A stretch of 64,000 nucleotides of DNA from Streptococcus australis (GTDB lineage: Bacteria > Bacillota > Bacilli > Lactobacillales > Streptococcaceae): NCBI RefSeq assembly GCF_901543175.1, contig NZ_LR594040.1, positions 620,001 to 684,000 of the forward strand. The letters are read 5' to 3'. The position numbers were made by a program, and so were the translations under genes. Below the pieces are notes generated by a model. It ran no database searches. It was given only the letters and a program-made list of their open reading frames with translations, and was not told where the DNA came from. The stretch's first letter is position 1, and every line of letters begins with the position of its first letter. Positions 1-64,000 of the stretch are shown here, in pieces.

Positions 1-1735
1 CTATGTTCCATCTTTGGCAGAGGATTGGACCGTTTCCAAGGACGGTTTGACTTATACCTACAAACTTCGTAAAGATGCCAAGTGGTATACATACGAAGGT
101 GAAGAATACGCACCTGTAACTGCTCAAGACTTTGTGACAGGTTTGAAATATGCGGCAGATAAAAAATCTGAAGCCTTGTACTTGGTTCAAGACTCTGTAG
201 CAGGTTTGGATGACTATATCAACGGTAAAACAACAGACTTTTCAACTGTCGGTGTGAAGGCGATTGATGACCAAACAGTTCAGTACACTTTGACACGTCC
301 AGAATCTTATTGGAACTCTAAAACAACTTCAACCATTCTCTTCCCTGTCAATGCGGATTTCTTGAAATCAAAAGGGGATGATTTTGGTAAGGTAGACCCT
401 TCTAGCATTTTGTACAATGGACCCTTCTTGATGAAATCATTTGTTTCAAAATCTGTTATCGAATACAAGAAAAATCCGAACTACTGGGATGCTAAAAATG
501 TCTTTGTGGACGATGTGAAATTGACTTACTATGATGGTAGTGACCAAGATGCCCTAGCTCGTAACTTTGTAGAAGGAGTCTACAGCTACGCGCGTCTCTA
601 TCCAAATAGCTCAAGCTTTGAAGGAATTAAAGAGAAGAACAAGGATAACATCATCTATAGTATGCAAACCGCAACTTCTTATTACTTGAACTTCAACTTG
701 GACAGAAAATCTTATAACTTCACTTCTAAGTCCTCAGATATCGAAAAGAAATCAACACAAGAAGCAGTTCTGAATAAAAACTTCCGTCAAGCCTTCAACT
801 ATGCTTATAACCGTACAGCCTATGGAGCTCAATCTCAAGGGGAAGATGGAGCAACGAAGATTATTCGTAACCTAGTGGTACCTCCTACATTTGTAAGTAT
901 CAACGGAAAAGACTTTGGCGATGTTGTTTCAGAAAAGATGGTCAACTATGGTCAAGAATGGCAAGGAATTAACTTTGCAGACGCGCAAGATCCATACTAC
1001 AATCCTGACAAGGCTAAAGCTAAATTTGCAGAAGCTAAGAAAGAATTGGAAGCTAAGGGTGTGCAATTCCCAATTCACTTGGATGTATCAGTTGACCAAT
1101 CAGCTAAAAAAGGTGTACTTGAAGCAAGTTCTTTAAAACAATCCATCGAATCTGTTCTAGGAGCTGAGAATGTGGTTATTGATATCCAACAATTATCAAC
1201 AGATGACTTCGATAATTCTAGCTACCTCGCTCAAACGGCAGCTCAAAAAGACTTTGATATCTATAATGGCGGTTGGAGTGCTGACTACTTGGATCCATCA
1301 AGCTATCTAGATATCCTAAATGTCAATAACGGCGGTATGTTGCAAAACCTTGGTCTAGAACCAGGTGAGGTCAATGACAAGGCTAAGGCAGTTGGTCTGG
1401 ATACTTACACTCAAATGTTAGAAGAAGCTAACAAGGAGCAAGATCCAGCGAAACGTTATGAAAAATATGCAGAAATTCAAGCTTGGCTCGTTGATAGCGC
1501 CCTTGCAATTCCAAACGTTTCCCTTGGTGGAACACCTAGCTTGAGAAAGACAGTTCCATTCTCAGCACCATTCTCACAAGCAGGAAATAAGGGTGTGGAA
1601 TCATACAAGTACCTCAAGTTACAAGATAAGACTGTAACGGCTGATGAGTATGAAAAAGCTAAAGAAAAATGGCTGAAAGAAAAAGAAGAATCAAATAAAA
1701 AAGCCCAAGAAGAACTGGCAAAACACGTTAAATAA
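1..1735 (+). CDS. aliB: Oligopeptide ABC transporter substrate-binding lipoprotein, AliB/AliA/AmiA family (5' end missing)
   Basis: The reading frame is open from base 2 and ends at TAA 1733-1735, leaving 577 codons. About 75 N-terminal residues, including the lipoprotein signal, lie outside the window if the protein has the usual ~650 residues. The visible part is a family-5 extracellular solute-binding protein: an early LAEDWTVSKDGLTYTYKLR segment, a central NPNYWDAKNV motif, and a Lys/Glu-rich C-terminal tail. Family members sit on the outer membrane face and pass peptides to the AmiCDEF permease. The downstream Cys/Met enzymes match the gene order I remember for pneumococcal aliB, which is why AliB is preferred over AliA or AmiA. 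A strong terminator follows directly. Confidence 0.85.
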   Translation, partial: YVPSLAEDWTVSKDGLTYTYKLRKDAKWYTYEGEEYAPVTAQDFVTGLKYAADKKSEALYLVQDSVAGLDDYINGKTTDFSTVGVKAIDDQTVQYTLTRPESYWNSKTTSTILFPVNADFLKSKGDDFGKVDPSSILYNGPFLMKSFVSKSVIEYKKNPNYWDAKNVFVDDVKLTYYDGSDQDALARNFVEGVYSYARLYPNSSSFEGIKEKNKDNIIYSMQTATSYYLNFNLDRKSYNFTSKSSDIEKKSTQEAVLNKNFRQAFNYAYNRTAYGAQSQGEDGATKIIRNLVVPPTFVSINGKDFGDVVSEKMVNYGQEWQGINFADAQDPYYNPDKAKAKFAEAKKELEAKGVQFPIHLDVSVDQSAKKGVLEASSLKQSIESVLGAENVVIDIQQLSTDDFDNSSYLAQTAAQKDFDIYNGGWSADYLDPSSYLDILNVNNGGMLQNLGLEPGEVNDKAKAVGLDTYTQMLEEANKEQDPAKRYEKYAEIQAWLVDSALAIPNVSLGGTPSLRKTVPFSAPFSQAGNKGVESYKYLKLQDKTVTADEYEKAKEKWLKEKEESNKKAQEELAKHVK

Positions 1736-1752
1736 CCAGTCTATTCAACAGG

Positions 1753-1786
1753 AAAAACGATAGTTTCTCAAGGAACTATCGTTTTT
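1753..1786 (+). terminator. Rho-independent terminator after aliB
   Basis: A 13-bp perfect stem (AAAAACGATAGTT / AACTATCGTTTTT) with an 8-base loop, ending in a T-run. Confidence 0.85.
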
Positions 1787-1880
1787 GTATAGTTTGAAAC
1801 TATAACTAGCTCTTGAAAAGAAGAAAATGAGTTGGCGAAAATAAGTGGTACAATAGTTACTATAGATTTGGAGGTATTGT

Positions 1881-2975
1881 ATGAGCAAAGAACGACACAT
1901 CAACACAATTTTAGCCCAGGCGGGAATCAAGTCAGATAAGGCGACAGGTGCTTTGGTGACGCCACTACATTTTTCAACAACTTATCAGCATCCAGAGTTC
2001 GGTCAGTCTACTGGATTTGACTACACGCGCACTAAAAACCCAACTCGCAGTAAAGCGGAGGAAGTCTTGGCAGCAATCGAATCAGCAGACTATGCCCTAG
2101 CGACGAGCTCAGGTATGGCTGCGATTGTACTGGCTTTTAGTGTTTTTCCAGTAGGAAGTAAAGTCTTGGCTGTGCGAGATCTTTATGGGGGTTCTTTCCG
2201 ATGGTTCAACCAAGTGGAGCAAGAAGGCCGTTTCCATTTTACCTATGCCAATACGGAAGCAGAGTTGATTGCTGAGCTGGAAAATGATGTGGATGTTCTC
2301 TACATCGAAACGCCAACCAATCCTTTGATGTTGGAATTTGATATTGCAAAACTAGCCAAACTAGCTCATGACAAGGGTGCTAAAGTAGTCGTAGACAATA
2401 CCTTCTACAGTCCGATTTACCAACGACCAATCGAAGATGGTGCGGATATTGTCCTTCATTCGGCAACCAAGTACCTTGCAGGGCACAATGATGTCTTAGC
2501 TGGGGTAGTTGTGACTAATAGTTTAGAACTATATGAACAACTATTCTACAATCTTAATACGACAGGGGCGGTCTTGTCACCGTTTGATAGTTATCAGTTG
2601 ATTCGTGGTCTTAAGACCTTGTCTCTTCGTATGGAGCGTTCTACAGCCAATGCCCAAGAAGTGGTTGCCTTTTTGAAGGCTTCACCTGCTGTCAAGGAAG
2701 TGCTCTATACAGGACGTGGGGGTATGATTTCCTTTAAAGTAGTGGATGAGAAACGTATTCCTCACATATTGAACAGCCTCAAGGTCTTCTCTTTTGCAGA
2801 AAGTTTGGGTGGGGTAGAAAGTCTCATTACTTATCCAACGACGCAGACCCATGCGGATATTCCAGCAGAAGTGCGCCATTCTTATGGCTTAACAGATGAC
2901 CTCCTGCGCTTGTCTATTGGGATTGAGGATGCTAGAGATTTGATTGCGGACTTGCGCCAAGCCTTGGAAGGATAA
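1881..2975 (+). CDS. metB: Cys/Met-metabolism PLP enzyme (cystathionine gamma-synthase / beta-lyase type)
   Basis: This is a 364-residue trans-sulfuration enzyme of the Cys/Met metabolism PLP-dependent family. The Schiff-base lysine lies in HSATKYLAGHND (about residue 200), and the conserved YIETPTNP and VVVDNTF segments precede it. The ATG follows GGAGG by six bases. The family interconverts cystathionine, homocysteine and cysteine; sequence alone does not separate gamma-synthase from beta-lyase, so the symbol is tentative. The next gene, a MalY/PatB-type C-S lyase, starts only eight bases after the stop, so the two are probably co-transcribed and act together in sulfur amino acid metabolism. 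An extended -10 (TGGTACAAT, near 1845) lies upstream. Confidence 0.85.
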   Translation: MSKERHINTILAQAGIKSDKATGALVTPLHFSTTYQHPEFGQSTGFDYTRTKNPTRSKAEEVLAAIESADYALATSSGMAAIVLAFSVFPVGSKVLAVRDLYGGSFRWFNQVEQEGRFHFTYANTEAELIAELENDVDVLYIETPTNPLMLEFDIAKLAKLAHDKGAKVVVDNTFYSPIYQRPIEDGADIVLHSATKYLAGHNDVLAGVVVTNSLELYEQLFYNLNTTGAVLSPFDSYQLIRGLKTLSLRMERSTANAQEVVAFLKASPAVKEVLYTGRGGMISFKVVDEKRIPHILNSLKVFSFAESLGGVESLITYPTTQTHADIPAEVRHSYGLTDDLLRLSIGIEDARDLIADLRQALEG

Positions 2976-2982
2976 GACAGAT

Positions 2983-4149
2983 ATGGGAAAATATGATTTT
3001 ACAAGCCTGCCCAATCGTTTTGGGCACCATACCTATAAATGGAAAGAAGCGGAAGCTGATCGAGAAATTTTACCAGCCTGGATAGCGGATATGGACTTTG
3101 TGGTTTTGCCTGAGGTTCGACAAGCTGTACAAGCCTACGCAGATCAGTTGGTCTATGGCTATACCTATGCTAGCGATGCTTTGATTGAATCGGTTCAGGA
3201 ATGGGAAGCCAGTCAACACGAGTATCACTTTGACAAGGATGCCCTCGTATTTATCGAGGGAGTGGTACCAGCTATTTCAACAGCTATTCAAGCCTTTACA
3301 AAAGAAGGAGAGGCTGTTCTGATTAACACACCGGTCTATCCACCTTTTGCCCGCAGTGTCAAACTGAACAATCGCCGATTGATTACCAATCCTTTGGTGG
3401 AAAAGGATGGGCTGTTTGAGATTGACTTTGATCAGCTGGAGAAGGATATAGTAGAAGAGGATGTGAAACTTTATATCCTATGCAATCCCCACAATCCTGG
3501 GGGCCGTGTTTGGGAAAAGGAAGTATTGGAAAAGATTGGTTATCTCTGCCAAAAACATGGTGTATTGCTGGTTTCGGATGAGATTCACCAAGATTTGGCC
3601 CTCTTTGGTCACAAACACCAGTCTTTTAATACCGTAAATCCAGACTTCAAAAACTTTGCTCTTGTTTTGAGCAGTGCTACCAAGACTTTTAATATTGCTG
3701 GAACGAAAAATTCCTATGCAGTTATTGAAAATCCAAAGCTTCGTGTGGCTTTCCAAAAACGCCAGTTGGCCAATAACCAGCATGAAATCTCAGGCTTGGG
3801 TTATTTGGCGACAGAAGCTGCCTACCGTTATGGCAAGGACTGGTTAGGAGAGTTAAAAGAAGTCATCGAAGACCATATTAACTATGTAGTGGATGTTTTG
3901 GGCAACGAAACCAAGATTAAAGTCATGAAACCACAAGGTACCTACTTGATCTGGCTGGATTTTTCAGCCTATAACCTAACGGATGAGCGCTTGCAAGAGC
4001 TTTTGAGAAATGAAGCTAAGGTTATCTTGAACAGAGGTTTGGACTTTGGGGAGGAGGGAACTCTTCATGCCCGCCTCAATGTAGCCATGCCGAAGTCAGT
4101 GCTAGAAGAAGTTTGCCAACGCATCGTGACTACTTTTGCTACCCTTTAA
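2983..4149 (+). CDS. patB: MalY/PatB-family PLP aminotransferase / C-S beta-lyase
   Basis: A 388-residue class I/II aminotransferase-fold protein. The N-terminus (DREILPAWIADMDF) is typical of MalY/PatB proteins. The PLP lysine is in SSATKTFNIAGTKNSY, and the CNPHNPGGRVW segment is conserved. ATG 2983 gives the usual family start; an in-frame upstream ATG at 2944 lies inside metB and is not favoured. Members usually cleave cystathionine or cysteine to release homocysteine or H2S, which fits the preceding metB-like gene. A terminator hairpin follows the stop. Confidence 0.87.
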   Translation: MGKYDFTSLPNRFGHHTYKWKEAEADREILPAWIADMDFVVLPEVRQAVQAYADQLVYGYTYASDALIESVQEWEASQHEYHFDKDALVFIEGVVPAISTAIQAFTKEGEAVLINTPVYPPFARSVKLNNRRLITNPLVEKDGLFEIDFDQLEKDIVEEDVKLYILCNPHNPGGRVWEKEVLEKIGYLCQKHGVLLVSDEIHQDLALFGHKHQSFNTVNPDFKNFALVLSSATKTFNIAGTKNSYAVIENPKLRVAFQKRQLANNQHEISGLGYLATEAAYRYGKDWLGELKEVIEDHINYVVDVLGNETKIKVMKPQGTYLIWLDFSAYNLTDERLQELLRNEAKVILNRGLDFGEEGTLHARLNVAMPKSVLEEVCQRIVTTFATL

Positions 4150-4155
4150 AAATCC

Positions 4156-4194
4156 AGCCTTCTAGGAGAAAAGTATTCCTAGAAGGCTATTTTC
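4156..4194 (+). terminator. Terminator after patB
   Basis: A 12-bp stem (AGCCTTCTAGGA / TCCTAGAAGGCT) with a 9-base loop, followed by ATTTT. Confidence 0.8.
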
Positions 4195-4241
4195 ATAGGG
4201 GAAAATGTGGTATAATGAAGAGATAAGATAAAGGGGTAATT

Positions 4242-7200
4242 ATGGCTAAATTGATTCCAGGAAAGTTGCGCATGGAGGGTGTTACTCTCTATGAGACAGG
4301 CAAGATTGAGATTATCAAGGAAAAGGGGAATCGCCTCTATACTCGTGTGGCGGGAGAAGACTTGCGCTACAGTTTAGAGGATGATCTTGTTTTTTGTGCT
4401 TGCGATTTTTTCCAAAAAAGAGGTTACTGTGTTCACCTCGCAGCGCTCGAGCATTATCTGAAGAACGACGAAGAAGGCCAGGTGATTTTACAAGCCTTAG
4501 AAAAAGGACATGAGGAGCAAGAAGAGGTCGAAACCAAGGTTAGTTTTGGTGGTGGTTTTTTGGAGCGTATCCAACCTCAGAAGAGAGAGAAAATCTACAC
4601 TTTGTCGGCTCAAGGCCAGGTGGAAGCTGGAACCAATCGCCTCCTTTGGACTCTCCGAATCGGTTTAGTTGATAGTCAAAAATATTACGTCATCCGTGAT
4701 ATTCCACTCTTTTTGAAGGTCTTAGTCCATCGAAAACCATATATGATTGGGAAACACTACGAGAATGACTTGTCTTGGGATGCTTTTGATACAGCTAGCC
4801 AAGAAGTTCTTACTTTTTTATGTGGCTTGATTGAGGAGGGACTGAGTCAAGAGCTCTTTTTCCCTAATCAAGGTCGTCACCTCTTTTTCCCTCTGACCTT
4901 TTTTGAGCAGGGGGTGGAGTTGCTGATGAACTTGGAGGATTTTCATTTTGAACACCAGATAGATAGTTATGCAAATCTCCTCTTTCATGATTTAAATCCC
5001 GATGCAGAACTTTTCTCTTTTTCCGTGCAGGAGTATCCCGATTATTTTGAGATGGAGATCTCTGAAAGTGAGCGAGTCAACGTATTCTATGGGGGAGCAG
5101 TTCTCTTTCGTAAGGGGAATCTTTATCTCTTAAACCCTAAACAAATCAGTCTTTTGAAGGAAATCAATGAACTTCCTCAGGAAGAAAGAGGGAGAAAACG
5201 CCTCCAGTTCGATACTGGCGATCGGGATCGATTGGCCTCCTGTCTTTCTTTGTTTGGGCAGCTGGGCAAGATTTCTGCTCCAGAACGTTTACAAATACGA
5301 GCCTTTTCACCGATTTTTTACTTTGATAAGGAGAAGGATGGTCGTATCCGCTTGGATATCGAGTTTGATTATGGAGATATTAAGGTAACTAGCCATCAAC
5401 AACTGGAAGAATTACCTTTCGCTAGTGATGCTTCCGTAGAAAGCCAGATATTTCAAGTTAGTTTAGGGGCTGGTTTTGAGGCTGATTTTCAGTCTTGGAG
5501 ACAGGCTTTGAAGCCAGAGGCAGTTTATTCTTTCTTTCACCATACGATTCCTGCTTTTGAGAAATTGGGGTTGGTTTTCTTGTCTGATGAGATGAATCAG
5601 CTCTATAGCATTCAGGCTCCTCAGGTTCAGATCGAGTCCAAGGGAGGACTGCTAGAAATTCAGTTTGATTTTCAAGGGATTGGCCAAGAAGAGATTGATC
5701 AAGCTCTTAAAGCCTTAACCAGCAATCAGGATTTCTATATCAGTTCTTCTGATCAAGTATTCTTTTTTGATGAGGAAACCAAGCAGATCCGTCAGAATTT
5801 GCAAGAACTGGGTGTTGAACTAAAAGATGGTTCTTTCCAAGCTCGGAAATCCCTAGCTTATAGTCTTTCTCAGCTTTTTGAAGATCGCGATCGGATAGCA
5901 TTCTCGGAGGAATTTCAGCATTTGGCTTATGATTTGACCCATCCAGAGGACTTTCCTTTAGGAAACGTACAGGTTCAAGCGAGTTTGAGAGACTATCAGG
6001 AAAAAGGTGTACGATGGCTCCGGATGCTTCACCACTATGGCTTTGGAGGCATATTGGCAGATGATATGGGACTGGGAAAAACACTGCAAACCATTGCTTT
6101 TTTGACAAGTCAGGTTACAGAAGATAGTCGTGTCTTGATTTTGGCGCCGTCAGGTTTGATTTACAACTGGGCAGATGAATTCAAAAGATTTGCTCCGCAG
6201 TTGGATTTGACTGTAGTTCATGGTTTGAAAGCGAATCGAGAAGTGATTCTTTCCGAAAATCATCAAATCTATGTGACCAGCTATGCGAGCTTTCGTCAAG
6301 ACAGCGAGATCTATCAAGAGATATCCTTTGATTTTCTCTTTTTAGATGAGGCCCAAGTCATGAAAAATGCTCAAACTAAGATTGCCCAGAGTTTGCGCCA
6401 GTTTGTGGTGCCAGCAGTCTTTGCTTTGTCAGGTACACCCATAGAAAACCATCTAGGAGAGTTGTGGTCTATCTTTCAAATTGTGCTACCTGGGCTCTTG
6501 CCGAACAAGAAAGAGTTTATGAAATTACCAGCTGAGCGGGTGGCACAGTTTATCAAGCCCTTTGTCATGCGACGCAAGAAAGAAGAAGTTCTAACAGAAC
6601 TGCCTGATTTGATTGAAGTCGTCTATAAAAACGAACTAGAAGACCAGCAGAAGGCCATCTATCTGGCCCAGTTGCAACAAATGCGAGAGCGTCTAGCGCA
6701 AGTGACAGATCAAGAATTCCAGAGAAGTCGCGTAGAAATCTTATCTGGTCTCATGCGTTTGCGTCAAATCTGCGATACGCCAGCTCTCTTTATGGACGAT
6801 TACCAGGGCGCCAGCGGGAAACTCGATAGTCTCCGAGATTTATTGCTACAAGTGGCTGATGGTGGGCATCGAGTCTTGATTTTCTCACAATTTAAAGGAA
6901 TGTTGGAAAAAATCGAGCAAGAACTCCCAGACTTGGGCTTGACTTCTTTCAAAATCACAGGCTCAACTCCTGCTCAAGACAGACAAGAGATGACCAAGGC
7001 CTTTAATCAAGGAGAAAGAGACGCCTTTCTTATCTCTCTAAAGGCAGGTGGTGTTGGTCTCAATCTAACGGGAGCTGATACGGTCATCCTAGTGGACCTC
7101 TGGTGGAATCCTGCGGTTGAAGCCCAAGCTATCGGACGTGCCCATCGTATGGGACAGGAGCAGAAGGTAGAGGTTTATCGCTTGATTACGAAAGGAACCA

Positions 7201-7337
7201 TTGAAGAAAAAATCCAAGAACTTCAAGAACAGAAAAAACATTTGGTTTCCCAAGTTTTAGATGGTACAGAATCGCGTGCGAGCCTCAGTCTGGCAGAAAT
7301 TCGAGAAATTTTGGGGATTTCTGAAGCCAACACTTGA
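4242..7337 (+). CDS. SNF2-family DEAD/DEAH ATPase with N-terminal SWIM zinc finger
   Basis: A 1031-residue Snf2/Rad54-type helicase-like translocase. Residues ~52-66 carry a SWIM zinc-finger pattern (C-x-C-x8-C-x-H). A long bacterial SNF2-associated domain fills the middle. The ATPase motor occupies the last ~450 residues: Walker A in DDMGLGKT near residue 609, DEAQ motif II near 700, and the motif VI arginine in IGRAHRMGQ near 963. Such proteins move on duplex DNA and are thought to remodel protein-DNA or DNA-RNA polymerase complexes; the exact role in streptococci is not known to me. It has its own extended -10 (TGGTATAAT, 4208-4216). Its stop overlaps the -35 of the next promoter. Confidence 0.9.
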   Translation: MAKLIPGKLRMEGVTLYETGKIEIIKEKGNRLYTRVAGEDLRYSLEDDLVFCACDFFQKRGYCVHLAALEHYLKNDEEGQVILQALEKGHEEQEEVETKVSFGGGFLERIQPQKREKIYTLSAQGQVEAGTNRLLWTLRIGLVDSQKYYVIRDIPLFLKVLVHRKPYMIGKHYENDLSWDAFDTASQEVLTFLCGLIEEGLSQELFFPNQGRHLFFPLTFFEQGVELLMNLEDFHFEHQIDSYANLLFHDLNPDAELFSFSVQEYPDYFEMEISESERVNVFYGGAVLFRKGNLYLLNPKQISLLKEINELPQEERGRKRLQFDTGDRDRLASCLSLFGQLGKISAPERLQIRAFSPIFYFDKEKDGRIRLDIEFDYGDIKVTSHQQLEELPFASDASVESQIFQVSLGAGFEADFQSWRQALKPEAVYSFFHHTIPAFEKLGLVFLSDEMNQLYSIQAPQVQIESKGGLLEIQFDFQGIGQEEIDQALKALTSNQDFYISSSDQVFFFDEETKQIRQNLQELGVELKDGSFQARKSLAYSLSQLFEDRDRIAFSEEFQHLAYDLTHPEDFPLGNVQVQASLRDYQEKGVRWLRMLHHYGFGGILADDMGLGKTLQTIAFLTSQVTEDSRVLILAPSGLIYNWADEFKRFAPQLDLTVVHGLKANREVILSENHQIYVTSYASFRQDSEIYQEISFDFLFLDEAQVMKNAQTKIAQSLRQFVVPAVFALSGTPIENHLGELWSIFQIVLPGLLPNKKEFMKLPAERVAQFIKPFVMRRKKEEVLTELPDLIEVVYKNELEDQQKAIYLAQLQQMRERLAQVTDQEFQRSRVEILSGLMRLRQICDTPALFMDDYQGASGKLDSLRDLLLQVADGGHRVLIFSQFKGMLEKIEQELPDLGLTSFKITGSTPAQDRQEMTKAFNQGERDAFLISLKAGGVGLNLTGADTVILVDLWWNPAVEAQAIGRAHRMGQEQKVEVYRLITKGTIEEKIQELQEQKKHLVSQVLDGTESRASLSLAEIREILGISEANT

Positions 7338-7361
7338 AAAATCAAGACAATACGCTATAAT
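7334..7361 (+). promoter_or_regulatory. Sigma-A promoter for the 7385-murC-GNAT group
   Basis: TTGAAA (7334-7339), a 16-base spacer and TATAAT (7356-7361). The -35 overlaps the stop codon of the SNF2 gene. Confidence 0.75.
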
Positions 7362-7384
7362 GAAGAGTTGAAAGGAAATACAAA

Positions 7385-7996
7385 ATGAAACAAGATCGAT
7401 TTCCATTGGTGTCAGATGACGAGATCATGCTGACCGAAATGCCAGTCATGGACTTGTATGATGAGTCTGACTTTATCAGCAATATCAAAGGCGATTACCG
7501 AGATAAAAACTATTTAGAATGGTCTCCTATTGTTGAGAAAGCTGGTGTAGTTGCTCCTGTGGTTAGCAAAAAGCCAGAACCAGCTCCAGAAGTAAAAAAA
7601 GTTGAAAAAACTTATGCTGAGATGGCTCGAGAAGAGGCGCGTGCGGATCTAAAAAAGAAACGTTCAGCCAAATACTTGACGCAAGACGTTAGTCATACTA
7701 GACGTCAATCTTCTTCCACACATGCTCGTCATGGAAGCCAACCAACAGCACCATTTCAAAAGGAAAATCCAGGTGAGTTTGCCAAATTTAGCAAAAACTT
7801 GAATCAGTCTCACTATATTCTAGCTGAAGAAGCTGGACAAGTAGCGACTCCGACTTTTGAAAATCAATCTGGTAAAGCTAAAAAGAACAACTATGATTTT
7901 CTGAAGAAGAGCCAAATTTATAATAAAAAGAATAAGCAAACGGAACAGGAACGTCAGGTTGCCCAAGAGTTGAATCTGACAAGAATCACTGAATAA
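7385..7996 (+). CDS. Conserved hypothetical cytoplasmic protein upstream of murC
   Basis: 203 residues with no signal peptide or membrane segment. It is hydrophilic, with Lys/Glu-rich and Ser/Thr/His-rich low-complexity stretches in the middle (around [13 protein letters not shown] and the following [10 protein letters not shown]), and is probably partly disordered. I do not recognise a domain. An ATG with AAAGGAA upstream starts it, and murC begins 11 bases after the stop, so it appears to be the first gene of the murC operon. The same placement between the SNF2 gene and murC is, from memory, conserved in pneumococci. That hints at a link with cell-wall synthesis but does not show one. Confidence 0.75.
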
Positions 7997-8007
7997 GGGA
8001 GAAAAGC

Positions 8008-9342
8008 ATGTCAAAAACATATCATTTTATTGGAATCAAGGGATCAGGGATGAGTGCCTTGGCCTTGATGTTGCACCAAATGGGGCATAAGGTTCAAGGG
8101 TCAGACGTTGAAAAGTACTACTTTACTCAACGTGGACTAGAGCAGGCAGGAATTGCGATTCTTCCTTTTGATGAAAAGAACCTACAAGGTGATGTGGAGA
8201 TTATCGCTGGAAATGCCTTCCGTCCAGATAACAACGTTGAAATCGCCTATGCAGATCAAAATGGTATCAGCTACAAACGTTACCACGAATTCCTAGGTAG
8301 CTTTATGCGCGACTTTGTCAGCATGGGAGTGGCAGGAGCACATGGGAAAACTTCAACGACTGGTATGTTGTCACACGTCTTGTCTCACATCACAGACACC
8401 AGCTTTTTGATTGGTGATGGGACAGGTCGTGGTTCAGAAAATGCTAAATATTTTGTCTTCGAATCAGACGAATACGAGCGCCATTTCATGCCTTACCATC
8501 CAGAATACTCTATCATCACCAACATTGACTTTGATCATCCAGACTACTTTACAAGTCTAGAGGATGTTTTCAATGCCTTTAACGACTATGCCAAACAAAT
8601 TACCAAAGGTTTGTTTGTATACGGTGAGGATGCTGAGTTGCGTAAGATCACAGCCAATGCGCCAATCTATTACTATGGGTTTGAAGCTGAGGGCAATGAC
8701 TTTGTAGCTAGTGATCTCCTTCGTTCTACGACTGGATCAACCTTTACAGTTCATTTCCGTGGACAAGAATTAGGTCAATTCCACATTCCAACCTTTGGTC
8801 GTCACAATATTATGAATGCGACAGCTGTTATTGGTCTTCTCTACACAGCAGGATTTGATTTGAACTTGGTGCGTGAACACTTGAAAACTTTTGCAGGTGT
8901 CAAGCGTCGTTTCACTGAGAAAATTGTCAATGATACAGTGATCATTGATGACTTTGCCCACCATCCAACAGAAATCATCGCGACCTTGGATGCTGCTCGT
9001 CAGAAATACCCAAGCAAGGAAATCGTAGCAATCTTCCAACCGCATACCTTTACAAGAACCATCGCCTTGTTGGACGAATTTGCCCAAGCCTTGAATCAAG
9101 CAGATGCAGTTTACCTAGCACAAATCTATGGATCAGCCCGTGAGGTAGATCACGGGGATGTCAAGGTAGAAGATCTAGCAAGCAAGATCACTAAGAAAAA
9201 CCAAGTCATCACAGTTGAAAATGTTTCTCCACTCCTAGACCATGACAATGCTGTTTACGTCTTTATGGGTGCTGGAGACATCCAAACCTATGAATATTCA
9301 TTTGAACGTCTTTTGTCTAACTTGACAAGCAACGTCCAATAA
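8008..9342 (+). CDS. murC: UDP-N-acetylmuramate--L-alanine ligase
   Basis: 444 residues, the normal family length. MurC adds L-alanine to UDP-MurNAc using ATP, the first step in building the peptidoglycan stem peptide in the cytoplasm. The N-terminal nucleotide-binding [11 protein letters not shown] motif (residues ~7-17), the Mur-ligase P-loop [11 protein letters not shown] near residue 111, and the C-terminal [10 protein letters not shown] segment are all present. GGGAG lies upstream of the ATG. It is followed after 10 bases by a GNAT gene, and the group leads towards mltG, another wall enzyme. Confidence 0.97.
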
Positions 9343-9352
9343 GGAAAACCAG

Positions 9353-9832
9353 ATGGAAATTCCAATCACTATAAGGCAAGCCACCTTATCAGATTTAGAC
9401 GAAATGTTGGCGATTGAAGAAGCCAATCCTTCATCAGAAGAGTCACTTAGCCTCCAATCCTTAGAAGAGAGTATCCGCAAGACTGCGGGTACCTTTCTTG
9501 TAGCTAGAGATGAAAACCAGCTTGTGGGCTATATTCTTGGGGCTGAATTGTCAGGAACTCACACTCAAACAAGCGCGAGCCTTGAAATCAAGCATCTAGC
9601 CATTCATCCAGACCGTCTTGGGCAAGGTTTGGGAACTCTTCTCCTTGCCAGCTTGAAACAAGTGGCTGTAGAAGGAGGAGTCAAGTGCCTTCGCCTGACT
9701 TGCCCTGATGACCTCCTCTCTTACTTTGAGATGAATGGCTTTGTTGAGGAAGGAGTGCCAGAGGCTTTGTACGCAAGATCTTCGGGATGGGATCTGATTT
9801 GGGCTAACCCTTTTTATCAGGAGGAAATATGA
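9353..9832 (+). CDS. GNAT-family N-acetyltransferase (first of a tandem pair)
   Basis: 159 residues with a GNAT fold. IRQATLSDLDEMLAIEEANPSS opens beta-1/alpha-1. The acetyl-CoA-binding motif A is RLGQGLGTLLL near residues 85-95, and the C-terminal half has DDLLSYFEMNGFVEEG. The substrate is unknown. The stop overlaps the start of the next GNAT gene by four bases (ATGA), so the two are translationally coupled. The neighbouring protein has the same plan (IRQARFSDLDRILAIE...), which suggests a tandem duplication that has since diverged strongly. Confidence 0.87.
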   Translation: MEIPITIRQATLSDLDEMLAIEEANPSSEESLSLQSLEESIRKTAGTFLVARDENQLVGYILGAELSGTHTQTSASLEIKHLAIHPDRLGQGLGTLLLASLKQVAVEGGVKCLRLTCPDDLLSYFEMNGFVEEGVPEALYARSSGWDLIWANPFYQEEI

Positions 9833-10317
9833 AAATCAGACAAGCAAGATTTTCGGATTTAGATCGGATTTTAGCGATAGAGCTGGAGAATTTCTCCTTT
9901 GAAGAAGCCATTCCTCGATCGGTCTTTGAGGCGCACTTACGTGAAATTCAGACCAGTTTTCTTGTAGCTGAAAGGGAGGGACGTATCCTTGGGTATATTG
10001 AAGGTCCAGTCGTCCCACATCGCCATCTACAAGATCAGTCCTTTACAGAAGAAATAAAAGACTATAGCCATCGACCTGGAGGCTATATCTCTGTGACTTG
10101 TCTCTCCATAGCTAAGGAGGCACAAGCTTTGGGCGTGGGAAAAAGACTGTTAAGGGCTCTGAAAGAAGTCGCTTTAGAACATGAACGAGAAGGCATTAAC
10201 CTGACTTGTCATGATTATCTTATCTCATATTATGAGAAACATGGTTTTGTCAATGAAGGACTATCCCAATCTACCTATGCAGGTGAGACCTGGTATAACA
10301 TGGTTTGGAAGCCTTGA
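9829..10317 (+). CDS. GNAT-family N-acetyltransferase (second of the pair)
   Basis: 162 residues, paralogous in layout to the gene before it. It has the N-terminal KIRQARFSDLDRILAIELENF, the motif A core ALGVGKRLL, and a C-terminal SYYEKHGFVNEG segment. The ATG overlaps the TGA of the preceding gene, with GGAGG a few bases upstream. The acceptor substrate cannot be told; family members acetylate amines on proteins, antibiotics or small metabolites. It lies upstream of mltG, which appears to use its own ribosome site. Confidence 0.87.
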   Translation: MKIRQARFSDLDRILAIELENFSFEEAIPRSVFEAHLREIQTSFLVAEREGRILGYIEGPVVPHRHLQDQSFTEEIKDYSHRPGGYISVTCLSIAKEAQALGVGKRLLRALKEVALEHEREGINLTCHDYLISYYEKHGFVNEGLSQSTYAGETWYNMVWKP

Positions 10318-10412
10318 AAACAAGAAATATAGTTGGAGAAAGGTATATTTTGTTGCTTTTCTGCGACTTTTAAGATATAATGTTATGGATTGCCAACAAG
10401 GAGGTAAAGCTT

Positions 10413-12074
10413 TTGAGCGAGAAATCAAGAGAAGAAACGTTAAGCTTTAAAGAACAGATTTTACGCGATTTAGAGAGAGTCAGAGAGAGAGAAAGAAAGG
10501 GGAAAGAAGAGGAAAGTCCGACCACCCCAACTTCATCTTCTCAAGTAACTCCACCCGCTCCTTCTGAACAAGAACCAAATCTTGCCACAGAAGGTTTAAT
10601 GGTAGACTCTCTGTCAACTGTGGATGAAATCCTAAAAAATGCCCCAAGTGTACCATCACGTCCAAGTTTTGAATCAAGCGAAGTGACAGGACCAGAGCCA
10701 GAAGAGTCAAAACTAGAAGAGTCTGCACCAGCCAAGATTGATGCTGTAGAGCCTAAAAAGGAAGACAAAGAGTTTAACACTACTCCAACTAAAGTGGCTG
10801 TTTCCTATAAAACGGATGATAATAAAGAAGAATCAGTCCCTCCTGTTGTGGAGAATGTAGTCCCTGCTCCAGTTGAGAAAGTTGATAACCTAGCGGATGC
10901 TCCACGACGCAGTCGTCGTGAAGGAACAAAGCCAGCTAAGAAAAAGAAGAAATCAAAAGCTAAAGGCTGTTTGCTAACTTTCCTAGTTCTCCTAGTGCTC
11001 GTAAGTATTGGTGGCTTCTTTGGTTATGGATACGTTCAAGAATCCTTGAAACCTGTTGATGCAAGTTCTAAGGACTATGTGACAGTTCAAATTCCAGAAG
11101 GTTCAAATATTCAAGAAATTGGGAGCACTTTGGAAAAATCTGGTTTGGTAAAACATGGACTTATCTTTAGCTTTTATGCTAAATATAAGGGCGCAGACTT
11201 AAAATCAGGTTATTACAACTTGAAGAAGAGCATGAGTACGGATGAATTGATCCAAGAATTGCAAAAGGGGGGAACTCCTGAACCTCAAGAACCAGCTCTT
11301 GCAAGCCTGACAATTCCAGAAGGATATACATTAGAGCAAATCGCTCAAACAGTAGGACAACTTCAAGGTGAATTTAAAGAACCTCTTACAGCGGATGCTT
11401 TCTTGGCAAAAGCTCAAGATGAGACCTTTATCTCTCAAGTAGTAGCCAAGTATCCAAACTTGCTTGGAAGTCTACCAACAAAAGATAGCGGGGTTCGTTA
11501 TCGCCTAGAAGGTTACCTTTTCCCAGCAACTTATACCATCAAAGAAAGCACTACAGTTGAAAGTTTGATTGATGAGATGTTAGCTGCTATGGATAAGGCT
11601 ATGTCACCATATTACGCTACGATCAAAGAAAAGAATCTGACTGTCAATGAATTGCTCAGTATCGCTTCTCTTGTTGAAAAAGAAGGTGCCAAGACAGAAG
11701 ATCGCAAGAAGATTGCTGGTGTCTTCTATAACCGCTTAAACCTCGGTATGCCGCTTCAAAGTAATATCGCTATCCTGTATGCCCAAGGCAAGCTTGGTCA
11801 AAAGATTAGTCTAGCGGATGACGCTGGAATTGATACAACGATTGATTCACCATACAATGTTTACACACACCTTGGCCTCATGCCTGGACCGGTAGACAGT
11901 CCAAGTCTGGATGCCATCGAAGCAAGTGTAAATCAGACAAAGAGTGACTACTTATACTTTGTAGCCAATGTCGAAGATGGTAAAGTGTACTTTGCAACGA
12001 CCAAAGAAGAACATGATCAAAACGTTGCAGAACACATCAATAGCAAACTGACACAATCAAGTAGTTCAAACTAA
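10413..12074 (+). CDS. mltG: Endolytic murein transglycosylase MltG
   Basis: 553 residues if translated from TTG 10413, which sits six bases after AAGGAGGT; an ATG at 10380 upstream has no good ribosome site. Residues 1-~185 are a long, acidic, Pro/Ser/Glu-rich cytoplasmic region ending in a Lys cluster. One membrane segment (about residues 186-208, CLLTFLVLLVLVSIGGFFGY) is followed by an external LysM-like region and the YceG/MltG catalytic domain. The likely catalytic Glu lies in SIASLVEKEGAK. MltG cleaves nascent glycan strands and acts with the peripheral wall-synthesis machinery in streptococci. A strong terminator separates it from greA. Confidence 0.93.
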   Translation: MSEKSREETLSFKEQILRDLERVRERERKGKEEESPTTPTSSSQVTPPAPSEQEPNLATEGLMVDSLSTVDEILKNAPSVPSRPSFESSEVTGPEPEESKLEESAPAKIDAVEPKKEDKEFNTTPTKVAVSYKTDDNKEESVPPVVENVVPAPVEKVDNLADAPRRSRREGTKPAKKKKKSKAKGCLLTFLVLLVLVSIGGFFGYGYVQESLKPVDASSKDYVTVQIPEGSNIQEIGSTLEKSGLVKHGLIFSFYAKYKGADLKSGYYNLKKSMSTDELIQELQKGGTPEPQEPALASLTIPEGYTLEQIAQTVGQLQGEFKEPLTADAFLAKAQDETFISQVVAKYPNLLGSLPTKDSGVRYRLEGYLFPATYTIKESTTVESLIDEMLAAMDKAMSPYYATIKEKNLTVNELLSIASLVEKEGAKTEDRKKIAGVFYNRLNLGMPLQSNIAILYAQGKLGQKISLADDAGIDTTIDSPYNVYTHLGLMPGPVDSPSLDAIEASVNQTKSDYLYFVANVEDGKVYFATTKEEHDQNVAEHINSKLTQSSSSN

Positions 12075-12102
12075 AATTATGTGGTTTTCCACATAATTTT
12101 GT
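12073..12102 (+). terminator. Terminator after mltG
   Basis: A 12-bp stem (AAAATTATGTGG / CCACATAATTTT) with a TTTT loop. It starts at the stop codon and is followed by GTTTT. Confidence 0.8.
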
Positions 12103-12137
12103 TTTAAAAACAAATTAAGAAAAGAAAGTTGAGAAAA

Positions 12138-12620
12138 ATGGCAGAAAAAACTTACCCAATGACCCTTGAAGAAAAGGAAAAACTAGAAAAAGAATTAGAG
12201 GAGTTGAAACTCGTTCGACGTCCCGAAGTCGTAGAGCGTATTAAGATTGCTCGTTCCTATGGAGACCTTTCAGAAAATAGTGAGTATGAAGCAGCGAAAG
12301 ATGAACAAGCTTTTGTTGAAGGACAAATTTCAAGCTTGGAAACTAAAATCCGCTATGCTGAAATCGTTAATAGCGATGCAGTTGCCCAAGATGAGGTAGC
12401 AATCGGTAAGACTGTAACGATCCAAGAAGTCGGTGAAGATGACGAAGAAGTCTATATCATCGTCGGTTCTGCAGGTGCAGATGCTTTTGCTGGTAAGGTT
12501 TCAAATGAGAGCCCGATTGGGCAAGCCTTGATCGGTAAAAAGACTGGTGATACAGCGACCATTGAGACACCAGTTGGTAGCTATGATGTAAAAATCTTGA
12601 AGGTTGAAAAAACAGCCTAA
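12138..12620 (+). CDS. greA: Transcription elongation factor GreA
   Basis: 160 residues from ATG 12138 ([15 protein letters not shown]), the usual GreA length; an in-frame TTG nine bases upstream is less likely. The N-terminal coiled coil enters the RNA polymerase secondary channel and stimulates cleavage of backtracked RNA. The tip acidic pair is in [16 protein letters not shown], and the C-terminal FKBP-like domain ends in the [14 protein letters not shown] segment. A terminator follows. Confidence 0.97.
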
Positions 12621-12628
12621 ATAGGATG

Positions 12629-12677
12629 AAAAAGGAGTAGTGGAGGTCTTGTCTTGCTCAACTCCTTTTTGGTTTTT
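12629..12677 (+). terminator. Terminator after greA
   Basis: The arms AAAAAGGAGT (12629-12638) and ACTCCTTTTT (12661-12670) pair over a 22-base loop, followed by further T-rich sequence. Confidence 0.75.
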
Positions 12678-12696
12678 TGAATAAATAGGAGACTAT

Positions 12697-14061
12697 ATGA
12701 GTGAAAATAAGAAGAAAAATAAAATGGAGCGTGGATTAACCAATCGCCACGTTCAGGTGATGGCCATTGCTGGGACAATCGGAACAGGACTTTTCCTAGG
12801 TGCTGGTCGTTCTATCAGCCTTACTGGACCTTCTATCATCCTGATTTACATGATTACAGGAGCCTTTATGTTTTTGATGATGAGGGCTGTTGGAGAGATG
12901 CTCTACCAGGATCCAGAACAGCATACTTTTATCAACTTTATCACCCGTCATTTGGGGAAAGGCTGGGGGTATTTCTCGGTATGGTCTTATTGGTTGTCTG
13001 TCGTCTTTATCGGTATGGCAGAAATCACTGCGATTTCGCATTATGTTCAGTTTTGGTTTCCTAGCTGGCCTAGTTGGTTGATTCAGATTGTCTTTTTAAC
13101 GATTTTGGCCTTGGTCAATCTGATTGCGGTTAAGCTCTTTGGAGAAGTCGAGTTTTGGTTTGCAATGGTTAAGATTGTGGCTATTTTAGCTATGATTGCA
13201 ACGGGAGCCTTTATGGTTTTAACTGGATTTGAGACGCCACATGGGGCTGCAAGTCTGGCAAATATCAGCGACCAGTTCTCTCTTTTTCCAAATGGAGTCA
13301 TGAACTTTGTCATGGCCTTTCAAATGGTATTTTTTGCCTATCTGATGATTGAATTTATCGGAGTGACAACCTCTGAAACGAAGAATCCTCGTCAGGTTTT
13401 GCCCAAGGCCGTTAAGGAAATTCCTCTCCGAATTGTCTTCTTTTATGGTGGAGCTCTATTAGCCATTATGTCTATCATTCCCTGGAGAGAACTTGCTTCT
13501 TCAGATTCACCATTCGTAACGGTTTTTGAACTAGCAGGTATCAAGTGGGCAGCAGCTCTGATTAACTTCGTTGTTTTGACGTCGGCAGCTTCTGCTCTTA
13601 ACTCAACCCTTTACTCAACAGGACGTCATTTGTACCAGATTGCTCATGATTCGCCAAATCCATTCCTAAAAGCAATTAAGGCAGATACACTTTCTCGCCA
13701 CAACGTGCCACAAAATGCCATCATTGCCTCAGCGGTTCTGATTGCCCTAGCAGCCTTTATCAATGTCTTGCCAGGTGTTTCGGATGCCTTTGCCTTGATT
13801 ACGGCATCATCATCAGGTGTTTATATTGCGATTTATATCTTGATCATGGTGGCTCACCTTAAGTATCGCAAGTCACAGGACTTTATGGCGGATGGCTACC
13901 TCATGCCCCATTATCGTTTCTTAAACCCGTTAACCATGCTCTTCTTTGCCTTTGTCTTTGTAACCCTCTTTTTACAAGAATCTACCTTTATGGGAGCAAT
14001 TGGTTCAGCTATCTGGATTATCGGTTTTGGGATTTATAGCCAGTGGAAATTTAGAAAATAG
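12697..14061 (+). CDS. APC-family amino-acid permease (CycA/AnsP-like)
   Basis: 454 residues with about 12 hydrophobic segments. The N-terminus RGLTNRHVQVMAIAGTIGTGLFLGAG is the signature of the amino acid transporter branch of the APC superfamily (D-Ala/D-Ser/Gly, aromatic and basic amino acid permeases of enteric bacteria). The gene has GGAG upstream of the ATG and stands alone between two terminators. Substrate assignment from sequence is uncertain: alanine/serine/glycine (CycA) is one option, asparagine or basic amino acids are others. It should catalyse proton-coupled uptake through the cytoplasmic membrane. Confidence 0.85.
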   Translation: MSENKKKNKMERGLTNRHVQVMAIAGTIGTGLFLGAGRSISLTGPSIILIYMITGAFMFLMMRAVGEMLYQDPEQHTFINFITRHLGKGWGYFSVWSYWLSVVFIGMAEITAISHYVQFWFPSWPSWLIQIVFLTILALVNLIAVKLFGEVEFWFAMVKIVAILAMIATGAFMVLTGFETPHGAASLANISDQFSLFPNGVMNFVMAFQMVFFAYLMIEFIGVTTSETKNPRQVLPKAVKEIPLRIVFFYGGALLAIMSIIPWRELASSDSPFVTVFELAGIKWAAALINFVVLTSAASALNSTLYSTGRHLYQIAHDSPNPFLKAIKADTLSRHNVPQNAIIASAVLIALAAFINVLPGVSDAFALITASSSGVYIAIYILIMVAHLKYRKSQDFMADGYLMPHYRFLNPLTMLFFAFVFVTLFLQESTFMGAIGSAIWIIGFGIYSQWKFRK

Positions 14062-14068
14062 ATTAAGG

Positions 14069-14097
14069 ACTCATCAACTTTGCTTGGTGAGTTTTTC
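14069..14097 (+). terminator. Terminator after the amino-acid permease gene
   Basis: A 9-bp stem ACTCATCAA / TTGGTGAGT (one G-U pair) with a 6-base loop and TTTT tail. Confidence 0.75.
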
Positions 14098-14160
14098 TAG
14101 TTTGACAGTCCATCGAAATAAGATTATAATCAAGCTGTAGCAGTTTATTAGGAGGTTTGG

Positions 14161-14571
14161 ATGTACCTTAGATTGGAAAATAAGGAATCGCATAAAGCGC
14201 AAGAAATTGGGACTTTGATTCGTGCTTATAATCGTTCAAAAAGAGAAGAGGCTGAGAGCGAACCACTGAATCTTTATCTCGAAGACGAAAAGGGCAATCT
14301 CATGGCGGGCTTAGTAGCAGAGACTTTCGGAAATTGGCTGGAAATCGAATATTTGTTTGTGAAAGAGGAGCTACGAGGACAAGGAATTGGTTCGAAACTA
14401 CTGCAGCAAGCAGAAAATGAAGCCAAGAATCGAAACTGTCGTTTTGCTTTTGTGAATACTTACCAGTTTCAAGCGCCAGATTTTTATCTAAGTCATGGCT
14501 ACAAGGAAGTTTTTACCTTGCAAGACTATCCCTATACAGGACAAAGATACTATTACCAAAAGGATTTGTGA
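14161..14571 (+). CDS. GNAT-family N-acetyltransferase
   Basis: 136 residues. The acetyl-CoA-binding motif A is LRGQGIGSKLLQQAE (about residues 75-90). Before it come FGNWLEIEYLFVKEE, and after it the YQFQAPDFYLSHGYKEVF segment typical of GNAT proteins that acetylate small molecules. It is a single gene with AGGAGG before the ATG and a terminator after it. The substrate is unknown. Confidence 0.87.
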   Translation: MYLRLENKESHKAQEIGTLIRAYNRSKREEAESEPLNLYLEDEKGNLMAGLVAETFGNWLEIEYLFVKEELRGQGIGSKLLQQAENEAKNRNCRFAFVNTYQFQAPDFYLSHGYKEVFTLQDYPYTGQRYYYQKDL

Positions 14572-14623
14572 CCCAGATTACCTTCCTTTGAAGAGGAGCT
14601 TAGCTAAGTAGCAAAAAAGAACG

Positions 14624-14661
14624 AAAACTCTTTGTCATGAAAGACGATAGAGAGTTTTTTT
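14624..14661 (+). terminator. Terminator before the HTH regulator
   Basis: The arms AAAACTCT and AGAGTTTT enclose an inner TGTC/GAC pairing and are followed by a run of T. Confidence 0.7.
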
Positions 14662-14694
14662 GTTAATAAAATGTTACAAAATGACATTTATATA

Positions 14695-14722
14695 TTGCAT
14701 TAAGTTAGATATATGGTATAAT
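14695..14722 (+). promoter_or_regulatory. Promoter of the HTH-membrane protein operon
   Basis: TTGCAT (14695-14700), a 16-base spacer, then an extended TGGTATAAT with TATAAT at 14717-14722. Confidence 0.7.
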
Positions 14723-14768
14723 GTTTTTAAAAGAAGCGCAACTTTTTAAAAATAGAAGGAGGATGCTA

Positions 14769-14978
14769 GTGGCTAAAAATTTAAAGTTAAAACTAGCTCG
14801 TGTGGAGCTTGATATGACACAAGGGGATTTGGCAGAGGCTGTTGGTGTTACTAGGCAGACTATAGGCTTGATAGAAGCTGGGAAATATAATCCTAGTCTC
14901 TCCCTTTGCCAGTCCATTTGCAGATGCTTAGGAAAAACATTAGATCAACTATTTTGGGAGGAAGAAGATGAAAAATAG
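14769..14978 (+). CDS. Small Cro/C1-type HTH transcriptional regulator (YozG-like)
   Basis: 69 residues from GTG 14769, six bases after GAAGGAGG; the ATG six bases earlier would sit directly on the ribosome site, so GTG is preferred. The whole protein is one HTH_3 domain: LKLARVELDMTQGDLAEAV with recognition helix VTRQTIGLIEAG. This compact type usually controls the membrane-protein genes next to it. Its last codons (EEEDEK) overlap the start of the next gene by 11 bases, so expression is coupled. The same 27-base overlap sequence recurs at the next junction. Confidence 0.88.
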   Translation: MAKNLKLKLARVELDMTQGDLAEAVGVTRQTIGLIEAGKYNPSLSLCQSICRCLGKTLDQLFWEEEDEK

Positions 14979-15439
14979 AAAAAAACTTGTTATCAAAGAT
15001 GAACGTACGGAAAAATTGGATGGAAATATTTCAGGAGAAATTCTTTTGGGAATGTGCCTATTTTTGGCACTGGAAATTTTTGCCAAAGTTTATATTTTTA
15101 ATTTAACGCTTCTGTCCTATTTGCCAGAATTACTTTTATTGATCGGAGTTGGTTTGTATGCCATTATTCGCCGCATGTATGTAGGAATTGATATTCGAGA
15201 TATTGTTGAGACTGGAAAAGAAAGAATTTTATCTGCTTTGGGATTTTCTATAGTGATTTTACTGATTGATATCGTAGGTAATCGCGAGGAACTGGTCAGT
15301 CTATTGACTTGGAAGTACTCCCTAAAAGTGGTCCTAGCAGTTGTCATCTATCTCGTTGGGAGTTATTCTATGGATAGAGTTATCCTATACTTGAATCGCA
15401 GAAATCAGCAAGTTTGGGAGGAAGAAGATGAAAAATAGA
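14953..15439 (+). repeat. 27-bp exact direct repeat at two gene junctions
   Basis: The same 27 bases occur at 14953-14979 and 15413-15439. Each copy holds the ribosome site GGAGGAAG, the ATG of the next gene, and the shared protein ends (WEEEDEK of the upstream gene, MKNR of the downstream one). Confidence 0.9.
14968..15438 (+). CDS. Small membrane protein, DUF6773-like
   Basis: 156 residues. A charged N-terminus (NRKKLVIKDERTEKLDG) is followed by four hydrophobic segments around residues 23-44, 48-64, 82-101 and 112-130, and the protein ends in WEEEDEK. The layout resembles uncharacterised Firmicutes membrane proteins encoded beside YozG-type regulators (DUF6773; named from memory). It overlaps the regulator gene upstream and the next membrane-protein gene downstream, so the three form a tight operon. 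Function is unknown; a stress or envelope sensor role is only a guess. Confidence 0.75.
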   Translation: MKNRKKLVIKDERTEKLDGNISGEILLGMCLFLALEIFAKVYIFNLTLLSYLPELLLLIGVGLYAIIRRMYVGIDIRDIVETGKERILSALGFSIVILLIDIVGNREELVSLLTWKYSLKVVLAVVIYLVGSYSMDRVILYLNRRNQQVWEEEDEK

Positions 15440-15916
15440 TTTTTTTATTATCAATTATTAGACGAAAGGGAAGAGCAACTGATGAATAAAGCGGGGGCTG
15501 AAAGTTTCTATATATCTATAGCTTTCTTGCTTTTATCTTATATGATTGCAGTATTAGCACCAAGTCTTTTTAATCCGAGAATGATTCTCATCATTATCAT
15601 TATTGGAACTTCTTACTTTTTCGGCCGTGCTCGAGATTTGGGTGTGAACTACTATAGTCGTTTTCATTTTACAATTATAGGGTGTTTGCTGGTAACTCTC
15701 GCTATTACAACTCTCTTGATGGTGCAGAATTATCAATTCAACATAGAAATTTATCAGCACAATCCTTTGAACTTTAAATACTTGTCTGCTTGGGTGATTA
15801 CTTACCTGATTTACCTTCCTTGGGTTTTTATCGGCAATCTCGGGCTTAAAAGTTATGGCGAATGGGCTCAAAAAAAGTTTGAGCAAGATATGGATGAACT
15901 TGAGAGTGGAGAATAG
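15428..15916 (+). CDS. Small membrane protein, third gene of the HTH operon
   Basis: 162 residues with four predicted membrane segments (near 28-45, 50-66, 79-99 and 117-138) and an acidic C-terminus (EQDMDELESGE). The N-terminal LLDEREEQLMNKAG resembles the 'DER...' start of the protein before it, so the two may be distant paralogs. It overlaps the preceding gene by 11 bases, using the same GGAGGAAGAAGATGAAAAA cassette as the first junction. I do not recognise a named family. Confidence 0.72.
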   Translation: MKNRFFYYQLLDEREEQLMNKAGAESFYISIAFLLLSYMIAVLAPSLFNPRMILIIIIIGTSYFFGRARDLGVNYYSRFHFTIIGCLLVTLAITTLLMVQNYQFNIEIYQHNPLNFKYLSAWVITYLIYLPWVFIGNLGLKSYGEWAQKKFEQDMDELESGE

Positions 15917-15928
15917 TTTGTTAGCTTT

Positions 15929-15957
15929 TTATCAATATCGATAAAATGTGTTATAAT
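15929..15957 (+). promoter_or_regulatory. pncB promoter with overlapping palindrome
   Basis: An extended -10 (TG-T-TATAAT, 15949-15957) lies 17 bases after a weak -35 (TTATCA). The palindrome TTATCAATATCGATAA (15929-15944) covers the -35 and could be an operator for an NAD-metabolism repressor. A 6-bp hairpin (GAAAGC / GCTTTC, about 15980-15999) follows in the leader. Confidence 0.55.
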
Positions 15958-16031
15958 AGTACTAATTTATCAGATGGTGGGAAAGCTACTAAAGGCTTTC
16001 ATGGCTTATAAACAAGGAAGAAGGAAAACAG

Positions 16032-17492
16032 ATGTATCCAGATGATAGTTTAACTTTGCACACAGACTTGTACCAGATCAACATGATGCAGGTTTATTTT
16101 GACCAAGGAATTCACAATAAGAAGGCGGTTTTTGAAGTTTATTTCCGCCAGCAACCTTTTCAGAACGGTTATGCAGTTTTCGCTGGTCTGGAGAGAATTG
16201 TACATTATCTTGAAGACTTGCGCTTTTCTGATAGCGATATTGCCTACTTGGAATCGCTTGGATATCATGGGGCGTTCTTAGATTACCTCCGCAATTTCAA
16301 GTTGGAGTTGACGGTTCGTTCTGCCCAGGAAGGGGATTTGGTTTTTGCCAATGAACCGATTGTGCAGGTGGAAGGGCCTCTAGCCCAATGTCAATTGGTT
16401 GAAACGGCTCTCTTAAACATCGTTAACTTTCAAACCTTGATAGCGACCAAGGCAGCACGTATTCGTTCGGTCATTGAGGATGAACCCTTGATGGAGTTCG
16501 GAACACGTCGTGCGCAAGAAATGGATGCGGCTATCTGGGGAACACGCGCAGCCGTGATTGGTGGAGCCAACGGAACTAGCAACGTGCGAGCAGGGAAGCT
16601 CTTTGGTATCCCTGTCTTGGGGACTCATGCCCATGCCTTGGTACAAGTTTATGGGAACGACTATGAAGCCTTTAAGGCCTATGCGTCAACCCATCGTGAC
16701 TGTGTCTTTCTAGTAGATACTTATGATACGTTGCGAATCGGTGTGCCAGCTGCCATTCAGGTGGCGCGTGAGCTGCGTGATCAGATTAACTTTATGGGTG
16801 TACGGATTGACTCTGGGGATATTGCCTACATTTCCAAGAAAGTCCGTCAGCAACTGGACGAGGCTGGATTCACAGAGGCTAAGATCTATGCTTCTAATGA
16901 TCTAGATGAAAATACGATCCTCAATCTCAAGATGCAAAAGGCTAAAATTGATGTCTGGGGTGTGGGAACCAAGTTGATTACAGCCTATGACCAGCCTGCT
17001 CTTGGTGCAGTTTATAAGATTGTGGCTATTGAAGATGAAAATGGTCAGATGCGCAATACCATCAAACTGTCTAATAATGCGGAAAAAGTGTCTACGCCAG
17101 GTAAGAAACAGGTATGGCGCATTACCAGTCGTGAAAAAGGCAAGTCAGAAGGTGACTACATTACTTATGATGGTGTGGATGTGAGTGACATGACAGAAAT
17201 CAAGATGTTCCATCCAACTTATACCTACATCAAAAAGACCGTTCGTAATTTTGATGCCGTTCCTCTCTTGGTGGATATTTTCAAAGAAGGAACATTAGTT
17301 TACAACTTGCCTAGTTTGAATGACATTCAGGATTATGCCCGTAAGGAATTCGACAAGCTATGGGATGAGTACAAACGTGTTCTCAATCCGCAACATTACC
17401 CAGTAGATTTGGCGCGTGATATTTGGCAAGATAAGATGGACTTGATTGATAAGATGCGCAAGGAAGCCCTTGGCGAAGGAGAAGAAGAATGA
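16032..17492 (+). CDS. pncB: Nicotinate phosphoribosyltransferase
   Basis: 486 residues, the length of Gram-positive NAPRTases. The enzyme joins nicotinate to PRPP (ATP-assisted) to make nicotinate mononucleotide, the entry step of NAD salvage. Visible landmarks are the N-terminal [19 protein letters not shown], the core [20 protein letters not shown], and the phosphate-binding [13 protein letters not shown]. The stop overlaps the nadE start by four bases, so the two salvage genes are coupled. Confidence 0.96.
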
Positions 17493-18313
17493 GTTTGCAA
17501 GAGACCATTATCCAGCAACTAGGTGTCAAGCCAGTGATTGACGCCCAGGAAGAAATCCGTCGTTCCATTGACTTCTTAAAAAAATACCTGAAAAAACATC
17601 CCTTCCTTAAAAGTTTTGTACTAGGAATTTCTGGAGGACAGGACTCGACTTTAGCGGGACGCTTGGCGCAATTAGCTATGGAAGAAATGCGAGCAGAAAC
17701 TGGAGATGACAGTTACAAATTTATCGCTGTTCGCCTACCTTATGGAGTCCAAGCTGACGAAGAGGACGCCCAAAAAGCCCTTGCTTTCATCCAACCAGAT
17801 GTCAGTGTGGTGGTCAATATCAAGGACTCTGTAGATGCTATGGCCTTAGCGGTAGAAGCTACAGGCAGTCAAATGACGGATTTTAATAAAGGAAATATCA
17901 AGGCTCGTAGCCGTATGATCGCTCAATATGCGCTAGCAGGAGCACATAGTGGAGCAGTTATTGGGACAGATCATGCTGCGGAAAATATCACAGGTTTCTT
18001 TACTAAGTTTGGTGACGGCGGTGCGGATATTCTCCCTCTTTACCGACTCAATAAACGCCAAGGGAAACAACTTTTGAAAGAGCTTGGCGCAGATCCTACC
18101 CTCTATGAAAAAGTACCTATCGCAGACCTTGAAGAAGATAAGCCGGGCTTGGCTGACGAAGTCGCTCTCGGAGTCACTTATGCAGAGATTGATGACTACC
18201 TAGAAGGCAAAAGAATCAGCCCAGAAGCTCAAGCAAGGATCGAAAACTGGTGGCATAAAGGCCAACACAAACGCCACTTACCCATCACCGTATTTGATGA
18301 CTTTTGGGAGTAA
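17489..18313 (+). CDS. nadE: NH3-dependent NAD+ synthetase
   Basis: 274 residues. NadE adenylates and amidates deamido-NAD to NAD+ in the cytoplasm. The ATP-pyrophosphatase P-loop is [16 protein letters not shown] near residues 45-60; [23 protein letters not shown] near 160-182 and a C-terminal [13 protein letters not shown] are family hallmarks. The length shows the short, ammonia-dependent form without a glutaminase domain. ATGA overlap with pncB. The stop is followed immediately by a perfect hairpin terminator. Confidence 0.97.
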
Positions 18314-18334
18314 AAAGGTCCGGGGGACCTTTTT
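18312..18334 (+). terminator. Terminator after nadE (GGG loop)
   Basis: A 10-bp perfect stem AAAAAGGTCC / GGACCTTTTT with a GGG loop. It is the first of the hairpins in the following noncoding block. Confidence 0.8.
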
Positions 18335-18700
18335 ACCCCGAGTCTAAAAACAGGAAAACGAGGAACCTCCAGTGGAGGTTTTCAGCCTCTCACTTTGAAA
18401 TAATAAAGTGAGAGTAGGTCCGGTAACTCGAAGAGTTCGATTTTCCTTGTCTTACCCCCGCAACGATGACTAGGTTTGAAAAAGCTTGGTAAAGCGTATT
18501 TCAAACCAGACAGCGACTGCGTCAAGGAATTAGATGAAAAACTCGTTTCCTATCTGTTACTGAGTTTAGCCTTTTTACCCCGAGTCTAAAAATAAGAAAA
18601 CGAGGCAGGTCCAGTGGACCTTCTTCGCTTCTGGTCTTGAATAGAGAAGTAAGGTAGAACAATGGGAGTATAAACCTAATCCCAAGGATAGAAAGTGAGG
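18328..18700. repeat. Noncoding hairpin block with a 36-bp direct repeat
   Basis: This is about 370 bases without a credible gene. A 36-base unit starting CCTTTTTACCCCGAGTCTAA occurs at 18328-18363 and 18570-18605 with three mismatches. Each copy is followed within a few bases by a palindrome with an AGT loop: AACCTCC-AGT-GGAGGTT (18364-18380) and AGGTCC-AGT-GGACCT (18607-18621). Between them lie a 10-bp hairpin (CTCTCACTTT / AAAGTGAGAG, 18387-18414) and a 9-bp one (GGTTTGAAA / TTTCAAACC, roughly 18472-18507). It looks like an array of a small palindromic repeat element, not a decayed gene. Confidence 0.7.
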
Positions 18701-18707
18701 TAACATC

Positions 18708-19253
18708 GTGAAAGCAATCGGTACGCAAACCTTACAGACAGATCGTTTAATTTTGAGAAGATTTGTGGAGAGTGATGCAGAAGCTATGTTTCAAAATTGG
18801 GCTTCATCTGCTGAGAATCTAGCCTATGTCACCTGGGATCCTCATCCGAATCTTGAGGTGACTCGAAACTCGATTCGCAATTGGGTTGCCTCTTATGCCG
18901 ATTCCAACTATTACAAATGGGCGATTTGTCTCAAAGAAAACCCAGAGCAAGTGATTGGAGATATCAGCATCGTTGCAATGGATGAGAACGATTCTTCTTG
19001 TGAAATTGGCTATATTTTAGGAAAGAATTATTGGGGCCGTGGTATGATGACGGAGGCTTTGAAAGCTGTCTTAGACTTCTGTTTTACTCGAGCAGGATTT
19101 CAAAAGGTCAGAGCAAGATATGCCAGTCTCAACCCAGCTTCAGGTCGTGTGATGGAGAAGGCTGGAATGTCCTATCTAAAAACCATTGCCAATGGTGTGG
19201 AGAGAAAAGACTATGTTGCGGACCTTACTTATTATCAGATTAAAAAGAACTAA
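18708..19253 (+). CDS. RimJ/RimL-type GNAT acetyltransferase
   Basis: 181 residues from GTG 18708, preceded by GTGAGGT. It is a GNAT protein of the ribosomal-protein-alanine acetyltransferase group: LQTDRLILRRFVESDAEAMF at the start, GDISIVAMDENDSSCEIGYILGKNYWGRGMMTEAL in the core, and the RARYASLNPASGRVMEKAGM motif that ends the acetyl-CoA site. Its targets may be protein N-termini or small molecules. Neighbours give no clue; it is a single gene facing the leftward Nudix gene across a shared terminator. Confidence 0.9.
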   Translation: MKAIGTQTLQTDRLILRRFVESDAEAMFQNWASSAENLAYVTWDPHPNLEVTRNSIRNWVASYADSNYYKWAICLKENPEQVIGDISIVAMDENDSSCEIGYILGKNYWGRGMMTEALKAVLDFCFTRAGFQKVRARYASLNPASGRVMEKAGMSYLKTIANGVERKDYVADLTYYQIKKN

Positions 19254-19254
19254 G

Positions 19255-19303
19255 AAATGACCTGAGCTTCAAAAGTTAAATTTTGAAGCTCAGGTCATTT
19301 TCT
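19255..19303. terminator. Bidirectional terminator between convergent genes
   Basis: A 20-bp perfect inverted repeat (AAATGACCTGAGCTTCAAAA and its complement) with a 6-base loop. A-rich on the left and T-rich on the right, it can stop both the GNAT gene (+) and the Nudix gene (-). Confidence 0.9.
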
Positions 19304-19312
19304 TCTGCTCTT

Positions 19313-19768
19313 TTATTTTAGCTCATAAAGCCAGTCATCACCGTCTCTGTAGTAAAAGAATTCACTCAGATCTTCCTCTATAAATACACGAAGCATGTCG
19401 GACATATCCTTAGTTGCTAGTTTTAGTTGAGATAGATTTTCAAAATCCTCCCACCAAACCTTTCCTTCGTCTGAAGATTGGAGTTTACCAGTAAAGTGTT
19501 CTGTCTTGAAAAAAAGGACAACATAACGGTAATCCTCATCATCATACCAATCTTTGATACCACAGAGTTGGGGTTTGGAAATGGTTAGACCCGTTTCTTC
19601 CTTCACTTCACGAATGACAGCATCGACAAAGGATTCGCCACGTTCAACATGCCCGCTAGGAGAAGTAATACCAGGCCAGTCAGGACTAACTCGGTCTTGG
19701 ACCAGAACCTTGTTTCCGTTTTTAATCATGCACATGTTGACAAATTCGACTGATTCTCTTTTGTTCAT
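19313..19768 (-). CDS. Nudix hydrolase
   Basis: 151 residues. The full Nudix box GHVERGESFVDAVIREVKEETGL (G-x5-E-x7-RE-x2-EE-x-G) is present near residues 38-60. The N-terminal VEFVNMCMIKNGNKVLVQDR resembles MutT/ADP-ribose-type pyrophosphatases that clean up modified nucleoside diphosphate derivatives. The substrate is not predictable. It is the last gene of a leftward group, starting 10 bases after the DUF1697 gene stop. Confidence 0.9.
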   Translation of the reverse strand: MNKRESVEFVNMCMIKNGNKVLVQDRVSPDWPGITSPSGHVERGESFVDAVIREVKEETGLTISKPQLCGIKDWYDDEDYRYVVLFFKTEHFTGKLQSSDEGKVWWEDFENLSQLKLATKDMSDMLRVFIEEDLSEFFYYRDGDDWLYELK

Positions 19769-19778
19769 TTTCTTTCAC

Positions 19779-20300
19779 TTATTTTGTTAGCAATTTTTCT
19801 ACCACGTTTAACTTTCGCATGGTCAAATCTACATTAAAAAGCTTTTCAAGATAGTTGGTATTGAGCTTTTTTCGTTTTGCAGTTCTCGGGAGATAGAGGT
19901 AGAGACAGTGATCGCCTAGACAAATTTCTTCCTCGCCATAGTCAGCTTTCAATTTTTCTAGTGACAGACTTTGGATAAATCCCTGATAAAGAATCACATG
20001 TACACGATCATGAAGATAGCCTTCTTTAAATGGGTTTTCATGGACAATTTTCGTAAAATCACTTTTATTCTTGATTACCATTTTTAAGTCAGCACCAATT
20101 TTTTCCTTTATTAGAGCATGAACCTGTTCTCGTATTTCTTCTAGGGTTAAGTCACTTTCAAGAATGATATTTCCACTTTGAATATAAGTTCGAACGTGTT
20201 TAAAACCAGCCTCTGTCAAGATATCTGCTAGATAAGACATTCTAGGGATAGCATTTTTTCCATTAGGAGTAACGCCTCTTAGTAAAATAATATGTTCCAA
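19779..20300 (-). CDS. DUF1697 family protein
   Basis: 173 residues from TTG 20300, which sits five bases after AAAGGAG; an ATG eight codons earlier lacks a ribosome site. The N-terminus (ILLRGVTPNGKNAIPRM) and HVRTYIQSGNIILES are the DUF1697 hallmarks. The family is structurally known but has no settled function. It lies between a flavoprotein gene and a Nudix gene on the same strand with short gaps, so all three are probably one transcript. Confidence 0.87.
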   Translation of the reverse strand: MEHIILLRGVTPNGKNAIPRMSYLADILTEAGFKHVRTYIQSGNIILESDLTLEEIREQVHALIKEKIGADLKMVIKNKSDFTKIVHENPFKEGYLHDRVHVILYQGFIQSLSLEKLKADYGEEEICLGDHCLYLYLPRTAKRKKLNTNYLEKLFNVDLTMRKLNVVEKLLTK

Positions 20301-20338
20301 AATAGCTCCTTTCTTATCTAACATCCTTAGATACTAAA

Positions 20339-21568
<1,230 letters not shown>

Positions 21569-21580
21569 TTATTATGTGAC

Positions 21581-22386
21581 TATTAGTCCGTCTCGCTCCG
21601 TTAGGTGCGAGACAAATAAACCACCCGCTATGCGGGTGCGCGTCGAAGGTTATACCAAAAAACTCCAAACGCGATACAATAAAGGTGTTCAAGCCAATTT
21701 TAAAGCGAAAGGAGAAAAATATGGCACAAAAGGCACATAGTTTATCACACACAAAGTGGATGTGTAAATATCACATTGTGTTCACCCCTAAGTATAGACG
21801 AAAAGTCATTTATAATCAATATCGAAGCAGTTTGGGAGAAATATTTCGCCGATTATGTAGTTATAAAGGTGTTGAGATTATCGAAGGCCATTTAATGCCT
21901 GATCATGTACATATGTTAGTAAGTATTCCACCAAGGATAAGTATTTCGAGTTTCATGGGGTATTTAAAAGGCAAAAGTGCACTCATGATGTTTGATAAAC
22001 ACGCCAACCTCAAGTACAAGTTTGGGAATCGGCATTTCTGGGCGGAAGGTTATTATGTAAGTACAGTAGGACTTAACGAAGCCATAATTAAGAAATATAT
22101 TCAAGATTAAAGAAATTATCCAGTGGATGATTTCTTCACGAGTATAAAAATTCGAGAACGAGTAAAGCATGATATAGCACTAGATAAAATGAGTGTAAAA
22201 GAATATGAGGATCCCTTTAGGGATAGTGGTAAGTAATACTAAAGCCTCTTTGAGAGGCAAGTGACGAGTCAAGAGCAATAAGGCTTGAACAACGTGAAAG
22301 CCAGCGTCTTTAGGCGCTGGCTGGTAATTTGGGCTTATAGCCCTGGTGCAAACCACCCGTTAGACGGGTGGTCATGATTATTAGTC
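21581..22386 (+). mobile_element. IS200/IS605-family (tnpA-only) insertion element, inactivated
   Basis: The element is about 0.8 kb between two copies of TATTAGTC (21581-21588 and 22379-22386). The left end has hairpins GTCTCGC/GCGAGAC (from 21590) and CACCCGC-TAT-GCGGGTG. The right end has GCCAGCG/CGCTGGC, GGGCT-TAT-AGCCC and ACCACCCG/CGGGTGGT. Subterminal hairpins and a single Y1 transposase gene are typical of IS200. Exact ends are inferred; IS200 elements normally make no target duplication, so the 8-bp flank match may be part of the target recognition or chance. Confidence 0.8.
21721..22236 (+). pseudogene. tnpA: IS200-type Y1 transposase TnpA, interrupted near its C-terminus
   Basis: ATG 21721 (MAQKAHSLSHTKWMCKYHIVF) follows AAAGGAG. 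The HUH motif is HLMPDHVHMLVSIPP, and the catalytic Tyr is in the AEGYYVSTVGL region. Reading stops at TAA 22108-22110 after KKYIQD. The usual C-terminal end (HDIALDKMSVKEYEDPFRDSGK, then TAA at 22234) is still present in the same frame about 60 bases on. Imperfect repeats ATTCAAGAT (22099) and ATTCGAGAA (22150), 51 bases apart, bracket an extra segment that holds the stop and a palindrome centred on TCCAGTGGA. From memory of the intact protein this is an in-frame 51-base insertion. The truncated product may still fold. Confidence 0.8.
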
Positions 22387-23226
22387 AATTTCATATCCCA
22401 TGAGAAGTCCGCCATCTTCTGCATAAAAACTGCATAGACCAGATGTTGGAAGAATCCTAATTTTAGCTTGGGGGAATGTTTCCAGCAAGCGTTCTGACAA
22501 TTGTTGACAGAATTTTTCATTGCTGCGGTGAGCCATGACGATACGGCCACCAGCATAACCAGCCTTGATGAGTTCTTCATAGGCTGCTTGAAGGGATTTT
22601 TTGGGTCCACGAGCCTTTTGGAGCAGTTCTAGGGTTCCAGTATTACTCGCCTCTCCGACCATACGAATGTTGAGAAGACCAACGACTGTACCGATAAGTT
22701 TGCTCAAACGGCCATTTTTTACCAAGTTATCAACCTTGGCGAGGACAAAGAGCAACTTCGTTTTTTCTTGGTAGGCTGTGATAGCTTCAACAATCTCTTC
22801 AAAAGAAAGTCCTTGATCAATCAATTCATTGATTTTTTCGACAATCAAGTCAACTTCCCCACCCGCAGATAAACTATCAATAACATGAATCTGAGTGTCA
22901 GGATGTTCTTCAAGGTAGATATTTTTAGCGAGCTGTGCACTGTTATGGCTACCAGAAAGAGCACCAGTGATGGTAACGACAAAGATATGCTTGGCACCTT
23001 CGAATGCACGCAAGTAATCATCAGGGCTAGGACAGGCAGATTTTGAAGCCTCAGAAGTCGCATACATAGTTCCCATCATGTGATCAATGTCGAGATTGGC
23101 ATCGTCAATAAAGACCTGATCAGCTACTTGAATGGTTAAAGGAACACTAACAAATTCAGTATCGATAGCAGGAGTTGCTAGTTGACGATAATCACAACCC
23201 GAGTCAGCCACAATCTTCCAAGTCAT
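22381..23226 (-). CDS. DegV family fatty-acid-binding protein (FakB-type)
   Basis: 281 residues. The DegV fold binds a fatty acid and presents it to the FakA kinase for incorporation into phospholipid. Seen here are the N-terminal KIVADSGCDYRQL, the TITGALSGSHNSAQLA motif that contacts the carboxylate, and HRSNEKFCQQL near the C-terminus. It is transcribed away from the tetR-like gene at 23351. Its stop lies within the right flank of an IS200-like insertion, which has moved its probable terminator away. Confidence 0.92.
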   Translation of the reverse strand: MTWKIVADSGCDYRQLATPAIDTEFVSVPLTIQVADQVFIDDANLDIDHMMGTMYATSEASKSACPSPDDYLRAFEGAKHIFVVTITGALSGSHNSAQLAKNIYLEEHPDTQIHVIDSLSAGGEVDLIVEKINELIDQGLSFEEIVEAITAYQEKTKLLFVLAKVDNLVKNGRLSKLIGTVVGLLNIRMVGEASNTGTLELLQKARGPKKSLQAAYEELIKAGYAGGRIVMAHRSNEKFCQQLSERLLETFPQAKIRILPTSGLCSFYAEDGGLLMGYEID

Positions 23227-23350
23227 AGAAATTCTCCATCTTTGTCACTTATACATTGACAAAGGTTCTGTCTTTTTTTACAATTATATCATGAAAGTTC
23301 TTGAAACAAAAGTACCACCTCTCTGTTGTCACAAGTAGAAAGAAATTGTT

Positions 23351-23908
23351 ATGTCTGAACGCAAAATATCTGAAAAATCTCTTGAAAATCTCAGAAAATC
23401 AAATCAAGAATCCAATTTCTTGACCAGAGAAGCGATTGAGACTGCTCTTTTGCAACTTCTGGAAAAAAAAGACTTGGCTAAGATTAGTATTTCAGAGTTG
23501 GTCAAGCGGGCGGGTGTCTCTCGAGCTGCCTTCTATCGCAATTATGACTCTAAAGAAGCAATTTTAGACAGTGTTTTCAAACGCAGTGTTCATAATATCA
23601 TGGAACAGTTGAGCCACTACGATGTTAAAACCGACCTTTATCTGGTCTGGGTTCACCTTTTCCGAGCAGCTAAGAAGGAAGCTAAGGTTATCCAACTTGC
23701 TCTGGACTACCACTTGGAAAGGATTTTTGTCCAAGCTATGCAGGAATTTCTGGAAAAATACCACGGAAAATCAAAAGGCGTCAGCAGCTATCTTCATTCC
23801 TTTTGGAGTTCTGCCATCGTATCGGTTCTACTCAAGTGGATCAAGGATGGCATGAAGGTTCCAGCTGAAAAGATTGCTGATTTGCGCTTGCCATTTTTCA
23901 AAAAATAG
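23351..23908 (+). CDS. TetR/AcrR-family transcriptional regulator
   Basis: 185 residues. The helix-turn-helix is ISISELVKRAGVSRAAFYRNYDSKEAIL (about residues 43-70), the classic TetR N-terminal domain. The ligand-binding half resembles TetR_C domains found in streptococcal regulators. It is divergent from degV across a 124-base gap, so it may control degV, and 18 bases upstream of comEB. Ligand and targets are unknown. Confidence 0.9.
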   Translation: MSERKISEKSLENLRKSNQESNFLTREAIETALLQLLEKKDLAKISISELVKRAGVSRAAFYRNYDSKEAILDSVFKRSVHNIMEQLSHYDVKTDLYLVWVHLFRAAKKEAKVIQLALDYHLERIFVQAMQEFLEKYHGKSKGVSSYLHSFWSSAIVSVLLKWIKDGMKVPAEKIADLRLPFFKK

Positions 23909-23926
23909 AGGAAAAGGAGAAGACTT

Positions 23927-24394
23927 ATGACAGAAAAAAGACTGGCTTGGGATGAGTACTTTGCGGCTCAAGCCTTACTAATTGCCAATCGTTCTACTTG
24001 TAAACGCGCCAAAGTAGGAGCTGTCCTAGTCAAGGACAATAAAGTCATTTCAACAGGCTACAATGGTTCCGTATCAGGAACGGAGCACTGTATCGACCAC
24101 GAATGTCTAGTCATTGAAGGACACTGTGTCCGAACCCTTCACGCTGAGGTCAATGCCATTTTACAAGGAGCCGAACGAGGGGTTCCGAAAGGATTTACAG
24201 CTTATGTGACCCATTTTCCTTGTCTGAACTGTACCAAACAACTCTTACAAGTCGGTTGCGAACGTGTAGTCTATATCAATCAGTATCGTATGGACGACTA
24301 TGCCAAATACCTCTATCAAGAAAAAGGGACCGAGCTGACGCATTTGCCGCTTGAAACTGTTCAAAGAGCTATCCAGGAAGCCAATGTCATTTAG
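23927..24394 (+). CDS. comEB: dCMP deaminase / ComE operon protein 2 family
   Basis: 155 residues. A zinc-dependent deoxycytidylate deaminase, making dUMP for thymidylate synthesis. The zinc site is HAEVNAIL plus PCLNCTKQLL, and the N-terminus is WDEYFAAQALLIANRSTCKRAKVGAV. The name ComEB comes from the B. subtilis competence operon, where the gene is not essential for DNA uptake. It follows the tetR-like gene closely and precedes upp, so this is a pyrimidine-metabolism pair. Confidence 0.94.
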   Translation: MTEKRLAWDEYFAAQALLIANRSTCKRAKVGAVLVKDNKVISTGYNGSVSGTEHCIDHECLVIEGHCVRTLHAEVNAILQGAERGVPKGFTAYVTHFPCLNCTKQLLQVGCERVVYINQYRMDDYAKYLYQEKGTELTHLPLETVQRAIQEANVI

Positions 24395-24409
24395 AATTTA
24401 TAAAAAATG

Positions 24410-24441
24410 AATGGTTTAGAGAGATTTTTAAACCATTTTTT
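24410..24441 (+). terminator. Terminator after comEB, next to the upp promoter
   Basis: A 9-bp stem AATGGTTTA / TAAACCATT followed by T6. The upp extended -10 (TGGTATAAT, TATAAT at 24444-24449) follows directly. Confidence 0.75.
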
Positions 24442-24482
24442 GGTATAATAAGAAGAATAAATTGAAAGAAGGAATTCAGAAA

Positions 24483-25112
24483 ATGGGAAAACTTGAAGTC
24501 ATTAATCATCCTCTGGTTCAACACAAATTGTCAATCTTGCGTCGTACAGACACTTCTACAAAAGCTTTTCGTGAGCTAGTAGATGAGATTGCAATGTTGA
24601 TGGGATATGAAGTACTTCGTGATCTTCCACTTGAAGATGTGGAAATCGAAACACCAATCACAAAAACAGTTCAAAAACAATTGGCTGGTAAAAAATTGGC
24701 GATTGTCCCAATTTTGCGTGCAGGTATCGGAATGGTCGATGGACTATTGAGCTTGGTTCCAGCAGCAAAAGTTGGACACATTGGTATGTACCGTGATGAA
24801 GAAACCCTTCAACCAGTTGAATACTTGGTGAAATTGCCTGAGGACATTGACCAACGTCAAATCTTTGTAGTGGATCCAATGTTGGCAACAGGTGGTTCAG
24901 CTATCTTGGCTGTTGACTCCCTTAAAAAACGTGGGGCATCAAACATCAAGTTTGTCTGCCTTGTAGCTGCTCCAGAAGGAGTGAAAGCTCTTCAAGAAGC
25001 TCACCCAGATGTAGAAATCTTTACAGCAGCCTTGGATGAACGTTTGAACGAACATGGCTATATTGTCCCAGGTCTCGGAGATGCTGGAGACCGCTTGTTC
25101 GGTACCAAATAA
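24483..25112 (+). CDS. upp: Uracil phosphoribosyltransferase
   Basis: 209 residues from ATG 24483 ([16 protein letters not shown]), the standard length. The enzyme converts uracil and PRPP to UMP. The PRPP loop is [12 protein letters not shown], and the uracil-binding C-terminus is [17 protein letters not shown]. It has an extended -10 promoter of its own and is followed by a GC-poor hairpin without a T-run. Confidence 0.97.
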
Positions 25113-25135
25113 GACTCAGATAGAGTTTTGAAGAT

Positions 25136-25160
25136 GAAATTAGAGGATGTCTCTAATTTC
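25136..25160 (+). other. Perfect 10-bp hairpin between upp and clpP
   Basis: GAAATTAGAG and CTCTAATTTC pair over a GATGT loop. No T-run follows, so it may be an RNA-processing or stability element or a weak terminator. Confidence 0.6.
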
Positions 25161-25206
25161 GCGAGGAGGTTGAATTTTTGGTTCTGTCGATAGTATAGAG
25201 CAAAGA

Positions 25207-25236
25207 TTTGACCTTTTTTGACTAAAATATTATAAT
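25207..25236 (+). promoter_or_regulatory. clpP promoter with CtsR operator
   Basis: A CtsR direct repeat on the minus strand (TTTGACC-TTT-TTTGACT read on +, 25207-25223) covers the -35 TTGACC. A 17-base spacer leads to TATAAT at 25231-25236. Matches the known AGTCAAA/GGTCAAA heptads with a 3-base spacer. Confidence 0.9.
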
Positions 25237-25289
25237 AGTCATATCTTCAGTCATATGACTAATAAAAATAGAAGTTAAAGGAGAAATGA

Positions 25290-25880
25290 ATGATTCCTGT
25301 AGTTATTGAACAAACAAGTCGTGGAGAACGTTCATATGATATTTACTCCCGTCTTTTGAAAGACCGCATCATCATGCTGACAGGTCCAGTCGAAGACAAT
25401 ATGGCTAACTCAGTTATTGCCCAGTTGCTTTTCTTGGATGCCCAAGATAGCACAAAAGATATTTACCTTTATGTCAACACACCTGGAGGTTCTGTGTCAG
25501 CTGGTTTGGCAATCGTTGACACTATGAACTTTATCAAGGCTGATGTCCAAACTATCGTGATGGGAATGGCTGCATCTATGGGAACTGTTATTGCATCAAG
25601 TGGAGCAAAAGGCAAACGCTTCATGCTTCCAAATGCAGAGTACATGATTCACCAACCAATGGGTGGAACAGGTGGCGGTACCCAACAAACAGATATGGCA
25701 ATCGCTGCAGAACACTTGCTTAAAACCCGTAAGACATTGGAGAAAATTCTTGCAGATAACTCTGGTAAATCAGTTGAGCAAATTCATGCAGATGCTGAAC
25801 GTGATTACTGGATGAGTGCCCAAGAAACACTTGAGTATGGTTTCATTGATGAAATCATGGCTAACAATTCTTTGAACTAA
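25290..25880 (+). CDS. clpP: ATP-dependent Clp protease proteolytic subunit
   Basis: 196 residues. ClpP forms the 14-subunit proteolytic barrel fed by ClpC, ClpE, ClpL or ClpX. The catalytic triad is visible: Ser in GMAASMGT (about residue 96), His in MIHQPMGG (about 121) and Asp in AERDYWMS (about 172). AAAGGAG precedes the ATG. The CtsR box over its promoter and the one before clpE in this same window point to joint heat-shock control. A terminator follows. Confidence 0.98.
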
Positions 25881-25889
25881 TAAAGCATG

Positions 25890-25919
25890 AAAGCAAACTC
25901 GACGGGGTTTGCTTTTTTT
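25890..25919 (+). terminator. Terminator after clpP
   Basis: A 9-bp stem AAAGCAAAC / GTTTGCTTT followed by a T-run. Confidence 0.8.
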
Positions 25920-25958
25920 GATATAATAGGATAAGATTTCTTAGAAAGAGGATTCCTC

Positions 25959-26228
25959 ATGTTTGAAAAGACAAACCGATCAGGATTAATCATCTATCTT
26001 TACTATAACAGAGATGCAAAAAAACTACAGGAATATGGAGATGTTTTCTATCATTCCAAAAAGCATCGTTACCTGCAACTTTATGTTCCGACTGAGAATC
26101 TAGAAAGCTTGGTTGAGAAATTAGCTAAGGAACGATTTATCAAAAAGGTAAGGCCTTGTCATATTCAAGAGTTAGAGACTCCCTTTGTTGGCAATCTCTA
26201 TCGAGAAAAGGAAAACGTTATCATTTAA
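25959..26228 (+). CDS. UPF0298 / DUF2129 family protein (YlbG-like)
   Basis: 89 residues. Small cytoplasmic protein of the YlbG family: [37 protein letters not shown] followed by [18 protein letters not shown]. The family is common in Firmicutes and has no established function. It lies alone between clpP and livJ with its own -10 (TATAAT about 25921-25926). Confidence 0.88.
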
Positions 26229-26245
26229 AAAATTAAATAAATGTG

Positions 26246-26274
26246 TTGACAATTTTCTGATAATTCGGTATATT
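26246..26274 (+). promoter_or_regulatory. livJ promoter with CodY-like box
   Basis: TTGACA (26246-26251), a 17-base spacer and TATATT (26269-26274). AATTTTCTGATAATT at 26251-26265 matches the CodY consensus AATTTTCWGAAAATT at 14 of 15 positions and fills the spacer, so binding would block the polymerase. Confidence 0.85.
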
Positions 26275-26315
26275 CTTAACATACTATTTTTGAAACAACT
26301 ATAAGGAGATTAAAA

Positions 26316-27476
26316 ATGAAGAAAAAATTTGCCCTATCTTTTGTGGCTCTTGCTAGCGTAGCTCTTCTCGCTGCCTGTGGAGAGGTTAAATCAGGAGCGT
26401 CAAATACAACTGGTAACCCAGTTGATGAAAAGACTATCAAAATCGGTTTCAACTTTGAAGAAACTGGTGCGGTTGCTGCCTACGGTACTTCTGAGCAAAA
26501 AGGTGCTCAGCTAGCGGTTGATGAGATCAATGCTGCTGGTGGTATCGATGGAAAACAAATCGAAGTTGTAGACAAAGACAACAAATCTGAAACTGCTGAA
26601 GCAGCTTCTGTTACAACAAACCTTGTTACCCAATCAAAAGTAGCAGCTATTGTAGGACCTGCGACATCTGGTGCAACTGCCGCAGCTGTAGCTAACGCTA
26701 CTAAAGCTGGAGTGCCATTGATTTCACCAAGTGCTACTCAAGATGGTTTGACCAAAGGTCAAGATTACCTATTTATCGGAACCTTCCAGGATAGCTTCCA
26801 AGGGAAGATTATTTCTAACTATGTAACAAACAAATTGAATGCTAAAAAAGTTGTCTTGTACACAGATAACGCTAGCGACTATGCTAAAGGTATTGCCAAA
26901 GCTTTCCGTGAATCTTACAAAGGTGAAATCGTTGCAGATGAAACTTTCGTAGCAGGTGACACAGACTTCCAAGCAGCCCTTACTAAAATGAAAGGGAAAG
27001 ACTTTGACGCTATCGTTGTTCCTGGTTACTACACTGAAGCTGGTAAAATCGTAAACCAAGCGCGTGGTATGGGAATTGACAAACCAATCGTTGGTGGTGA
27101 TGGATTCAACGGTGAAGAGTTTGTGCAACAAGCAACTGCTGAAAAAGCATCAAACATCTACTTTATCTCAGGCTTCTCAACTACTGTAGAAGTTTCAGCT
27201 AAAGCAAAAGCCTTCCTTGATGCTTACCGTGCTAAGTACAATGAAGAACCTTCAACATTTGCAGCCTTGGCTTATGATTCAGTTCACCTTGTAGCAAACG
27301 CAGCAAAAGGTGCTAAAAACTCAGGTGAGATCAAGGATAACCTTGCTAAAACAAAAGACTTTGAAGGTGTAACTGGTCAAACAAGCTTCGATGCAGACCA
27401 CAACACAGTGAAAACGGCTTACATGATGACCATGAACAATGGTAAAGTGGAAGCAGCAGAAGTTGTAAAACCATAA
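26316..27476 (+). CDS. livJ: Branched-chain amino-acid ABC transporter binding lipoprotein
   Basis: 386 residues. The signal peptide ends in the lipobox LLAACG with lipidated Cys21. The mature part is a type-1 periplasmic-binding fold (KIGFNFEETGAVAAYGTSEQKGAQLAVDEINAAGG). It captures Leu/Ile/Val outside the membrane for LivHMGF. An imperfect 15-bp hairpin (27493-27529) follows before livH and may lower transcription of the downstream membrane genes relative to this abundant lipoprotein. Confidence 0.95.
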   Translation: MKKKFALSFVALASVALLAACGEVKSGASNTTGNPVDEKTIKIGFNFEETGAVAAYGTSEQKGAQLAVDEINAAGGIDGKQIEVVDKDNKSETAEAASVTTNLVTQSKVAAIVGPATSGATAAAVANATKAGVPLISPSATQDGLTKGQDYLFIGTFQDSFQGKIISNYVTNKLNAKKVVLYTDNASDYAKGIAKAFRESYKGEIVADETFVAGDTDFQAALTKMKGKDFDAIVVPGYYTEAGKIVNQARGMGIDKPIVGGDGFNGEEFVQQATAEKASNIYFISGFSTTVEVSAKAKAFLDAYRAKYNEEPSTFAALAYDSVHLVANAAKGAKNSGEIKDNLAKTKDFEGVTGQTSFDADHNTVKTAYMMTMNNGKVEAAEVVKP

Positions 27477-27492
27477 CATAAGAATAGTAGTT

Positions 27493-27529
27493 GAAATAGG
27501 GAATGAGCCTTTGACTCACTCCCTGTTTC
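27493..27529 (+). other. Intra-operon hairpin livJ-livH
   Basis: GAAATAGGGAATGAG pairs with CTCACTCCCTGTTTC (one mismatch, one G-U). It lacks a T-run and is likely an attenuator or an RNA-end protector. Confidence 0.6.
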
Positions 27530-27595
27530 GATGTTTATGAACTTGTGAAAATTGAGAAATTTTCTAAAAAATAACAATAGAAAAGAGTGAATGCT

Positions 27596-28465
27596 ATGCT
27601 CCAACAACTTGTGAATGGTTTAATTCTGGGTAGTGTTTATGCACTTTTGGCTCTGGGTTACACCATGGTTTATGGAATTATCAAACTCATCAACTTCGCC
27701 CACGGTGATATTTATATGATGGGAGCCTTTATTGGTTACTTTTTGATTAATTCTTTCCAAATGAATTTCTTTTTAGCTTTGATTATTTCAATGGTAGGAA
27801 CCGCACTACTTGGTGTTGTGATTGAATTTCTTGCCTACCGTCCTTTGCGACACTCTACACGTATTGCTGTATTGATTACTGCCATCGGAGTGTCTTTCCT
27901 ACTGGAATACGGGATGGTTTACTTAGTCGGTGCCAATACTCGTGCCTTTCCTCAAGCCATTCAAACAGTTCGCTATGATTTGGGGCCAATCAGCTTGACA
28001 AACGTCCAGTTAATGATTTTAGCAGTTTCCTTACTCCTGATGATTTTATTGCAAGTGATTGTTCAAAAAACAAAAATGGGGAAAGCCATGCGTGCGGTAT
28101 CAGTTGATAGTGACGCGGCTCAATTGATGGGAATCAACGTAAACCGTACTATCAGCTTTACATTTGCCTTGGGTTCAGCCCTTGCTGGAGCGGCAGGTGT
28201 TCTCATTGCCCTTTACTACAACTCTCTTGAACCTTTGATGGGTGTGACTCCAGGTCTAAAATCATTCGTTGCGGCCGTTCTTGGTGGTATCGGGATTATT
28301 CCTGGTGCAGCTCTAGGGGGATTTGTGATTGGCTTGTTGGAAACATTTGCAACTGCCTTCGGTATGTCTGATTTCCGTGATGCTATCGTATATGGAATCT
28401 TACTTTTGATTCTGATTGTTCGACCTGCAGGTATCCTTGGTAAGAATGTGAAAGAGAAGGTGTAA
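27596..28465 (+). CDS. livH: Branched-chain amino-acid ABC transporter permease LivH
   Basis: 289 residues from ATG 27596; a GTG three codons upstream (27587) is possible. LivH-type permease with about eight membrane segments and the conserved LQQLVNGLILGSVYALLALGYTM start. The conserved GINVNRTISFTFALGSALAGAAG region couples to the ATPase. The next gene starts three bases after the stop. Confidence 0.94.
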   Translation: MLQQLVNGLILGSVYALLALGYTMVYGIIKLINFAHGDIYMMGAFIGYFLINSFQMNFFLALIISMVGTALLGVVIEFLAYRPLRHSTRIAVLITAIGVSFLLEYGMVYLVGANTRAFPQAIQTVRYDLGPISLTNVQLMILAVSLLLMILLQVIVQKTKMGKAMRAVSVDSDAAQLMGINVNRTISFTFALGSALAGAAGVLIALYYNSLEPLMGVTPGLKSFVAAVLGGIGIIPGAALGGFVIGLLETFATAFGMSDFRDAIVYGILLLILIVRPAGILGKNVKEKV

Positions 28466-28468
28466 ACA

Positions 28469-29425
28469 ATGAAGACAAATCTTAAAGTAAATATTCTCTG
28501 GTTATTCCTTCTGTTAGCGGGTTATGGGTTGATCAGTGTACTGGTTTCTGCTGGTGTTCTCAATCTATTCCATATCCAAATTTTAGAACAAATTGGGATT
28601 AATATCATCCTTGCAGTAGGTTTGAACCTAATTGTCGGTTTTTCAGGACAATTCTCACTTGGTCATGCAGGTTTTATGGCGATTGGAGCTTATGCAGCAG
28701 CGATTATTGGCTCAAAATCACCAACCTATGGTGCCTTCTTTGAAGCAATGGTCTTGGGTGCCTTGATTTCTGGTGCAGTAGCTTTGCTTGTTGGGATTCC
28801 AACTCTACGCTTGAAGGGGGACTATCTGGCTGTTGCAACACTAGGTGTTTCAGAAATCATTCGTATCTTTATCATTAATGGTGGAAGTTTGACCAACGGT
28901 GCCGCTGGTATCTTGGGTATTCCAAACTTTACCAACTGGCAAATGGTTTATCTATTTGTGGTGATCACAACTATTGCAACTCTCAACTTCTTACGCAGTC
29001 CAATCGGACGCTCTACTCTATCTGTTCGTGAGGATGAGATTGCTGCGGAGTCCGTTGGGGTAAACACTACAAAGATCAAGATTATCGCTTTTGTCTTTGG
29101 TGCTATTACAGCAAGTATTGCTGGCTCACTTCAGGCTGGTTTTATCGGATCTGTTGTGCCAAAAGATTACACCTTTATTAATTCCATCAACGTATTGATT
29201 ATCGTTGTATTTGGTGGACTTGGTTCTATTACAGGTACCATCGTTTCAGCGATTGTTTTAGGAATTTTAAATATGCTCCTTCAAGATGTAGCTAGCGTAC
29301 GTATGATCATCTACGCTTTGGCTCTTGTATTGGTGATGATTTTCAGACCAGGTGGACTTCTTGGGACATGGGAATTGAGTCTATCACGTTTCTTTAAAAA
29401 ATCTAAGAAGGAGGGACAAAACTAA
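28469..29425 (+). CDS. livM: Branched-chain amino-acid ABC transporter permease LivM
   Basis: 318 residues with about nine membrane segments; the family motif GLNLIVGFSGQFSLGHAGFMAIGAYA is near residues 50-75 and GVNTTKIKIIAFVFGAITASIAGSL near 190-215. It pairs with LivH to form the membrane channel. Its last base overlaps livG (ATG at 29425), consistent with one operon. Confidence 0.95.
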   Translation: MKTNLKVNILWLFLLLAGYGLISVLVSAGVLNLFHIQILEQIGINIILAVGLNLIVGFSGQFSLGHAGFMAIGAYAAAIIGSKSPTYGAFFEAMVLGALISGAVALLVGIPTLRLKGDYLAVATLGVSEIIRIFIINGGSLTNGAAGILGIPNFTNWQMVYLFVVITTIATLNFLRSPIGRSTLSVREDEIAAESVGVNTTKIKIIAFVFGAITASIAGSLQAGFIGSVVPKDYTFINSINVLIIVVFGGLGSITGTIVSAIVLGILNMLLQDVASVRMIIYALALVLVMIFRPGGLLGTWELSLSRFFKKSKKEGQN

Positions 29426-30189
29426 TGGCATTACTTGAAGTTAAACAGTTAACCAAACATTTTGGCGGCCTAACAGCTGTTGGAGATGTCACTCTTGAAT
29501 TGAACGAGGGAGAATTGGTTGGTCTGATTGGACCAAACGGGGCTGGTAAAACAACTCTTTTCAATCTCTTGACGGGTGTTTATGAACCAAGCGAAGGTAC
29601 TGTGACACTAGATGGTCATCTCCTAAATGGGAAAACTCCTTATAAGATTGCTTCACTTGGACTCAGTCGTACTTTCCAAAATATTCGTTTGTTCAAGGAT
29701 CTGACAGTTTTGGAAAATGTTTTGATTGCGTTTAGCAATCATCATAAACAACATGTCCTTGCGAGCTTTCTACGTCTACCCGCTTTCTATAAGAATGAGG
29801 AAGAATTAAAAAATAAAGCTTTGGACTTGCTTAAAATCTTTGATTTGGATGGTGACGCAGATACTCTTGCTAAGAATCTGGCCTATGGCCAACAACGTCG
29901 ATTAGAAATCGTTCGTGCTCTGGCAACCGAACCTAAAATCCTCTTTTTGGATGAACCTGCAGCTGGGATGAATCCACAAGAAACAGCTGAATTGACAGAA
30001 TTGATTCGCCGTATCAAAGACGAATTTAAAATTACCATCATGCTCATCGAACACGATATGAACTTGGTTATGGAAGTTACTGAGCGTATCTATGTTCTTG
30101 AATATGGTCGTTTGATTGCTCATGGTACTCCGGATGAGATCAAGAACAACAAACGCGTTATCGAAGCTTATCTAGGAGGTGAAGCCTAA
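29425..30189 (+). CDS. livG: Branched-chain amino-acid ABC transporter ATPase LivG
   Basis: 254 residues. Walker A GPNGAGKTTLFNLLTG, Walker B ILFLDEPAAGMNP, and the LivG-type signature LAYGQQRRLEI in place of the usual LSGGQ. The H-loop His is in LIEHDMNLVM. It hydrolyses ATP together with LivF to drive uptake. The stop overlaps the livF start by one base. Confidence 0.96.
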   Translation: MALLEVKQLTKHFGGLTAVGDVTLELNEGELVGLIGPNGAGKTTLFNLLTGVYEPSEGTVTLDGHLLNGKTPYKIASLGLSRTFQNIRLFKDLTVLENVLIAFSNHHKQHVLASFLRLPAFYKNEEELKNKALDLLKIFDLDGDADTLAKNLAYGQQRRLEIVRALATEPKILFLDEPAAGMNPQETAELTELIRRIKDEFKITIMLIEHDMNLVMEVTERIYVLEYGRLIAHGTPDEIKNNKRVIEAYLGGEA

Positions 30190-30899
30190 TGTCTATGTTA
30201 AAAGTTGAAAACCTCTCTGTGCATTACGGTATGATCCAAGCAGTTCGTGATGTAAGTTTCGAGGTTAATGAAGGTGAAGTTGTTTCCTTGATTGGTGCCA
30301 ATGGTGCTGGTAAAACAACCATTCTTCGCACCCTTTCAGGTTTGGTTCGTCCAAGTGCTGGTAAAATTCAATTTTTAGGAAAAGAAATTCAAAAGATACC
30401 AGCGCAAAAAATCGTGGCAGGTGGCCTTTCACAAGTTCCTGAAGGACGCCATGTTTTTCCAGGATTGACTGTTATGGAAAACTTAGAAATGGGAGCCTTT
30501 TTAAAGAAAAATCGTGAAGAAAATCAAGCCAACTTGAAAAAAGTCTTTTCACGTTTCCCTCGTCTGGAAGAACGCAAAAACCAAGATGCGGCAACTCTTT
30601 CAGGTGGTGAACAGCAGATGCTGGCTATGGGACGCGCGCTCATGTCAACACCTAAGCTCCTTCTCTTGGATGAGCCGTCAATGGGACTTGCCCCGATCTT
30701 TATCCAAGAAATTTTTGATATCATCCAAGATATTCAGAAGCAAGGAACAACGGTTCTCCTAATTGAACAGAACGCTAACAAGGCCCTTGCTATCTCTGAC
30801 CGAGGTTATGTACTTGAAACAGGAAAGATTGTCCTATCAGGAACAGGAAAAGAACTCGCAGCATCAGATGAAGTCAGAAAAGCATACCTAGGTGGCTAA
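30189..30899 (+). CDS. livF: Branched-chain amino-acid ABC transporter ATPase LivF
   Basis: 236 residues. Walker A GANGAGKTTILRTLSG, signature LSGGEQQMLAMGRAL, Walker B LLLLDEPSMGLAP and H-loop LLIEQNANKAL. It is the last gene of the livJHMGF operon. The first of several AGT-loop palindromes begins at the stop codon and probably ends the transcript. Confidence 0.96.
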   Translation: MSMLKVENLSVHYGMIQAVRDVSFEVNEGEVVSLIGANGAGKTTILRTLSGLVRPSAGKIQFLGKEIQKIPAQKIVAGGLSQVPEGRHVFPGLTVMENLEMGAFLKKNREENQANLKKVFSRFPRLEERKNQDAATLSGGEQQMLAMGRALMSTPKLLLLDEPSMGLAPIFIQEIFDIIQDIQKQGTTVLLIEQNANKALAISDRGYVLETGKIVLSGTGKELAASDEVRKAYLGG

Positions 30900-30981
30900 A
30901 ACAATCCAGTGGATTGTTTTAGTTGGCAGATAAAGATTGCGTAAGCAATCATCAAAATCCAGTGGATTGTTTTGTAGATGA
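30898..30981. repeat. Cluster of palindromes after livF (two with AGT loop)
   Basis: AAACAATCC-AGT-GGATTGTTT (about 30899-30919), then GATTGC-GTAA-GCAATC (30936-30951), then CAAAATCC-AGT-GGATTGTTTTG (about 30955-30977). The outer two share the TCC-AGT-GGA core seen at 18364-18380, 18607-18621 and 22111-22133. The first can act as the livF terminator. Beyond them, to 31076, I see only AT-rich sequence. Confidence 0.75.
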
Positions 30982-31076
30982 ATTTGAAGAGCTCCAAATT
31001 TGGGGCTTTTTCTTTGTTTTACCGCTATTTTGATGGAATTGATTTGAGTATCCGTTTTCTTGATATGGAATCTAAC

Positions 31077-31130
31077 TTGACAAAAGCATTTGTTCATTAT
31101 ATAATTAAGTAAATAACAATATTGAACAAA
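31077..31130 (+). promoter_or_regulatory. Promoter and possible operator of the licC-licA fusion gene
   Basis: Consensus TTGACA (31077-31082), a 17-base spacer, TATAAT (31100-31105). An inverted pair TTTGTTCA (31089-31096) and TGAACAAA (31123-31130) brackets the -10 and start site. The gene it serves begins with a winged-helix domain, so autoregulation is plausible. Confidence 0.7.
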
Positions 31131-31143
31131 AGAGGCTGAAGAT

Positions 31144-32922
31144 ATGCTATCAGAAAAACAATTTAAACTTTTACGTTTTTTGTTGACTCATAAAGACGAA
31201 AACTTTACGCAGAGACAATTGGCTGAACAGCTAGACATCTCTTTAGGGGCGGTGAATAACCTTCTCAAGGAATGTAAAGAAAAGAAGTGGATCAGTGAGG
31301 AAAATCATTTAACTGACCTAGGTGAGGAGGCTTTAACTCCGTATCAGGTGAAGAATGCCATTATCATGGCTGCTGGTATGAGTAGCCGCTTTGCTCCTCT
31401 GTCTTATGAGCTACCTAAAGGATTGCTTCAAGTCAAAGGTGAGCGTTTGATTGAGAGAGAAATCAAGCAATTGCAAGATGTTGGGATAGAGGACATTACA
31501 GTTATTGTAGGATATCTGCAAGAAAAAATGTTCTATCTAGCAGAAAAATTTGGTGTTAAAATCGTTGTGAATAATGATTACTATAAGTACAATAACTGCT
31601 CTTCTCTCATGCTAGTCAGAGACCAAATTTCTAACACTTACATTTGCTCGTCGGATAATTATTTTGTGGAAAATCCGTTTGAACGATATATTTACAGAGG
31701 TTATTATTCTACTATATTTGCAGAAGGGGACACAGACGAATACTGCGCTAAGGAAGACTCCAATCACACGATTATTGATGTTCAAATCGGTGGGACGAAT
31801 ACTTGGGCTATGGTGGGGCACGTTTATTTTGATCGCGCATTTAGTGAAAAATTCGTAGGCATTTTAGAAACTGAGTTTAAGCACGAACCATATCGCGAAC
31901 AGCTCTGGGAAGATTATTATAGCCGTCACGTCAAGGAGCTTCCTTTGGAAGCTCGGCATTATTCAGCAGATATTGTTAAGGAGTTTGATTCACTAGATGA
32001 GTTGCGTCAGTTTGATGAACACTATTTGGTGAATACGAATTCGGAAATTATCGATAATATCTGTAAGACATTGGGATGTGTAGCTTCAGATATTGTCAAT
32101 ATCAAACCTCTAAAAGATGGTCTAACCAACACTTCGTTTTCATTTGACTGCCTAGGAAAGAAATATGTTTACCGTCATCCGGGTAGGGGGACTGAAAATT
32201 ATATTGATCGTGCTAGTGAAGCGGCTTCCATGGAAATTGCTGCAAAATTAAAGATTGACCGTACTTTTGTCGCTATGAACAAGGATGAGGGCTGGAAAAT
32301 TTCAGAATTTATCCCTAATGCCAAGCAACTAGATTATGATAATTGGGATCATGTGGCAAAAGCAATGGATCTCTTGAGACGCTTGCACCAATCTGGAGAA
32401 AAAACGGGACATTCCTTTGATCAATTTGAGGGAATTGGTGATTTTAGACAAAAATTAAAAGCCAGCAATCGTTTTGAATTTGATGGGCTTGAAGAGTTGG
32501 ATAAGAATGTCTCAGTTCTCGAGAAGCTTCTACAAGAAGATCAAGCGAAAAAGGTTCTCTGCCATGGAGATTCTTATAGTCCGAATTTCTTGTTGAATGA
32601 AGCTGGAGAAATGAGCTTGATTGATTGGGAATATTCTGGTATGGGAGATCCAGCAGGAGATTTAGGAACCTTTATCGGGTGTTCAAATTATACATTGGAA
32701 GAAGCTGAAAAGGTGCTTGAAATCTATTTACAAGAAGTTCCAGACAAGAAAACCAAACGCCACTACTTGGCCTATGTATCAGTGACTTCATATTATTGGT
32801 TTTTGTGGGCCTTGTTCCAAGAAAGCGTTGGAAAACCAGTAGGTGAATTTCTTTATATCTGGTATCGTTATACCAAGCAGTATGGAAAACTTGCATTAGA
32901 TTTATACTTAGAGGAGAATTGA
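31144..32922 (+). CDS. Winged-helix / LicC-type cytidylyltransferase / LicA-type kinase fusion
   Basis: 592 residues with three domains. Residues 1-~65 are a winged helix (KLLRFLLTHKDENFTQRQLAEQLDISLGAVNNLL). About 72-300 is a nucleotidyltransferase with AAGMSSRFAP and the ELPKGLLQVKGE lysine, as in phosphocholine cytidylyltransferase LicC. About 310-592 is a choline/aminoglycoside-kinase fold with catalytic CHGDSYSPNFLL (about 471-482) and LIDWEYSGMGDPAGDLGTF. In mitis-group streptococci separate LicA and LicC proteins phosphorylate choline and make CDP-choline for teichoic acids; here both steps and a DNA-binding domain are in one chain. The small membrane protein gene follows after one base, then an NCS1 permease, suggesting uptake-activation of an amino alcohol or similar compound. 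Choline as the substrate is inferred only. Confidence 0.88.
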   Translation: MLSEKQFKLLRFLLTHKDENFTQRQLAEQLDISLGAVNNLLKECKEKKWISEENHLTDLGEEALTPYQVKNAIIMAAGMSSRFAPLSYELPKGLLQVKGERLIEREIKQLQDVGIEDITVIVGYLQEKMFYLAEKFGVKIVVNNDYYKYNNCSSLMLVRDQISNTYICSSDNYFVENPFERYIYRGYYSTIFAEGDTDEYCAKEDSNHTIIDVQIGGTNTWAMVGHVYFDRAFSEKFVGILETEFKHEPYREQLWEDYYSRHVKELPLEARHYSADIVKEFDSLDELRQFDEHYLVNTNSEIIDNICKTLGCVASDIVNIKPLKDGLTNTSFSFDCLGKKYVYRHPGRGTENYIDRASEAASMEIAAKLKIDRTFVAMNKDEGWKISEFIPNAKQLDYDNWDHVAKAMDLLRRLHQSGEKTGHSFDQFEGIGDFRQKLKASNRFEFDGLEELDKNVSVLEKLLQEDQAKKVLCHGDSYSPNFLLNEAGEMSLIDWEYSGMGDPAGDLGTFIGCSNYTLEEAEKVLEIYLQEVPDKKTKRHYLAYVSVTSYYWFLWALFQESVGKPVGEFLYIWYRYTKQYGKLALDLYLEEN

Positions 32923-32923
32923 G

Positions 32924-33109
32924 ATGAAACCGACATCTGAAATTGAAGAATTAGTAGCACACGAAACGAAAAGAAGGCTAGAAGAAATGGAATCTCCAAA
33001 CTATGTGTTTGCTCGGCCATTTCTAAAAAGTGATTTTACTATAGTCATCGCCCTAGTCATAGTCAACCTCATTTTGATTATACTAGCCATGACAGGGGGT
33101 ATTCAATAA
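32924..33109 (+). CDS. Small single-span membrane protein beside the NCS1 permease
   Basis: 61 residues. A charged N-terminal half (EIEELVAHETKRRLEEM) precedes one membrane segment (about residues 36-58, FTIVIALVIVNLILIILAMTGG). GAGGAG lies upstream and the permease ATG follows one base after the stop, so it is translationally coupled on both sides. It may be an accessory subunit of the transporter, as small one-span partners are for some sodium symporters. A decayed copy lies at about 34850-35013. Confidence 0.7.
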   Translation: MKPTSEIEELVAHETKRRLEEMESPNYVFARPFLKSDFTIVIALVIVNLILIILAMTGGIQ

Positions 33110-33110
33110 A

Positions 33111-34538
33111 ATGTCTAAGATGAATGACTTTATTCAACAGGAGACCATAACGGGAATTGTTCCCATGACCAACAAGGATCGTCAGTATTCTTTCTGGGAT
33201 CTCTTTCTGTCGACAAGTGGTTTTGCCATTGCGACTTGGTGTTATACCCAAGGAGCCTATGTGGCTCAATATTTGACCTTTAATCAAATGTTGATTAATA
33301 TTTTTAGTTTCAACATTATTTGGGTTTTTATCGAATGTCTCCCAATTTTGTTTGCGGTTAAATATGGAATTGATTTGTGGATTTGGTTGAGGGCTGTCTT
33401 AGGAAAAAAAGGGGTAGCCTTGCTATCAACCATTATTAGTTTGGCTAACTTTGGCTGGTATGCCGTTGCGGCCAATCTTTTTGCCAGTTCCATGATTCAT
33501 TTAGGGAATAATTTTGGACTTGGCTTAGACAAGGGAGTATGGGCACCGATTCTAGGCACTCTCTGTGTTCTCCTTGGAACGCTGATTGCGCTGGGAGGTC
33601 CAGAAGTGATTAAATGGACCAATCGATTCTTGGTAATCGCCTTGTTGATTGTCGGTCTGATTATCGTTGGAATCTGTTTTGTAGCCGTTCCTATTACTGA
33701 CATTATGAACATTCAACCAGCGACCCAAGGAGATTTAACTCCACTAGAACGCTTCATGCTTTCTGGGGAAGGAAATGTAGCCTTTGCCTTCTCTTGGTCT
33801 ACACAGGCGCTGGTCTTGCCACGTTTGGCAAAATCAGAACGCAGTGGCTATTGGGCTACAGCTTTATCATACGGGGTTGTCGCTCCATTCTTTGTTGCGA
33901 CAGGTGGAGTAATGGCTCTAGCCATGTTTGTCAAAACAGGTGTCTATGAAAGTGATCCAACGACGATGCTTTCAACTCTAAGCACCCCAGCCTTTGCTCT
34001 CTTAAGTCTACTACTAGTAGCCTTTGCCAATATTGGAACCCAGGGTACAGGATCGTACGTGAACTGTATGATTGTAAAAAGTGGGATGCCAAAAGTAAGC
34101 TATAAACTAATGGTTTGGATTGCCATGGTATACGTGAGCCTACTTACAATCTGGGGAGGAGTGGAAGAGTACTTCGGTTCCTTCATCTCACTAGCCGCTT
34201 ATATTCAGGGTCCCATTATCGGAATGATTGTTGTTGACTACTTTATCTTAAGAAAACGAAAACTCGATTTGCGTTCAGCCTATTTCCTTGAAGGGCATGA
34301 CGCCTATGAATTCACTAAGGGATTTAACCTAGTTGGCTTATCTTGCGTATTTATCTCCTTATTGGTAGCAGTACTATTTGTTTACAACCCTGTAACTGCA
34401 CAAATTCAAAGTTCAATCTTTTTAATCACGACTGGTAGTGGCTTTACTGCGATCTTTGGTGGTTTATTGTACTGGCTAGCTAGCTTAACCCCGTTAAAAC
34501 GCTATATGATCAAGGATCGGGACTCAGTTACTATTTAA
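33111..34538 (+). CDS. NCS1-family permease (cytosine/purine/allantoin-type), copy 1
   Basis: 475 residues with about 12 membrane segments. The soluble N-terminus (QQETITGIVPMTNKDRQYSFWDLF) and the first helices with SFWDLFLSTSGFAIATWCYTQGAY fit the nucleobase:cation symporter-1 family. The family carries cytosine, purines, hydantoins, thiamine or pyridoxine; the substrate here is not predictable. It follows the licC-licA fusion and the small membrane protein in one operon. A second copy with about 93% identical residues follows at 35016. Confidence 0.85.
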   Translation: MSKMNDFIQQETITGIVPMTNKDRQYSFWDLFLSTSGFAIATWCYTQGAYVAQYLTFNQMLINIFSFNIIWVFIECLPILFAVKYGIDLWIWLRAVLGKKGVALLSTIISLANFGWYAVAANLFASSMIHLGNNFGLGLDKGVWAPILGTLCVLLGTLIALGGPEVIKWTNRFLVIALLIVGLIIVGICFVAVPITDIMNIQPATQGDLTPLERFMLSGEGNVAFAFSWSTQALVLPRLAKSERSGYWATALSYGVVAPFFVATGGVMALAMFVKTGVYESDPTTMLSTLSTPAFALLSLLLVAFANIGTQGTGSYVNCMIVKSGMPKVSYKLMVWIAMVYVSLLTIWGGVEEYFGSFISLAAYIQGPIIGMIVVDYFILRKRKLDLRSAYFLEGHDAYEFTKGFNLVGLSCVFISLLVAVLFVYNPVTAQIQSSIFLITTGSGFTAIFGGLLYWLASLTPLKRYMIKDRDSVTI

Positions 34539-34572
34539 GGATATAGGATTGATTAGAAATACTCTAGTATGC

Positions 34573-34594
34573 CTCCTGCTGGAGGGCTTTAGAA
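34573..34594 (+). terminator. Weak terminator after NCS1 copy 1
   Basis: GCCTCC and GGAGGGC pair (one bulge) over a short TGCT loop, followed by TTT. Confidence 0.4.
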
Positions 34595-35013
34595 AATCTT
34601 TATTGATACGGTAGAATAGGCTGAGCAGGTACTTGAAATTTCTGTAGAAGAAATTCCAAACGTGAAAACGAAATACAGCTATCTAGCTCAAGTTTTTGGG
34701 CATCATACTATTACTCTTTTGTGAGGATTATTTCAGGAGAGTGTCTGTAAATCTATTAGGGGAGTTTTTCTATATTTGGTACCACAATAGTGGGCAGTAT
34801 GGTCAATTGAAATTAATTTTTAGTCGGAGAACTGACAATATGAGAATTGGTATTGAACTTGAGCAATTAGTTGTAGGTGAAACTAAAAAATGAAAGCCTT
34901 AATCTATGTGTATTTATCTCCCCTTTCTTAAAAGTTTATTTTACATAAGTAATTGATATGATTCTAGTCAATCATATTCTGATCATCTTAGCCATGACAG
35001 GAGGTATTCAATA
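34590..35013 (+). pseudogene. Decayed duplicate of the kinase C-terminus and the small membrane-protein gene
   Basis: This 424-base stretch matches 32670-33109 with many changes. Recognisable fragments are EQVLEI-VEEIPNVKTKY (compare EKVLEIYLQEVPDKKTKR), GEFFYIWYHNSGQYGQL (compare GEFLYIWYRYTKQYGKL) and ELEQLVVGETKK (compare EIEELVAHETKR). The last 30 bases (LAMTGGIQ, stop) are almost identical to the intact small gene. Frameshifts and stops break all of it. It is the left part of a tandem duplication whose right part is the second permease. Confidence 0.85.
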
Positions 35014-35015
35014 AA

Positions 35016-36443
35016 ATGTCCAAGATGAATGATTTCATTCAACAGGAGACGATAACGGGAATCGTTCCCATGACCAACAAGGATCGTCAGTATTCTTTCT
35101 GGGATCTCTTCTTATCGACAAGTGGTTTTGCCATCGCAACTTGGTGTTATACCCAAGGAGCTTATGTAGCTCAATATTTGACCTTTAATCAAATGTTGAT
35201 TAATATTTTTAGTTTCAACATTATCTGGGTTTTTATCGAATGTCTCCCAATCTTGTTTGCAGTTAAATATGGAATTGATTTATGGATTTGGTTGAGAGCT
35301 GTTCTAGGTAGAAAAGGGGTAGCTGTTCTATCAACTGTGATTAGTCTGGCAAATTTTGGTTGGTACGCCGTGACCGCCAATCTTTTTGCCAGCTCCATGA
35401 TTCATTTGGGAAATAATTTTGGACTTGGTTTAGATAAGGGAGTATGGGCACCGATTCTAGGCACTCTCTGTGTTCTCCTTGGAACGCTGATTGCTCTTGG
35501 GGGTCCAGAGGTGATTAAAGGCACTAATCGCTTTCTAGTGGTAGCCTTGTTATTTGTTGGGCTAATCATCGTTGGGATCTGTTTTGTTGCGGTTCCGATT
35601 AGGGATATTATGAATGTCCAACCTGCCATTCAAGAAAATTTGACACCGATTGAACGTTTTATGATGTCAGGGGAAGGAAATGTGGCCGTAGCCTTTTCTT
35701 GGTCTACACAAGCCTTTGTCTTGCCACGTTTGGCAAAATCAGAACGTAGTGGCTATTGGGCTACAGCCTTGTCATATGGGGTTGTTGCGCCATTCTTTGC
35801 TGCGACAGGTGGAGTGATGGCTCTAGCCATGTTTGTCAAAACAGGTGTCTATGAAAGTGACCCAACGACAATGCTTTCAACGTTGAGCACTCCAGCCTTT
35901 GCTCTCTTAAGTCTACTATTAGTAGCCTTCGCCAATATTGGAACCCAGGGTACAGGATCGTACGTGAACTGTATGATTGTAAAAAGTGGGATGCCCAAAG
36001 TAAGCTATAAGCTAATGGTTTGGATTGCCATGATTTATGTGAGCCTACTCACCATCTGGGGAGGAGTGGATGAATACTTCGGTTCCTTCATCTCGCTGGC
36101 TGCCTATATTCAAGGCCCCATTATCGGAATGATTGTTGTTGACTACTTTATCTTAAGAAAACGAAAACTTGATTTGCGTTCAGCCTATTTCCTTGAAGGA
36201 CATGACGCCTATGAGTTTACAGATGGTTTTAACTTAGTGGGATTATCTTGTGTAATCATTTCCTTATTAGTTACGGTATTATTTGTTTACAATCCTATAA
36301 CAAAGCATATCCAGAGTCCTATGTTTTTGCTCACAACTGGTAGTGGCTTTACTGCGATCTTTGGTGGTTTATTGTACTGGCTAGCTAGCTTAACTCCGTT
36401 AAAACGCTATATGATTAAGGATAGAGATTCCGTTACGATTTAA
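35016..36443 (+). CDS. NCS1-family permease, copy 2
   Basis: 475 residues, same length and frame as copy 1, offset by 1905 bases. About 30-35 residues differ by eye. They cluster at ~180-225 (ITDIMNIQPATQGDLTPLE versus IRDIMNVQPAIQENLTPIE) and at the C-terminal loop ~435-450. An intact reading frame beside decayed duplicated neighbours suggests that the permease copy is under selection while the kinase tail is not. Without the upstream promoter it probably depends on read-through or on a promoter in the remnant. A strong terminator follows. Confidence 0.85.
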   Translation: MSKMNDFIQQETITGIVPMTNKDRQYSFWDLFLSTSGFAIATWCYTQGAYVAQYLTFNQMLINIFSFNIIWVFIECLPILFAVKYGIDLWIWLRAVLGRKGVAVLSTVISLANFGWYAVTANLFASSMIHLGNNFGLGLDKGVWAPILGTLCVLLGTLIALGGPEVIKGTNRFLVVALLFVGLIIVGICFVAVPIRDIMNVQPAIQENLTPIERFMMSGEGNVAVAFSWSTQAFVLPRLAKSERSGYWATALSYGVVAPFFAATGGVMALAMFVKTGVYESDPTTMLSTLSTPAFALLSLLLVAFANIGTQGTGSYVNCMIVKSGMPKVSYKLMVWIAMIYVSLLTIWGGVDEYFGSFISLAAYIQGPIIGMIVVDYFILRKRKLDLRSAYFLEGHDAYEFTDGFNLVGLSCVIISLLVTVLFVYNPITKHIQSPMFLLTTGSGFTAIFGGLLYWLASLTPLKRYMIKDRDSVTI

Positions 36444-36447
36444 GTTT

Positions 36448-36476
36448 AAGAGAGAAGGCTGTTTCTCTCTTTTTTG
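36448..36476 (+). terminator. Terminator after NCS1 copy 2
   Basis: AAGAGAGAA / TTCTCTCTT stem followed by T6. Confidence 0.8.
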
Positions 36477-36575
36477 TGATTGAATGTTACAAAATCTTGA
36501 AAAAGAGATGAAAGCGTTTGATAGTTTTTGTAAGAAAGTGTATAATTATAGTAGCAATAAAGAAGGAGAAGTCTC

Positions 36576-37232
36576 ATGGCAGTTAAAGATTTTATGACCC
36601 GCAAGGTAGTTTATATCAGTCCTGATACGACTGTAGCACATGCAGCAGATTTGATGCGCGAGCAGGGCTTGCACCGATTACCTGTTATCGAAAATGATCA
36701 ATTGGTTGGTCTTGTAACAGAAGGAACCATCGCAGAGGCAAGTCCATCTAAAGCAACCAGTCTTTCAATTTACGAGATGAATTATCTTCTCAATAAGACC
36801 AAAGTTAAAGACGTCATGATTCGCAATGTTATAACAGTCTCAGGTTATGCTAGTCTAGAGGATGCGACCTACCTGATGTTGAAAAACAAGATTGGTATTT
36901 TACCAGTTGTTGATAACCAGCAGGTATATGGAGTGATTACGGACCGCGATGTCTTCCAAGCCTTTTTGGAAATTGCAGGTTATGGAGAAGAAGGGATTCG
37001 TGTTCGGTTTATTACGGAAAATGAAGTCGGGGTTTTGGGCAAGATTGTGAACTTGATTGCTGAGGAAAATTTGAATATTTCTCACACGGTTAATATCCCT
37101 CGTAAGGATGGTAAGGTTGTCATTGAGGTTCAAATTGATGGAACGATTGATTTAACTGCCCTGAAGGAGAAATTTGAAGCGCAAGGCATCCAAGTAGAGG
37201 AAATTGCTCGAACATCTGCTAAAAAGTTATAA
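36576..37232 (+). CDS. CBS-pair and ACT-domain protein (AcuB-like)
   Basis: 218 residues. Two CBS domains fill residues 1-~135 (MTRKVVYISPDTTVAHAADLM and VMIRNVITVSGYASLEDATYLML), followed by an ACT domain (IRVRFITENEVGVLGKIVNLIAEENLNIS). CBS pairs usually bind adenosine nucleotides and ACT domains bind amino acids, so this is probably a ligand-sensing regulator. AcuB is named after a B. subtilis acetoin gene, but no acetoin genes are nearby. From memory this gene directly follows livF in pneumococcus; here the licC-licA/NCS1 region lies between. Confidence 0.88.
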   Translation: MAVKDFMTRKVVYISPDTTVAHAADLMREQGLHRLPVIENDQLVGLVTEGTIAEASPSKATSLSIYEMNYLLNKTKVKDVMIRNVITVSGYASLEDATYLMLKNKIGILPVVDNQQVYGVITDRDVFQAFLEIAGYGEEGIRVRFITENEVGVLGKIVNLIAEENLNISHTVNIPRKDGKVVIEVQIDGTIDLTALKEKFEAQGIQVEEIARTSAKKL

Positions 37233-37235
37233 AAT

Positions 37236-37258
37236 GGAGGGTGAAGGCCCTCTTTTTT
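37236..37258 (+). terminator. Terminator after the acuB-like gene
   Basis: GAGGG / CCCTC stem with a 6-base loop and T6. Confidence 0.65.
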
Positions 37259-37341
37259 GTATACAAATTGAAATATCAAGCAAAATATGGAAAGAAATGA
37301 GAGAATGTGGTATAATGAAACGATGTGATAAAGGAGTATTT

Positions 37342-38437
37342 ATGGACATTTCAGAAATTCGTCAAAAAATTGACGCAAATCGTGAAAAATTAGCTTCTTT
37401 CAGGGGGTCTCTTTGACCTCGAAGGCTTAGAGGAAGAGATTGCCATCTTGGAGAACAAGATGACAGAACCTGATTTTTGGAACGATAATATCGCGGCCCA
37501 AAAAACGTCGCAAGAATTAAATGAATTAAAAAACACCTACAACACCTTCCGTAAGATGGAAGAGTTGCAGGATGAAGTTGAAATTTTATTGGACTTTTTA
37601 GTAGAAGACGAGTCTGTACGTGATGAGCTGGTTGAACAGTTGACAGAACTGGATAAGATGATGACCAGTTACGAAATGACGCTTCTCTTGTCAGAACCTT
37701 ATGACCATAATAATGCAATCTTGGAAATTCATCCAGGTTCTGGTGGTACTGAGGCGCAGGACTGGGGCGATATGTTGCTCCGTATGTATACTCGTTATGG
37801 AAATGCCAAAGGTTTTAAAGTAGAAGTCTTGGATTACCAGGCTGGTGATGAAGCAGGTATCAAGTCGGTGACCTTGTCCTTCGAAGGTCCAAATGCTTAT
37901 GGCCTACTCAAGTCGGAAATGGGTGTTCACCGTTTGGTCCGTATTTCACCATTTGACTCAGCCAAACGTCGCCATACCTCTTTTACATCTGTTGAGGTTA
38001 TGCCTGAGTTAGATGATACCATCGAAGTGGAGATTCGTGAAGATGATATCAAAATGGATACCTTCCGTTCAGGTGGTGCTGGTGGACAGAACGTCAATAA
38101 GGTTTCAACTGGTGTGCGTTTGACGCACATTCCTACGGGGACAGTCGTTCAATCGACAGTCGATCGTACCCAGTATGGAAATAGAGATCGTGCTATGAAG
38201 ATGTTGCAAGCTAAACTCTATCAAATGGAGCAAGAAAAGAAAGCAGCGGAAGTCGATTCCCTTAAAGGTGAGAAAAAAGAAATCACTTGGGGAAGTCAGA
38301 TCCGTTCTTATGTCTTCACACCTTATACGATGGTGAAAGATCACCGTACGAGCTTTGAAGTTGCGCAGGTAGATAAGGTTATGGATGGAGATCTAGATGG
38401 TTTCATCGATGCCTATCTCAAATGGCGAATCAGCTAA
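37342..38437 (+). CDS. prfB: Peptide chain release factor 2 with programmed +1 frameshift
   Basis: ATG 37342 has AAGGAG five bases upstream. After 24 codons the frame meets TGA at 37414-37416 in the context AGGGGG-TCT-CTT-TGA-C, the classic prfB site: an internal Shine-Dalgarno, CUU slippery codon and a poorly read UGA-C. A +1 shift at CTT (37411-37413) joins the frame ending at 38437 and gives about 364 residues, the normal RF2 length. RF2 itself reads UGA, so low RF2 favours the shift. The SPF anticodon-like motif is in [14 protein letters not shown] and the catalytic GGQ in [10 protein letters not shown]. ftsE begins 18 bases after the stop. Confidence 0.97.
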
Positions 38438-38455
38438 GAATAGAAAGGAACTCAC

Positions 38456-39148
38456 ATGTCAATTATTGAAATGCGAGATGTTGTCAAAAAATATGATAAC
38501 GGGACGACTGCCTTGCGTGGCGTCTCTGTTACCATTGAATCAGGAGAGTTTGCCTACATCGTAGGACCTTCAGGAGCAGGGAAATCAACCTTTATTCGTT
38601 CCTTGTATCGCGAGGTCAAAGTCGAAAAAGGCAGTTTAAAAGTGGCAGGCTTTAATCTAGTTAAAATCAAGAAGAAAGACATCCCTCTGCTCCGTCGTAG
38701 TGTAGGGGTTGTCTTCCAGGATTATAAACTCTTGCCTAAGAAAACCGTTTATGAGAATATTGCTTACGCAATGGAAGTTATTGGTGAGAACCGTCGTCAT
38801 ATTAAGAAACGTGTTATGGAAGTTTTGGACCTAGTTGGTTTGAAACACAAGGTTCGCTCTTTCCCTAATGAACTCTCAGGTGGAGAGCAGCAACGGATTG
38901 CGATTGCCCGCGCGATTGTCAACAATCCAAAAGTCTTGATTGCCGATGAGCCGACAGGAAACTTGGACCCAGATAATTCTTGGGAAATTATGAATCTGTT
39001 GGAACGCATCAATCTCCAAGGTACTACAGTATTGATGGCTACCCATAATAGCCAGATTGTAAATACCTTGCGCCACCGTGTCATTGCCATTGAAAATGGC
39101 CGTGTCGTTCGTGACGAAGCAAAAGGAGAATATGGATACGATGATTAG
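38456..39148 (+). CDS. ftsE: Cell-division ABC ATPase FtsE
   Basis: 230 residues. Walker A GPSGAGKSTFIRSLY, signature LSGGEQQRIAIARAI, Walker B LIADEPTGNLD. FtsE binds FtsX at the septal membrane. In streptococci the complex activates the PcsB peptidoglycan hydrolase. The gene overlaps ftsX and follows prfB in one apparent operon. Confidence 0.96.
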   Translation: MSIIEMRDVVKKYDNGTTALRGVSVTIESGEFAYIVGPSGAGKSTFIRSLYREVKVEKGSLKVAGFNLVKIKKKDIPLLRRSVGVVFQDYKLLPKKTVYENIAYAMEVIGENRRHIKKRVMEVLDLVGLKHKVRSFPNELSGGEQQRIAIARAIVNNPKVLIADEPTGNLDPDNSWEIMNLLERINLQGTTVLMATHNSQIVNTLRHRVIAIENGRVVRDEAKGEYGYDD

Positions 39149-40067
39149 TAGATTTTTTCGCCATTTATTTGAATCATTAAAAAGTTTAAAACGAAATGGC
39201 TGGATGACAGTAGCAGCTGTGAGCTCGGTTATGATTACTTTGACTCTAGTTGCCCTGTTTGCATCCGTAATTTTTAATACAGCGAAACTGGCTACCGATA
39301 TTGAAAACAACGTTCGTGTCATGGTTTACATTCGTAAGGATGTGGCGGATAATAGTGAAACGATTGAAAAAGAAGGTCAGACAGTTACCAATAATGACTA
39401 TCACAAGGTTTATGATGCCTTAAAAGCCATGCAAGGTGTTAAGAATGTCACTTTTTCAAGCAAGGAAGAGCAGTATCAAAAATTGACTGAAACGATGGGA
39501 GACGATTGGAAGGTCTTTGAAGGAGACGCCAACCCACTCTATGATGCCTATATCGTTGATACTAATACTCCGAGTGATGTTAAAACGGTGGCTGAAGAAG
39601 CTAAGAAAATTGAGGGAGTATCAGAAGTTCAAGATGGTGGAGCCAACACTCAACGACTCTTTGAACTGGCTTCCTTTATCCGTGTTTGGGGATTGGTTAT
39701 TGCAGGGCTCTTGATTTTTATCGCAGTCTTCCTCATTTCCAATACCATCCGTATTACCATTATTTCTCGGAGCCGTGAAATTCAAATCATGCGTCTAGTA
39801 GGAGCTAAAAATGGCTATATTCGTGGTCCATTCTTGCTAGAAGGTGCCTTTATCGGCTTACTAGGTGCAGCGATTCCTTCAGTCCTTGTATTCTTTGTTT
39901 ATAATATGGTTTATCAATCTGTCAATAAATCTTTGGTGGGGCAAAACTTGTCAATGATTACACCAGATGTGTTTATCCCTTTGATGACAGTCCTATTGTT
40001 TGTAATTGGTATTTTCATTGGGGCAATCGGATCAGGCATTTCTATGCGTCGATTCTTGAAGATCTAG
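39141..40067 (+). CDS. ftsX: Cell-division membrane protein FtsX
   Basis: 308 residues from ATG 39141, the usual pneumococcal length. A second in-frame ATG at 39132 lies only three bases after AGGAG, so the start is uncertain by three codons. One membrane segment near residue 25 (MTVAAVSSVMITLTLVALFASVIF) is followed by a large external loop that contacts PcsB, then three C-terminal segments with the FtsX motif IQIMRLVGAKNGYIRGPFLLEG. It overlaps ftsE by eight bases. Confidence 0.94.
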   Translation: MISRFFRHLFESLKSLKRNGWMTVAAVSSVMITLTLVALFASVIFNTAKLATDIENNVRVMVYIRKDVADNSETIEKEGQTVTNNDYHKVYDALKAMQGVKNVTFSSKEEQYQKLTETMGDDWKVFEGDANPLYDAYIVDTNTPSDVKTVAEEAKKIEGVSEVQDGGANTQRLFELASFIRVWGLVIAGLLIFIAVFLISNTIRITIISRSREIQIMRLVGAKNGYIRGPFLLEGAFIGLLGAAIPSVLVFFVYNMVYQSVNKSLVGQNLSMITPDVFIPLMTVLLFVIGIFIGAIGSGISMRRFLKI

Positions 40068-40115
40068 TTGGATATAAATGCAACTTACAGACCAAATCAA
40101 AAATAATACAATTTT

Positions 40116-40148
40116 AAAAGAGAAGTTTTCTTGAGCTTCTCTTTTTTC
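40116..40148 (+). terminator. Terminator after ftsX
   Basis: A 10-bp stem AAAAGAGAAG / CTTCTCTTTT with a 10-base loop and T-run. Confidence 0.8.
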
Positions 40149-40202
40149 TTTTAGCACTTGTATAAAAATTTAAGAAAAACGGAAAATTTTTTTATAAAAA
40201 CC

Positions 40203-40271
40203 TTTACAAAAAAAAATAAAGTGGTATAATTAAATTATAAACAAGTGCAAACGTTTTCGTAAAACGTTTGC
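40203..40271 (+). promoter_or_regulatory. ptsG promoter with large palindromic cre-like operator
   Basis: TTTACA (40203-40208), a 16-base spacer, TATAAT (40225-40230). An 11-bp perfect inverted repeat (GCAAACGTTTT ... AAAACGTTTGC, 3-base centre CGT) lies at 40247-40271, just after the expected start site. Each arm contains AAACGTTT, the core of CcpA/LacI-family sites. Confidence 0.75.
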
Positions 40272-40295
40272 CTAAATAAAATAAAGGAGATTTGA

Positions 40296-42482
40296 ATGAT
40301 GAAAGCTACATTCAAAAATGTCTTGTCTTTCGAGTTTTGGCAGAAATTCGGTAAGGCTTTGATGGTGGTTATCGCGGTTATGCCAGCCGCTGGATTGATG
40401 ATTTCAATCGGTAAGTCACTTGCAATGATTGACCCAAACCTTGCTCCCCTAGTTATTACTGGTGGCGTACTAGAGCAAATTGGTTGGGGGGTTATCGGTA
40501 ACCTTCATATTTTGTTTGCCCTCGCTATTGGAGGAAGCTGGGCTAAAGAGCGCGCTGGTGGTGCTTTCGCCGCTGGTCTTGCCTTCATCTTGATTAACCG
40601 TATCACTGGTACAATCTTTGGTGTATCAGGTGATATGTTGAAAAACCCTGAGGCTATGGTAACTACTTTCTTTGGTGGTTCAATCAAAGTTGCTGATTAC
40701 TTTATCAGTGTTCTTGAAGCACCAGCCCTTAACATGGGTGTATTCGTAGGGATTATCTCAGGTTTTGTAGGGGCAACTGCCTATAACAAATACTACAACT
40801 ACCGTAAACTTCCAGACGCACTTTCATTCTTTAATGGAAAACGTTTTGTACCGTTTGTTGTTATTCTTCGTTCAGCTATTGCAGCAATTGTACTTGCAGC
40901 TTTCTGGCCAGTAGTTCAAACAGGTATCAATAGCTTTGGTATCTGGATTGCCAACTCACAAGAAACTGCGCCAGTTCTCGCACCATTCTTGTATGGTACC
41001 TTGGAACGTTTGCTCTTGCCATTTGGTCTTCACCATATGTTGACTATCCCAATGAACTACACAGCTCTTGGTGGTACTTATGACATTTTAACTGGTGCAG
41101 CTAAAGGTACTCAAGTATTTGGTCAAGACCCACTATGGCTTGCATGGGTAACAGACCTTGTTAACCTTAAAGGTACAGATGCAAGTCACTACCAACAATT
41201 GTTAGATACTGTTCACCCAGCTCGTTTCAAAGTTGGACAAATGATCGGTTCATTCGGTATTTTGATGGGTGTGATCGTGGCTATCTACCGTAATGTCGAT
41301 GCTGATAAGAAACATCAATATAAAGGTATGATGATTGCGACAGCTCTTGCAACATTCTTGACAGGGGTTACTGAACCAATCGAGTATATGTTCATGTTCA
41401 TCGCAACACCGCTTTACCTTGTTTATGCAGTAGTTCAAGGTGCTGCCTTTGCTATGGCAGATATTGTTCACCTTCGTGTCCACTCATTCGGTTCAATTGA
41501 ATTCTTGACTCGTACACCACTAGCAATTAATGCTGGTATTGGTATGGATATCGTTAACTTTATCTGGGTAACTGTTCTCTTTGCTGTAATCATGTACTTT
41601 ATCGCAAACTTCATGATTCAAAAATTCAACTATGCAACCCCAGGACGTAACGGAAACTATGAAACTGCTGAAGGAGCTTCAGAAGGAGCTGCTTCAGGTG
41701 AAACAAAAGTTGCAGCTGCTTCTCAAGCTGTAAATATCATTAACCTTCTTGGTGGACGTGCAAACATCGTTGATGTGGATGCATGTATGACTCGTCTTCG
41801 TGTAACTGTTAAAGATGCAGATCGTGTTGGTACTGAGGAAGAATGGAAAGCTGAAGGGGCTATGGGACTTGTCATGAAAGGACAAGGTGTCCAAGCTATC
41901 TACGGACCAAAAGCTGACGTGTTGAAATCTGATATCCAAGATATCCTTGATTCAGGTGAAATCATTCCTGAAACTCTTCCAAGTCAAATGACAGAAGCTC
42001 AACAAAATACTGTACATTTCAAGGGTGTAACTGAGGAAGTTTACTCAGTAGCTGATGGTCAAGTCATTGCCTTGGAACAAGTGAAAGACCCAGTTTTTGC
42101 TCAAAAAATGATGGGTGACGGATTTGCGGTAGAACCAGCAAATGGAAATATCGTATCTCCAGTTACAGGTACTGTATCAAGTATCTTCCCTACAAAACAT
42201 GCTCTTGGTCTTGTGACTGAAGCAGGTCTTGAAGTACTTGTTCACATCGGTTTAGATACTGTAAGCCTTGAAGGAAAACCATTCACAGTTCACGTAGCTG
42301 AAGGACAAAAGGTTGCTGCTGGTGATCTTCTTGTTACAGCTGACTTGGATGCTATCCGTGCAGCAGGTCGTGAAACTTCAACAGTGGTTGTCTTCACAAA
42401 TGGAGATGTTCTCAAATCTGTTAAATTAGAACAAACTGGTTCTCTTGCAGCTAAAACAGCAGTTGCTAAAGTAGAATTGTAA
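40296..42482 (+). CDS. ptsG: PTS glucose-type transporter, EIICBA
   Basis: 728 residues in the order IIC-IIB-IIA. The IIC membrane domain (1-~440) opens with the FWQKFGKALMVVIAVMPAAG motif of the glucose family. The IIB phosphorylation Cys is in DVDACMTRLRVTV near residue 498. The IIA histidine is in LEVLVHIGLDTVSLEG near residue 649. The protein takes up and phosphorylates glucose or a related sugar using HPr-P. The 25-bp palindrome just before the gene suggests control by CcpA or a LacI-type repressor. It is a single gene between two terminators. Confidence 0.92.
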   Translation: MMKATFKNVLSFEFWQKFGKALMVVIAVMPAAGLMISIGKSLAMIDPNLAPLVITGGVLEQIGWGVIGNLHILFALAIGGSWAKERAGGAFAAGLAFILINRITGTIFGVSGDMLKNPEAMVTTFFGGSIKVADYFISVLEAPALNMGVFVGIISGFVGATAYNKYYNYRKLPDALSFFNGKRFVPFVVILRSAIAAIVLAAFWPVVQTGINSFGIWIANSQETAPVLAPFLYGTLERLLLPFGLHHMLTIPMNYTALGGTYDILTGAAKGTQVFGQDPLWLAWVTDLVNLKGTDASHYQQLLDTVHPARFKVGQMIGSFGILMGVIVAIYRNVDADKKHQYKGMMIATALATFLTGVTEPIEYMFMFIATPLYLVYAVVQGAAFAMADIVHLRVHSFGSIEFLTRTPLAINAGIGMDIVNFIWVTVLFAVIMYFIANFMIQKFNYATPGRNGNYETAEGASEGAASGETKVAAASQAVNIINLLGGRANIVDVDACMTRLRVTVKDADRVGTEEEWKAEGAMGLVMKGQGVQAIYGPKADVLKSDIQDILDSGEIIPETLPSQMTEAQQNTVHFKGVTEEVYSVADGQVIALEQVKDPVFAQKMMGDGFAVEPANGNIVSPVTGTVSSIFPTKHALGLVTEAGLEVLVHIGLDTVSLEGKPFTVHVAEGQKVAAGDLLVTADLDAIRAAGRETSTVVVFTNGDVLKSVKLEQTGSLAAKTAVAKVEL

Positions 42483-42489
42483 TATACTT

Positions 42490-42522
42490 GAGGTTGGAAG
42501 CTGTTTTCCAACCTCTTGTTTT
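42490..42522 (+). terminator. Terminator after ptsG
   Basis: A 10-bp stem GAGGTTGGAA / TTCCAACCTC, then TTGTTTT. Confidence 0.8.
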
Positions 42523-42533
42523 AGGAGAAAAGC

Positions 42534-43349
42534 ATGAAATTTTTAACACTCAATACCCACAGTTGGATGGAGAAGGAAGCAGAGGAAAAATTCCAGCTCT
42601 TGCTCCAGGATATTCTTGAAAAAGACTATGATTTGATTTGTTTCCAAGAAATCAATCAAGAAATTACTTCTCCAGAAGTGGAGGTTGATCATCTTTATCA
42701 AGCTTTACCAGCGGCAGAACCCATTCATCAAGACCACTATGTGAGACTTTTGGTTGAAAAGTTGGCTGAGAAGGAGAAGACCTACTACTGGACTTGGGCT
42801 TACAATCATATCGGCTATGACCGCTACCATGAAGGTGTGGCAATCTTATCTAAAACGCCTATTGAAGCCAGAGAGATTTTAGTTTCAGATGTGGATGATC
42901 CAACTGACTACCATACTCGCCGTGTCGCCTTGGCAGAGACAGAAGTTGAAGGGAAGGAGCTTGCTCTTGCAAGTGTCCATCTTTCTTGGTGGAATAAAGG
43001 TTTCCAGGAGGAATGGGCACGATTTGAGGCTGTGCTGAAAGATTTGAACAAACCTCTGATTTTAGCTGGTGATTTCAATAACCCAGCTGGTCAGGAAGGC
43101 TACCAAGCGATTCTAGCTAGTCCTCTAGAGTTACAAGATGCTTTTGAAGTTGCTAAAGAGAGAAGCGGTAGCTATACAGTTCCACCAGAAATTGATGGTT
43201 GGAAAGGCAATACCGAACCGCTTCGAATTGACTATGTCTTTACAACGAAAGAGTTAGAAGTAGAAAGCTTGCATGTAGTTTTTGATGGTCAGAATAGTCC
43301 GCAAGTCAGTGATCACTATGGTTTGAATGCGATTTTAAATTGGAAATAA
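42534..43349 (+). CDS. Endonuclease/exonuclease/phosphatase (EEP) family protein
   Basis: 271 residues. EEP-fold phosphodiesterase: TLNTHSWMEKEAEEKFQLL with the catalytic ICFQEIN near residue 40, the metal/phosphate-site LAGDFNNPAG near 178, and the C-terminal IDYVFTT and SDHYGLNA motifs. The family includes nucleases and sphingomyelinase-like enzymes. There is no signal peptide, so it probably acts in the cytoplasm. The ribosome site TAGGAG lies inside the tail of the ptsG terminator region, so it may be read with ptsG at low level. Confidence 0.9.
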   Translation: MKFLTLNTHSWMEKEAEEKFQLLLQDILEKDYDLICFQEINQEITSPEVEVDHLYQALPAAEPIHQDHYVRLLVEKLAEKEKTYYWTWAYNHIGYDRYHEGVAILSKTPIEAREILVSDVDDPTDYHTRRVALAETEVEGKELALASVHLSWWNKGFQEEWARFEAVLKDLNKPLILAGDFNNPAGQEGYQAILASPLELQDAFEVAKERSGSYTVPPEIDGWKGNTEPLRIDYVFTTKELEVESLHVVFDGQNSPQVSDHYGLNAILNWK

Positions 43350-43358
43350 GAACTTAGA

Positions 43359-43386
43359 GTGAAAGGGGAAAACCCTTTCATTTTTT
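43359..43386 (+). terminator. Terminator after the EEP gene
   Basis: TGAAAGGG / CCCTTTCA stem with a GAAAA loop and T6. Confidence 0.8.
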
Positions 43387-43516
43387 CTGAAAGTTTAGTA
43401 TTTTAAAAAGAAAAATGTACTAAAATTCTTTGTATATTTGCATATATATGAGTAAAAAAAGATAGATAATTTTTTAAAGATTCTGAGCCAAAAGAATCGA
43501 TAAGAGCAAGCATTTA

Positions 43517-43548
43517 TGGTAGAATAAAAGTTATAAAAGAAAAGGAGG
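43517..43548 (+). promoter_or_regulatory. Extended -10 and ribosome site of the SHIRT protein gene
   Basis: TG-G-TAGAAT (43517-43525) and AAGGAGG (43542-43548), six bases before the ATG. The preceding AT-rich stretch 43390-43516 shows no other clear element. Confidence 0.55.
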
Positions 43549-43554
43549 ACTGAA

Positions 43555-46500
43555 ATGTTTTTTCAGGACAGAGAGATAAAATATTCAATTCGCAAATTGT
43601 CAGTTGCTACTGTATCACTTGCGATTGGATTTTTGTTTGCACCTGCGGCGCTTGGAGCCGCTCAAGTGGCTCAAGCTGATGAGCTTGTAGCTGCTGAACA
43701 AGTGGAGAATAAAGCAGAGAATCAGGTCTCGGTGGGCTCTTCTGCAACAGAGCAAGCAGAGCCTCAGAAAGAAAGCCAAGTTGCTTTGAAATCTACTGCA
43801 TCTGAGGTAGCAGAGACAAGTCAAGCGACAGATTCGACTGCTTTTAAAAATGCTCAGCCAGCTACAGGCACAAGCCAGCCAGCTACAACCACTGCTCAAC
43901 CAGCGTCAGCAAATGCTAGTCTAAACAAGAGCACTTTGGAGAACTACCTCAAAAACTTGCGCAGCAAGGACTTTTCAAGTAAGACAGACGATAGTCTAGA
44001 AATCTTGAATGGCGTAATGACAGCTGCCGATGGTGTGCTTCAAACTGCAACAAAGCAAGAAGAAATTGATAAAGTTTATCGCAATCTAGTGACTTTTGTC
44101 AATTCAGGTCTTCGTGATAAAAATCCGAAAGTCATCCCAGACAAGGATAAGACTCCTCATTCGGCACTTTATGAGTTTGAAAGTGCTACACCAGGAAAAA
44201 CAACTCCGCTTGCTCTGAACTACTTGAAGCCAGAAGACACAAAAATCTACAAAAAGGGTGATAAAGTAAAGGCCATCCAGCCAACTGAAACAACTTATGT
44301 AGAGAATGATGGAAGTGGTAGATGGACCTTTAAGGGCTATGACTATGATAGTCAGGTGATTGACAAAGATGATGTTTACTTCACAGGTAAGTGGGAATAT
44401 ACACCAACACCATACAAGGCTACCTATAGAGCGGTTAATGGTTCACCTGGAAAAACTCCGCCACCTTATGTTGCAAACTGGAGTCCAGAAGATAAAAGAA
44501 GATTTGCTGAGGGTGAAGTAGTAAAAGCACAAGAATTTCACTGGGTTTTTTATACTTCAGAAGAATTTCCTAACCGAAAAGGTTACTGGGCTTTGACTGG
44601 CTTTGATGCTCCAAGTAAAGTGGTAAATAATGGTGATGTGGAGTTCGTAGGAACTTGGAAATACTTTGAGGATGTCATTGTATCCTACAAGGCTGTGAAC
44701 GAGCAAGATTGGGAGAATTTTTATAAGTTACCAAGTAGTCCTAAGACCTCAAACTATGACAAATATAGATTACCTCTTCCTAAGGAGATAAAGGATCTAG
44801 AAAGCAAGCTATACGATTACAAGCTTTCTCTCAATCAGTTTGATCAACGCAATAAGTATTTACCTAAAGATATACTGGATACGCTAGCTGCTTTGTACCG
44901 CTACGATGAAGTTCAAGGCGTCTACAAACCCTTTTATGATGCAGAACATGAAGGGAATTGGACTTTCGAGGAAGATATAGTAGATTTAACCTTCAATCGT
45001 GAACTGGAGCGGGCGGCTACATATGGGGAATTGCCAAAAGTTACAATGCCATTGACGTTTACATTTAAACCAGTTCCTCGGAAACCGACCTATGAGTTTA
45101 TCAGTGGAACGGCTGGCAAAGCACTACCTGCTGAGATCAATAATCTGAAGCCAGTATATGCACCAAGTGAATGGACATATATGGATAGGAAGACATATCC
45201 GAAAGGCAAGGATATAGTTCAGTCTGTTAAACCGCTTAATGATTCCTACTATGATGCAGCTAACGGTGGTACTTGGAACTTTTCGGGCTATGATTTTGAT
45301 AAAAAACCAGTGAGCGACTGGGAGCACGATGGATGGAATCTCAAGTTCACAGGTACTTGGACATTTACACCAGGAACCTATCCAGAAAACTATAAGTTTG
45401 TCAGCAAAGACCCTAGCCTGTCTCTCCCAGAGGAAATCACGACCTATATTCCAAGCACTGGAAAAAACTATAGTAATGGCGATACTGTCCTTGCAACAGC
45501 TCCCCTGAAGACGACCTACATGGACTTTGAGAATAAAGGTACTTGGAAATTTGAAGGCTATGACGCTAATAGCAAGGTAGTTAATCAAGATAAAGTTCTC
45601 TTTACAGGCACTTGGTCCTTCACACCACACCGCGATAAGACAGTTTCCTTTGACTTTGTCAGTGATACTCCAGGGAAGACCATTCCTGATGATTTGAAGG
45701 CACAAATCCCTGCCCCTATCACGACTTCTCCATCAGATTATTCTGATAATGTCTATAATGAAATTCAATATCTCAGTTCATATGTCGATAATGAAAATGA
45801 TGGTACATGGGTTCCTCAGCAGATTCCTCAGCGAAAGGAGGACGTTGAGAAACCAGCTGACGATGAGGATTCTACCTACACTGTTCATTGGAAATTTGAG
45901 CCGACCAAGCATAGTGTCTACTATGATTTCTATACAGATTCAAAAGATGATTCTGGTCAAACGATTTATCCGCCATCAACTTTGTATGATCTAATCACTT
46001 ACGAAAGAGAATTTGTCAAGGGTGAAAAAGCTCGCGTTAAAATGCCATCTAAAACAAGATTTGAGGATCCTGATGGCCGAGGAACTTGGGTATTTGATGA
46101 CTACTATGAAGATGATAATACGACTATTTCTCCACGTGTGAAAACAGTAGAGAACGCAGACGTTACCTTTAGAGGAAAATGGATCTTGGTTCCTACCGAT
46201 CAGGCGGATAAGATCTACCGACTAGAGTATAAGTTTACTAACTCGACTCCTGCCTATCCTCTTCCAAGTAAGATTCGCGATATGCTTCCAGCTGGCACTG
46301 ATTTCGTTGCACGAGCTGACGATTACAAAGATGCCAGCAAGCTTGACACATCTACAGTAACTGTTCCGACAGGTACATGGACCTTCCATGGTTTTGATGC
46401 GGATAAATACGGAAAAGCTATTGCAGGTACGCAAGTGAAGACTATCACAGGATCTTGGAGCTTTACGCCAAATGGTATAGACTATCAGTTCCAATCAACT

Positions 46501-49500
46501 AATCCTGATTTCGTATTACCAGATCATATCACCAAGTTGACTCCGAAAAACCCAATTGATTATAAGATGGGCGGTCTGTTCCTTACAGAAGTAGACGCTG
46601 AGCAACCAAGTGAAACGACTTATGTTGACAAAGCAAACAAGGTAACTTGGACATTTGCAGGATACGATAAAGAAAAAATCGTTGTAGCAAAAGGTAGACA
46701 GACTTTCCTTGGAAGCTGGGTGCCTACTCCAAATCCAGAATATGTATTCAAATCTTCTAAAGCAGGTGTTCCATTGCCACAAAGTATTTTGGGAATGCTT
46801 CCAAATGATGAGGCTTCTTATAAGGTTGGTGACACCATTGTAGCCAAACAACCTGATAAAGAATCAGTAGTTGAAGAAGAAAAAGATTATGTCTGGACCT
46901 TCAAAGGTTACGATCAGAAGAATGCGACGTATAATGGCAAGCGCGTGACATTCACAGGTATCTGGGAAGTAACGCCTAGACCGCATCATGTAAGCTATAC
47001 TTTTGTAAGCATTACGGCTGGTGTTGATTTGCCTGAATTTATCCAGAAGAAAGCACCAAAAGATAGCTCAAGCTATTACAACACGCAAAAAGTTGTACCA
47101 GAAGAGCCGACAACAAAGACCTACACAGATAGTGTGAACGACGGCACATGGACCTTCAAGGGTTACGACGCAGCTAGCGCCGTTGTCAACAAGGCAGATG
47201 TAGAGTTTGTAGGTAAGTGGGCCTTCGAAGCCAACAAGTATCAAGCTACTTACCGCTTCGAGAGCGAGACAGCAGATAAAGCTCTTCCAACAGCCATCGC
47301 AGATTTGACACCAAGCGACAGTGCAACATATGTGAATGGTGATACTGTTTCCGCTCAGCAACCAGCACAAACGACTTACACAGATACTGTGAACGATGGC
47401 ACTTGGACCTTCAAGGGTTACGACGCAGCTAGCGCCGTTGTCAACAAGGCAGATGTAAAGTTTGTAGGAAAATGGGTCTTTGAAGCCAACAAGTACCAAG
47501 CTACTTACAGCTTCGCAAGCGCCACAGCAGGTAAAGCACTTCCAGCAGCCATCACAGATTTGACACCAAGCGACAGTGCAACTTATGTGAATGGTAACTC
47601 TATTTCCGCTCAGCAACCATCTCAAACCACCTACACAGACCCAGTGAATGATGGCACATGGACCTTCAAGGGTTACGGCGCAGCTAGCGCCGTTGTCAAC
47701 AAGGCTGATGTAGAGTTTGTAGGTAAATGGTCCTTCGAAGCCAACAAGTATCAAGCTACTTACAGCTTCGCAAGCGCAACATCAGGTAAGCAACTTCCAG
47801 CAGCCATCGCCGCATTGACCCCAAGCGACAGTGCAACTTATGAAAATGGTAATACTGTTTCCGCTAAGCAACCATCTCAAACCACATACGCAGATACTGT
47901 GAATGATGGCACTTGGACCTTCAAGGGCTATGACGCAGCTAGCGCCGTTGTCAACAAGGGTGATGTAGAGTTTGTAGGAAAATGGGCCTTTGTAGCTAAC
48001 AAGTATCAAGCTACTTACAGCTTCGCAAGCGCAACGGCAGGTAAGCAACTTCCAGCAGGTATCGCAACACTGCTTCCAAGTGACAGTACAACTTATGAAA
48101 ATGGTAATAGTGTTTCCGCTAAGCAACCATCTCAAATCACATACACAGATACTGTGAACGACGGCACATGGACCTTCAAGGGTTACGACGCAGCTAGCGC
48201 CGTTGTCAACAAGGCAGATGTAGAGTTTGTAGGTAAGTGGGCCTTTGTAGCTAACAAGTACCAAGCTACTTATCGCTTCGAGAGCGAAGGAACAAGTAAA
48301 GCACTTCCAGCAGCTATCACAGATTTGACCCCAAGCGACAGTGCAACATATGTGAATGGTGATTCTGTTTCCGCTCAACAACCAGCGCAAACGACCTACA
48401 CAGATACTGTGAACGATGGCACTTGGACCTTCAAGGGTTATGACGCAGCTAGCGCCGTTGTCAACAAGGCTGATGTAGAGTTTGTAGGTAAGTGGTCCTT
48501 TGAAGCCAACAAGTACCAAGCTACTTACAGCTTTGCAAGCGCAACAGCAGGTAAGCAACTTCCAGCCGGTATCGCAACGCTGCTTCCAAGCGACAGTGCA
48601 ACTTATGAAAATGGTAATACTGTTTCCGCTCAACAACCAGCGCAAACGACCTACACAGATACTGTGAACGATGGCACTTGGACCTTCAAAGGTTACGACA
48701 CAGCTAGCGCCGTTGTCAACAAGGCTAATGTAGAGTTTGTAGGTAAGTGGACCTTTAAAGCCAACAAGTACCAAGCTACTTACAGCTTCGCAAGCGCAAC
48801 AGCAGGTAAGCAACTTCCAGCAGCCATCGTCGCATGGACCCCAAGCGACAGTGCAACTTATGAAAATGGTAATACTGTTTCCGCTCAACAACCGGCGCAA
48901 ACCACATACACAGATACTGTGAATGATGGTACATGGATCTTCAAGGGTTACGACACAGCTAGCGCCGTTGTCAACAAGGCTGATGTAGAGTTTGTAGGTA
49001 AGTGGACCTTTGAAGCCAACAAGTACCAAGCTACTTATCGCTTCGAGAGCGCCACAGCAGGTAAGCAACTTCCAGCAGGTATCGCAACGCTGCTTCCAAG
49101 CGACAGTGCAACATATGTGAATGGTGATTCTGTTTCAGCTCAGCAACCATCTCAAACCACCTACACAGATACTGTGAATGATGGCACTTGGACCTTCAAG
49201 GGTTATGACACAGCTAGCGCCGTTGTCAACAAGGCTGATGTAGAGTTTGTAGGTAAATGGGAATTCAAGGCGAATCCGACAAATGCGGAAACTTTTACGC
49301 CTCAGGTAACGGAAGAAACTATCAAGGTTGGTCAAACACCTGACTTGACCGATAATGTGACGAACTTGCCAAGCCTTCCAGCTGGCACTAAGGTAGTTGA
49401 TATCACACCTGCGGGTCAAATAGATACTACAAAACCAGGTACTTATAGCGGTACAGTTCGTGTTGATTATCCAGATGGTTCTTCTGCTGAAGTTTCTGTA

Positions 49501-50319
49501 CCAGTTAATGTTTTGCCTGCACCGGTAACTGAAACCTATAAAGTGACTTACCGCTTCGAAAGTGCCACGGTAGACAGCAACCTGCCAGCAGAAGTATTGA
49601 GCTTACTTCCGCAAAGTGGAACATATACGACAAGTACTTCTGCAGCAATTACTTTTGTTCCAGAAGCACCGATGCCTGTAGAAGTTGCTGTTGCAAATGG
49701 TACATGGACGTTCCTAGGTTATCAAGAAGTGGAAGAGGGAGCAAATCTAACCTTCGTCGGTAAATGGGCCTTTGAAGCTAAGCAAGCTCCTAGTTCGCAA
49801 CCGGCACCAGCGCCGCAACCGCAACCGCAGCCACAACCGGAACCAGCGCCGCAACCGCAACCGCAGCCACAACCGGAACCAGCACCACAGCCGGCACCAG
49901 CGCCGCAGCCGCAACCGCAGCCACAACCGGAACCACAACCACAACCAGTTCCGCAACCACAGCCAGCACCAGCACCGCAGCCACAACCGCAGCCACAACC
50001 GCAGCCACAGCCGGAGCCAGCACCGCAACCACAACCACAACCAGTTCCGCAACCACAGCCGGCACCTCAACCAAATCCAGTTCCACCAGTGAATCCAGGA
50101 GAAGAGCAGGGGGCTGATAATAATCAGGCAAATAGACTTCAACCAAGAAAACCTGAAGAGAATCCACCAGTTCAAAGTCCAGCAGGAGAAAAGGTAAAAC
50201 AAGCTACATTGCCAAATACAGGTAGCACTGCACCGCTTTCACTCATTGGACTAATGACAAGCTCTCTTCTTGCAGGTCTAGGAGCACTACTTTTTGGTCG
50301 CAAGCGGAAAGATGATTAA
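43555..50319 (+). CDS. Giant YSIRK/LPXTG surface protein with ~20 SHIRT-type repeats (periscope adhesin)
   Basis: 2254 residues. A YSIRK signal (YSIRKLSVATVSLAIGF, residues ~11-27) targets secretion to the septum. A Gln/Ala/Thr-rich stalk and a short helical region (~122-185) follow. From about residue 202, ~80-110-residue SHIRT-type repeats recur, each ending in a WTF-GYD...FVGKW-like strand. The first ~11 are strongly divergent, eight (1228-1907) are near-identical 85-residue units, then comes a Rib-like domain (~1911-1993), one more SHIRT unit (~1994-2077), a Pro/Gln-rich wall-spanning stretch (~2082-2182) and LPNTG at 2219-2223 with membrane segment and RKRKDD tail. SHIRT arrays in S. gordonii Sgo_0707 form a stiff rod whose repeat number varies between strains. 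No ligand-binding head domain is recognisable before the repeats. Confidence 0.93.
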   Translation: MFFQDREIKYSIRKLSVATVSLAIGFLFAPAALGAAQVAQADELVAAEQVENKAENQVSVGSSATEQAEPQKESQVALKSTASEVAETSQATDSTAFKNAQPATGTSQPATTTAQPASANASLNKSTLENYLKNLRSKDFSSKTDDSLEILNGVMTAADGVLQTATKQEEIDKVYRNLVTFVNSGLRDKNPKVIPDKDKTPHSALYEFESATPGKTTPLALNYLKPEDTKIYKKGDKVKAIQPTETTYVENDGSGRWTFKGYDYDSQVIDKDDVYFTGKWEYTPTPYKATYRAVNGSPGKTPPPYVANWSPEDKRRFAEGEVVKAQEFHWVFYTSEEFPNRKGYWALTGFDAPSKVVNNGDVEFVGTWKYFEDVIVSYKAVNEQDWENFYKLPSSPKTSNYDKYRLPLPKEIKDLESKLYDYKLSLNQFDQRNKYLPKDILDTLAALYRYDEVQGVYKPFYDAEHEGNWTFEEDIVDLTFNRELERAATYGELPKVTMPLTFTFKPVPRKPTYEFISGTAGKALPAEINNLKPVYAPSEWTYMDRKTYPKGKDIVQSVKPLNDSYYDAANGGTWNFSGYDFDKKPVSDWEHDGWNLKFTGTWTFTPGTYPENYKFVSKDPSLSLPEEITTYIPSTGKNYSNGDTVLATAPLKTTYMDFENKGTWKFEGYDANSKVVNQDKVLFTGTWSFTPHRDKTVSFDFVSDTPGKTIPDDLKAQIPAPITTSPSDYSDNVYNEIQYLSSYVDNENDGTWVPQQIPQRKEDVEKPADDEDSTYTVHWKFEPTKHSVYYDFYTDSKDDSGQTIYPPSTLYDLITYEREFVKGEKARVKMPSKTRFEDPDGRGTWVFDDYYEDDNTTISPRVKTVENADVTFRGKWILVPTDQADKIYRLEYKFTNSTPAYPLPSKIRDMLPAGTDFVARADDYKDASKLDTSTVTVPTGTWTFHGFDADKYGKAIAGTQVKTITGSWSFTPNGIDYQFQSTNPDFVLPDHITKLTPKNPIDYKMGGLFLTEVDAEQPSETTYVDKANKVTWTFAGYDKEKIVVAKGRQTFLGSWVPTPNPEYVFKSSKAGVPLPQSILGMLPNDEASYKVGDTIVAKQPDKESVVEEEKDYVWTFKGYDQKNATYNGKRVTFTGIWEVTPRPHHVSYTFVSITAGVDLPEFIQKKAPKDSSSYYNTQKVVPEEPTTKTYTDSVNDGTWTFKGYDAASAVVNKADVEFVGKWAFEANKYQATYRFESETADKALPTAIADLTPSDSATYVNGDTVSAQQPAQTTYTDTVNDGTWTFKGYDAASAVVNKADVKFVGKWVFEANKYQATYSFASATAGKALPAAITDLTPSDSATYVNGNSISAQQPSQTTYTDPVNDGTWTFKGYGAASAVVNKADVEFVGKWSFEANKYQATYSFASATSGKQLPAAIAALTPSDSATYENGNTVSAKQPSQTTYADTVNDGTWTFKGYDAASAVVNKGDVEFVGKWAFVANKYQATYSFASATAGKQLPAGIATLLPSDSTTYENGNSVSAKQPSQITYTDTVNDGTWTFKGYDAASAVVNKADVEFVGKWAFVANKYQATYRFESEGTSKALPAAITDLTPSDSATYVNGDSVSAQQPAQTTYTDTVNDGTWTFKGYDAASAVVNKADVEFVGKWSFEANKYQATYSFASATAGKQLPAGIATLLPSDSATYENGNTVSAQQPAQTTYTDTVNDGTWTFKGYDTASAVVNKANVEFVGKWTFKANKYQATYSFASATAGKQLPAAIVAWTPSDSATYENGNTVSAQQPAQTTYTDTVNDGTWIFKGYDTASAVVNKADVEFVGKWTFEANKYQATYRFESATAGKQLPAGIATLLPSDSATYVNGDSVSAQQPSQTTYTDTVNDGTWTFKGYDTASAVVNKADVEFVGKWEFKANPTNAETFTPQVTEETIKVGQTPDLTDNVTNLPSLPAGTKVVDITPAGQIDTTKPGTYSGTVRVDYPDGSSAEVSVPVNVLPAPVTETYKVTYRFESATVDSNLPAEVLSLLPQSGTYTTSTSAAITFVPEAPMPVEVAVANGTWTFLGYQEVEEGANLTFVGKWAFEAKQAPSSQPAPAPQPQPQPQPEPAPQPQPQPQPEPAPQPAPAPQPQPQPQPEPQPQPVPQPQPAPAPQPQPQPQPQPQPEPAPQPQPQPVPQPQPAPQPNPVPPVNPGEEQGADNNQANRLQPRKPEENPPVQSPAGEKVKQATLPNTGSTAPLSLIGLMTSSLLAGLGALLFGRKRKDD
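47236..49275 (+). repeat. Eight tandem 255-bp SHIRT units
   Basis: Each unit begins with the codons for KYQATY and encodes 85 residues. Unit starts are spaced exactly 255 bases apart (47236, 47491, ... 49021). Variation is patchwork: YRFES/YSFAS, YVNGD/YENGN, AAI/AGIATL and DAAS/DTAS alternate among units, which suggests recombination between them. Confidence 0.95.
49797..50095 (+). repeat. Pro-Gln/Pro-Ala coding repeat
   Basis: An array of CCR-CAR and CCR-GCR codons encodes a PQPQPAPAPQPEP stretch of about 100 residues. It spans the wall between the last SHIRT domain and the sorting signal and is prone to length change. Confidence 0.9.
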
Positions 50320-50416
50320 GTACTGATTTTATCTAGAGTATATCGACTTTTATAAGATTATTAAGCAGGTAGTTGACTGTTTGACAAATCGATCTGAGTC
50401 ACAAGCTTTGAGGCTG

Positions 50417-50446
50417 AGAGAAGACTAATTTGGTCTTCTCTTTTTC
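50417..50446 (+). terminator. Terminator after the SHIRT protein gene
   Basis: GAGAAGAC / GTCTTCTC stem with T5. The rest of 50320-50560 shows no gene. Confidence 0.8.
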
Positions 50447-50601
50447 TCTTTTTGTATTTTTGTTAGAAATCAAATGTTTAATTTCAAGTCTAAGAGTGGT
50501 ATTTGGAGAAATTGAGAGCCTTGTGATAGGCCAGAGGAGTTGGACTACTGAAAATGTTCAAAATATGGTATAATGGTTAGATGAATAGAATCGAGGATAA
50601 T

Positions 50602-51945
50602 ATGTCATTTACGAAATTTCAGTTAAAAAACTATATAGAAAAGGCTTTGGAGGAGTTGAATTTTACAACTCCTACCGAAGTTCAGGAAAAGTTAATTCCC
50701 ATTGTCTTGGCAGGTCGTGATTTGGTCGGTGAGTCAAAAACAGGTTCAGGAAAGACCCACACTTTTTTGCTCCCCATTTTCCAGCAATTGGATGAAAAAA
50801 GTGATAGTGTGCAAGCGGTCATTACTGCTCCAAGTCGTGAGTTAGCTACTCAAATCTATCAAGCGGCTCGTCAGATTGCAGCCCACTCAGATGTCGAAGT
50901 CCGTGTGGTCAACTATGTTGGTGGTACGGACAAGGCTCGTCAGATTGATAAGCTCGCGAGCAATCAGCCCCACATTGTCATCGGGACTCCAGGTCGTATC
51001 TATGACCTGGTCAAATCTGGTGATTTGGCTATTCACAAGGCCAAGACCTTTGTTGTCGATGAAGCCGATATGACCTTGGATATGGGGTTCTTGGAGACAG
51101 TCGATAAAATTGCAGGAAGTCTTCCTAAGGACTTGCAATTCATGGTCTTTTCAGCAACTATTCCACAGAAGTTGCAACCGTTCCTGAAAAAATACTTGTC
51201 AAATCCTGTTATGGAAAAAATCAAAACAAAAACAGTCATCTCTGATACCATTGATAACTGGTTGATTTCGACCAAGGGACGCGACAAGAATGCTCAGATT
51301 TATGAATTGACTCAGGTCATGCAACCTTATCTGGCTATGATTTTTGTAAATACCAAAACGCGTGCGGATGAATTGCATACATACCTAACAGCTCAAGGTT
51401 TAAAAGTAGCTAAGATTCATGGGGATATTGCTCCTCGTGAACGTAAGCGGATCATGAATCAGGTGAAAAATCTCGATTTTGAGTACATTGTCGCAACGGA
51501 CTTAGCAGCGCGTGGAATTGACATTGAAGGTGTCAGTCATGTCATTAATGACGCGATTCCGCAGGACTTATCTTTCTTTGTACACCGTGTTGGACGGACT
51601 GGACGTAATGGTCTACCTGGTACAGCTATTACCCTTTACCAGCCAAGTGATGACTCGGATATCCGTGAGTTGGAAAAATTAGGAATCAAGTTTATTCCTA
51701 AGATGGTCAAAGACGGAGAGTTCCAAGATACCTACGATCGTGATCGTCGTGCCAACCGTGAAAAGAAGCAGGATAAACTTGATATTGAAATGATTGGCTT
51801 GGTTAAAAAGAAAAAGAAAAAAATCAAACCAGGCTATAAGAAGAAGATTCAATGGGCGGTGGATGAAAAACGTCGCAAAACCAAGCGTGCTGAAAATCGT
51901 GCACGTGGTCGTGCCGAGCGTAAAGCCAAACGCCAAACATTTTAA
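50602..51945 (+). CDS. cshB: DEAD-box ATP-dependent RNA helicase (CshB-like)
   Basis: 447 residues from ATG 50602, which follows GAGG. The ATG at 50581 coincides with the start site expected from TATAAT 50569-50574 and has no leader, so it is less likely. Helicase motifs in order: Q-motif region, SKTGSGKT (Walker A), PSRELA, TPGR, DEAD (VVDEADMTLDMGF), SAT, and HRVGRTGR. The C-terminus is very basic (KKKKKKIKPGYKKK to the end) and probably binds rRNA. Such enzymes help ribosome assembly and mRNA decay, especially in the cold. Confidence 0.93.
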   Translation: MSFTKFQLKNYIEKALEELNFTTPTEVQEKLIPIVLAGRDLVGESKTGSGKTHTFLLPIFQQLDEKSDSVQAVITAPSRELATQIYQAARQIAAHSDVEVRVVNYVGGTDKARQIDKLASNQPHIVIGTPGRIYDLVKSGDLAIHKAKTFVVDEADMTLDMGFLETVDKIAGSLPKDLQFMVFSATIPQKLQPFLKKYLSNPVMEKIKTKTVISDTIDNWLISTKGRDKNAQIYELTQVMQPYLAMIFVNTKTRADELHTYLTAQGLKVAKIHGDIAPRERKRIMNQVKNLDFEYIVATDLAARGIDIEGVSHVINDAIPQDLSFFVHRVGRTGRNGLPGTAITLYQPSDDSDIRELEKLGIKFIPKMVKDGEFQDTYDRDRRANREKKQDKLDIEMIGLVKKKKKKIKPGYKKKIQWAVDEKRRKTKRAENRARGRAERKAKRQTF

Positions 51946-51955
51946 GGACAAAATT

Positions 51956-51976
51956 GGAGCTGTATGGCTCCTTTTT
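51956..51976 (+). terminator. Terminator after the helicase gene
   Basis: GGAGC / GCTCC stem followed by T5. Confidence 0.65.
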
Positions 51977-52026
51977 CTAACTTCGTTTTATGAATTTTCA
52001 AAAATACTGCAAAAAAAAATAAAAAG

Positions 52027-52119
52027 TGGTATAATGATAAGGTTATATAGTCCCGATAAGATGGTAGAAATTTCTATCAGTACTTTGTAACTCTATAACA
52101 ATATTTTTTAAGGGGGGAC
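52027..52119 (+). promoter_or_regulatory. metK promoter and SMK-box (SAM-III) riboswitch
   Basis: An extended -10 (TGGTATAAT, 52027-52035) precedes the leader. From 52050, GTCCCG and GATGG are followed by a stem (GGTAG / CTATC) and the conserved CTTTGTAAC, as in the SMK box. The GGGAC of the ribosome site (52115-52119) can pair with GTCCC (52050-52054). In known SMK boxes SAM stabilises this pairing and blocks translation of SAM synthetase. Confidence 0.9.
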
Positions 52120-52125
52120 ATTTTT

Positions 52126-53316
52126 ATGTCAGAACGTAAATTATTCACGTCTGAATCTGTATCTGAGGGGCATCCAGATAAGATTGCAGACCAAATTTCA
52201 GATGCGATTTTGGATGCTATTTTAGCAAAGGATCCAGAGGCGCACGTTGCTGCTGAGACAGCTGTATACACTGGTTCTGTCCACGTTTTTGGTGAAATTT
52301 CTACAAATGCCTATGTGGATATTAACCGCGTGGTTCGTGATACCATTGCAGAGATTGGTTATACGAATGCAGAATATGGTTTTTCTGCGGAAACAGTTGG
52401 AGTTCATCCGTCACTTGTTGAGCAGTCACCAGATATTGCTCAAGGGGTTAACGAAGCCTTGGAGGTTCGTGGAAATGCAGATCAAGATCCGCTTGACTTG
52501 ATTGGAGCGGGTGACCAAGGTCTCATGTTTGGATTTGCAGTGGATGAGACAGAGGAACTCATGCCATTGCCAATTTCACTTAGTCACAAACTGGTTCGTC
52601 GTTTGGCAGAACTTCGCAAGTCTGGTGAAATCAGCTATCTCCGTCCAGATGCCAAATCACAAGTTACAGTTGAGTATGATGAAAATGATCGTCCAGTACG
52701 TGTGGACACAGTCGTTATTTCAACTCAGCACGACCCAGAAGTCAGCAATGAACAAATTCACAATGATGTGATTAACAAGGTTATCAAAGAGGTTATCCCA
52801 GCCTCTTACTTGGATGAGCAAACAAAATTCTTCATCAATCCGACTGGTCGTTTTGTAATCGGAGGACCTCAAGGAGACTCAGGTTTGACTGGTCGTAAGA
52901 TCATCGTGGATACGTATGGTGGCTACTCTCGTCATGGTGGTGGTGCCTTCTCTGGTAAGGATGCAACTAAGGTGGACCGTTCAGCTTCTTATGCAGCTCG
53001 CTATATTGCCAAGAATATCGTTGCAGCAGGTCTTGCTAAGAAGGCAGAAGTGCAATTGGCTTACGCTATCGGTGTTGCGCAGCCAGTTTCTGTTCGTATC
53101 GATACTTTTGGTACAGGAACAGCAGCTGAAAGCAAGCTTGAAAAAGCAGCGCGTCAAATCTTTGACCTTCGCCCAGCAGGAATTATCCAAATGCTAGACC
53201 TCAAACGTCCAATTTACCGTCAAACAGCGGCTTATGGACACATGGGACGTACAGATATTGACCTTCCGTGGGAACGTTTGGATAAGGTAGATGCTTTGAA
53301 AGAAGCTGTGAAATAA
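52126..53316 (+). CDS. metK: S-adenosylmethionine synthetase
   Basis: 396 residues, the standard length. MetK makes SAM from methionine and ATP. ATP/metal-binding [13 protein letters not shown] near residue 15, the active-site [12 protein letters not shown] near 128-139 and the P-loop [17 protein letters not shown] near 268-285 are all present. The strong AGGGGGG ribosome site is part of the SMK riboswitch, so SAM represses its own synthesis at the level of translation. A terminator follows. Confidence 0.98.
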
Positions 53317-53320
53317 AATT

Positions 53321-53351
53321 AAAAGATTGGTAGGAACTACTAATCTTTTTT
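53321..53351 (+). terminator. Terminator after metK
   Basis: AAAAGATTGGTAG / CTACTAATCTTTT (one G-U) with a GAA loop and T-run. Confidence 0.8.
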
Positions 53352-53357
53352 GCAAAA

Positions 53358-53381
53358 GAAAACCAGCTTTTGGCTGGCTTT
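53358..53381 (-). terminator. Terminator after the DUF1827 gene
   Basis: On the minus strand GAAAGCCAGC-CAAAA-GCTGGTTTTC starts right after the stop codon and ends T-rich. It faces the metK terminator. Confidence 0.75.
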
Positions 53382-53382
53382 C

Positions 53383-53682
53383 TTATTTTGTAGGAATAGA
53401 AATTTCAATCAATTTATCAGAGTAGAGGGTCTTGATATTGGCTTCATCGATCTTATCTTTATCGATTTTGCGTTTCATGAAGAAATCTTGGATGGTTTCG
53501 ATTTCTGGTTCACGAATAGCGCGGTGTTTGTTGGAAATGAGGATTTCATAGTGAAGCGGGGCTTGTGTGAAAATCACATCTGTGTTTCCAGCAGAATAGA
53601 CCTCAACAAGGGTCGCGTCAGTACTTTCTAATTGGCTTTTAACAAGTTGCGAGTGTGAATTAGTCGTGTTGATAAGCTTCAT
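53383..53682 (-). CDS. DUF1827 family protein
   Basis: 99 residues: MKLINTTNSHSQLVKSQLES, then VEVYSAGNTDVIFTQAPLHYEILISNKHRAI and a Lys/Asp-rich end. This is a small conserved streptococcal/lactococcal cytoplasmic protein (DUF1827, named from memory) without a known function. GGAGGAAC-type ribosome site upstream. It is a single gene convergent with metK. Confidence 0.85.
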   Translation of the reverse strand: MKLINTTNSHSQLVKSQLESTDATLVEVYSAGNTDVIFTQAPLHYEILISNKHRAIREPEIETIQDFFMKRKIDKDKIDEANIKTLYSDKLIEISIPTK

Positions 53683-53740
53683 AATAGTTCCTCCGATTTT
53701 CTAACTCTATTATAGCACTTTTTGGATAAAATCGTGTATT

Positions 53741-54193
53741 TTAGTCAATTCCATACTGGATTTTCCAAGCTTCAATTCCCCATTTGTGGCTACCCCGTTT
53801 GAGTTTTTCTATTGCCTCGTCAATAGGAAACCAAGCAATATGATTAAAATCTTCCAATGGTTTTTGTACTTCTTGGAAAGAAGTAGCTTCATAGAGATAA
53901 GCTGGGTTGTAGTAGTAGGTATCACGGTGACGAGAGTAGAAATACTCATCAGCTTGTCCGTAATAGCTTCCGATTTCAGCAGTAAAGCCTAGTTCCTCGA
54001 TGAGTTCTCTCTTCAGCGCTTCTTGCTGGTTTTCTCCTGCTTCAATCTCTCCACCTGGTAAGAACCAAGCACCATTGGGAGCTTGAACTAGAACGATTTG
54101 TTTTTTTTCAGGATCAGGAATAACTACGTAAACGCCATAGCGGTGCTGGTAGGTCACATTCTCTTGTTTTTCACCAAAAGTTGGGTTTGCCAT
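53741..54193 (-). CDS. Nudix hydrolase
   Basis: 150 residues from ATG 54193 (MANPTFGEKQENVTYQHRYGVY), with GAGGAAAG upstream; an in-frame ATG 21 codons earlier has no ribosome site. The Nudix box is GGEIEAGENQQEALKRELIEELGF (about residues 45-68). The N-terminal YGVYVVIPDPEKKQIVLVQAPNGAWFLPGG fits MutT-like or (di)adenosine-type Nudix enzymes; the substrate is unknown. It lies downstream of clpE's terminator on the opposite side and appears monocistronic. Confidence 0.9.
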   Translation of the reverse strand: MANPTFGEKQENVTYQHRYGVYVVIPDPEKKQIVLVQAPNGAWFLPGGEIEAGENQQEALKRELIEELGFTAEIGSYYGQADEYFYSRHRDTYYYNPAYLYEATSFQEVQKPLEDFNHIAWFPIDEAIEKLKRGSHKWGIEAWKIQYGID

Positions 54194-54277
54194 TGAACTT
54201 TCCTCGTTCTTTAGTATCTTTATTATTATCATAATGGACGAGGGGCAAGCTGTCAAGAATTTACAGTTATTTTAGTA

Positions 54278-54311
54278 AAAAAGGTGCAGAAATTGATAGA
54301 CTTTCTGCACC
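54278..54311 (-). terminator. Terminator after clpE
   Basis: GGTGCAGAAA / TTTCTGCACC, 10-bp stem, U6 on the minus strand. Confidence 0.85.
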
Positions 54312-54323
54312 TGTTAGATCGTT

Positions 54324-56582
54324 TTATTCTTCTTTTTCAGAAGCAATCTCTTCTGTTTTTTCAGTTTTTTTGGCAGATTTGATTTGAATCTTGCCATTAC
54401 TTGTCATAACTGCCTTGAGGTCTTTCTCACTTGGGTTTTCAAGGTAGTAATCGGTGATAGCATCCTCGATATGGTCTTGAATGGTACGACGGAGTGGGCG
54501 AGCCCCCATTTTTGGATCATAACCTAGGTCAACCAACTTTTCCTTGACTTTGTCAGTTACATCGAGATGGATGTTGTTGCTAGAGAGGCGTTTGTTAACA
54601 TCTGCTAGCATGAGTTCGACGATTTGGAGGAGGTTGTCCTTGCTGAGAGCTTTGAACTCGATGATGCCGTCAAAACGGTTCATAAACTCTGGACTAAAGA
54701 AGTTGCCGAGTTCACCGAGAACAGAGTTGGTTCGACCTTCACGAGCAGCTCCAAAACCAACGCTGGCTTCGGCCTTACCAGTCCCAGCATTTGAAGTCAT
54801 GATAATGATGGCATCTTTGAAGCTAACAGTCCGTCCTTGCCCATCTGTCAAACGACCATCGTCCAAGACTTGAAGGAACATGTGCATGACATCAGGGTGA
54901 GCTTTTTCCACTTCATCGAGAAGGATGAGAGAATAGGGATTACGACGCACTTTTTCTGTTAATTGCCCTGCTTCATCGTAGCCTACATAGCCTGGAGGGG
55001 CTCCGACCAATTTAGCAACGCTGTGTTTTTCCATGTATTCACTCATATCAAAGCGAATCATGCTATCAGCTGAACCAAAAAGTTCAATGGCTAGTTGTTT
55101 GGAAAGTTCTGTCTTACCGACACCAGTTGGTCCGACAAAGAGGAAACTTCCGATTGGACGGTTGGGAGTACCAAGTCCAACACGATTACGACGGATGGCT
55201 TTGGCAATCTTGTCGACAGCCTCGTCTTGTCCGATAACATGGGCCTTTAGGTCTTCTGCTAGATGGATGAGTTGAGACTGTTCTTTTTCTTTTAGTTCTC
55301 CAACAGGGATATTGGTTTTCTGCTCGATGATGTGTTCAATCGTTTTCTCGCTAATGATTGGAGTATCCTGATCGGTCACCTTGTTTTTTTGCATTTCCTT
55401 GTACTTGGCAATCTGATCACGGAAGTAGGCAGCTTTTTCAAAGTCTTCCTCTCGTGTAGCTTGGGCCTTGAGATTCTCAGCCTCAATTAAACGCTGGTCG
55501 ATCACTTTGGGATCCACAAAGTTAAGAGTCAGATTCATCTTTGAACCGGCTTCATCCAAGAGGTCAATAGCCTTGTCAGGTAAGAAGCGGTCTTGGATAT
55601 AGCGATTGGAAAGATTTGCAGCAGCTTCTATAGCCGCATCAGTATACTTGACGTGATGGTAGTCTTCGTATTTCTTTTGAATCCCTTTGAGAATAGTTAT
55701 GGTTTCTTCGACAGTTGGTTCATCTACCTTGACAGGCTGCATACGGCGCTCTAGGGCAGCATCTTTTTCAATGATACGGTATTCATTGAGAGTAGTAGCA
55801 CCGACCATTTGCAATTCACCACGGGCAAGGGCTGGTTTGAGGATATTTCCTGCATCCATATTGCCATCGCCCGCAGATCCTGCACCAACAATTTCATGGA
55901 TTTCGTCGATAAAGAGTATAATGTCCTCGCGTTTGCGAATTTCTTCCATGAGCTTTTGCATACGTTCTTCAAATTGGCCTCGAATCCCTGTTCCTTGGAC
56001 TAGACTGACCACATCCAGACGGATGACTTGCTTGCCTTGGAGTTTATGGGGAACATCACCATCGACAATTTTTTGAGCTAGACCTTCAACAACGGCTGTT
56101 TTACCCACACCTGGTTCTCCGATGAGGACAGGATTGTTTTTGGTTCGACGGTTGAGGATTTCGATAACACGGATAATCTCCTCATCTCGACCGATAACAG
56201 GGTCAATATCTCCTCTACGAGCAATCTCAGTAATGTTGATACCATATTCCTCTAGGAGCCCTCTTTCTTGGCTAGGAGGTGTTTGAAGTGGACCACGGTT
56301 TTGAGGTCCGTATCCCCCATCGCCCCCATATCCTCCACCTGATTGAGTTGGGGGAACGTTATTTGAAGAAACCCTGAAATTATTCAAATCATTGAAAAAG
56401 TCTCCAAAAGGATCAAAGTCTCGATTGTTTAGGTCAGTCATTCCTTTAAAGAGGGTATTATTTGGATCTGTTTTGATAATTTTATAGCAATTTTGACAGA
56501 GATCAATTTGCTTTTGCTGTCCATTGATATTGGTATACAGATGAATTGTTGAGTCGTTAATTTTACAGTTTTGACAGAGCAT
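54324..56582 (-). CDS. clpE: ATP-dependent Clp protease ATP-binding subunit ClpE
   Basis: 752 residues. The N-terminal zinc finger (LCQNCKIND with the later LCQNCYKI, residues 2-33) marks ClpE. The first AAA+ module has Walker [14 protein letters not shown], a UVR-type helix pair lies between the modules ([19 protein letters not shown]), and the second module has [13 protein letters not shown]. ClpE unfolds damaged proteins for ClpP. A CtsR direct repeat downstream of its -10 (56624-56640) matches the one at clpP, so the chaperone and its protease in this window share a repressor. Confidence 0.97.
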
Positions 56583-56623
56583 ACATCTACCTCATTTCAT
56601 TCTTATTCTTGGCTTAATAAAAA

Positions 56624-56659
56624 GGTCAAAAATAGTCAAAGTTTTATACTCTCATTATA
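56624..56659 (-). promoter_or_regulatory. clpE promoter with CtsR operator
   Basis: GGTCAAA-AAT-AGTCAAA at 56624-56640 (+ strand reading) is a CtsR box. On the minus strand TATAAT is at 56654-56659, with a weak -35 (TTGCTT) 16 bases further up, so the box lies over the start site. Confidence 0.85.
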
Positions 56660-56748
56660 GCATGATTAAGGTGTAAAGCAAGTAAAAAGATTGGCCTAGG
56701 GAGATTTCGAGAGAAGTTCTTTATGAAAATCTCTGCCGCTGATAATAA

Positions 56749-56784
56749 GAAAAAATCCTATTTGCAGGGACAAAAAGGATTCTC
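56749..56784 (-). terminator. Possible terminator after the DUF1797 gene
   Basis: On the minus strand GAATCC...AGGATTTTTTC forms a short stem with a long loop and U-run. A second imperfect hairpin lies at about 56701-56738. Confidence 0.4.
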
Positions 56785-56817
56785 ATTCATCAGTCAGGTT
56801 TCCCTGCTGTTATTCTA

Positions 56818-57048
56818 TTAGTAAAGGAGTTCGTAGATCTCCATTGCAATCAAGTCAATGCTATCAAAGGTATAGGTTTCACGTGCTTCAACATCGCGAA
56901 GGGTGAAGAGTGATCCATTTTCTTCGTCATAGCTGTAAGCAACTTCTGCAACAACAACTCCTTCACGTTCAAAATTACGTTTTAGATTTCCGCCATCTTT
57001 TGTCATAGCTTCTAGGCGGTTGATGATTCTAACCAAATGTGATTCCAT
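56818..57048 (-). CDS. DUF1797 family protein (YkuJ-like)
   Basis: 76 residues: SHLVRIINRLEAMTKDGGNLKRNFEREGVVVAEVAYSYDEENGSLFTL then TYTFDSIDLIAMEIYELLY, the ending typical of YkuJ-type proteins. The structure of the B. subtilis relative is known but its role is not. GGAGGAG lies just before the ATG. The gene is divergent from the small ORF at 57210. Confidence 0.87.
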   Translation of the reverse strand: MESHLVRIINRLEAMTKDGGNLKRNFEREGVVVAEVAYSYDEENGSLFTLRDVEARETYTFDSIDLIAMEIYELLY

Positions 57049-57195
57049 TATGATTCTCCTCCATTTCTTATCGTTACTATTTTACCATAAACAACGGGTA
57101 CTTGACTAGAAAAAACTAAGATTTCTTGCTATTTCTCTATCTCTTGGCAATATTTTTTCTAAATAATAGAAAGGATTGGATTTGAGATCGAATCA

Positions 57196-57204
57196 TGATA
57201 TAAT
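57196..57204 (+). promoter_or_regulatory. Extended -10 promoter for the 57210 ORF
   Basis: TG-A-TATAAT (57196-57204). The expected start site, six to seven bases on, falls on the A of the ATG at 57210. Confidence 0.6.
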
Positions 57205-57209
57205 TATTC

Positions 57210-57362
57210 ATGACTACATTTAAAAAATGGCCTATTTTTCTTTTTATCCAACTCCTTGCCTCGTTTTTTGAAGATAGCCAGTTGCCAAAATATGGTAAAT
57301 TTGAGCGCTTCTTGAAAAATAGAATGAAGAGGGTTGCGAAGTTTTATACCAATAAGGAGTAG
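57210..57362 (+). CDS. Small 50-residue protein, possibly leaderless
   Basis: ATG 57210 to TAG 57360-57362. The N-terminal half is hydrophobic (WPIFLFIQLLASFF, residues 7-20), and the C-terminal half is basic (FERFLKNRMKRVAKFYTNKE), so it may be a small membrane-associated or amphipathic peptide. There is no ribosome site before the ATG, and the promoter places the transcript start at the initiation codon. Its last codons carry AAGGAG, the ribosome site for the TfoX-N gene that starts four bases later, so at minimum it couples that gene's translation. I do not recognise a family. Confidence 0.55.
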   Translation: MTTFKKWPIFLFIQLLASFFEDSQLPKYGKFERFLKNRMKRVAKFYTNKE

Positions 57363-57365
57363 CTA

Positions 57366-57686
57366 ATGGCATCTAGTAAAGAATATTTGACTTATATTTT
57401 AGACCAACTATCTGAATTAGAAGATATTACTTATCATCCTATGATGGGAGAGTATATCCTATATTATCGTGAGAAGGTTATTGGTGGAATCTATGATAAT
57501 CGTTTGTTACTAAAGCCTGTGAAGGTGGTTATGGATCAACTGGGACAGACTAGGCTTGAACGTCCTTATGAAGGAGCCAAGGAGATGATTTTACTAGAAG
57601 ACCTTGAAGATAAGTCATTTCTAGCGAGACTAATCAAGGATATGTATGAATTCTTACCGGCTCCAAAAGTTAAAAAGAAAGCATGA
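57366..57686 (+). CDS. TfoX/Sxy N-terminal domain protein
   Basis: 106 residues. It matches the TfoX N-terminal domain: SKEYLTYILDQLSELEDITYHPMMGEYILYYREKVIGGIYDNRLLLKP and a basic KVKKKA end. In proteobacteria the full TfoX/Sxy protein promotes competence, but Gram-positive one-domain members have no known role. AAGGAG lies inside the preceding small ORF. A hairpin (AAAAGC / GCTTTT, 57711-57735) follows. Confidence 0.87.
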   Translation: MASSKEYLTYILDQLSELEDITYHPMMGEYILYYREKVIGGIYDNRLLLKPVKVVMDQLGQTRLERPYEGAKEMILLEDLEDKSFLARLIKDMYEFLPAPKVKKKA

Positions 57687-57834
57687 CAGATTTACCTAAT
57701 GTAAATAGGTATAAAAGCTAGATAGGGGCTTTTTCTTATAGTCTCAGACTATAAGGTCCATTAGTCAAGAAGTGTTAGAATGACAAGGTATTTTTTGATA
57801 TAATAGAGTATATTTGATAGAAAAGAGAAGAAAT

Positions 57835-58692
57835 ATGGCACAGATTATTGATGGGAAGGCTCTTGCAGCTAAGTTACAAGGACAGTTGGCTGAAAATACT
57901 GCCAAACTAAAAGAAGAAACAGGTCTAGTTCCAGGATTGGTGGTGATTTTGGTCGGGGACAATCCAGCCAGCCAAGTCTACGTCCGTAACAAGGAACGTT
58001 CAGCTCTTGCGGCTGGTTTCCGTAGTGAAGTTGTGCGAGTTCCAGAAACTATAACACAAGAAGAATTGTTGGACTTGATCGCCAGATACAATCAAGATCC
58101 AGCTTGGCATGGGATTTTGGTCCAGTTGCCTTTACCTAAACATATTGACGAAGAGGCAGTATTATTAGCCATTGACCCAGAAAAGGATGTGGATGGTTTC
58201 CATCCTCTAAATATGGGCCGCCTTTGGTCTGGGCACCCAGTTATGATTCCCTCAACACCTGCTGGGATTATGGAGATGTTTCATGAATATGGGATTGAGT
58301 TGGAAGGTAAAAATGCGGTTGTTATTGGTCGTTCGAATATTGTTGGGAAACCGATGGCTCAACTTCTTTTAGACAAGAATGCTACTGTTACTTTAACTCA
58401 TTCCCGTACAAAAGATTTAGCTCAAGTAGCATCGCAAGCGGATATTCTTGTTGTAGCTATCGGTCGCGCCAAGTTTGTGACTGCTGACTTTGTCAAGCCA
58501 GGTGCAGTTGTCATTGATGTAGGGATGAACCGAGATGAAAACGGTAAGCTCTGTGGAGATGTTGACTATGATGCTGTTGTACCACTTGCCAGTCATATCA
58601 CACCAGTACCTGGTGGAGTTGGTCCTATGACCATTACCATGCTAATGGAACAAACCTATGAAGCAGCGCTTCGTACACTAAACAAGGACTAA
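57835..58692 (+). CDS. folD: Methylenetetrahydrofolate dehydrogenase / cyclohydrolase
   Basis: 285 residues from ATG 57835 ([15 protein letters not shown]). The bifunctional enzyme interconverts 5,10-methylene- and 10-formyl-tetrahydrofolate with NADP. The signature segments [26 protein letters not shown], and [17 protein letters not shown] (Rossmann loop) are visible, as is the C-terminal [17 protein letters not shown]. An extended -10 (TGATATAAT, to 57804) lies upstream. The HAD gene follows four bases after the stop. Confidence 0.97.
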
Positions 58693-58696
58693 GAAA

Positions 58697-59470
58697 ATGA
58701 AATTCGTATTTGATCTGGATGGGACGCTGTCTTTTGACTATATGACTATAGATGAAGAGATTAAACAGGTTCTTTTAAAGGCTGAAGATTATGGGCATGA
58801 GGTTGTCTTTGCCTCAGCTCGCTCTTATCGGGATTGTTTGGGCTTATTAGGTAGCGATCTCAGTCAGCGTTTGGTTATAGGTTTGAATGGTGGCGTAGCC
58901 TATTATCTGGGGAAAGCTATCTATGAAAGAAATCTCGATGCTAGAGTTTATCAGGCGCTAGTGGATTATTGCCAGACCTATAATCTTCCTTTCTTTGCAG
59001 ATGATTGCTTTGACTATAGTGGTCAGATCGTGGAGAAGATTCCATTTATCTCTAGCGTGGATCCCCTAAAGGTAGCTCGTCATCAGAAACTCGAGGACTT
59101 GGGTACTCCGATTAAGGTAGTCGTTTATATGGGAGAGCATGAGGATTTGCTTGATGACCTGCTTGGTCAGTTAGAAAGACTGGGGCAGGCTCATCTGTCC
59201 TATCATGCCCATGAAAAGTGCCTTTATGTCAACCCCTGGGATACCCATAAGGCGACAACTGTTGAAAAGTTGTGTGGAGAGAACTTCATTGCTTTTGGAA
59301 ATGACCAAAATGATATTGAACTGTTTAAAACATCTCTCTATTCTGTTCAGATAGGAGATTTTGCTGGCCTTAGTCCATATGCAGATGAAACGTTAGAGCT
59401 AAAAGGAGAACCTTCTCCAGCAGTGGCAGCTAAAATCTTACAGACCTTTGCGGAATTTAAGGGAAAATAG
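58697..59470 (+). CDS. HAD-superfamily Cof-type phosphatase
   Basis: 257 residues. Nucleophile motif KFVFDLDGTLSFD at the N-terminus and the C-terminal IAFGNDQNDIELFKT (motif IV, metal-binding acidic pair) identify the Cof subfamily with a C2B cap. Substrates of this group are sugar phosphates, pyridoxal phosphate or flavin precursors; this one is not assignable. It is co-transcribed with folD. A terminator follows. Confidence 0.9.
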   Translation: MKFVFDLDGTLSFDYMTIDEEIKQVLLKAEDYGHEVVFASARSYRDCLGLLGSDLSQRLVIGLNGGVAYYLGKAIYERNLDARVYQALVDYCQTYNLPFFADDCFDYSGQIVEKIPFISSVDPLKVARHQKLEDLGTPIKVVVYMGEHEDLLDDLLGQLERLGQAHLSYHAHEKCLYVNPWDTHKATTVEKLCGENFIAFGNDQNDIELFKTSLYSVQIGDFAGLSPYADETLELKGEPSPAVAAKILQTFAEFKGK

Positions 59471-59473
59471 ATA

Positions 59474-59498
59474 GAAGGAGGTTTACCCCTCCTTTTTG
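59474..59498 (+). terminator. Terminator after the HAD gene
   Basis: AGGAGG / CCTCCT stem with a 6-base loop and T5. Confidence 0.75.
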
Positions 59499-59523
59499 TT
59501 GTATAATAAAGTGAGGTGATTAG

Positions 59524-60345
59524 ATGATTTTAAAAATTTATAATGGAGAATATAGTTTGCAATGGGATGGAATATATCACTTAGCACTAATTGATTATCC
59601 AAATATTCAAGAGTGGGAATTAGAAAAAATTGCTAAATTTATAGCTTACGAAAAACTTCATAAACGTCAAACAAGTATCGAGTGTGCTGATTCTTGTTTA
59701 AAAAAAGAGATTTTAGATTACATCTGTCAGCATCCCTTTCTGCCACCATTTACCCCTACAGATAAAAGAGTAGCTTCGACTTATGATCTACATAAGAGGT
59801 TAGTGACTTCAGACTACTGTAGTCATACTACGACAATAGATGCAGCGATTTCTATTTTTAAAACAGGTCAGCTGTTATCTGCTGTGAAAGCCTTTGGTCG
59901 AGATGCTGAGGAGTTGGTTTTGGATAGTCGAAATGCTGCATCTGATCCGAAAGATTATTTTGACTATGTCATGTTGGGATGGTCAAATACAAGTTCTGGT
60001 TATCGATTGGCGATGGAGCGTTTATTAGGTCGAGCTCCTTTAGAGAAAGAATTACAAGATAAGTTTATTCCTGGAGTAAGTTTTCATTTTATCTATACAG
60101 ATTTGATTAAAGTTCCTGGTTATATTTTTGATGGTTACCATGTTGCAAAAATTAAGGACATGCTTAATTTATTAAGTGAGTTGTATATTTGCATTATTCC
60201 AACTCATAATAAGTGCCAATTTGAAAATATTATTCCAAGTCGATTACTAGATAGGGTGTATTATCTTGACCATGATGGAGAAGGTTTGGAAGAGTGGACT
60301 AAAAAAGTGTATCGGATTGTCTTAAAACAATCAGGTAAAGGATAG
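59524..60345 (+). CDS. Uncharacterised 273-residue protein (possible ADP-ribosyltransferase-like fold)
   Basis: There is no signal peptide or membrane segment. The C-terminal two thirds include a conserved-looking stretch: HTTTIDAAISIFKTGQLLSAVKAFG, then SRNAASDPKDYFDYVMLGWSNTSSGYRLAMERLL, and GVSFHFIYTDLIKVPGYIFDGYH. I recall similar proteins in other Firmicutes but no assigned role. The 'H-T-(x)n-I-x-x-x-G-x-L' opening resembles DarT/PARP-like ADP-ribosyltransferases; this is a weak pattern match, not a family call. The start ATG follows GAGGTG. Lower GC than the neighbours; it sits alone between folD-HAD and bgaA. Confidence 0.65.
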   Translation: MILKIYNGEYSLQWDGIYHLALIDYPNIQEWELEKIAKFIAYEKLHKRQTSIECADSCLKKEILDYICQHPFLPPFTPTDKRVASTYDLHKRLVTSDYCSHTTTIDAAISIFKTGQLLSAVKAFGRDAEELVLDSRNAASDPKDYFDYVMLGWSNTSSGYRLAMERLLGRAPLEKELQDKFIPGVSFHFIYTDLIKVPGYIFDGYHVAKIKDMLNLLSELYICIIPTHNKCQFENIIPSRLLDRVYYLDHDGEGLEEWTKKVYRIVLKQSGKG

Positions 60346-60468
60346 TTGAGGAAAAAACGATGAAAGTGATTGCAATTTTAGGTGCATTTTGATATATTTA
60401 ATATATAAAATATATTATCGAACTTGGTACTTGTTTGTGTATTCAGAAGGAGGTTATTTTTTAAAATG

Positions 60469-60484
60469 AAGTAAACGCTTACTT
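60469..60484 (+). promoter_or_regulatory. cre-like palindrome before bgaA
   Basis: AAGTAAACGCTTACTT has perfect 6-bp arms around the ACGC core. It fits the CcpA cre consensus TGWNANCGNTNWCA except at the outermost bases. It lies 30 bases before the start codon. Between 60346 and 60468 there is AT-rich sequence with a stray AAGGAGG and a two-codon ATG-AAG-TAA. Confidence 0.65.
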
Positions 60485-60513
60485 TGTATCAAGGAAAAGA
60501 AATGAGGATTTTA

Positions 60514-63500
60514 ATGAACAAAAGACTTTTTGATAAACGTTGTCATTATAGCATTCGTAAATTTGCAATAGGTGCAGCATCTGTAATGATTGGGGCCAGT
60601 ATATGTGGTATTTCAACTGTACAAGCTGAGGAGGTGGCTTCATCCAATACTCAAACAGAAGAAACAATTGTTCATCAAGCTCAGCCTTTAGATAAGCTTC
60701 CCGATGATGTGGCAGCTGCAATCGCAAAGGCTGATGAGAATGGTGGGCGTGAGTTTGTAAAACCAAAAGCTGATTCGACAGAAGACAAAGTGACTAAGGA
60801 TACGGAACCTACTAGACCTGCTAATGAGGGTAGTCATGAATTGGCTAGACCTAAAGTGGAAACTCCAAACAAAGAAGAAGGAAACAAAGCTGAGAACAAA
60901 CAGAAACCTGAAGAGACAAATCCAAAGCCTATTGAATCTGCAGCAACAGCTGGAACAGAACTGAAAGAGGATTCTAAAAAAACTTCCGGAAATGACCAGG
61001 TAAAAGCAGATACAGAGCGCAAACCTTCTTCTGAAAAATTGCAAGCACTGTCTGGAGAGTCGAACAAAGCCGAAGTTGAAAAAGAAAAACAGCTATTATC
61101 GGAGCGAAAACAAGATTTTAATAAAGATTGGTATTTTAAACTAAATGCCCAAGGAGATTTTTCAAAAAAAGATGTGGATGTTCATGATTGGTCTAAATTG
61201 AATCTTCCTCATGATTGGAGTATTTATTTTGATTTCGATCACAAGTCTCCCGCACGTAATGAAGGTGGCCAGTTAAATGGTGGAACAGCTTGGTATCGTA
61301 AGACTTTCATATTAAATGAAGCAGACAAGAATAAGGATGTTCGTATCAATTTTGATGGGGTTTACATGGATTCAAAGGTCTATGTAAATGGTAAATTTGT
61401 AGGACATTATCCAAGTGGATATAATCATTTTTCATATGATATTACAGAATTTTTAAACAAGGATGGTAGTGAAAATTCAATTACTGTTCAAGTGACCAAT
61501 AAGCAACCAAGTAGTCGTTGGTATTCAGGAAGTGGGATTTATCGTGATGTAACTCTTAGTTATCGTGATAAAGTCCATGTTGCCGAAAATGGTAATCATA
61601 TCACTACTCCAAAACTTGCTGAGCAGAAAGAAGGGAATGTTGAAACACAGGTTCAAAGTAAGATTAAAAATACGGATAAGAAGGCTGCTAAAGTCTTTGT
61701 GGAACAACAAATTTTTACTAAGGAAGGTAAGGTTGTTTCAGAATTAGTGCGCTCTGAAACGAAGAATTTAGCAGAAAATGAAGTTGCAGATTTCAGACAA
61801 ACAATCCTAGTTAATAAACCAACTCTTTGGACGACAAAAAGTTATCATCCTCAACTGTATGTGCTGAAAACAAAGGTTTATAAAGAAGGTCAACTAGTTG
61901 ATGTAACAGAAGATACATTTGGTTACCGCTATTTCAATTGGACTGCTAAGGATGGTTTCTCTCTGAATGGTGAACGCATGAAATTCCACGGAGTAAGTAT
62001 TCACCATGACAATGGAGCCTTGGGTGCAGAAGAGAATTATAAGGCTACTTATCGTAAATTAAAACTCTTGAAAGATATGGGGGTTAACTCTATTCGAACA
62101 ACCCACAATCCAGCTAGCCCTCAGTTGCTTGATGCTGCGGCTAGTTTAGGTCTTTTGGTTCAAGAGGAAGCTTTTGATACTTGGTATGGTGGCAAGAAGA
62201 CTTACGACTATGGACGGTTCTTTGATCAAGATGCAACCCATCCTGAAGCTAAGAAGGGTGAGAAGTGGTCTGATTTTGATCTTAGAACAATGGTAGAACG
62301 TGATAAGAACAATCCGTCGATCGTCATGTGGTCTCTTGGAAATGAGGTAGAAGAGGCAAATGGTAGTCCTCGCTCTATCGAAACTGCTAAGCGCCTGAAG
62401 GCAGTTATCAAAGCGATTGATACTGAACGTTATGTCACCATGGGTGAAAATAAATTTAGTCGTGCAGCGACAGGTGATTTCTTGAAACTTGCAGAAATCA
62501 TGGATGCTGTGGGGATGAACTATGGTGAACGTTTTTATGATGCGGTTCGTAGTGCTCATCCAGACTGGCTCATTTATGGTTCTGAAACTTCTTCAGCTAC
62601 TAGAACGCGTGATTCTTATTACAATCCTACTCAAATCCTTGGACATGATAACCGTCTAAATCGTCATTATGAACAATCTGACTATGGTAATGACCGTGTT
62701 GGATGGGGAAGAACAGCTACTGAATCATGGACTTTTGACCGTGATCGTGCTGGCTATGCTGGACAATTTATCTGGACAGGAATTGACTATATTGGAGAAC
62801 CAACTCCATGGCATAACCAAGATAATACACCTGTCAAGAGCTCTTACTTTGGTATCATCGATACGGCTGGTTTACCGAAGAATGATTTTTACCTTTACCG
62901 TAGTGAATGGTATAGTGCTAAAGAAAAGCCAACTGTTCGCATTTTACCACATTGGAACTGGACTGAAGAGACCCTTAAGGATCGCAAGATGCGGGTTGAT
63001 GGAAAGGTTCCGGTTCGTACCTTCTCAAATGCTGCAAGCGTCGAATTGTTCTTAAATGGAGAGTCACTTGGTAAAAAGGAATTTACTAAGAAAACGACAG
63101 AAGACGGACGTCCATATCATGAGGGGGCTAAACCAAGTGAATTGTATCTTGAATGGCTTGTGAAATACCAACCAGGCACACTGACTGCGATTGCTCGAGA
63201 TGAAAAAGGCAACGAAATTGCGCGTGATAGTGTGACAACTGCTGGGGAGCCAGCAAGGGTTCGTCTGACTAAAGAAGAGCATGTTATCACTGCAGATGGA
63301 AAAGACCTATCCTACATCCATTACGAAATTGTTGATAGCGAAGGGAATGTGGTTCCGACAGCGAATAATCTTGTTCATTTCAATCTTCATGGTCAAGGAC
63401 AAATAGTTGGTGTGGATAATGGAGAACAAGCTAGCCGTGAGCGCTACAAAGCTCAAGCAGATGGAACATGGCAAAGACGTGCTTTCAATGGTAAAGGAGT

Positions 63501-64000
63501 TGTCATTGTAAAATCAACAGAAAAAGAAGGTAAATTTACTCTTTATGCAGATTCTGCTGGTTTAACTTCTGATAGCGCAACGGTCGCAACTGTGTCTGGT
63601 AAGAAAGAAAACCGTCACTTTGTAGCCTTTGCTCCTGTAAAAGCAACAACTGATGTGACTACAAATCCTGAATTGCCTCAAACAGTAACAGCTATTTATA
63701 GCGACGGTAGTGTTGAGGAAAAGACTGTAACATGGGATGTGCCAGCTGACTTGCTTACAAGCGCAGGTGAGAAAAAAGTATCTGGACGTGTAGAAGGTTT
63801 GGAAACCAAAGCTGAGGCACTTGTGAAAGTGATTGCTTTAGATAGATGGTTACCAAAAGTTGCTACAGTACCGGTTGGTACAACTGCAGCTGATTTGGAT
63901 AAAACGGTCACAGCTGTTCTGACAGATGGTAGTTTGATTGATACAGATGTTGTTTCTTGGACTTTAAAAGATCCTGCTGCTTTAACCAAGGAAGGGGGAC
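60514..64000 (+). CDS. bgaA: Surface-anchored beta-galactosidase BgaA-type (GH2), 3' end outside window
   Basis: The frame is open from ATG 60514 to the window end: 1162 codons, about half of a ~2200-residue BgaA. ATG 60502, in frame and near AAGGA, is an alternative start. A YSIRK signal (YSIRKFAIGAASVMIGAS) is followed by a Lys/Glu/Pro-rich linker to about residue 200. The GH2 sandwich, immunoglobulin-like and TIM-barrel domains are then visible. The acid/base Glu is E611 in WSLGNEVEEANG and the nucleophile E691 in IYGSETSSATR. Accessory Big_4-like repeats begin near the end (DSVTTAGEPARVRLT...). The enzyme removes beta-1,4-galactose from host N-glycans and also aids adherence. A cre-like site upstream suggests sugar repression. 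Confidence 0.93.
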   Translation, partial: MNKRLFDKRCHYSIRKFAIGAASVMIGASICGISTVQAEEVASSNTQTEETIVHQAQPLDKLPDDVAAAIAKADENGGREFVKPKADSTEDKVTKDTEPTRPANEGSHELARPKVETPNKEEGNKAENKQKPEETNPKPIESAATAGTELKEDSKKTSGNDQVKADTERKPSSEKLQALSGESNKAEVEKEKQLLSERKQDFNKDWYFKLNAQGDFSKKDVDVHDWSKLNLPHDWSIYFDFDHKSPARNEGGQLNGGTAWYRKTFILNEADKNKDVRINFDGVYMDSKVYVNGKFVGHYPSGYNHFSYDITEFLNKDGSENSITVQVTNKQPSSRWYSGSGIYRDVTLSYRDKVHVAENGNHITTPKLAEQKEGNVETQVQSKIKNTDKKAAKVFVEQQIFTKEGKVVSELVRSETKNLAENEVADFRQTILVNKPTLWTTKSYHPQLYVLKTKVYKEGQLVDVTEDTFGYRYFNWTAKDGFSLNGERMKFHGVSIHHDNGALGAEENYKATYRKLKLLKDMGVNSIRTTHNPASPQLLDAAASLGLLVQEEAFDTWYGGKKTYDYGRFFDQDATHPEAKKGEKWSDFDLRTMVERDKNNPSIVMWSLGNEVEEANGSPRSIETAKRLKAVIKAIDTERYVTMGENKFSRAATGDFLKLAEIMDAVGMNYGERFYDAVRSAHPDWLIYGSETSSATRTRDSYYNPTQILGHDNRLNRHYEQSDYGNDRVGWGRTATESWTFDRDRAGYAGQFIWTGIDYIGEPTPWHNQDNTPVKSSYFGIIDTAGLPKNDFYLYRSEWYSAKEKPTVRILPHWNWTEETLKDRKMRVDGKVPVRTFSNAASVELFLNGESLGKKEFTKKTTEDGRPYHEGAKPSELYLEWLVKYQPGTLTAIARDEKGNEIARDSVTTAGEPARVRLTKEEHVITADGKDLSYIHYEIVDSEGNVVPTANNLVHFNLHGQGQIVGVDNGEQASRERYKAQADGTWQRRAFNGKGVVIVKSTEKEGKFTLYADSAGLTSDSATVATVSGKKENRHFVAFAPVKATTDVTTNPELPQTVTAIYSDGSVEEKTVTWDVPADLLTSAGEKKVSGRVEGLETKAEALVKVIALDRWLPKVATVPVGTTAADLDKTVTAVLTDGSLIDTDVVSWTLKDPAALTKEGG

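Follow-up and report, generated by a model that had tools for sequence, protein, structure and literature searches.

A candidate self-regulating alkanolamine activation locus in Streptococcus australis: a winged-helix–LicC–LicA fusion protein with NCS1 permeases

Introduction

What does a streptococcus import and activate when the LicC-type and LicA-type enzymes are joined to a DNA-binding domain in one chain, and when the neighboring transporter belongs to the NCS1 family? A locus of Streptococcus australis raises this question, within the stretch of 64,000 nucleotides (the window) analyzed here. Surface decoration with choline or ethanolamine bears on the retention of surface proteins and on host encounter in the mitis group, and the locus joins three subjects that are usually separate, namely, a single chain that combines a switch with two enzymes, a branch of the NCS1 transporters, and a family of small proteins that Pfam does not list. 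An initial annotation had proposed that a choline-like or other small alcohol is imported and CTP-activated under the control of the activating protein itself. On balance, we favor reading the locus as an operon that controls itself, brings in a small amino-alcohol (ethanolamine being the likeliest), and converts it to the CDP derivative that LicD-type enzymes would use to decorate the surface.

Results

Three open reading frames of 592, 61, and 475 codons follow one another with single-base gaps between neighbors, in agreement with the initial annotation. The first (31144..32922, forward strand, as for all intact features below) encodes a winged-helix DNA-binding domain (residues ~1–65, 31144..31338), a LicC-type cytidylyltransferase domain (residues 69–292, 31348..32019), and a LicA-type kinase domain (residues 311–572, 32074..32859). 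This architecture, also as first annotated, is agreed upon by Pfam (MarR_2, 7.8e-08, PF24409, 4.9e-08, and HTH_24 for the winged helix; NTP_transf_3, 8.7e-11, and Choline_kinase, 3.3e-15, for the enzymes), by PDB sequence matches (LicC 1jyk, 5.2e-38; LicA 4r77, 1e-25), and by an AlphaFold model (pLDDT 89.9) whose residues 1–68 form four helices (4–15, 23–30, 34–46, and 58–67) plus two bridge residues, and whose best Foldseek matches are LicC (1jyk/1jyl, TMt 0.93–0.94, the higher value for 1jyl) and LicA (4r77, TMt 0.82–0.83). The homologous kinase and cytidylyltransferase domains place the protein among the LicA/LicC enzymes of CDP-alcohol activation.

The fusion gene is followed by that of a 61-residue single-span membrane protein, S61 (32924..33109), recognized by its family alignment, and by that of an NCS1 permease of 475 residues (type A, 33111..34538). 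Where the initial annotation counted one permease, there are two NCS1 genes, the second of which (type B, 35016..36443) is 94% identical to the first and differs from it at a few consistent positions (A120, W169, F225, and V262 in type A; T120, G169, V225, and A262 in type B). Between them lies a decayed copy of the kinase 3′ end and the S61 tail (34539..35015), in which 34548–34778 match kinase residues 493–572 at 53% identity with 4 stops and in which three-frame translation reveals the last ~20 residues of S61 (~34953–35015); like the second intact permease gene, this copy was absent from the first description. A terminator-like hairpin stands 3′ of the second NCS1 gene (36448..36471) by pattern scan only, the whole window holding 4 such hairpins when 4.1 are expected by chance. 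As for the flanks, described as liv and acuB, Pfam recognizes an ABC ATPase and a CBS-domain protein, the gene names themselves being assigned by eye. Across 147 Streptococcus genomes, the full fusion (≥81% identity) occurs in 12, this one included, and NCS1 in the identical 12, so that the pairing is not due to chance.

The upstream region carries a promoter (31077..31105) made of TTGACA (31077–31082), 17 bases, and TATAAT (31100–31105), the only one in the window to match the consensus at 12/12 positions (26 weaker or equal sites vs. 15.2 expected), and its hexamers are retained in most aligned streptococcal copies. Over it lies a candidate operator, TGTTCA-N26-TGAACA (31091..31128), which covers the −10 region, ends just 5′ of the ribosome-binding site, and is conserved to the point that 5 of the 6 letters of each half-site are invariant in 19 aligned sequences. 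The motif TGTTCA-N24..26-TGAACA recurs 5′ of the fusion gene, or of the gene that opens its operon, in both Bacillota and Actinomycetota: among the 69 upstream regions that entered the analysis, out of 79 loci, 43 match it at 11 or 12 of 12 positions, against a mean of 0.18/69 for shuffles, 1/69 for the reversed motif, and 2/69 for swapped half-sites. Outside the streptococcal loci, the count is 35/61, including L096, which was itself part of the motif-defining set. Eight loci have another gene ahead of the fusion at the head of the operon (L103, L105, L111, L120, L146, L147, L148, and L153), and there the operator precedes that leading gene; L131, whose operator lies ~2 kb 5′ of the fusion, was left off this list because the gene just behind its operator is unclear.

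The site goes along with the winged helix. After clustering at 80% identity, it is found within 3.3 kb in 58/68 clusters with a winged helix and in 0/7 scored without one. Since L051 was scored without a winged helix by pattern, though its start resembles one, we also re-assigned it by eye, which gives 58/69 versus 0/6 (p 6e-5, this Fisher value, as the others, ignoring shared ancestry). One might suppose the winged helix to be vestigial and the TGTTCA/TGAACA site to serve another regulator, since 10 of the 68 winged-helix clusters have no site at the cut-off. We hold this to be highly improbable, given that none of the clusters scored without a winged helix has the site and that two phyla share it together with the fusion protein. 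The enzyme carries a DNA-binding domain while a conserved operator-like site lies over its own promoter, as would suit an enzyme-repressor. The winged helix, as a dimer, would bind both half-sites, which lie some three turns of the helix from each other, and by analogy with NadR and BirA it would most likely repress until the substrate is available. A wider regulon was considered and rejected: the other exact matches in the genome (N24 at 13727 and N30 at 1145016) fall within coding frames, and a backwards-motif control likewise gives 3 per strand.

Regarding the permeases, PF02133 (Transp_cyt_pur) matches both NCS1-A (1.9e-18, 66.9 bits) and NCS1-B (4.2e-19, 69.1 bits) well above its cut-off of 23.5 bits, when neither reaches the 353.1 bits of TIGR00800 (NCS1 nucleobase symporter; 62.6 and 59.2 bits). 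The NCS1 model (pLDDT 78.1) has a LeuT-type fold, with CodB (7qoa) and Mhp1 as best structural matches, and E220 is invariant among 16 aligned members of this divergent subfamily. Mapping the pocket onto Mhp1 through one weak alignment (34 bits) equates W116 with W117 and position 120 with Q121 of Mhp1, which we take to be its hydantoin-binding residue and which aligns in this group with Ala, Thr, or Asp. The permease belongs to NCS1, and the kinase weakly resembles thiamine kinase (50.6 bits) and GntI (85.2 bits), each score being far under its cut-off; from this one could suppose that the locus takes up and activates an alcohol typical of NCS1 proteins (thiamine, hydroxymethylpyrimidine, pyridoxine, or a nucleobase-like alcohol). 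This seems quite improbable to us: the closest solved relatives of the enzyme are LicC and LicA, its relatives keep the company of LicD, EutH, BCCT, and LicB-like genes, and the residue at the position of Mhp1 Q121 is another one. Alkyl-ammonium compounds, and not nucleobases, are the probable cargo of this NCS1 branch. Two remote NCS1 relatives lie near MttB-family methyltransferases and B12-binding proteins; the neighbors of the closest outside relative (G243, 48%) are uninformative.

S61 precedes the first NCS1 gene in every fusion-linked unit checked, and it was assigned to no Pfam family (scattered weak matches, best E 0.015). A supposed group of NCS1 genes without S61 was dropped, as three-frame translation shows S61 whole or nearly so in the seven cases (L094, the second unit of L095, where a run of N lies ahead, the first unit of L096, L100, L104, where the start is divergent, L153, and L073); it was recovered in the same way in L041 and L043. 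In the S. oralis-type tandem, the second NCS1 lacks an intact S61 of its own, and tblastn (E ≤ 1) found none beside the three remote relatives L178–L180. S61 may act as a small subunit of the NCS1 permease.

Among relatives of the fusion, the transporter slot is filled by NCS1 with the small protein, EutH, DMT/LicB, or BCCT. All 12 Streptococcus genomes with the full fusion have NCS1 as well. The initial annotation named a fusion mostly without the permease as a refuting outcome, and in the wider set NCS1 accompanies only 25 of the 77 fusion proteins counted, other transporters take its place for 27, and none was recognized for 25, contig ends included, with L148 and L153 counted under both their transporters (three others, L106, L150, and L152, had been excluded in advance; also outside the 77 are L123 and L126, without a fusion ORF, and L164, which failed the length filter). 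At 7 loci the neighbor of the fusion is EutH, assigned by homology (Pfam E ≤ 1.7e-112), and 4 of these 7 proteins reach the NCBIfam EutH cut-off; the EutH of L114_7 is four genes off and may belong to another fusion at that locus. In the kinase tree, closely related kinases have exchanged NCS1 for EutH, or the reverse, at two places, each with moderate support: L120 (NCS1) is sister to L111 (EutH; support 0.78), and the NCS1-linked L146, L147, and L153 have L148 (EutH) as their sister (0.82). Moreover, the operons of L148 and L153 each combine two sets, a separate LicA that retains the canonical Glu213 together with a DMT gene, and a fusion kinase together with EutH or NCS1, an arrangement which argues for two substrates. 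At L134, a kinase-less winged-helix–LicC protein accompanies aminoethylphosphonate ABC transporter genes behind an operator (11/12).

The kinase pocket was compared with the choline contacts of LicA given in the part of PMC4364537 used here. Equivalents of LicA T29, D176, N181, D194, E196, Y197, W251, and W254 are present (D476, N481, D494, Y497, W552, and W555 among the residues kept), so that both the catalytic residues and the aromatic choline box are in place, with F569 for Y268. However, Glu213, which faces the quaternary amine in LicA proper, and Val178 in its pocket are replaced by C513 and Y478, both at the ammonium rim. The Tyr at LicA position 178 is found in 25/25 NCS1-linked and 7/8 EutH-linked kinases, versus 5/18 DMT-linked kinases and 11/25 with no transporter recognized, and at the cytidylyltransferase box position that corresponds to Tyr200, 22/25 NCS1-linked proteins have Tyr but the 8 EutH-linked ones are mixed (3 Tyr, 4 Trp, and 1 Phe); many of the NCS1-linked sequences being close streptococcal copies, these counts are not independent. 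Cys513 is also found in 11/18 DMT-linked fusions and therefore does not by itself read out the substrate.

These residues bear on the most serious competitor, a second choline system of the same anatomy, providing high-affinity or inducible CDP-choline beside licABC. The aromatic box (Y497, W552, and W555) leaves choline as a possible substrate, BCCT or DMT/LicB-like genes fill the slot of other fusions, the MttB-family genes near remote NCS1 kin suggest quaternary amines, and the smaller side chains of NCS1-B at 169, 225, and 262 could enlarge its cavity. Nevertheless, we consider a second choline system unlikely: separate licA and licC matches are found in 12/12 fusion-bearing Streptococcus genomes, Glu213 is gone, EutH exchanges with NCS1, and some operons mix both kinase types. 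The presence of tarIJ-licABC in this genome, the different kinase rim, and EutH in the NCS1 slot of close relatives thus make choline not the best guess, and ethanolamine is, judging from sequence comparison, the more likely substrate.

Discussion

Self-regulation and the alkanolamine class of the compound, both in the spirit of the initial annotation, are well supported, albeit indirectly, by the co-occurrence of operator and winged helix, by the LicD genes close to some relatives, and by the EutH, DMT, and BCCT swaps. Under the ethanolamine reading, the NCS1 permease, with S61, would import the alkanolamine, the C-terminal kinase would phosphorylate it, and the middle domain would form the CDP-alcohol. 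LicD-family transferases encoded elsewhere (4 matches in this genome, none inside the operon, and at least 3 in each of the 12 fusion-bearing Streptococcus genomes) could then decorate teichoic acid, or a different glycan, with phosphoethanolamine or one of its methylated forms. Such a LicD step is plausible since Mycoplasma mf1, a LicD-type enzyme, is reported in the part of PMC11982090 consulted to take CDP-ethanolamine. Against the ethanolamine reading, the lipoteichoic acid of S. oralis Uo5 carries phosphocholine, and the word “ethanolamine” was not found in the portion of PMC4649388 covered here. A passage of PMC2444020, which gives no genetic basis, reports ethanolamine instead of phosphocholine in S. 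mitis SK598 and SK601. The locus offers a concrete and testable candidate for that basis and, if the more tentative scheme outlined next is true, would account genetically for mitis-group strains in which ethanolamine replaces phosphocholine on the C-polysaccharide.

More tentatively, and with less than even confidence, the ethanolamine sensor–kinase–cytidylyltransferase and its NCS1/S61 importer might form a CDP-ethanolamine pathway for surface glycans, within a scheme in which the operator code is common to Bacillota and Actinomycetota while the substrate (ethanolamine, choline, or aminoethylphosphonate) determines which transporter is present and whether there is a kinase. NCS1-A might then carry ethanolamine and NCS1-B a bulkier methylated form, despite an apparent homogenization of the remaining gene. 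That the same switch sequence precedes related genes in distant bacteria makes the reading as a self-regulated import and activation operon directly testable.

Among known systems, the locus resembles lic1 (tarIJ-licA-licB-licC) with LicD, which performs the same two activation reactions with homologous domains and its own importer, LicD-type acceptor enzymes being present in this genome as well. Here, however, kinase, cytidylyltransferase, and winged helix form one chain, with its own operator and a changed kinase rim, and the transporter is NCS1 with a small protein, when the LicB-like DMT gene lies in the separate canonical locus. LicAC of Treponema denticola is also one fused chain, for which we know of no winged helix or operator. 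Such “LicAC enzymes”, placed in the CDP-choline pathway in the part of PMC6805115 consulted, likewise use LicA and LicC activities to turn scavenged choline into CDP-choline, but their product goes to phosphatidylcholine. The PntC aminoethylphosphonate cytidylyltransferases, as described in the part of PMC6697681 used, have a LicC-like domain that is often fused, and a Glu at the position of Spn-LicC Asp192 (E256 in this fusion by alignment); their substrate is a phosphonate and they lack the kinase partner domain that the fusion has. Mhp1 and CodB share fold and PF02133 with the permeases described here, and MetT, for metformin, indicates that an NCS1 member can carry a cation (PMC13390362, in part). 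Unlike these three, the present permeases form a divergent subfamily with a small companion protein. Finally, NadR and BirA each fuse a helix-turn-helix to an enzyme of the pathway that it controls, NadR moreover combining a nucleotidyltransferase and a kinase and having a dedicated transporter. Their enzyme families and operator are unrelated to those of the fusion, so that the likeness is one of mode rather than of membership.

Genomic Context and Distribution of the Fusion Unit

The window, covering 620001–684000 of a single-contig 1.93-Mb Streptococcus genome, holds between an ABC-ATPase gene called livF by eye (ending at 30899) and a CBS-domain gene called acuB by eye (from 36576) a unit comprising, in this order, a fusion gene (31144–32922), the gene of a 61-residue protein hereafter named S61 (32924–33109), an NCS1 permease gene (type A, 33111–34538), a decayed stretch, and a second NCS1 permease gene (type B, 35016–36443). 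Pfam, a PDB sequence search, and the predicted structure identify three domains in the fusion, namely a winged helix, one of LicC type, and one of LicA type, and the protein is 96–97% identical to fusions in S. oralis records. Because the decayed stretch matches kinase residues 493–572, with four stops, and retains the final ~20 residues of S61, it is best described as a former second unit that has lost its front. Elsewhere, the same genome carries a tarI–tarJ–licA–licB–licC run, in which Pfam assigns licB to EamA and finds tarJ alcohol-dehydrogenase-like. Downstream of the unit, a short frame at 37330–37450 ending CTTTGAC, just before a long frame at 37448, resembles the programmed frameshift of release factor 2, which we take to be ordinary, and a 2,254-residue ORF at 43555–50319 has by eye the look of a surface protein.

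Among 147 Streptococcus genomes, the full fusion (at least 81% identity) is found in 12, this one included, and the NCS1 permease is present in the same 12, as are S61 and separate licA and licC matches (12/12 each). The unit lies between liv and acuB in 11 of them, the exception being G128, a genome that carries two full units at another site; two NCS1 genes occur in 6 of the 12. At least three LicD-family genes are found in each of the 12, and any such gene in 90 of the 147. Seven further Streptococcus genomes encode distant LicC–LicA fusions (29–35%) in a polysaccharide-type cluster setting, without this NCS1. Beyond this set, the best 80 of 550 confirmed public matches, giving 79 loci, include sequences from S. 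oralis, S. mitis SK579, S. hohhotensis, and Gemella sanguinis and from Lachnospiraceae, Eggerthellaceae, Coriobacteriia, Gardnerella, and Actinomyces. In the relative G677 (locus L096), two tandem units lie 3' of a tarJ-like gene, two LicD genes, and a flippase-type gene; this genome is filed as "Streptococcus sp. 263_SSPC", yet its genome-based placement is in another family of the order. In another relative, G484, a LicD gene is followed two genes later by the fusion and NCS1.

A Proposed Operator Shared by Winged-Helix Fusions

When the DNA upstream of 19 copies, streptococcal and from G677, was aligned, two blocks stood out as conserved, a TGTTCA and a TGAACA on either side of the −10 box; five of six letters are invariant in each half-site, and the pair spans 31091–31128 in the window. 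The same pair, 24–26 bases apart, recurs 5' of fusion genes in Bacillota and Actinomycetota. Of 69 upstream regions, 43 match at 11 or 12 of 12 positions, when dinucleotide shuffles give a mean of 0.18/69, the reversed motif 1/69, and swapped half-sites 2/69. Outside streptococcal loci, the site is found in 35 of 61 regions, one of which (L096) belongs to the set from which the motif was derived. Where other genes come ahead of the fusion in the operon, as in eight loci, the operator sits 5' of the leading gene. It extends to distant winged-helix fusions beside BCCT or DMT genes, with all 12 positions matched in L045, L072, L077, L079, and L087 and 11 in L074, L085, and L086; no site is seen in L083, which does have the winged helix.

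When fusion proteins were clustered at 80% identity and the operator was sought within 3.3 kb, it was found in 58 of 68 winged-helix clusters versus none of seven scored without the helix, or in 58/69 versus 0/6 if L051, scored without the helix, is counted as the winged-helix protein that it seems by eye. Among 363-base windows drawn at random from these loci, ~1% matched (162 of at most 20,000), and the two other exact matches in this genome both lie within coding frames. Since the operator overlaps a sigma-70 promoter with a 12/12 consensus match, repression of the fusion operon would be the natural guess; half-sites about three turns apart would suit a large dimer.

A Candidate Transporter Subunit

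S61, to which no Pfam family could be assigned, carries a conserved E..ETxxRLxxM...Y.F motif and, by eye, one membrane span. It precedes the first NCS1 gene in each fusion-linked unit checked, as far as Berryella (S61 24% and NCS1 52% identical), and was sought without success beside three remote NCS1 relatives. The simplest reading is that S61 may be a small subunit of the transporter; SGLT2–MAP17, which is among the Foldseek matches, is an example of a LeuT-type transporter with such a partner.

Clues to the Substrate

Transporters, labeled by BLAST to references, were counted in the operons of 77 fusion proteins, two of which count under two transporters: NCS1 accompanies 25, DMT 18, EutH 8, and BCCT, PhnU, and an amino-acid permease one each, with none recognized for 25. 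Seven EutH neighbors were confirmed by Pfam (E ≤ 1.7e-112), four of which (L121, L122, L127, and L135) also reach the NCBIfam cut-off. In the kinase tree, NCS1- and EutH-linked proteins alternate twice: L120 (NCS1) and L111 (EutH) are sisters (support 0.78), and L146, L147, and L153 (NCS1) are sister to L148 (EutH; 0.82). The gene orders are LicA–DMT–EutH–fusion in L148 and S61–NCS1–fusion–LicC–LicA–DMT in L153. In both, LicA positions 178/213 are Leu/Glu in the stand-alone LicA but Tyr/Asp in the fusion kinase. An operon with two kinases as well as two transporters argues for two substrates, and the DMT/LicA pair presumably serves choline.

With LicA contact residues taken from PMC4364537, Tyr occupies position 178 in 25/25 NCS1-linked, 7/8 EutH-linked, 5/18 DMT-linked, and 11/25 unlinked kinases. 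In the cytidylyltransferase, the choline-box Trp aligns with Tyr200 in 22 of 25 NCS1-linked proteins; the residue is Trp in 17/18 DMT-linked proteins and mixed in EutH-linked ones (3 Tyr, 4 Trp, 1 Phe). Counting against a simple substrate reading, Cys513 is common to 11 of 18 DMT-linked fusions, and a Glu like Glu256 is found in most of them. Two remote NCS1 kin (32–33%) lie near MttB-family methyltransferases and B12-binding proteins, one also near a PocR/AraC-type regulator, so that alkyl-ammonium compounds look like the cargo of this NCS1 branch. Judged from sequence, the substrate would be an alkanolamine, with ethanolamine favored and choline second.

In the L107 and L109 fusions, Asn or Ser aligns with LicA Asp176, which may leave the kinases inactive; the L109 fusion adjoins a BCCT-type gene. 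In L134, a second operator (11/12 positions) lies 5' of genes that match those for an aminoethylphosphonate ABC transporter, together with a kinase-less winged-helix LicC. The missing kinase would be no surprise if a phosphonate can do without one, and 8866–13308 is a possible self-regulated phosphonate activation system. In L103 (4194–11423) and L105 (2942–9029), the operator precedes a LicC–aminotransferase fusion (Pfam-checked in L105), a methyltransferase (Pfam-checked in L103), the winged-helix fusion, S61, and NCS1, perhaps for aminoethylphosphonate chemistry or N-methylation of the activated amine. Near a distant second class of LicC–LicA fusion (L045, L046–L049, L072, and L077) lie a separate LicC-like gene, so that two LicC domains are kept, and a transporter labeled BCCT or DMT by BLAST or by eye.

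Two Types of NCS1 Permease

Comparing five copies per type from three lineages (S. oralis type, G128, and G677), types A and B are consistently separated at only 5 of 475 positions: 120 (A/T), 169 (W/G), 225 (F/V or T), 262 (V/A), and 430. By DNA identity, A and B of one lineage agree at 88.3% in the window, 83.5% in G128, and 80.8% in G677, when same-type identity across lineages is lower (74.6–80.7% for A). In the DNA tree, A and B are each other's partners in G677 (1.0) and G128 (0.91). At the protein level, A is nearer to its own lineage's B in G677 but not in G128. Divergence peaks mid-gene, with a second rise near the 3' end in the window and G128. This looks like either homogenization that spared a few differences or the same sites changing more than once. 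Single-copy genomes, checked at three positions, are A-like (G032, G116, G067, and G007) or B-like (L090 and L091); single-copy G109 and G119 were already in the B and A sets, respectively. As three differences give B smaller side chains, B may take a bulkier substrate.

Relation to Known Systems

In the open-licence PMC literature, judged by titles and abstract openings, no paper on the fusion, the operator, or the NCS1 role was found. Among the new claims, regulation is the best supported, the compound class next, and the exact substrate last; the proposed operator is directly testable. In place of Spn-LicC's Asp, the fusion has Glu256, by our own inference of the numbering offset, and PMC6697681 gives PntC the same Glu. 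Overall, the CDP-alcohol (lic) pathway exists here in a real and unusual variant that brings its own regulator, together with that regulator's proposed operator.
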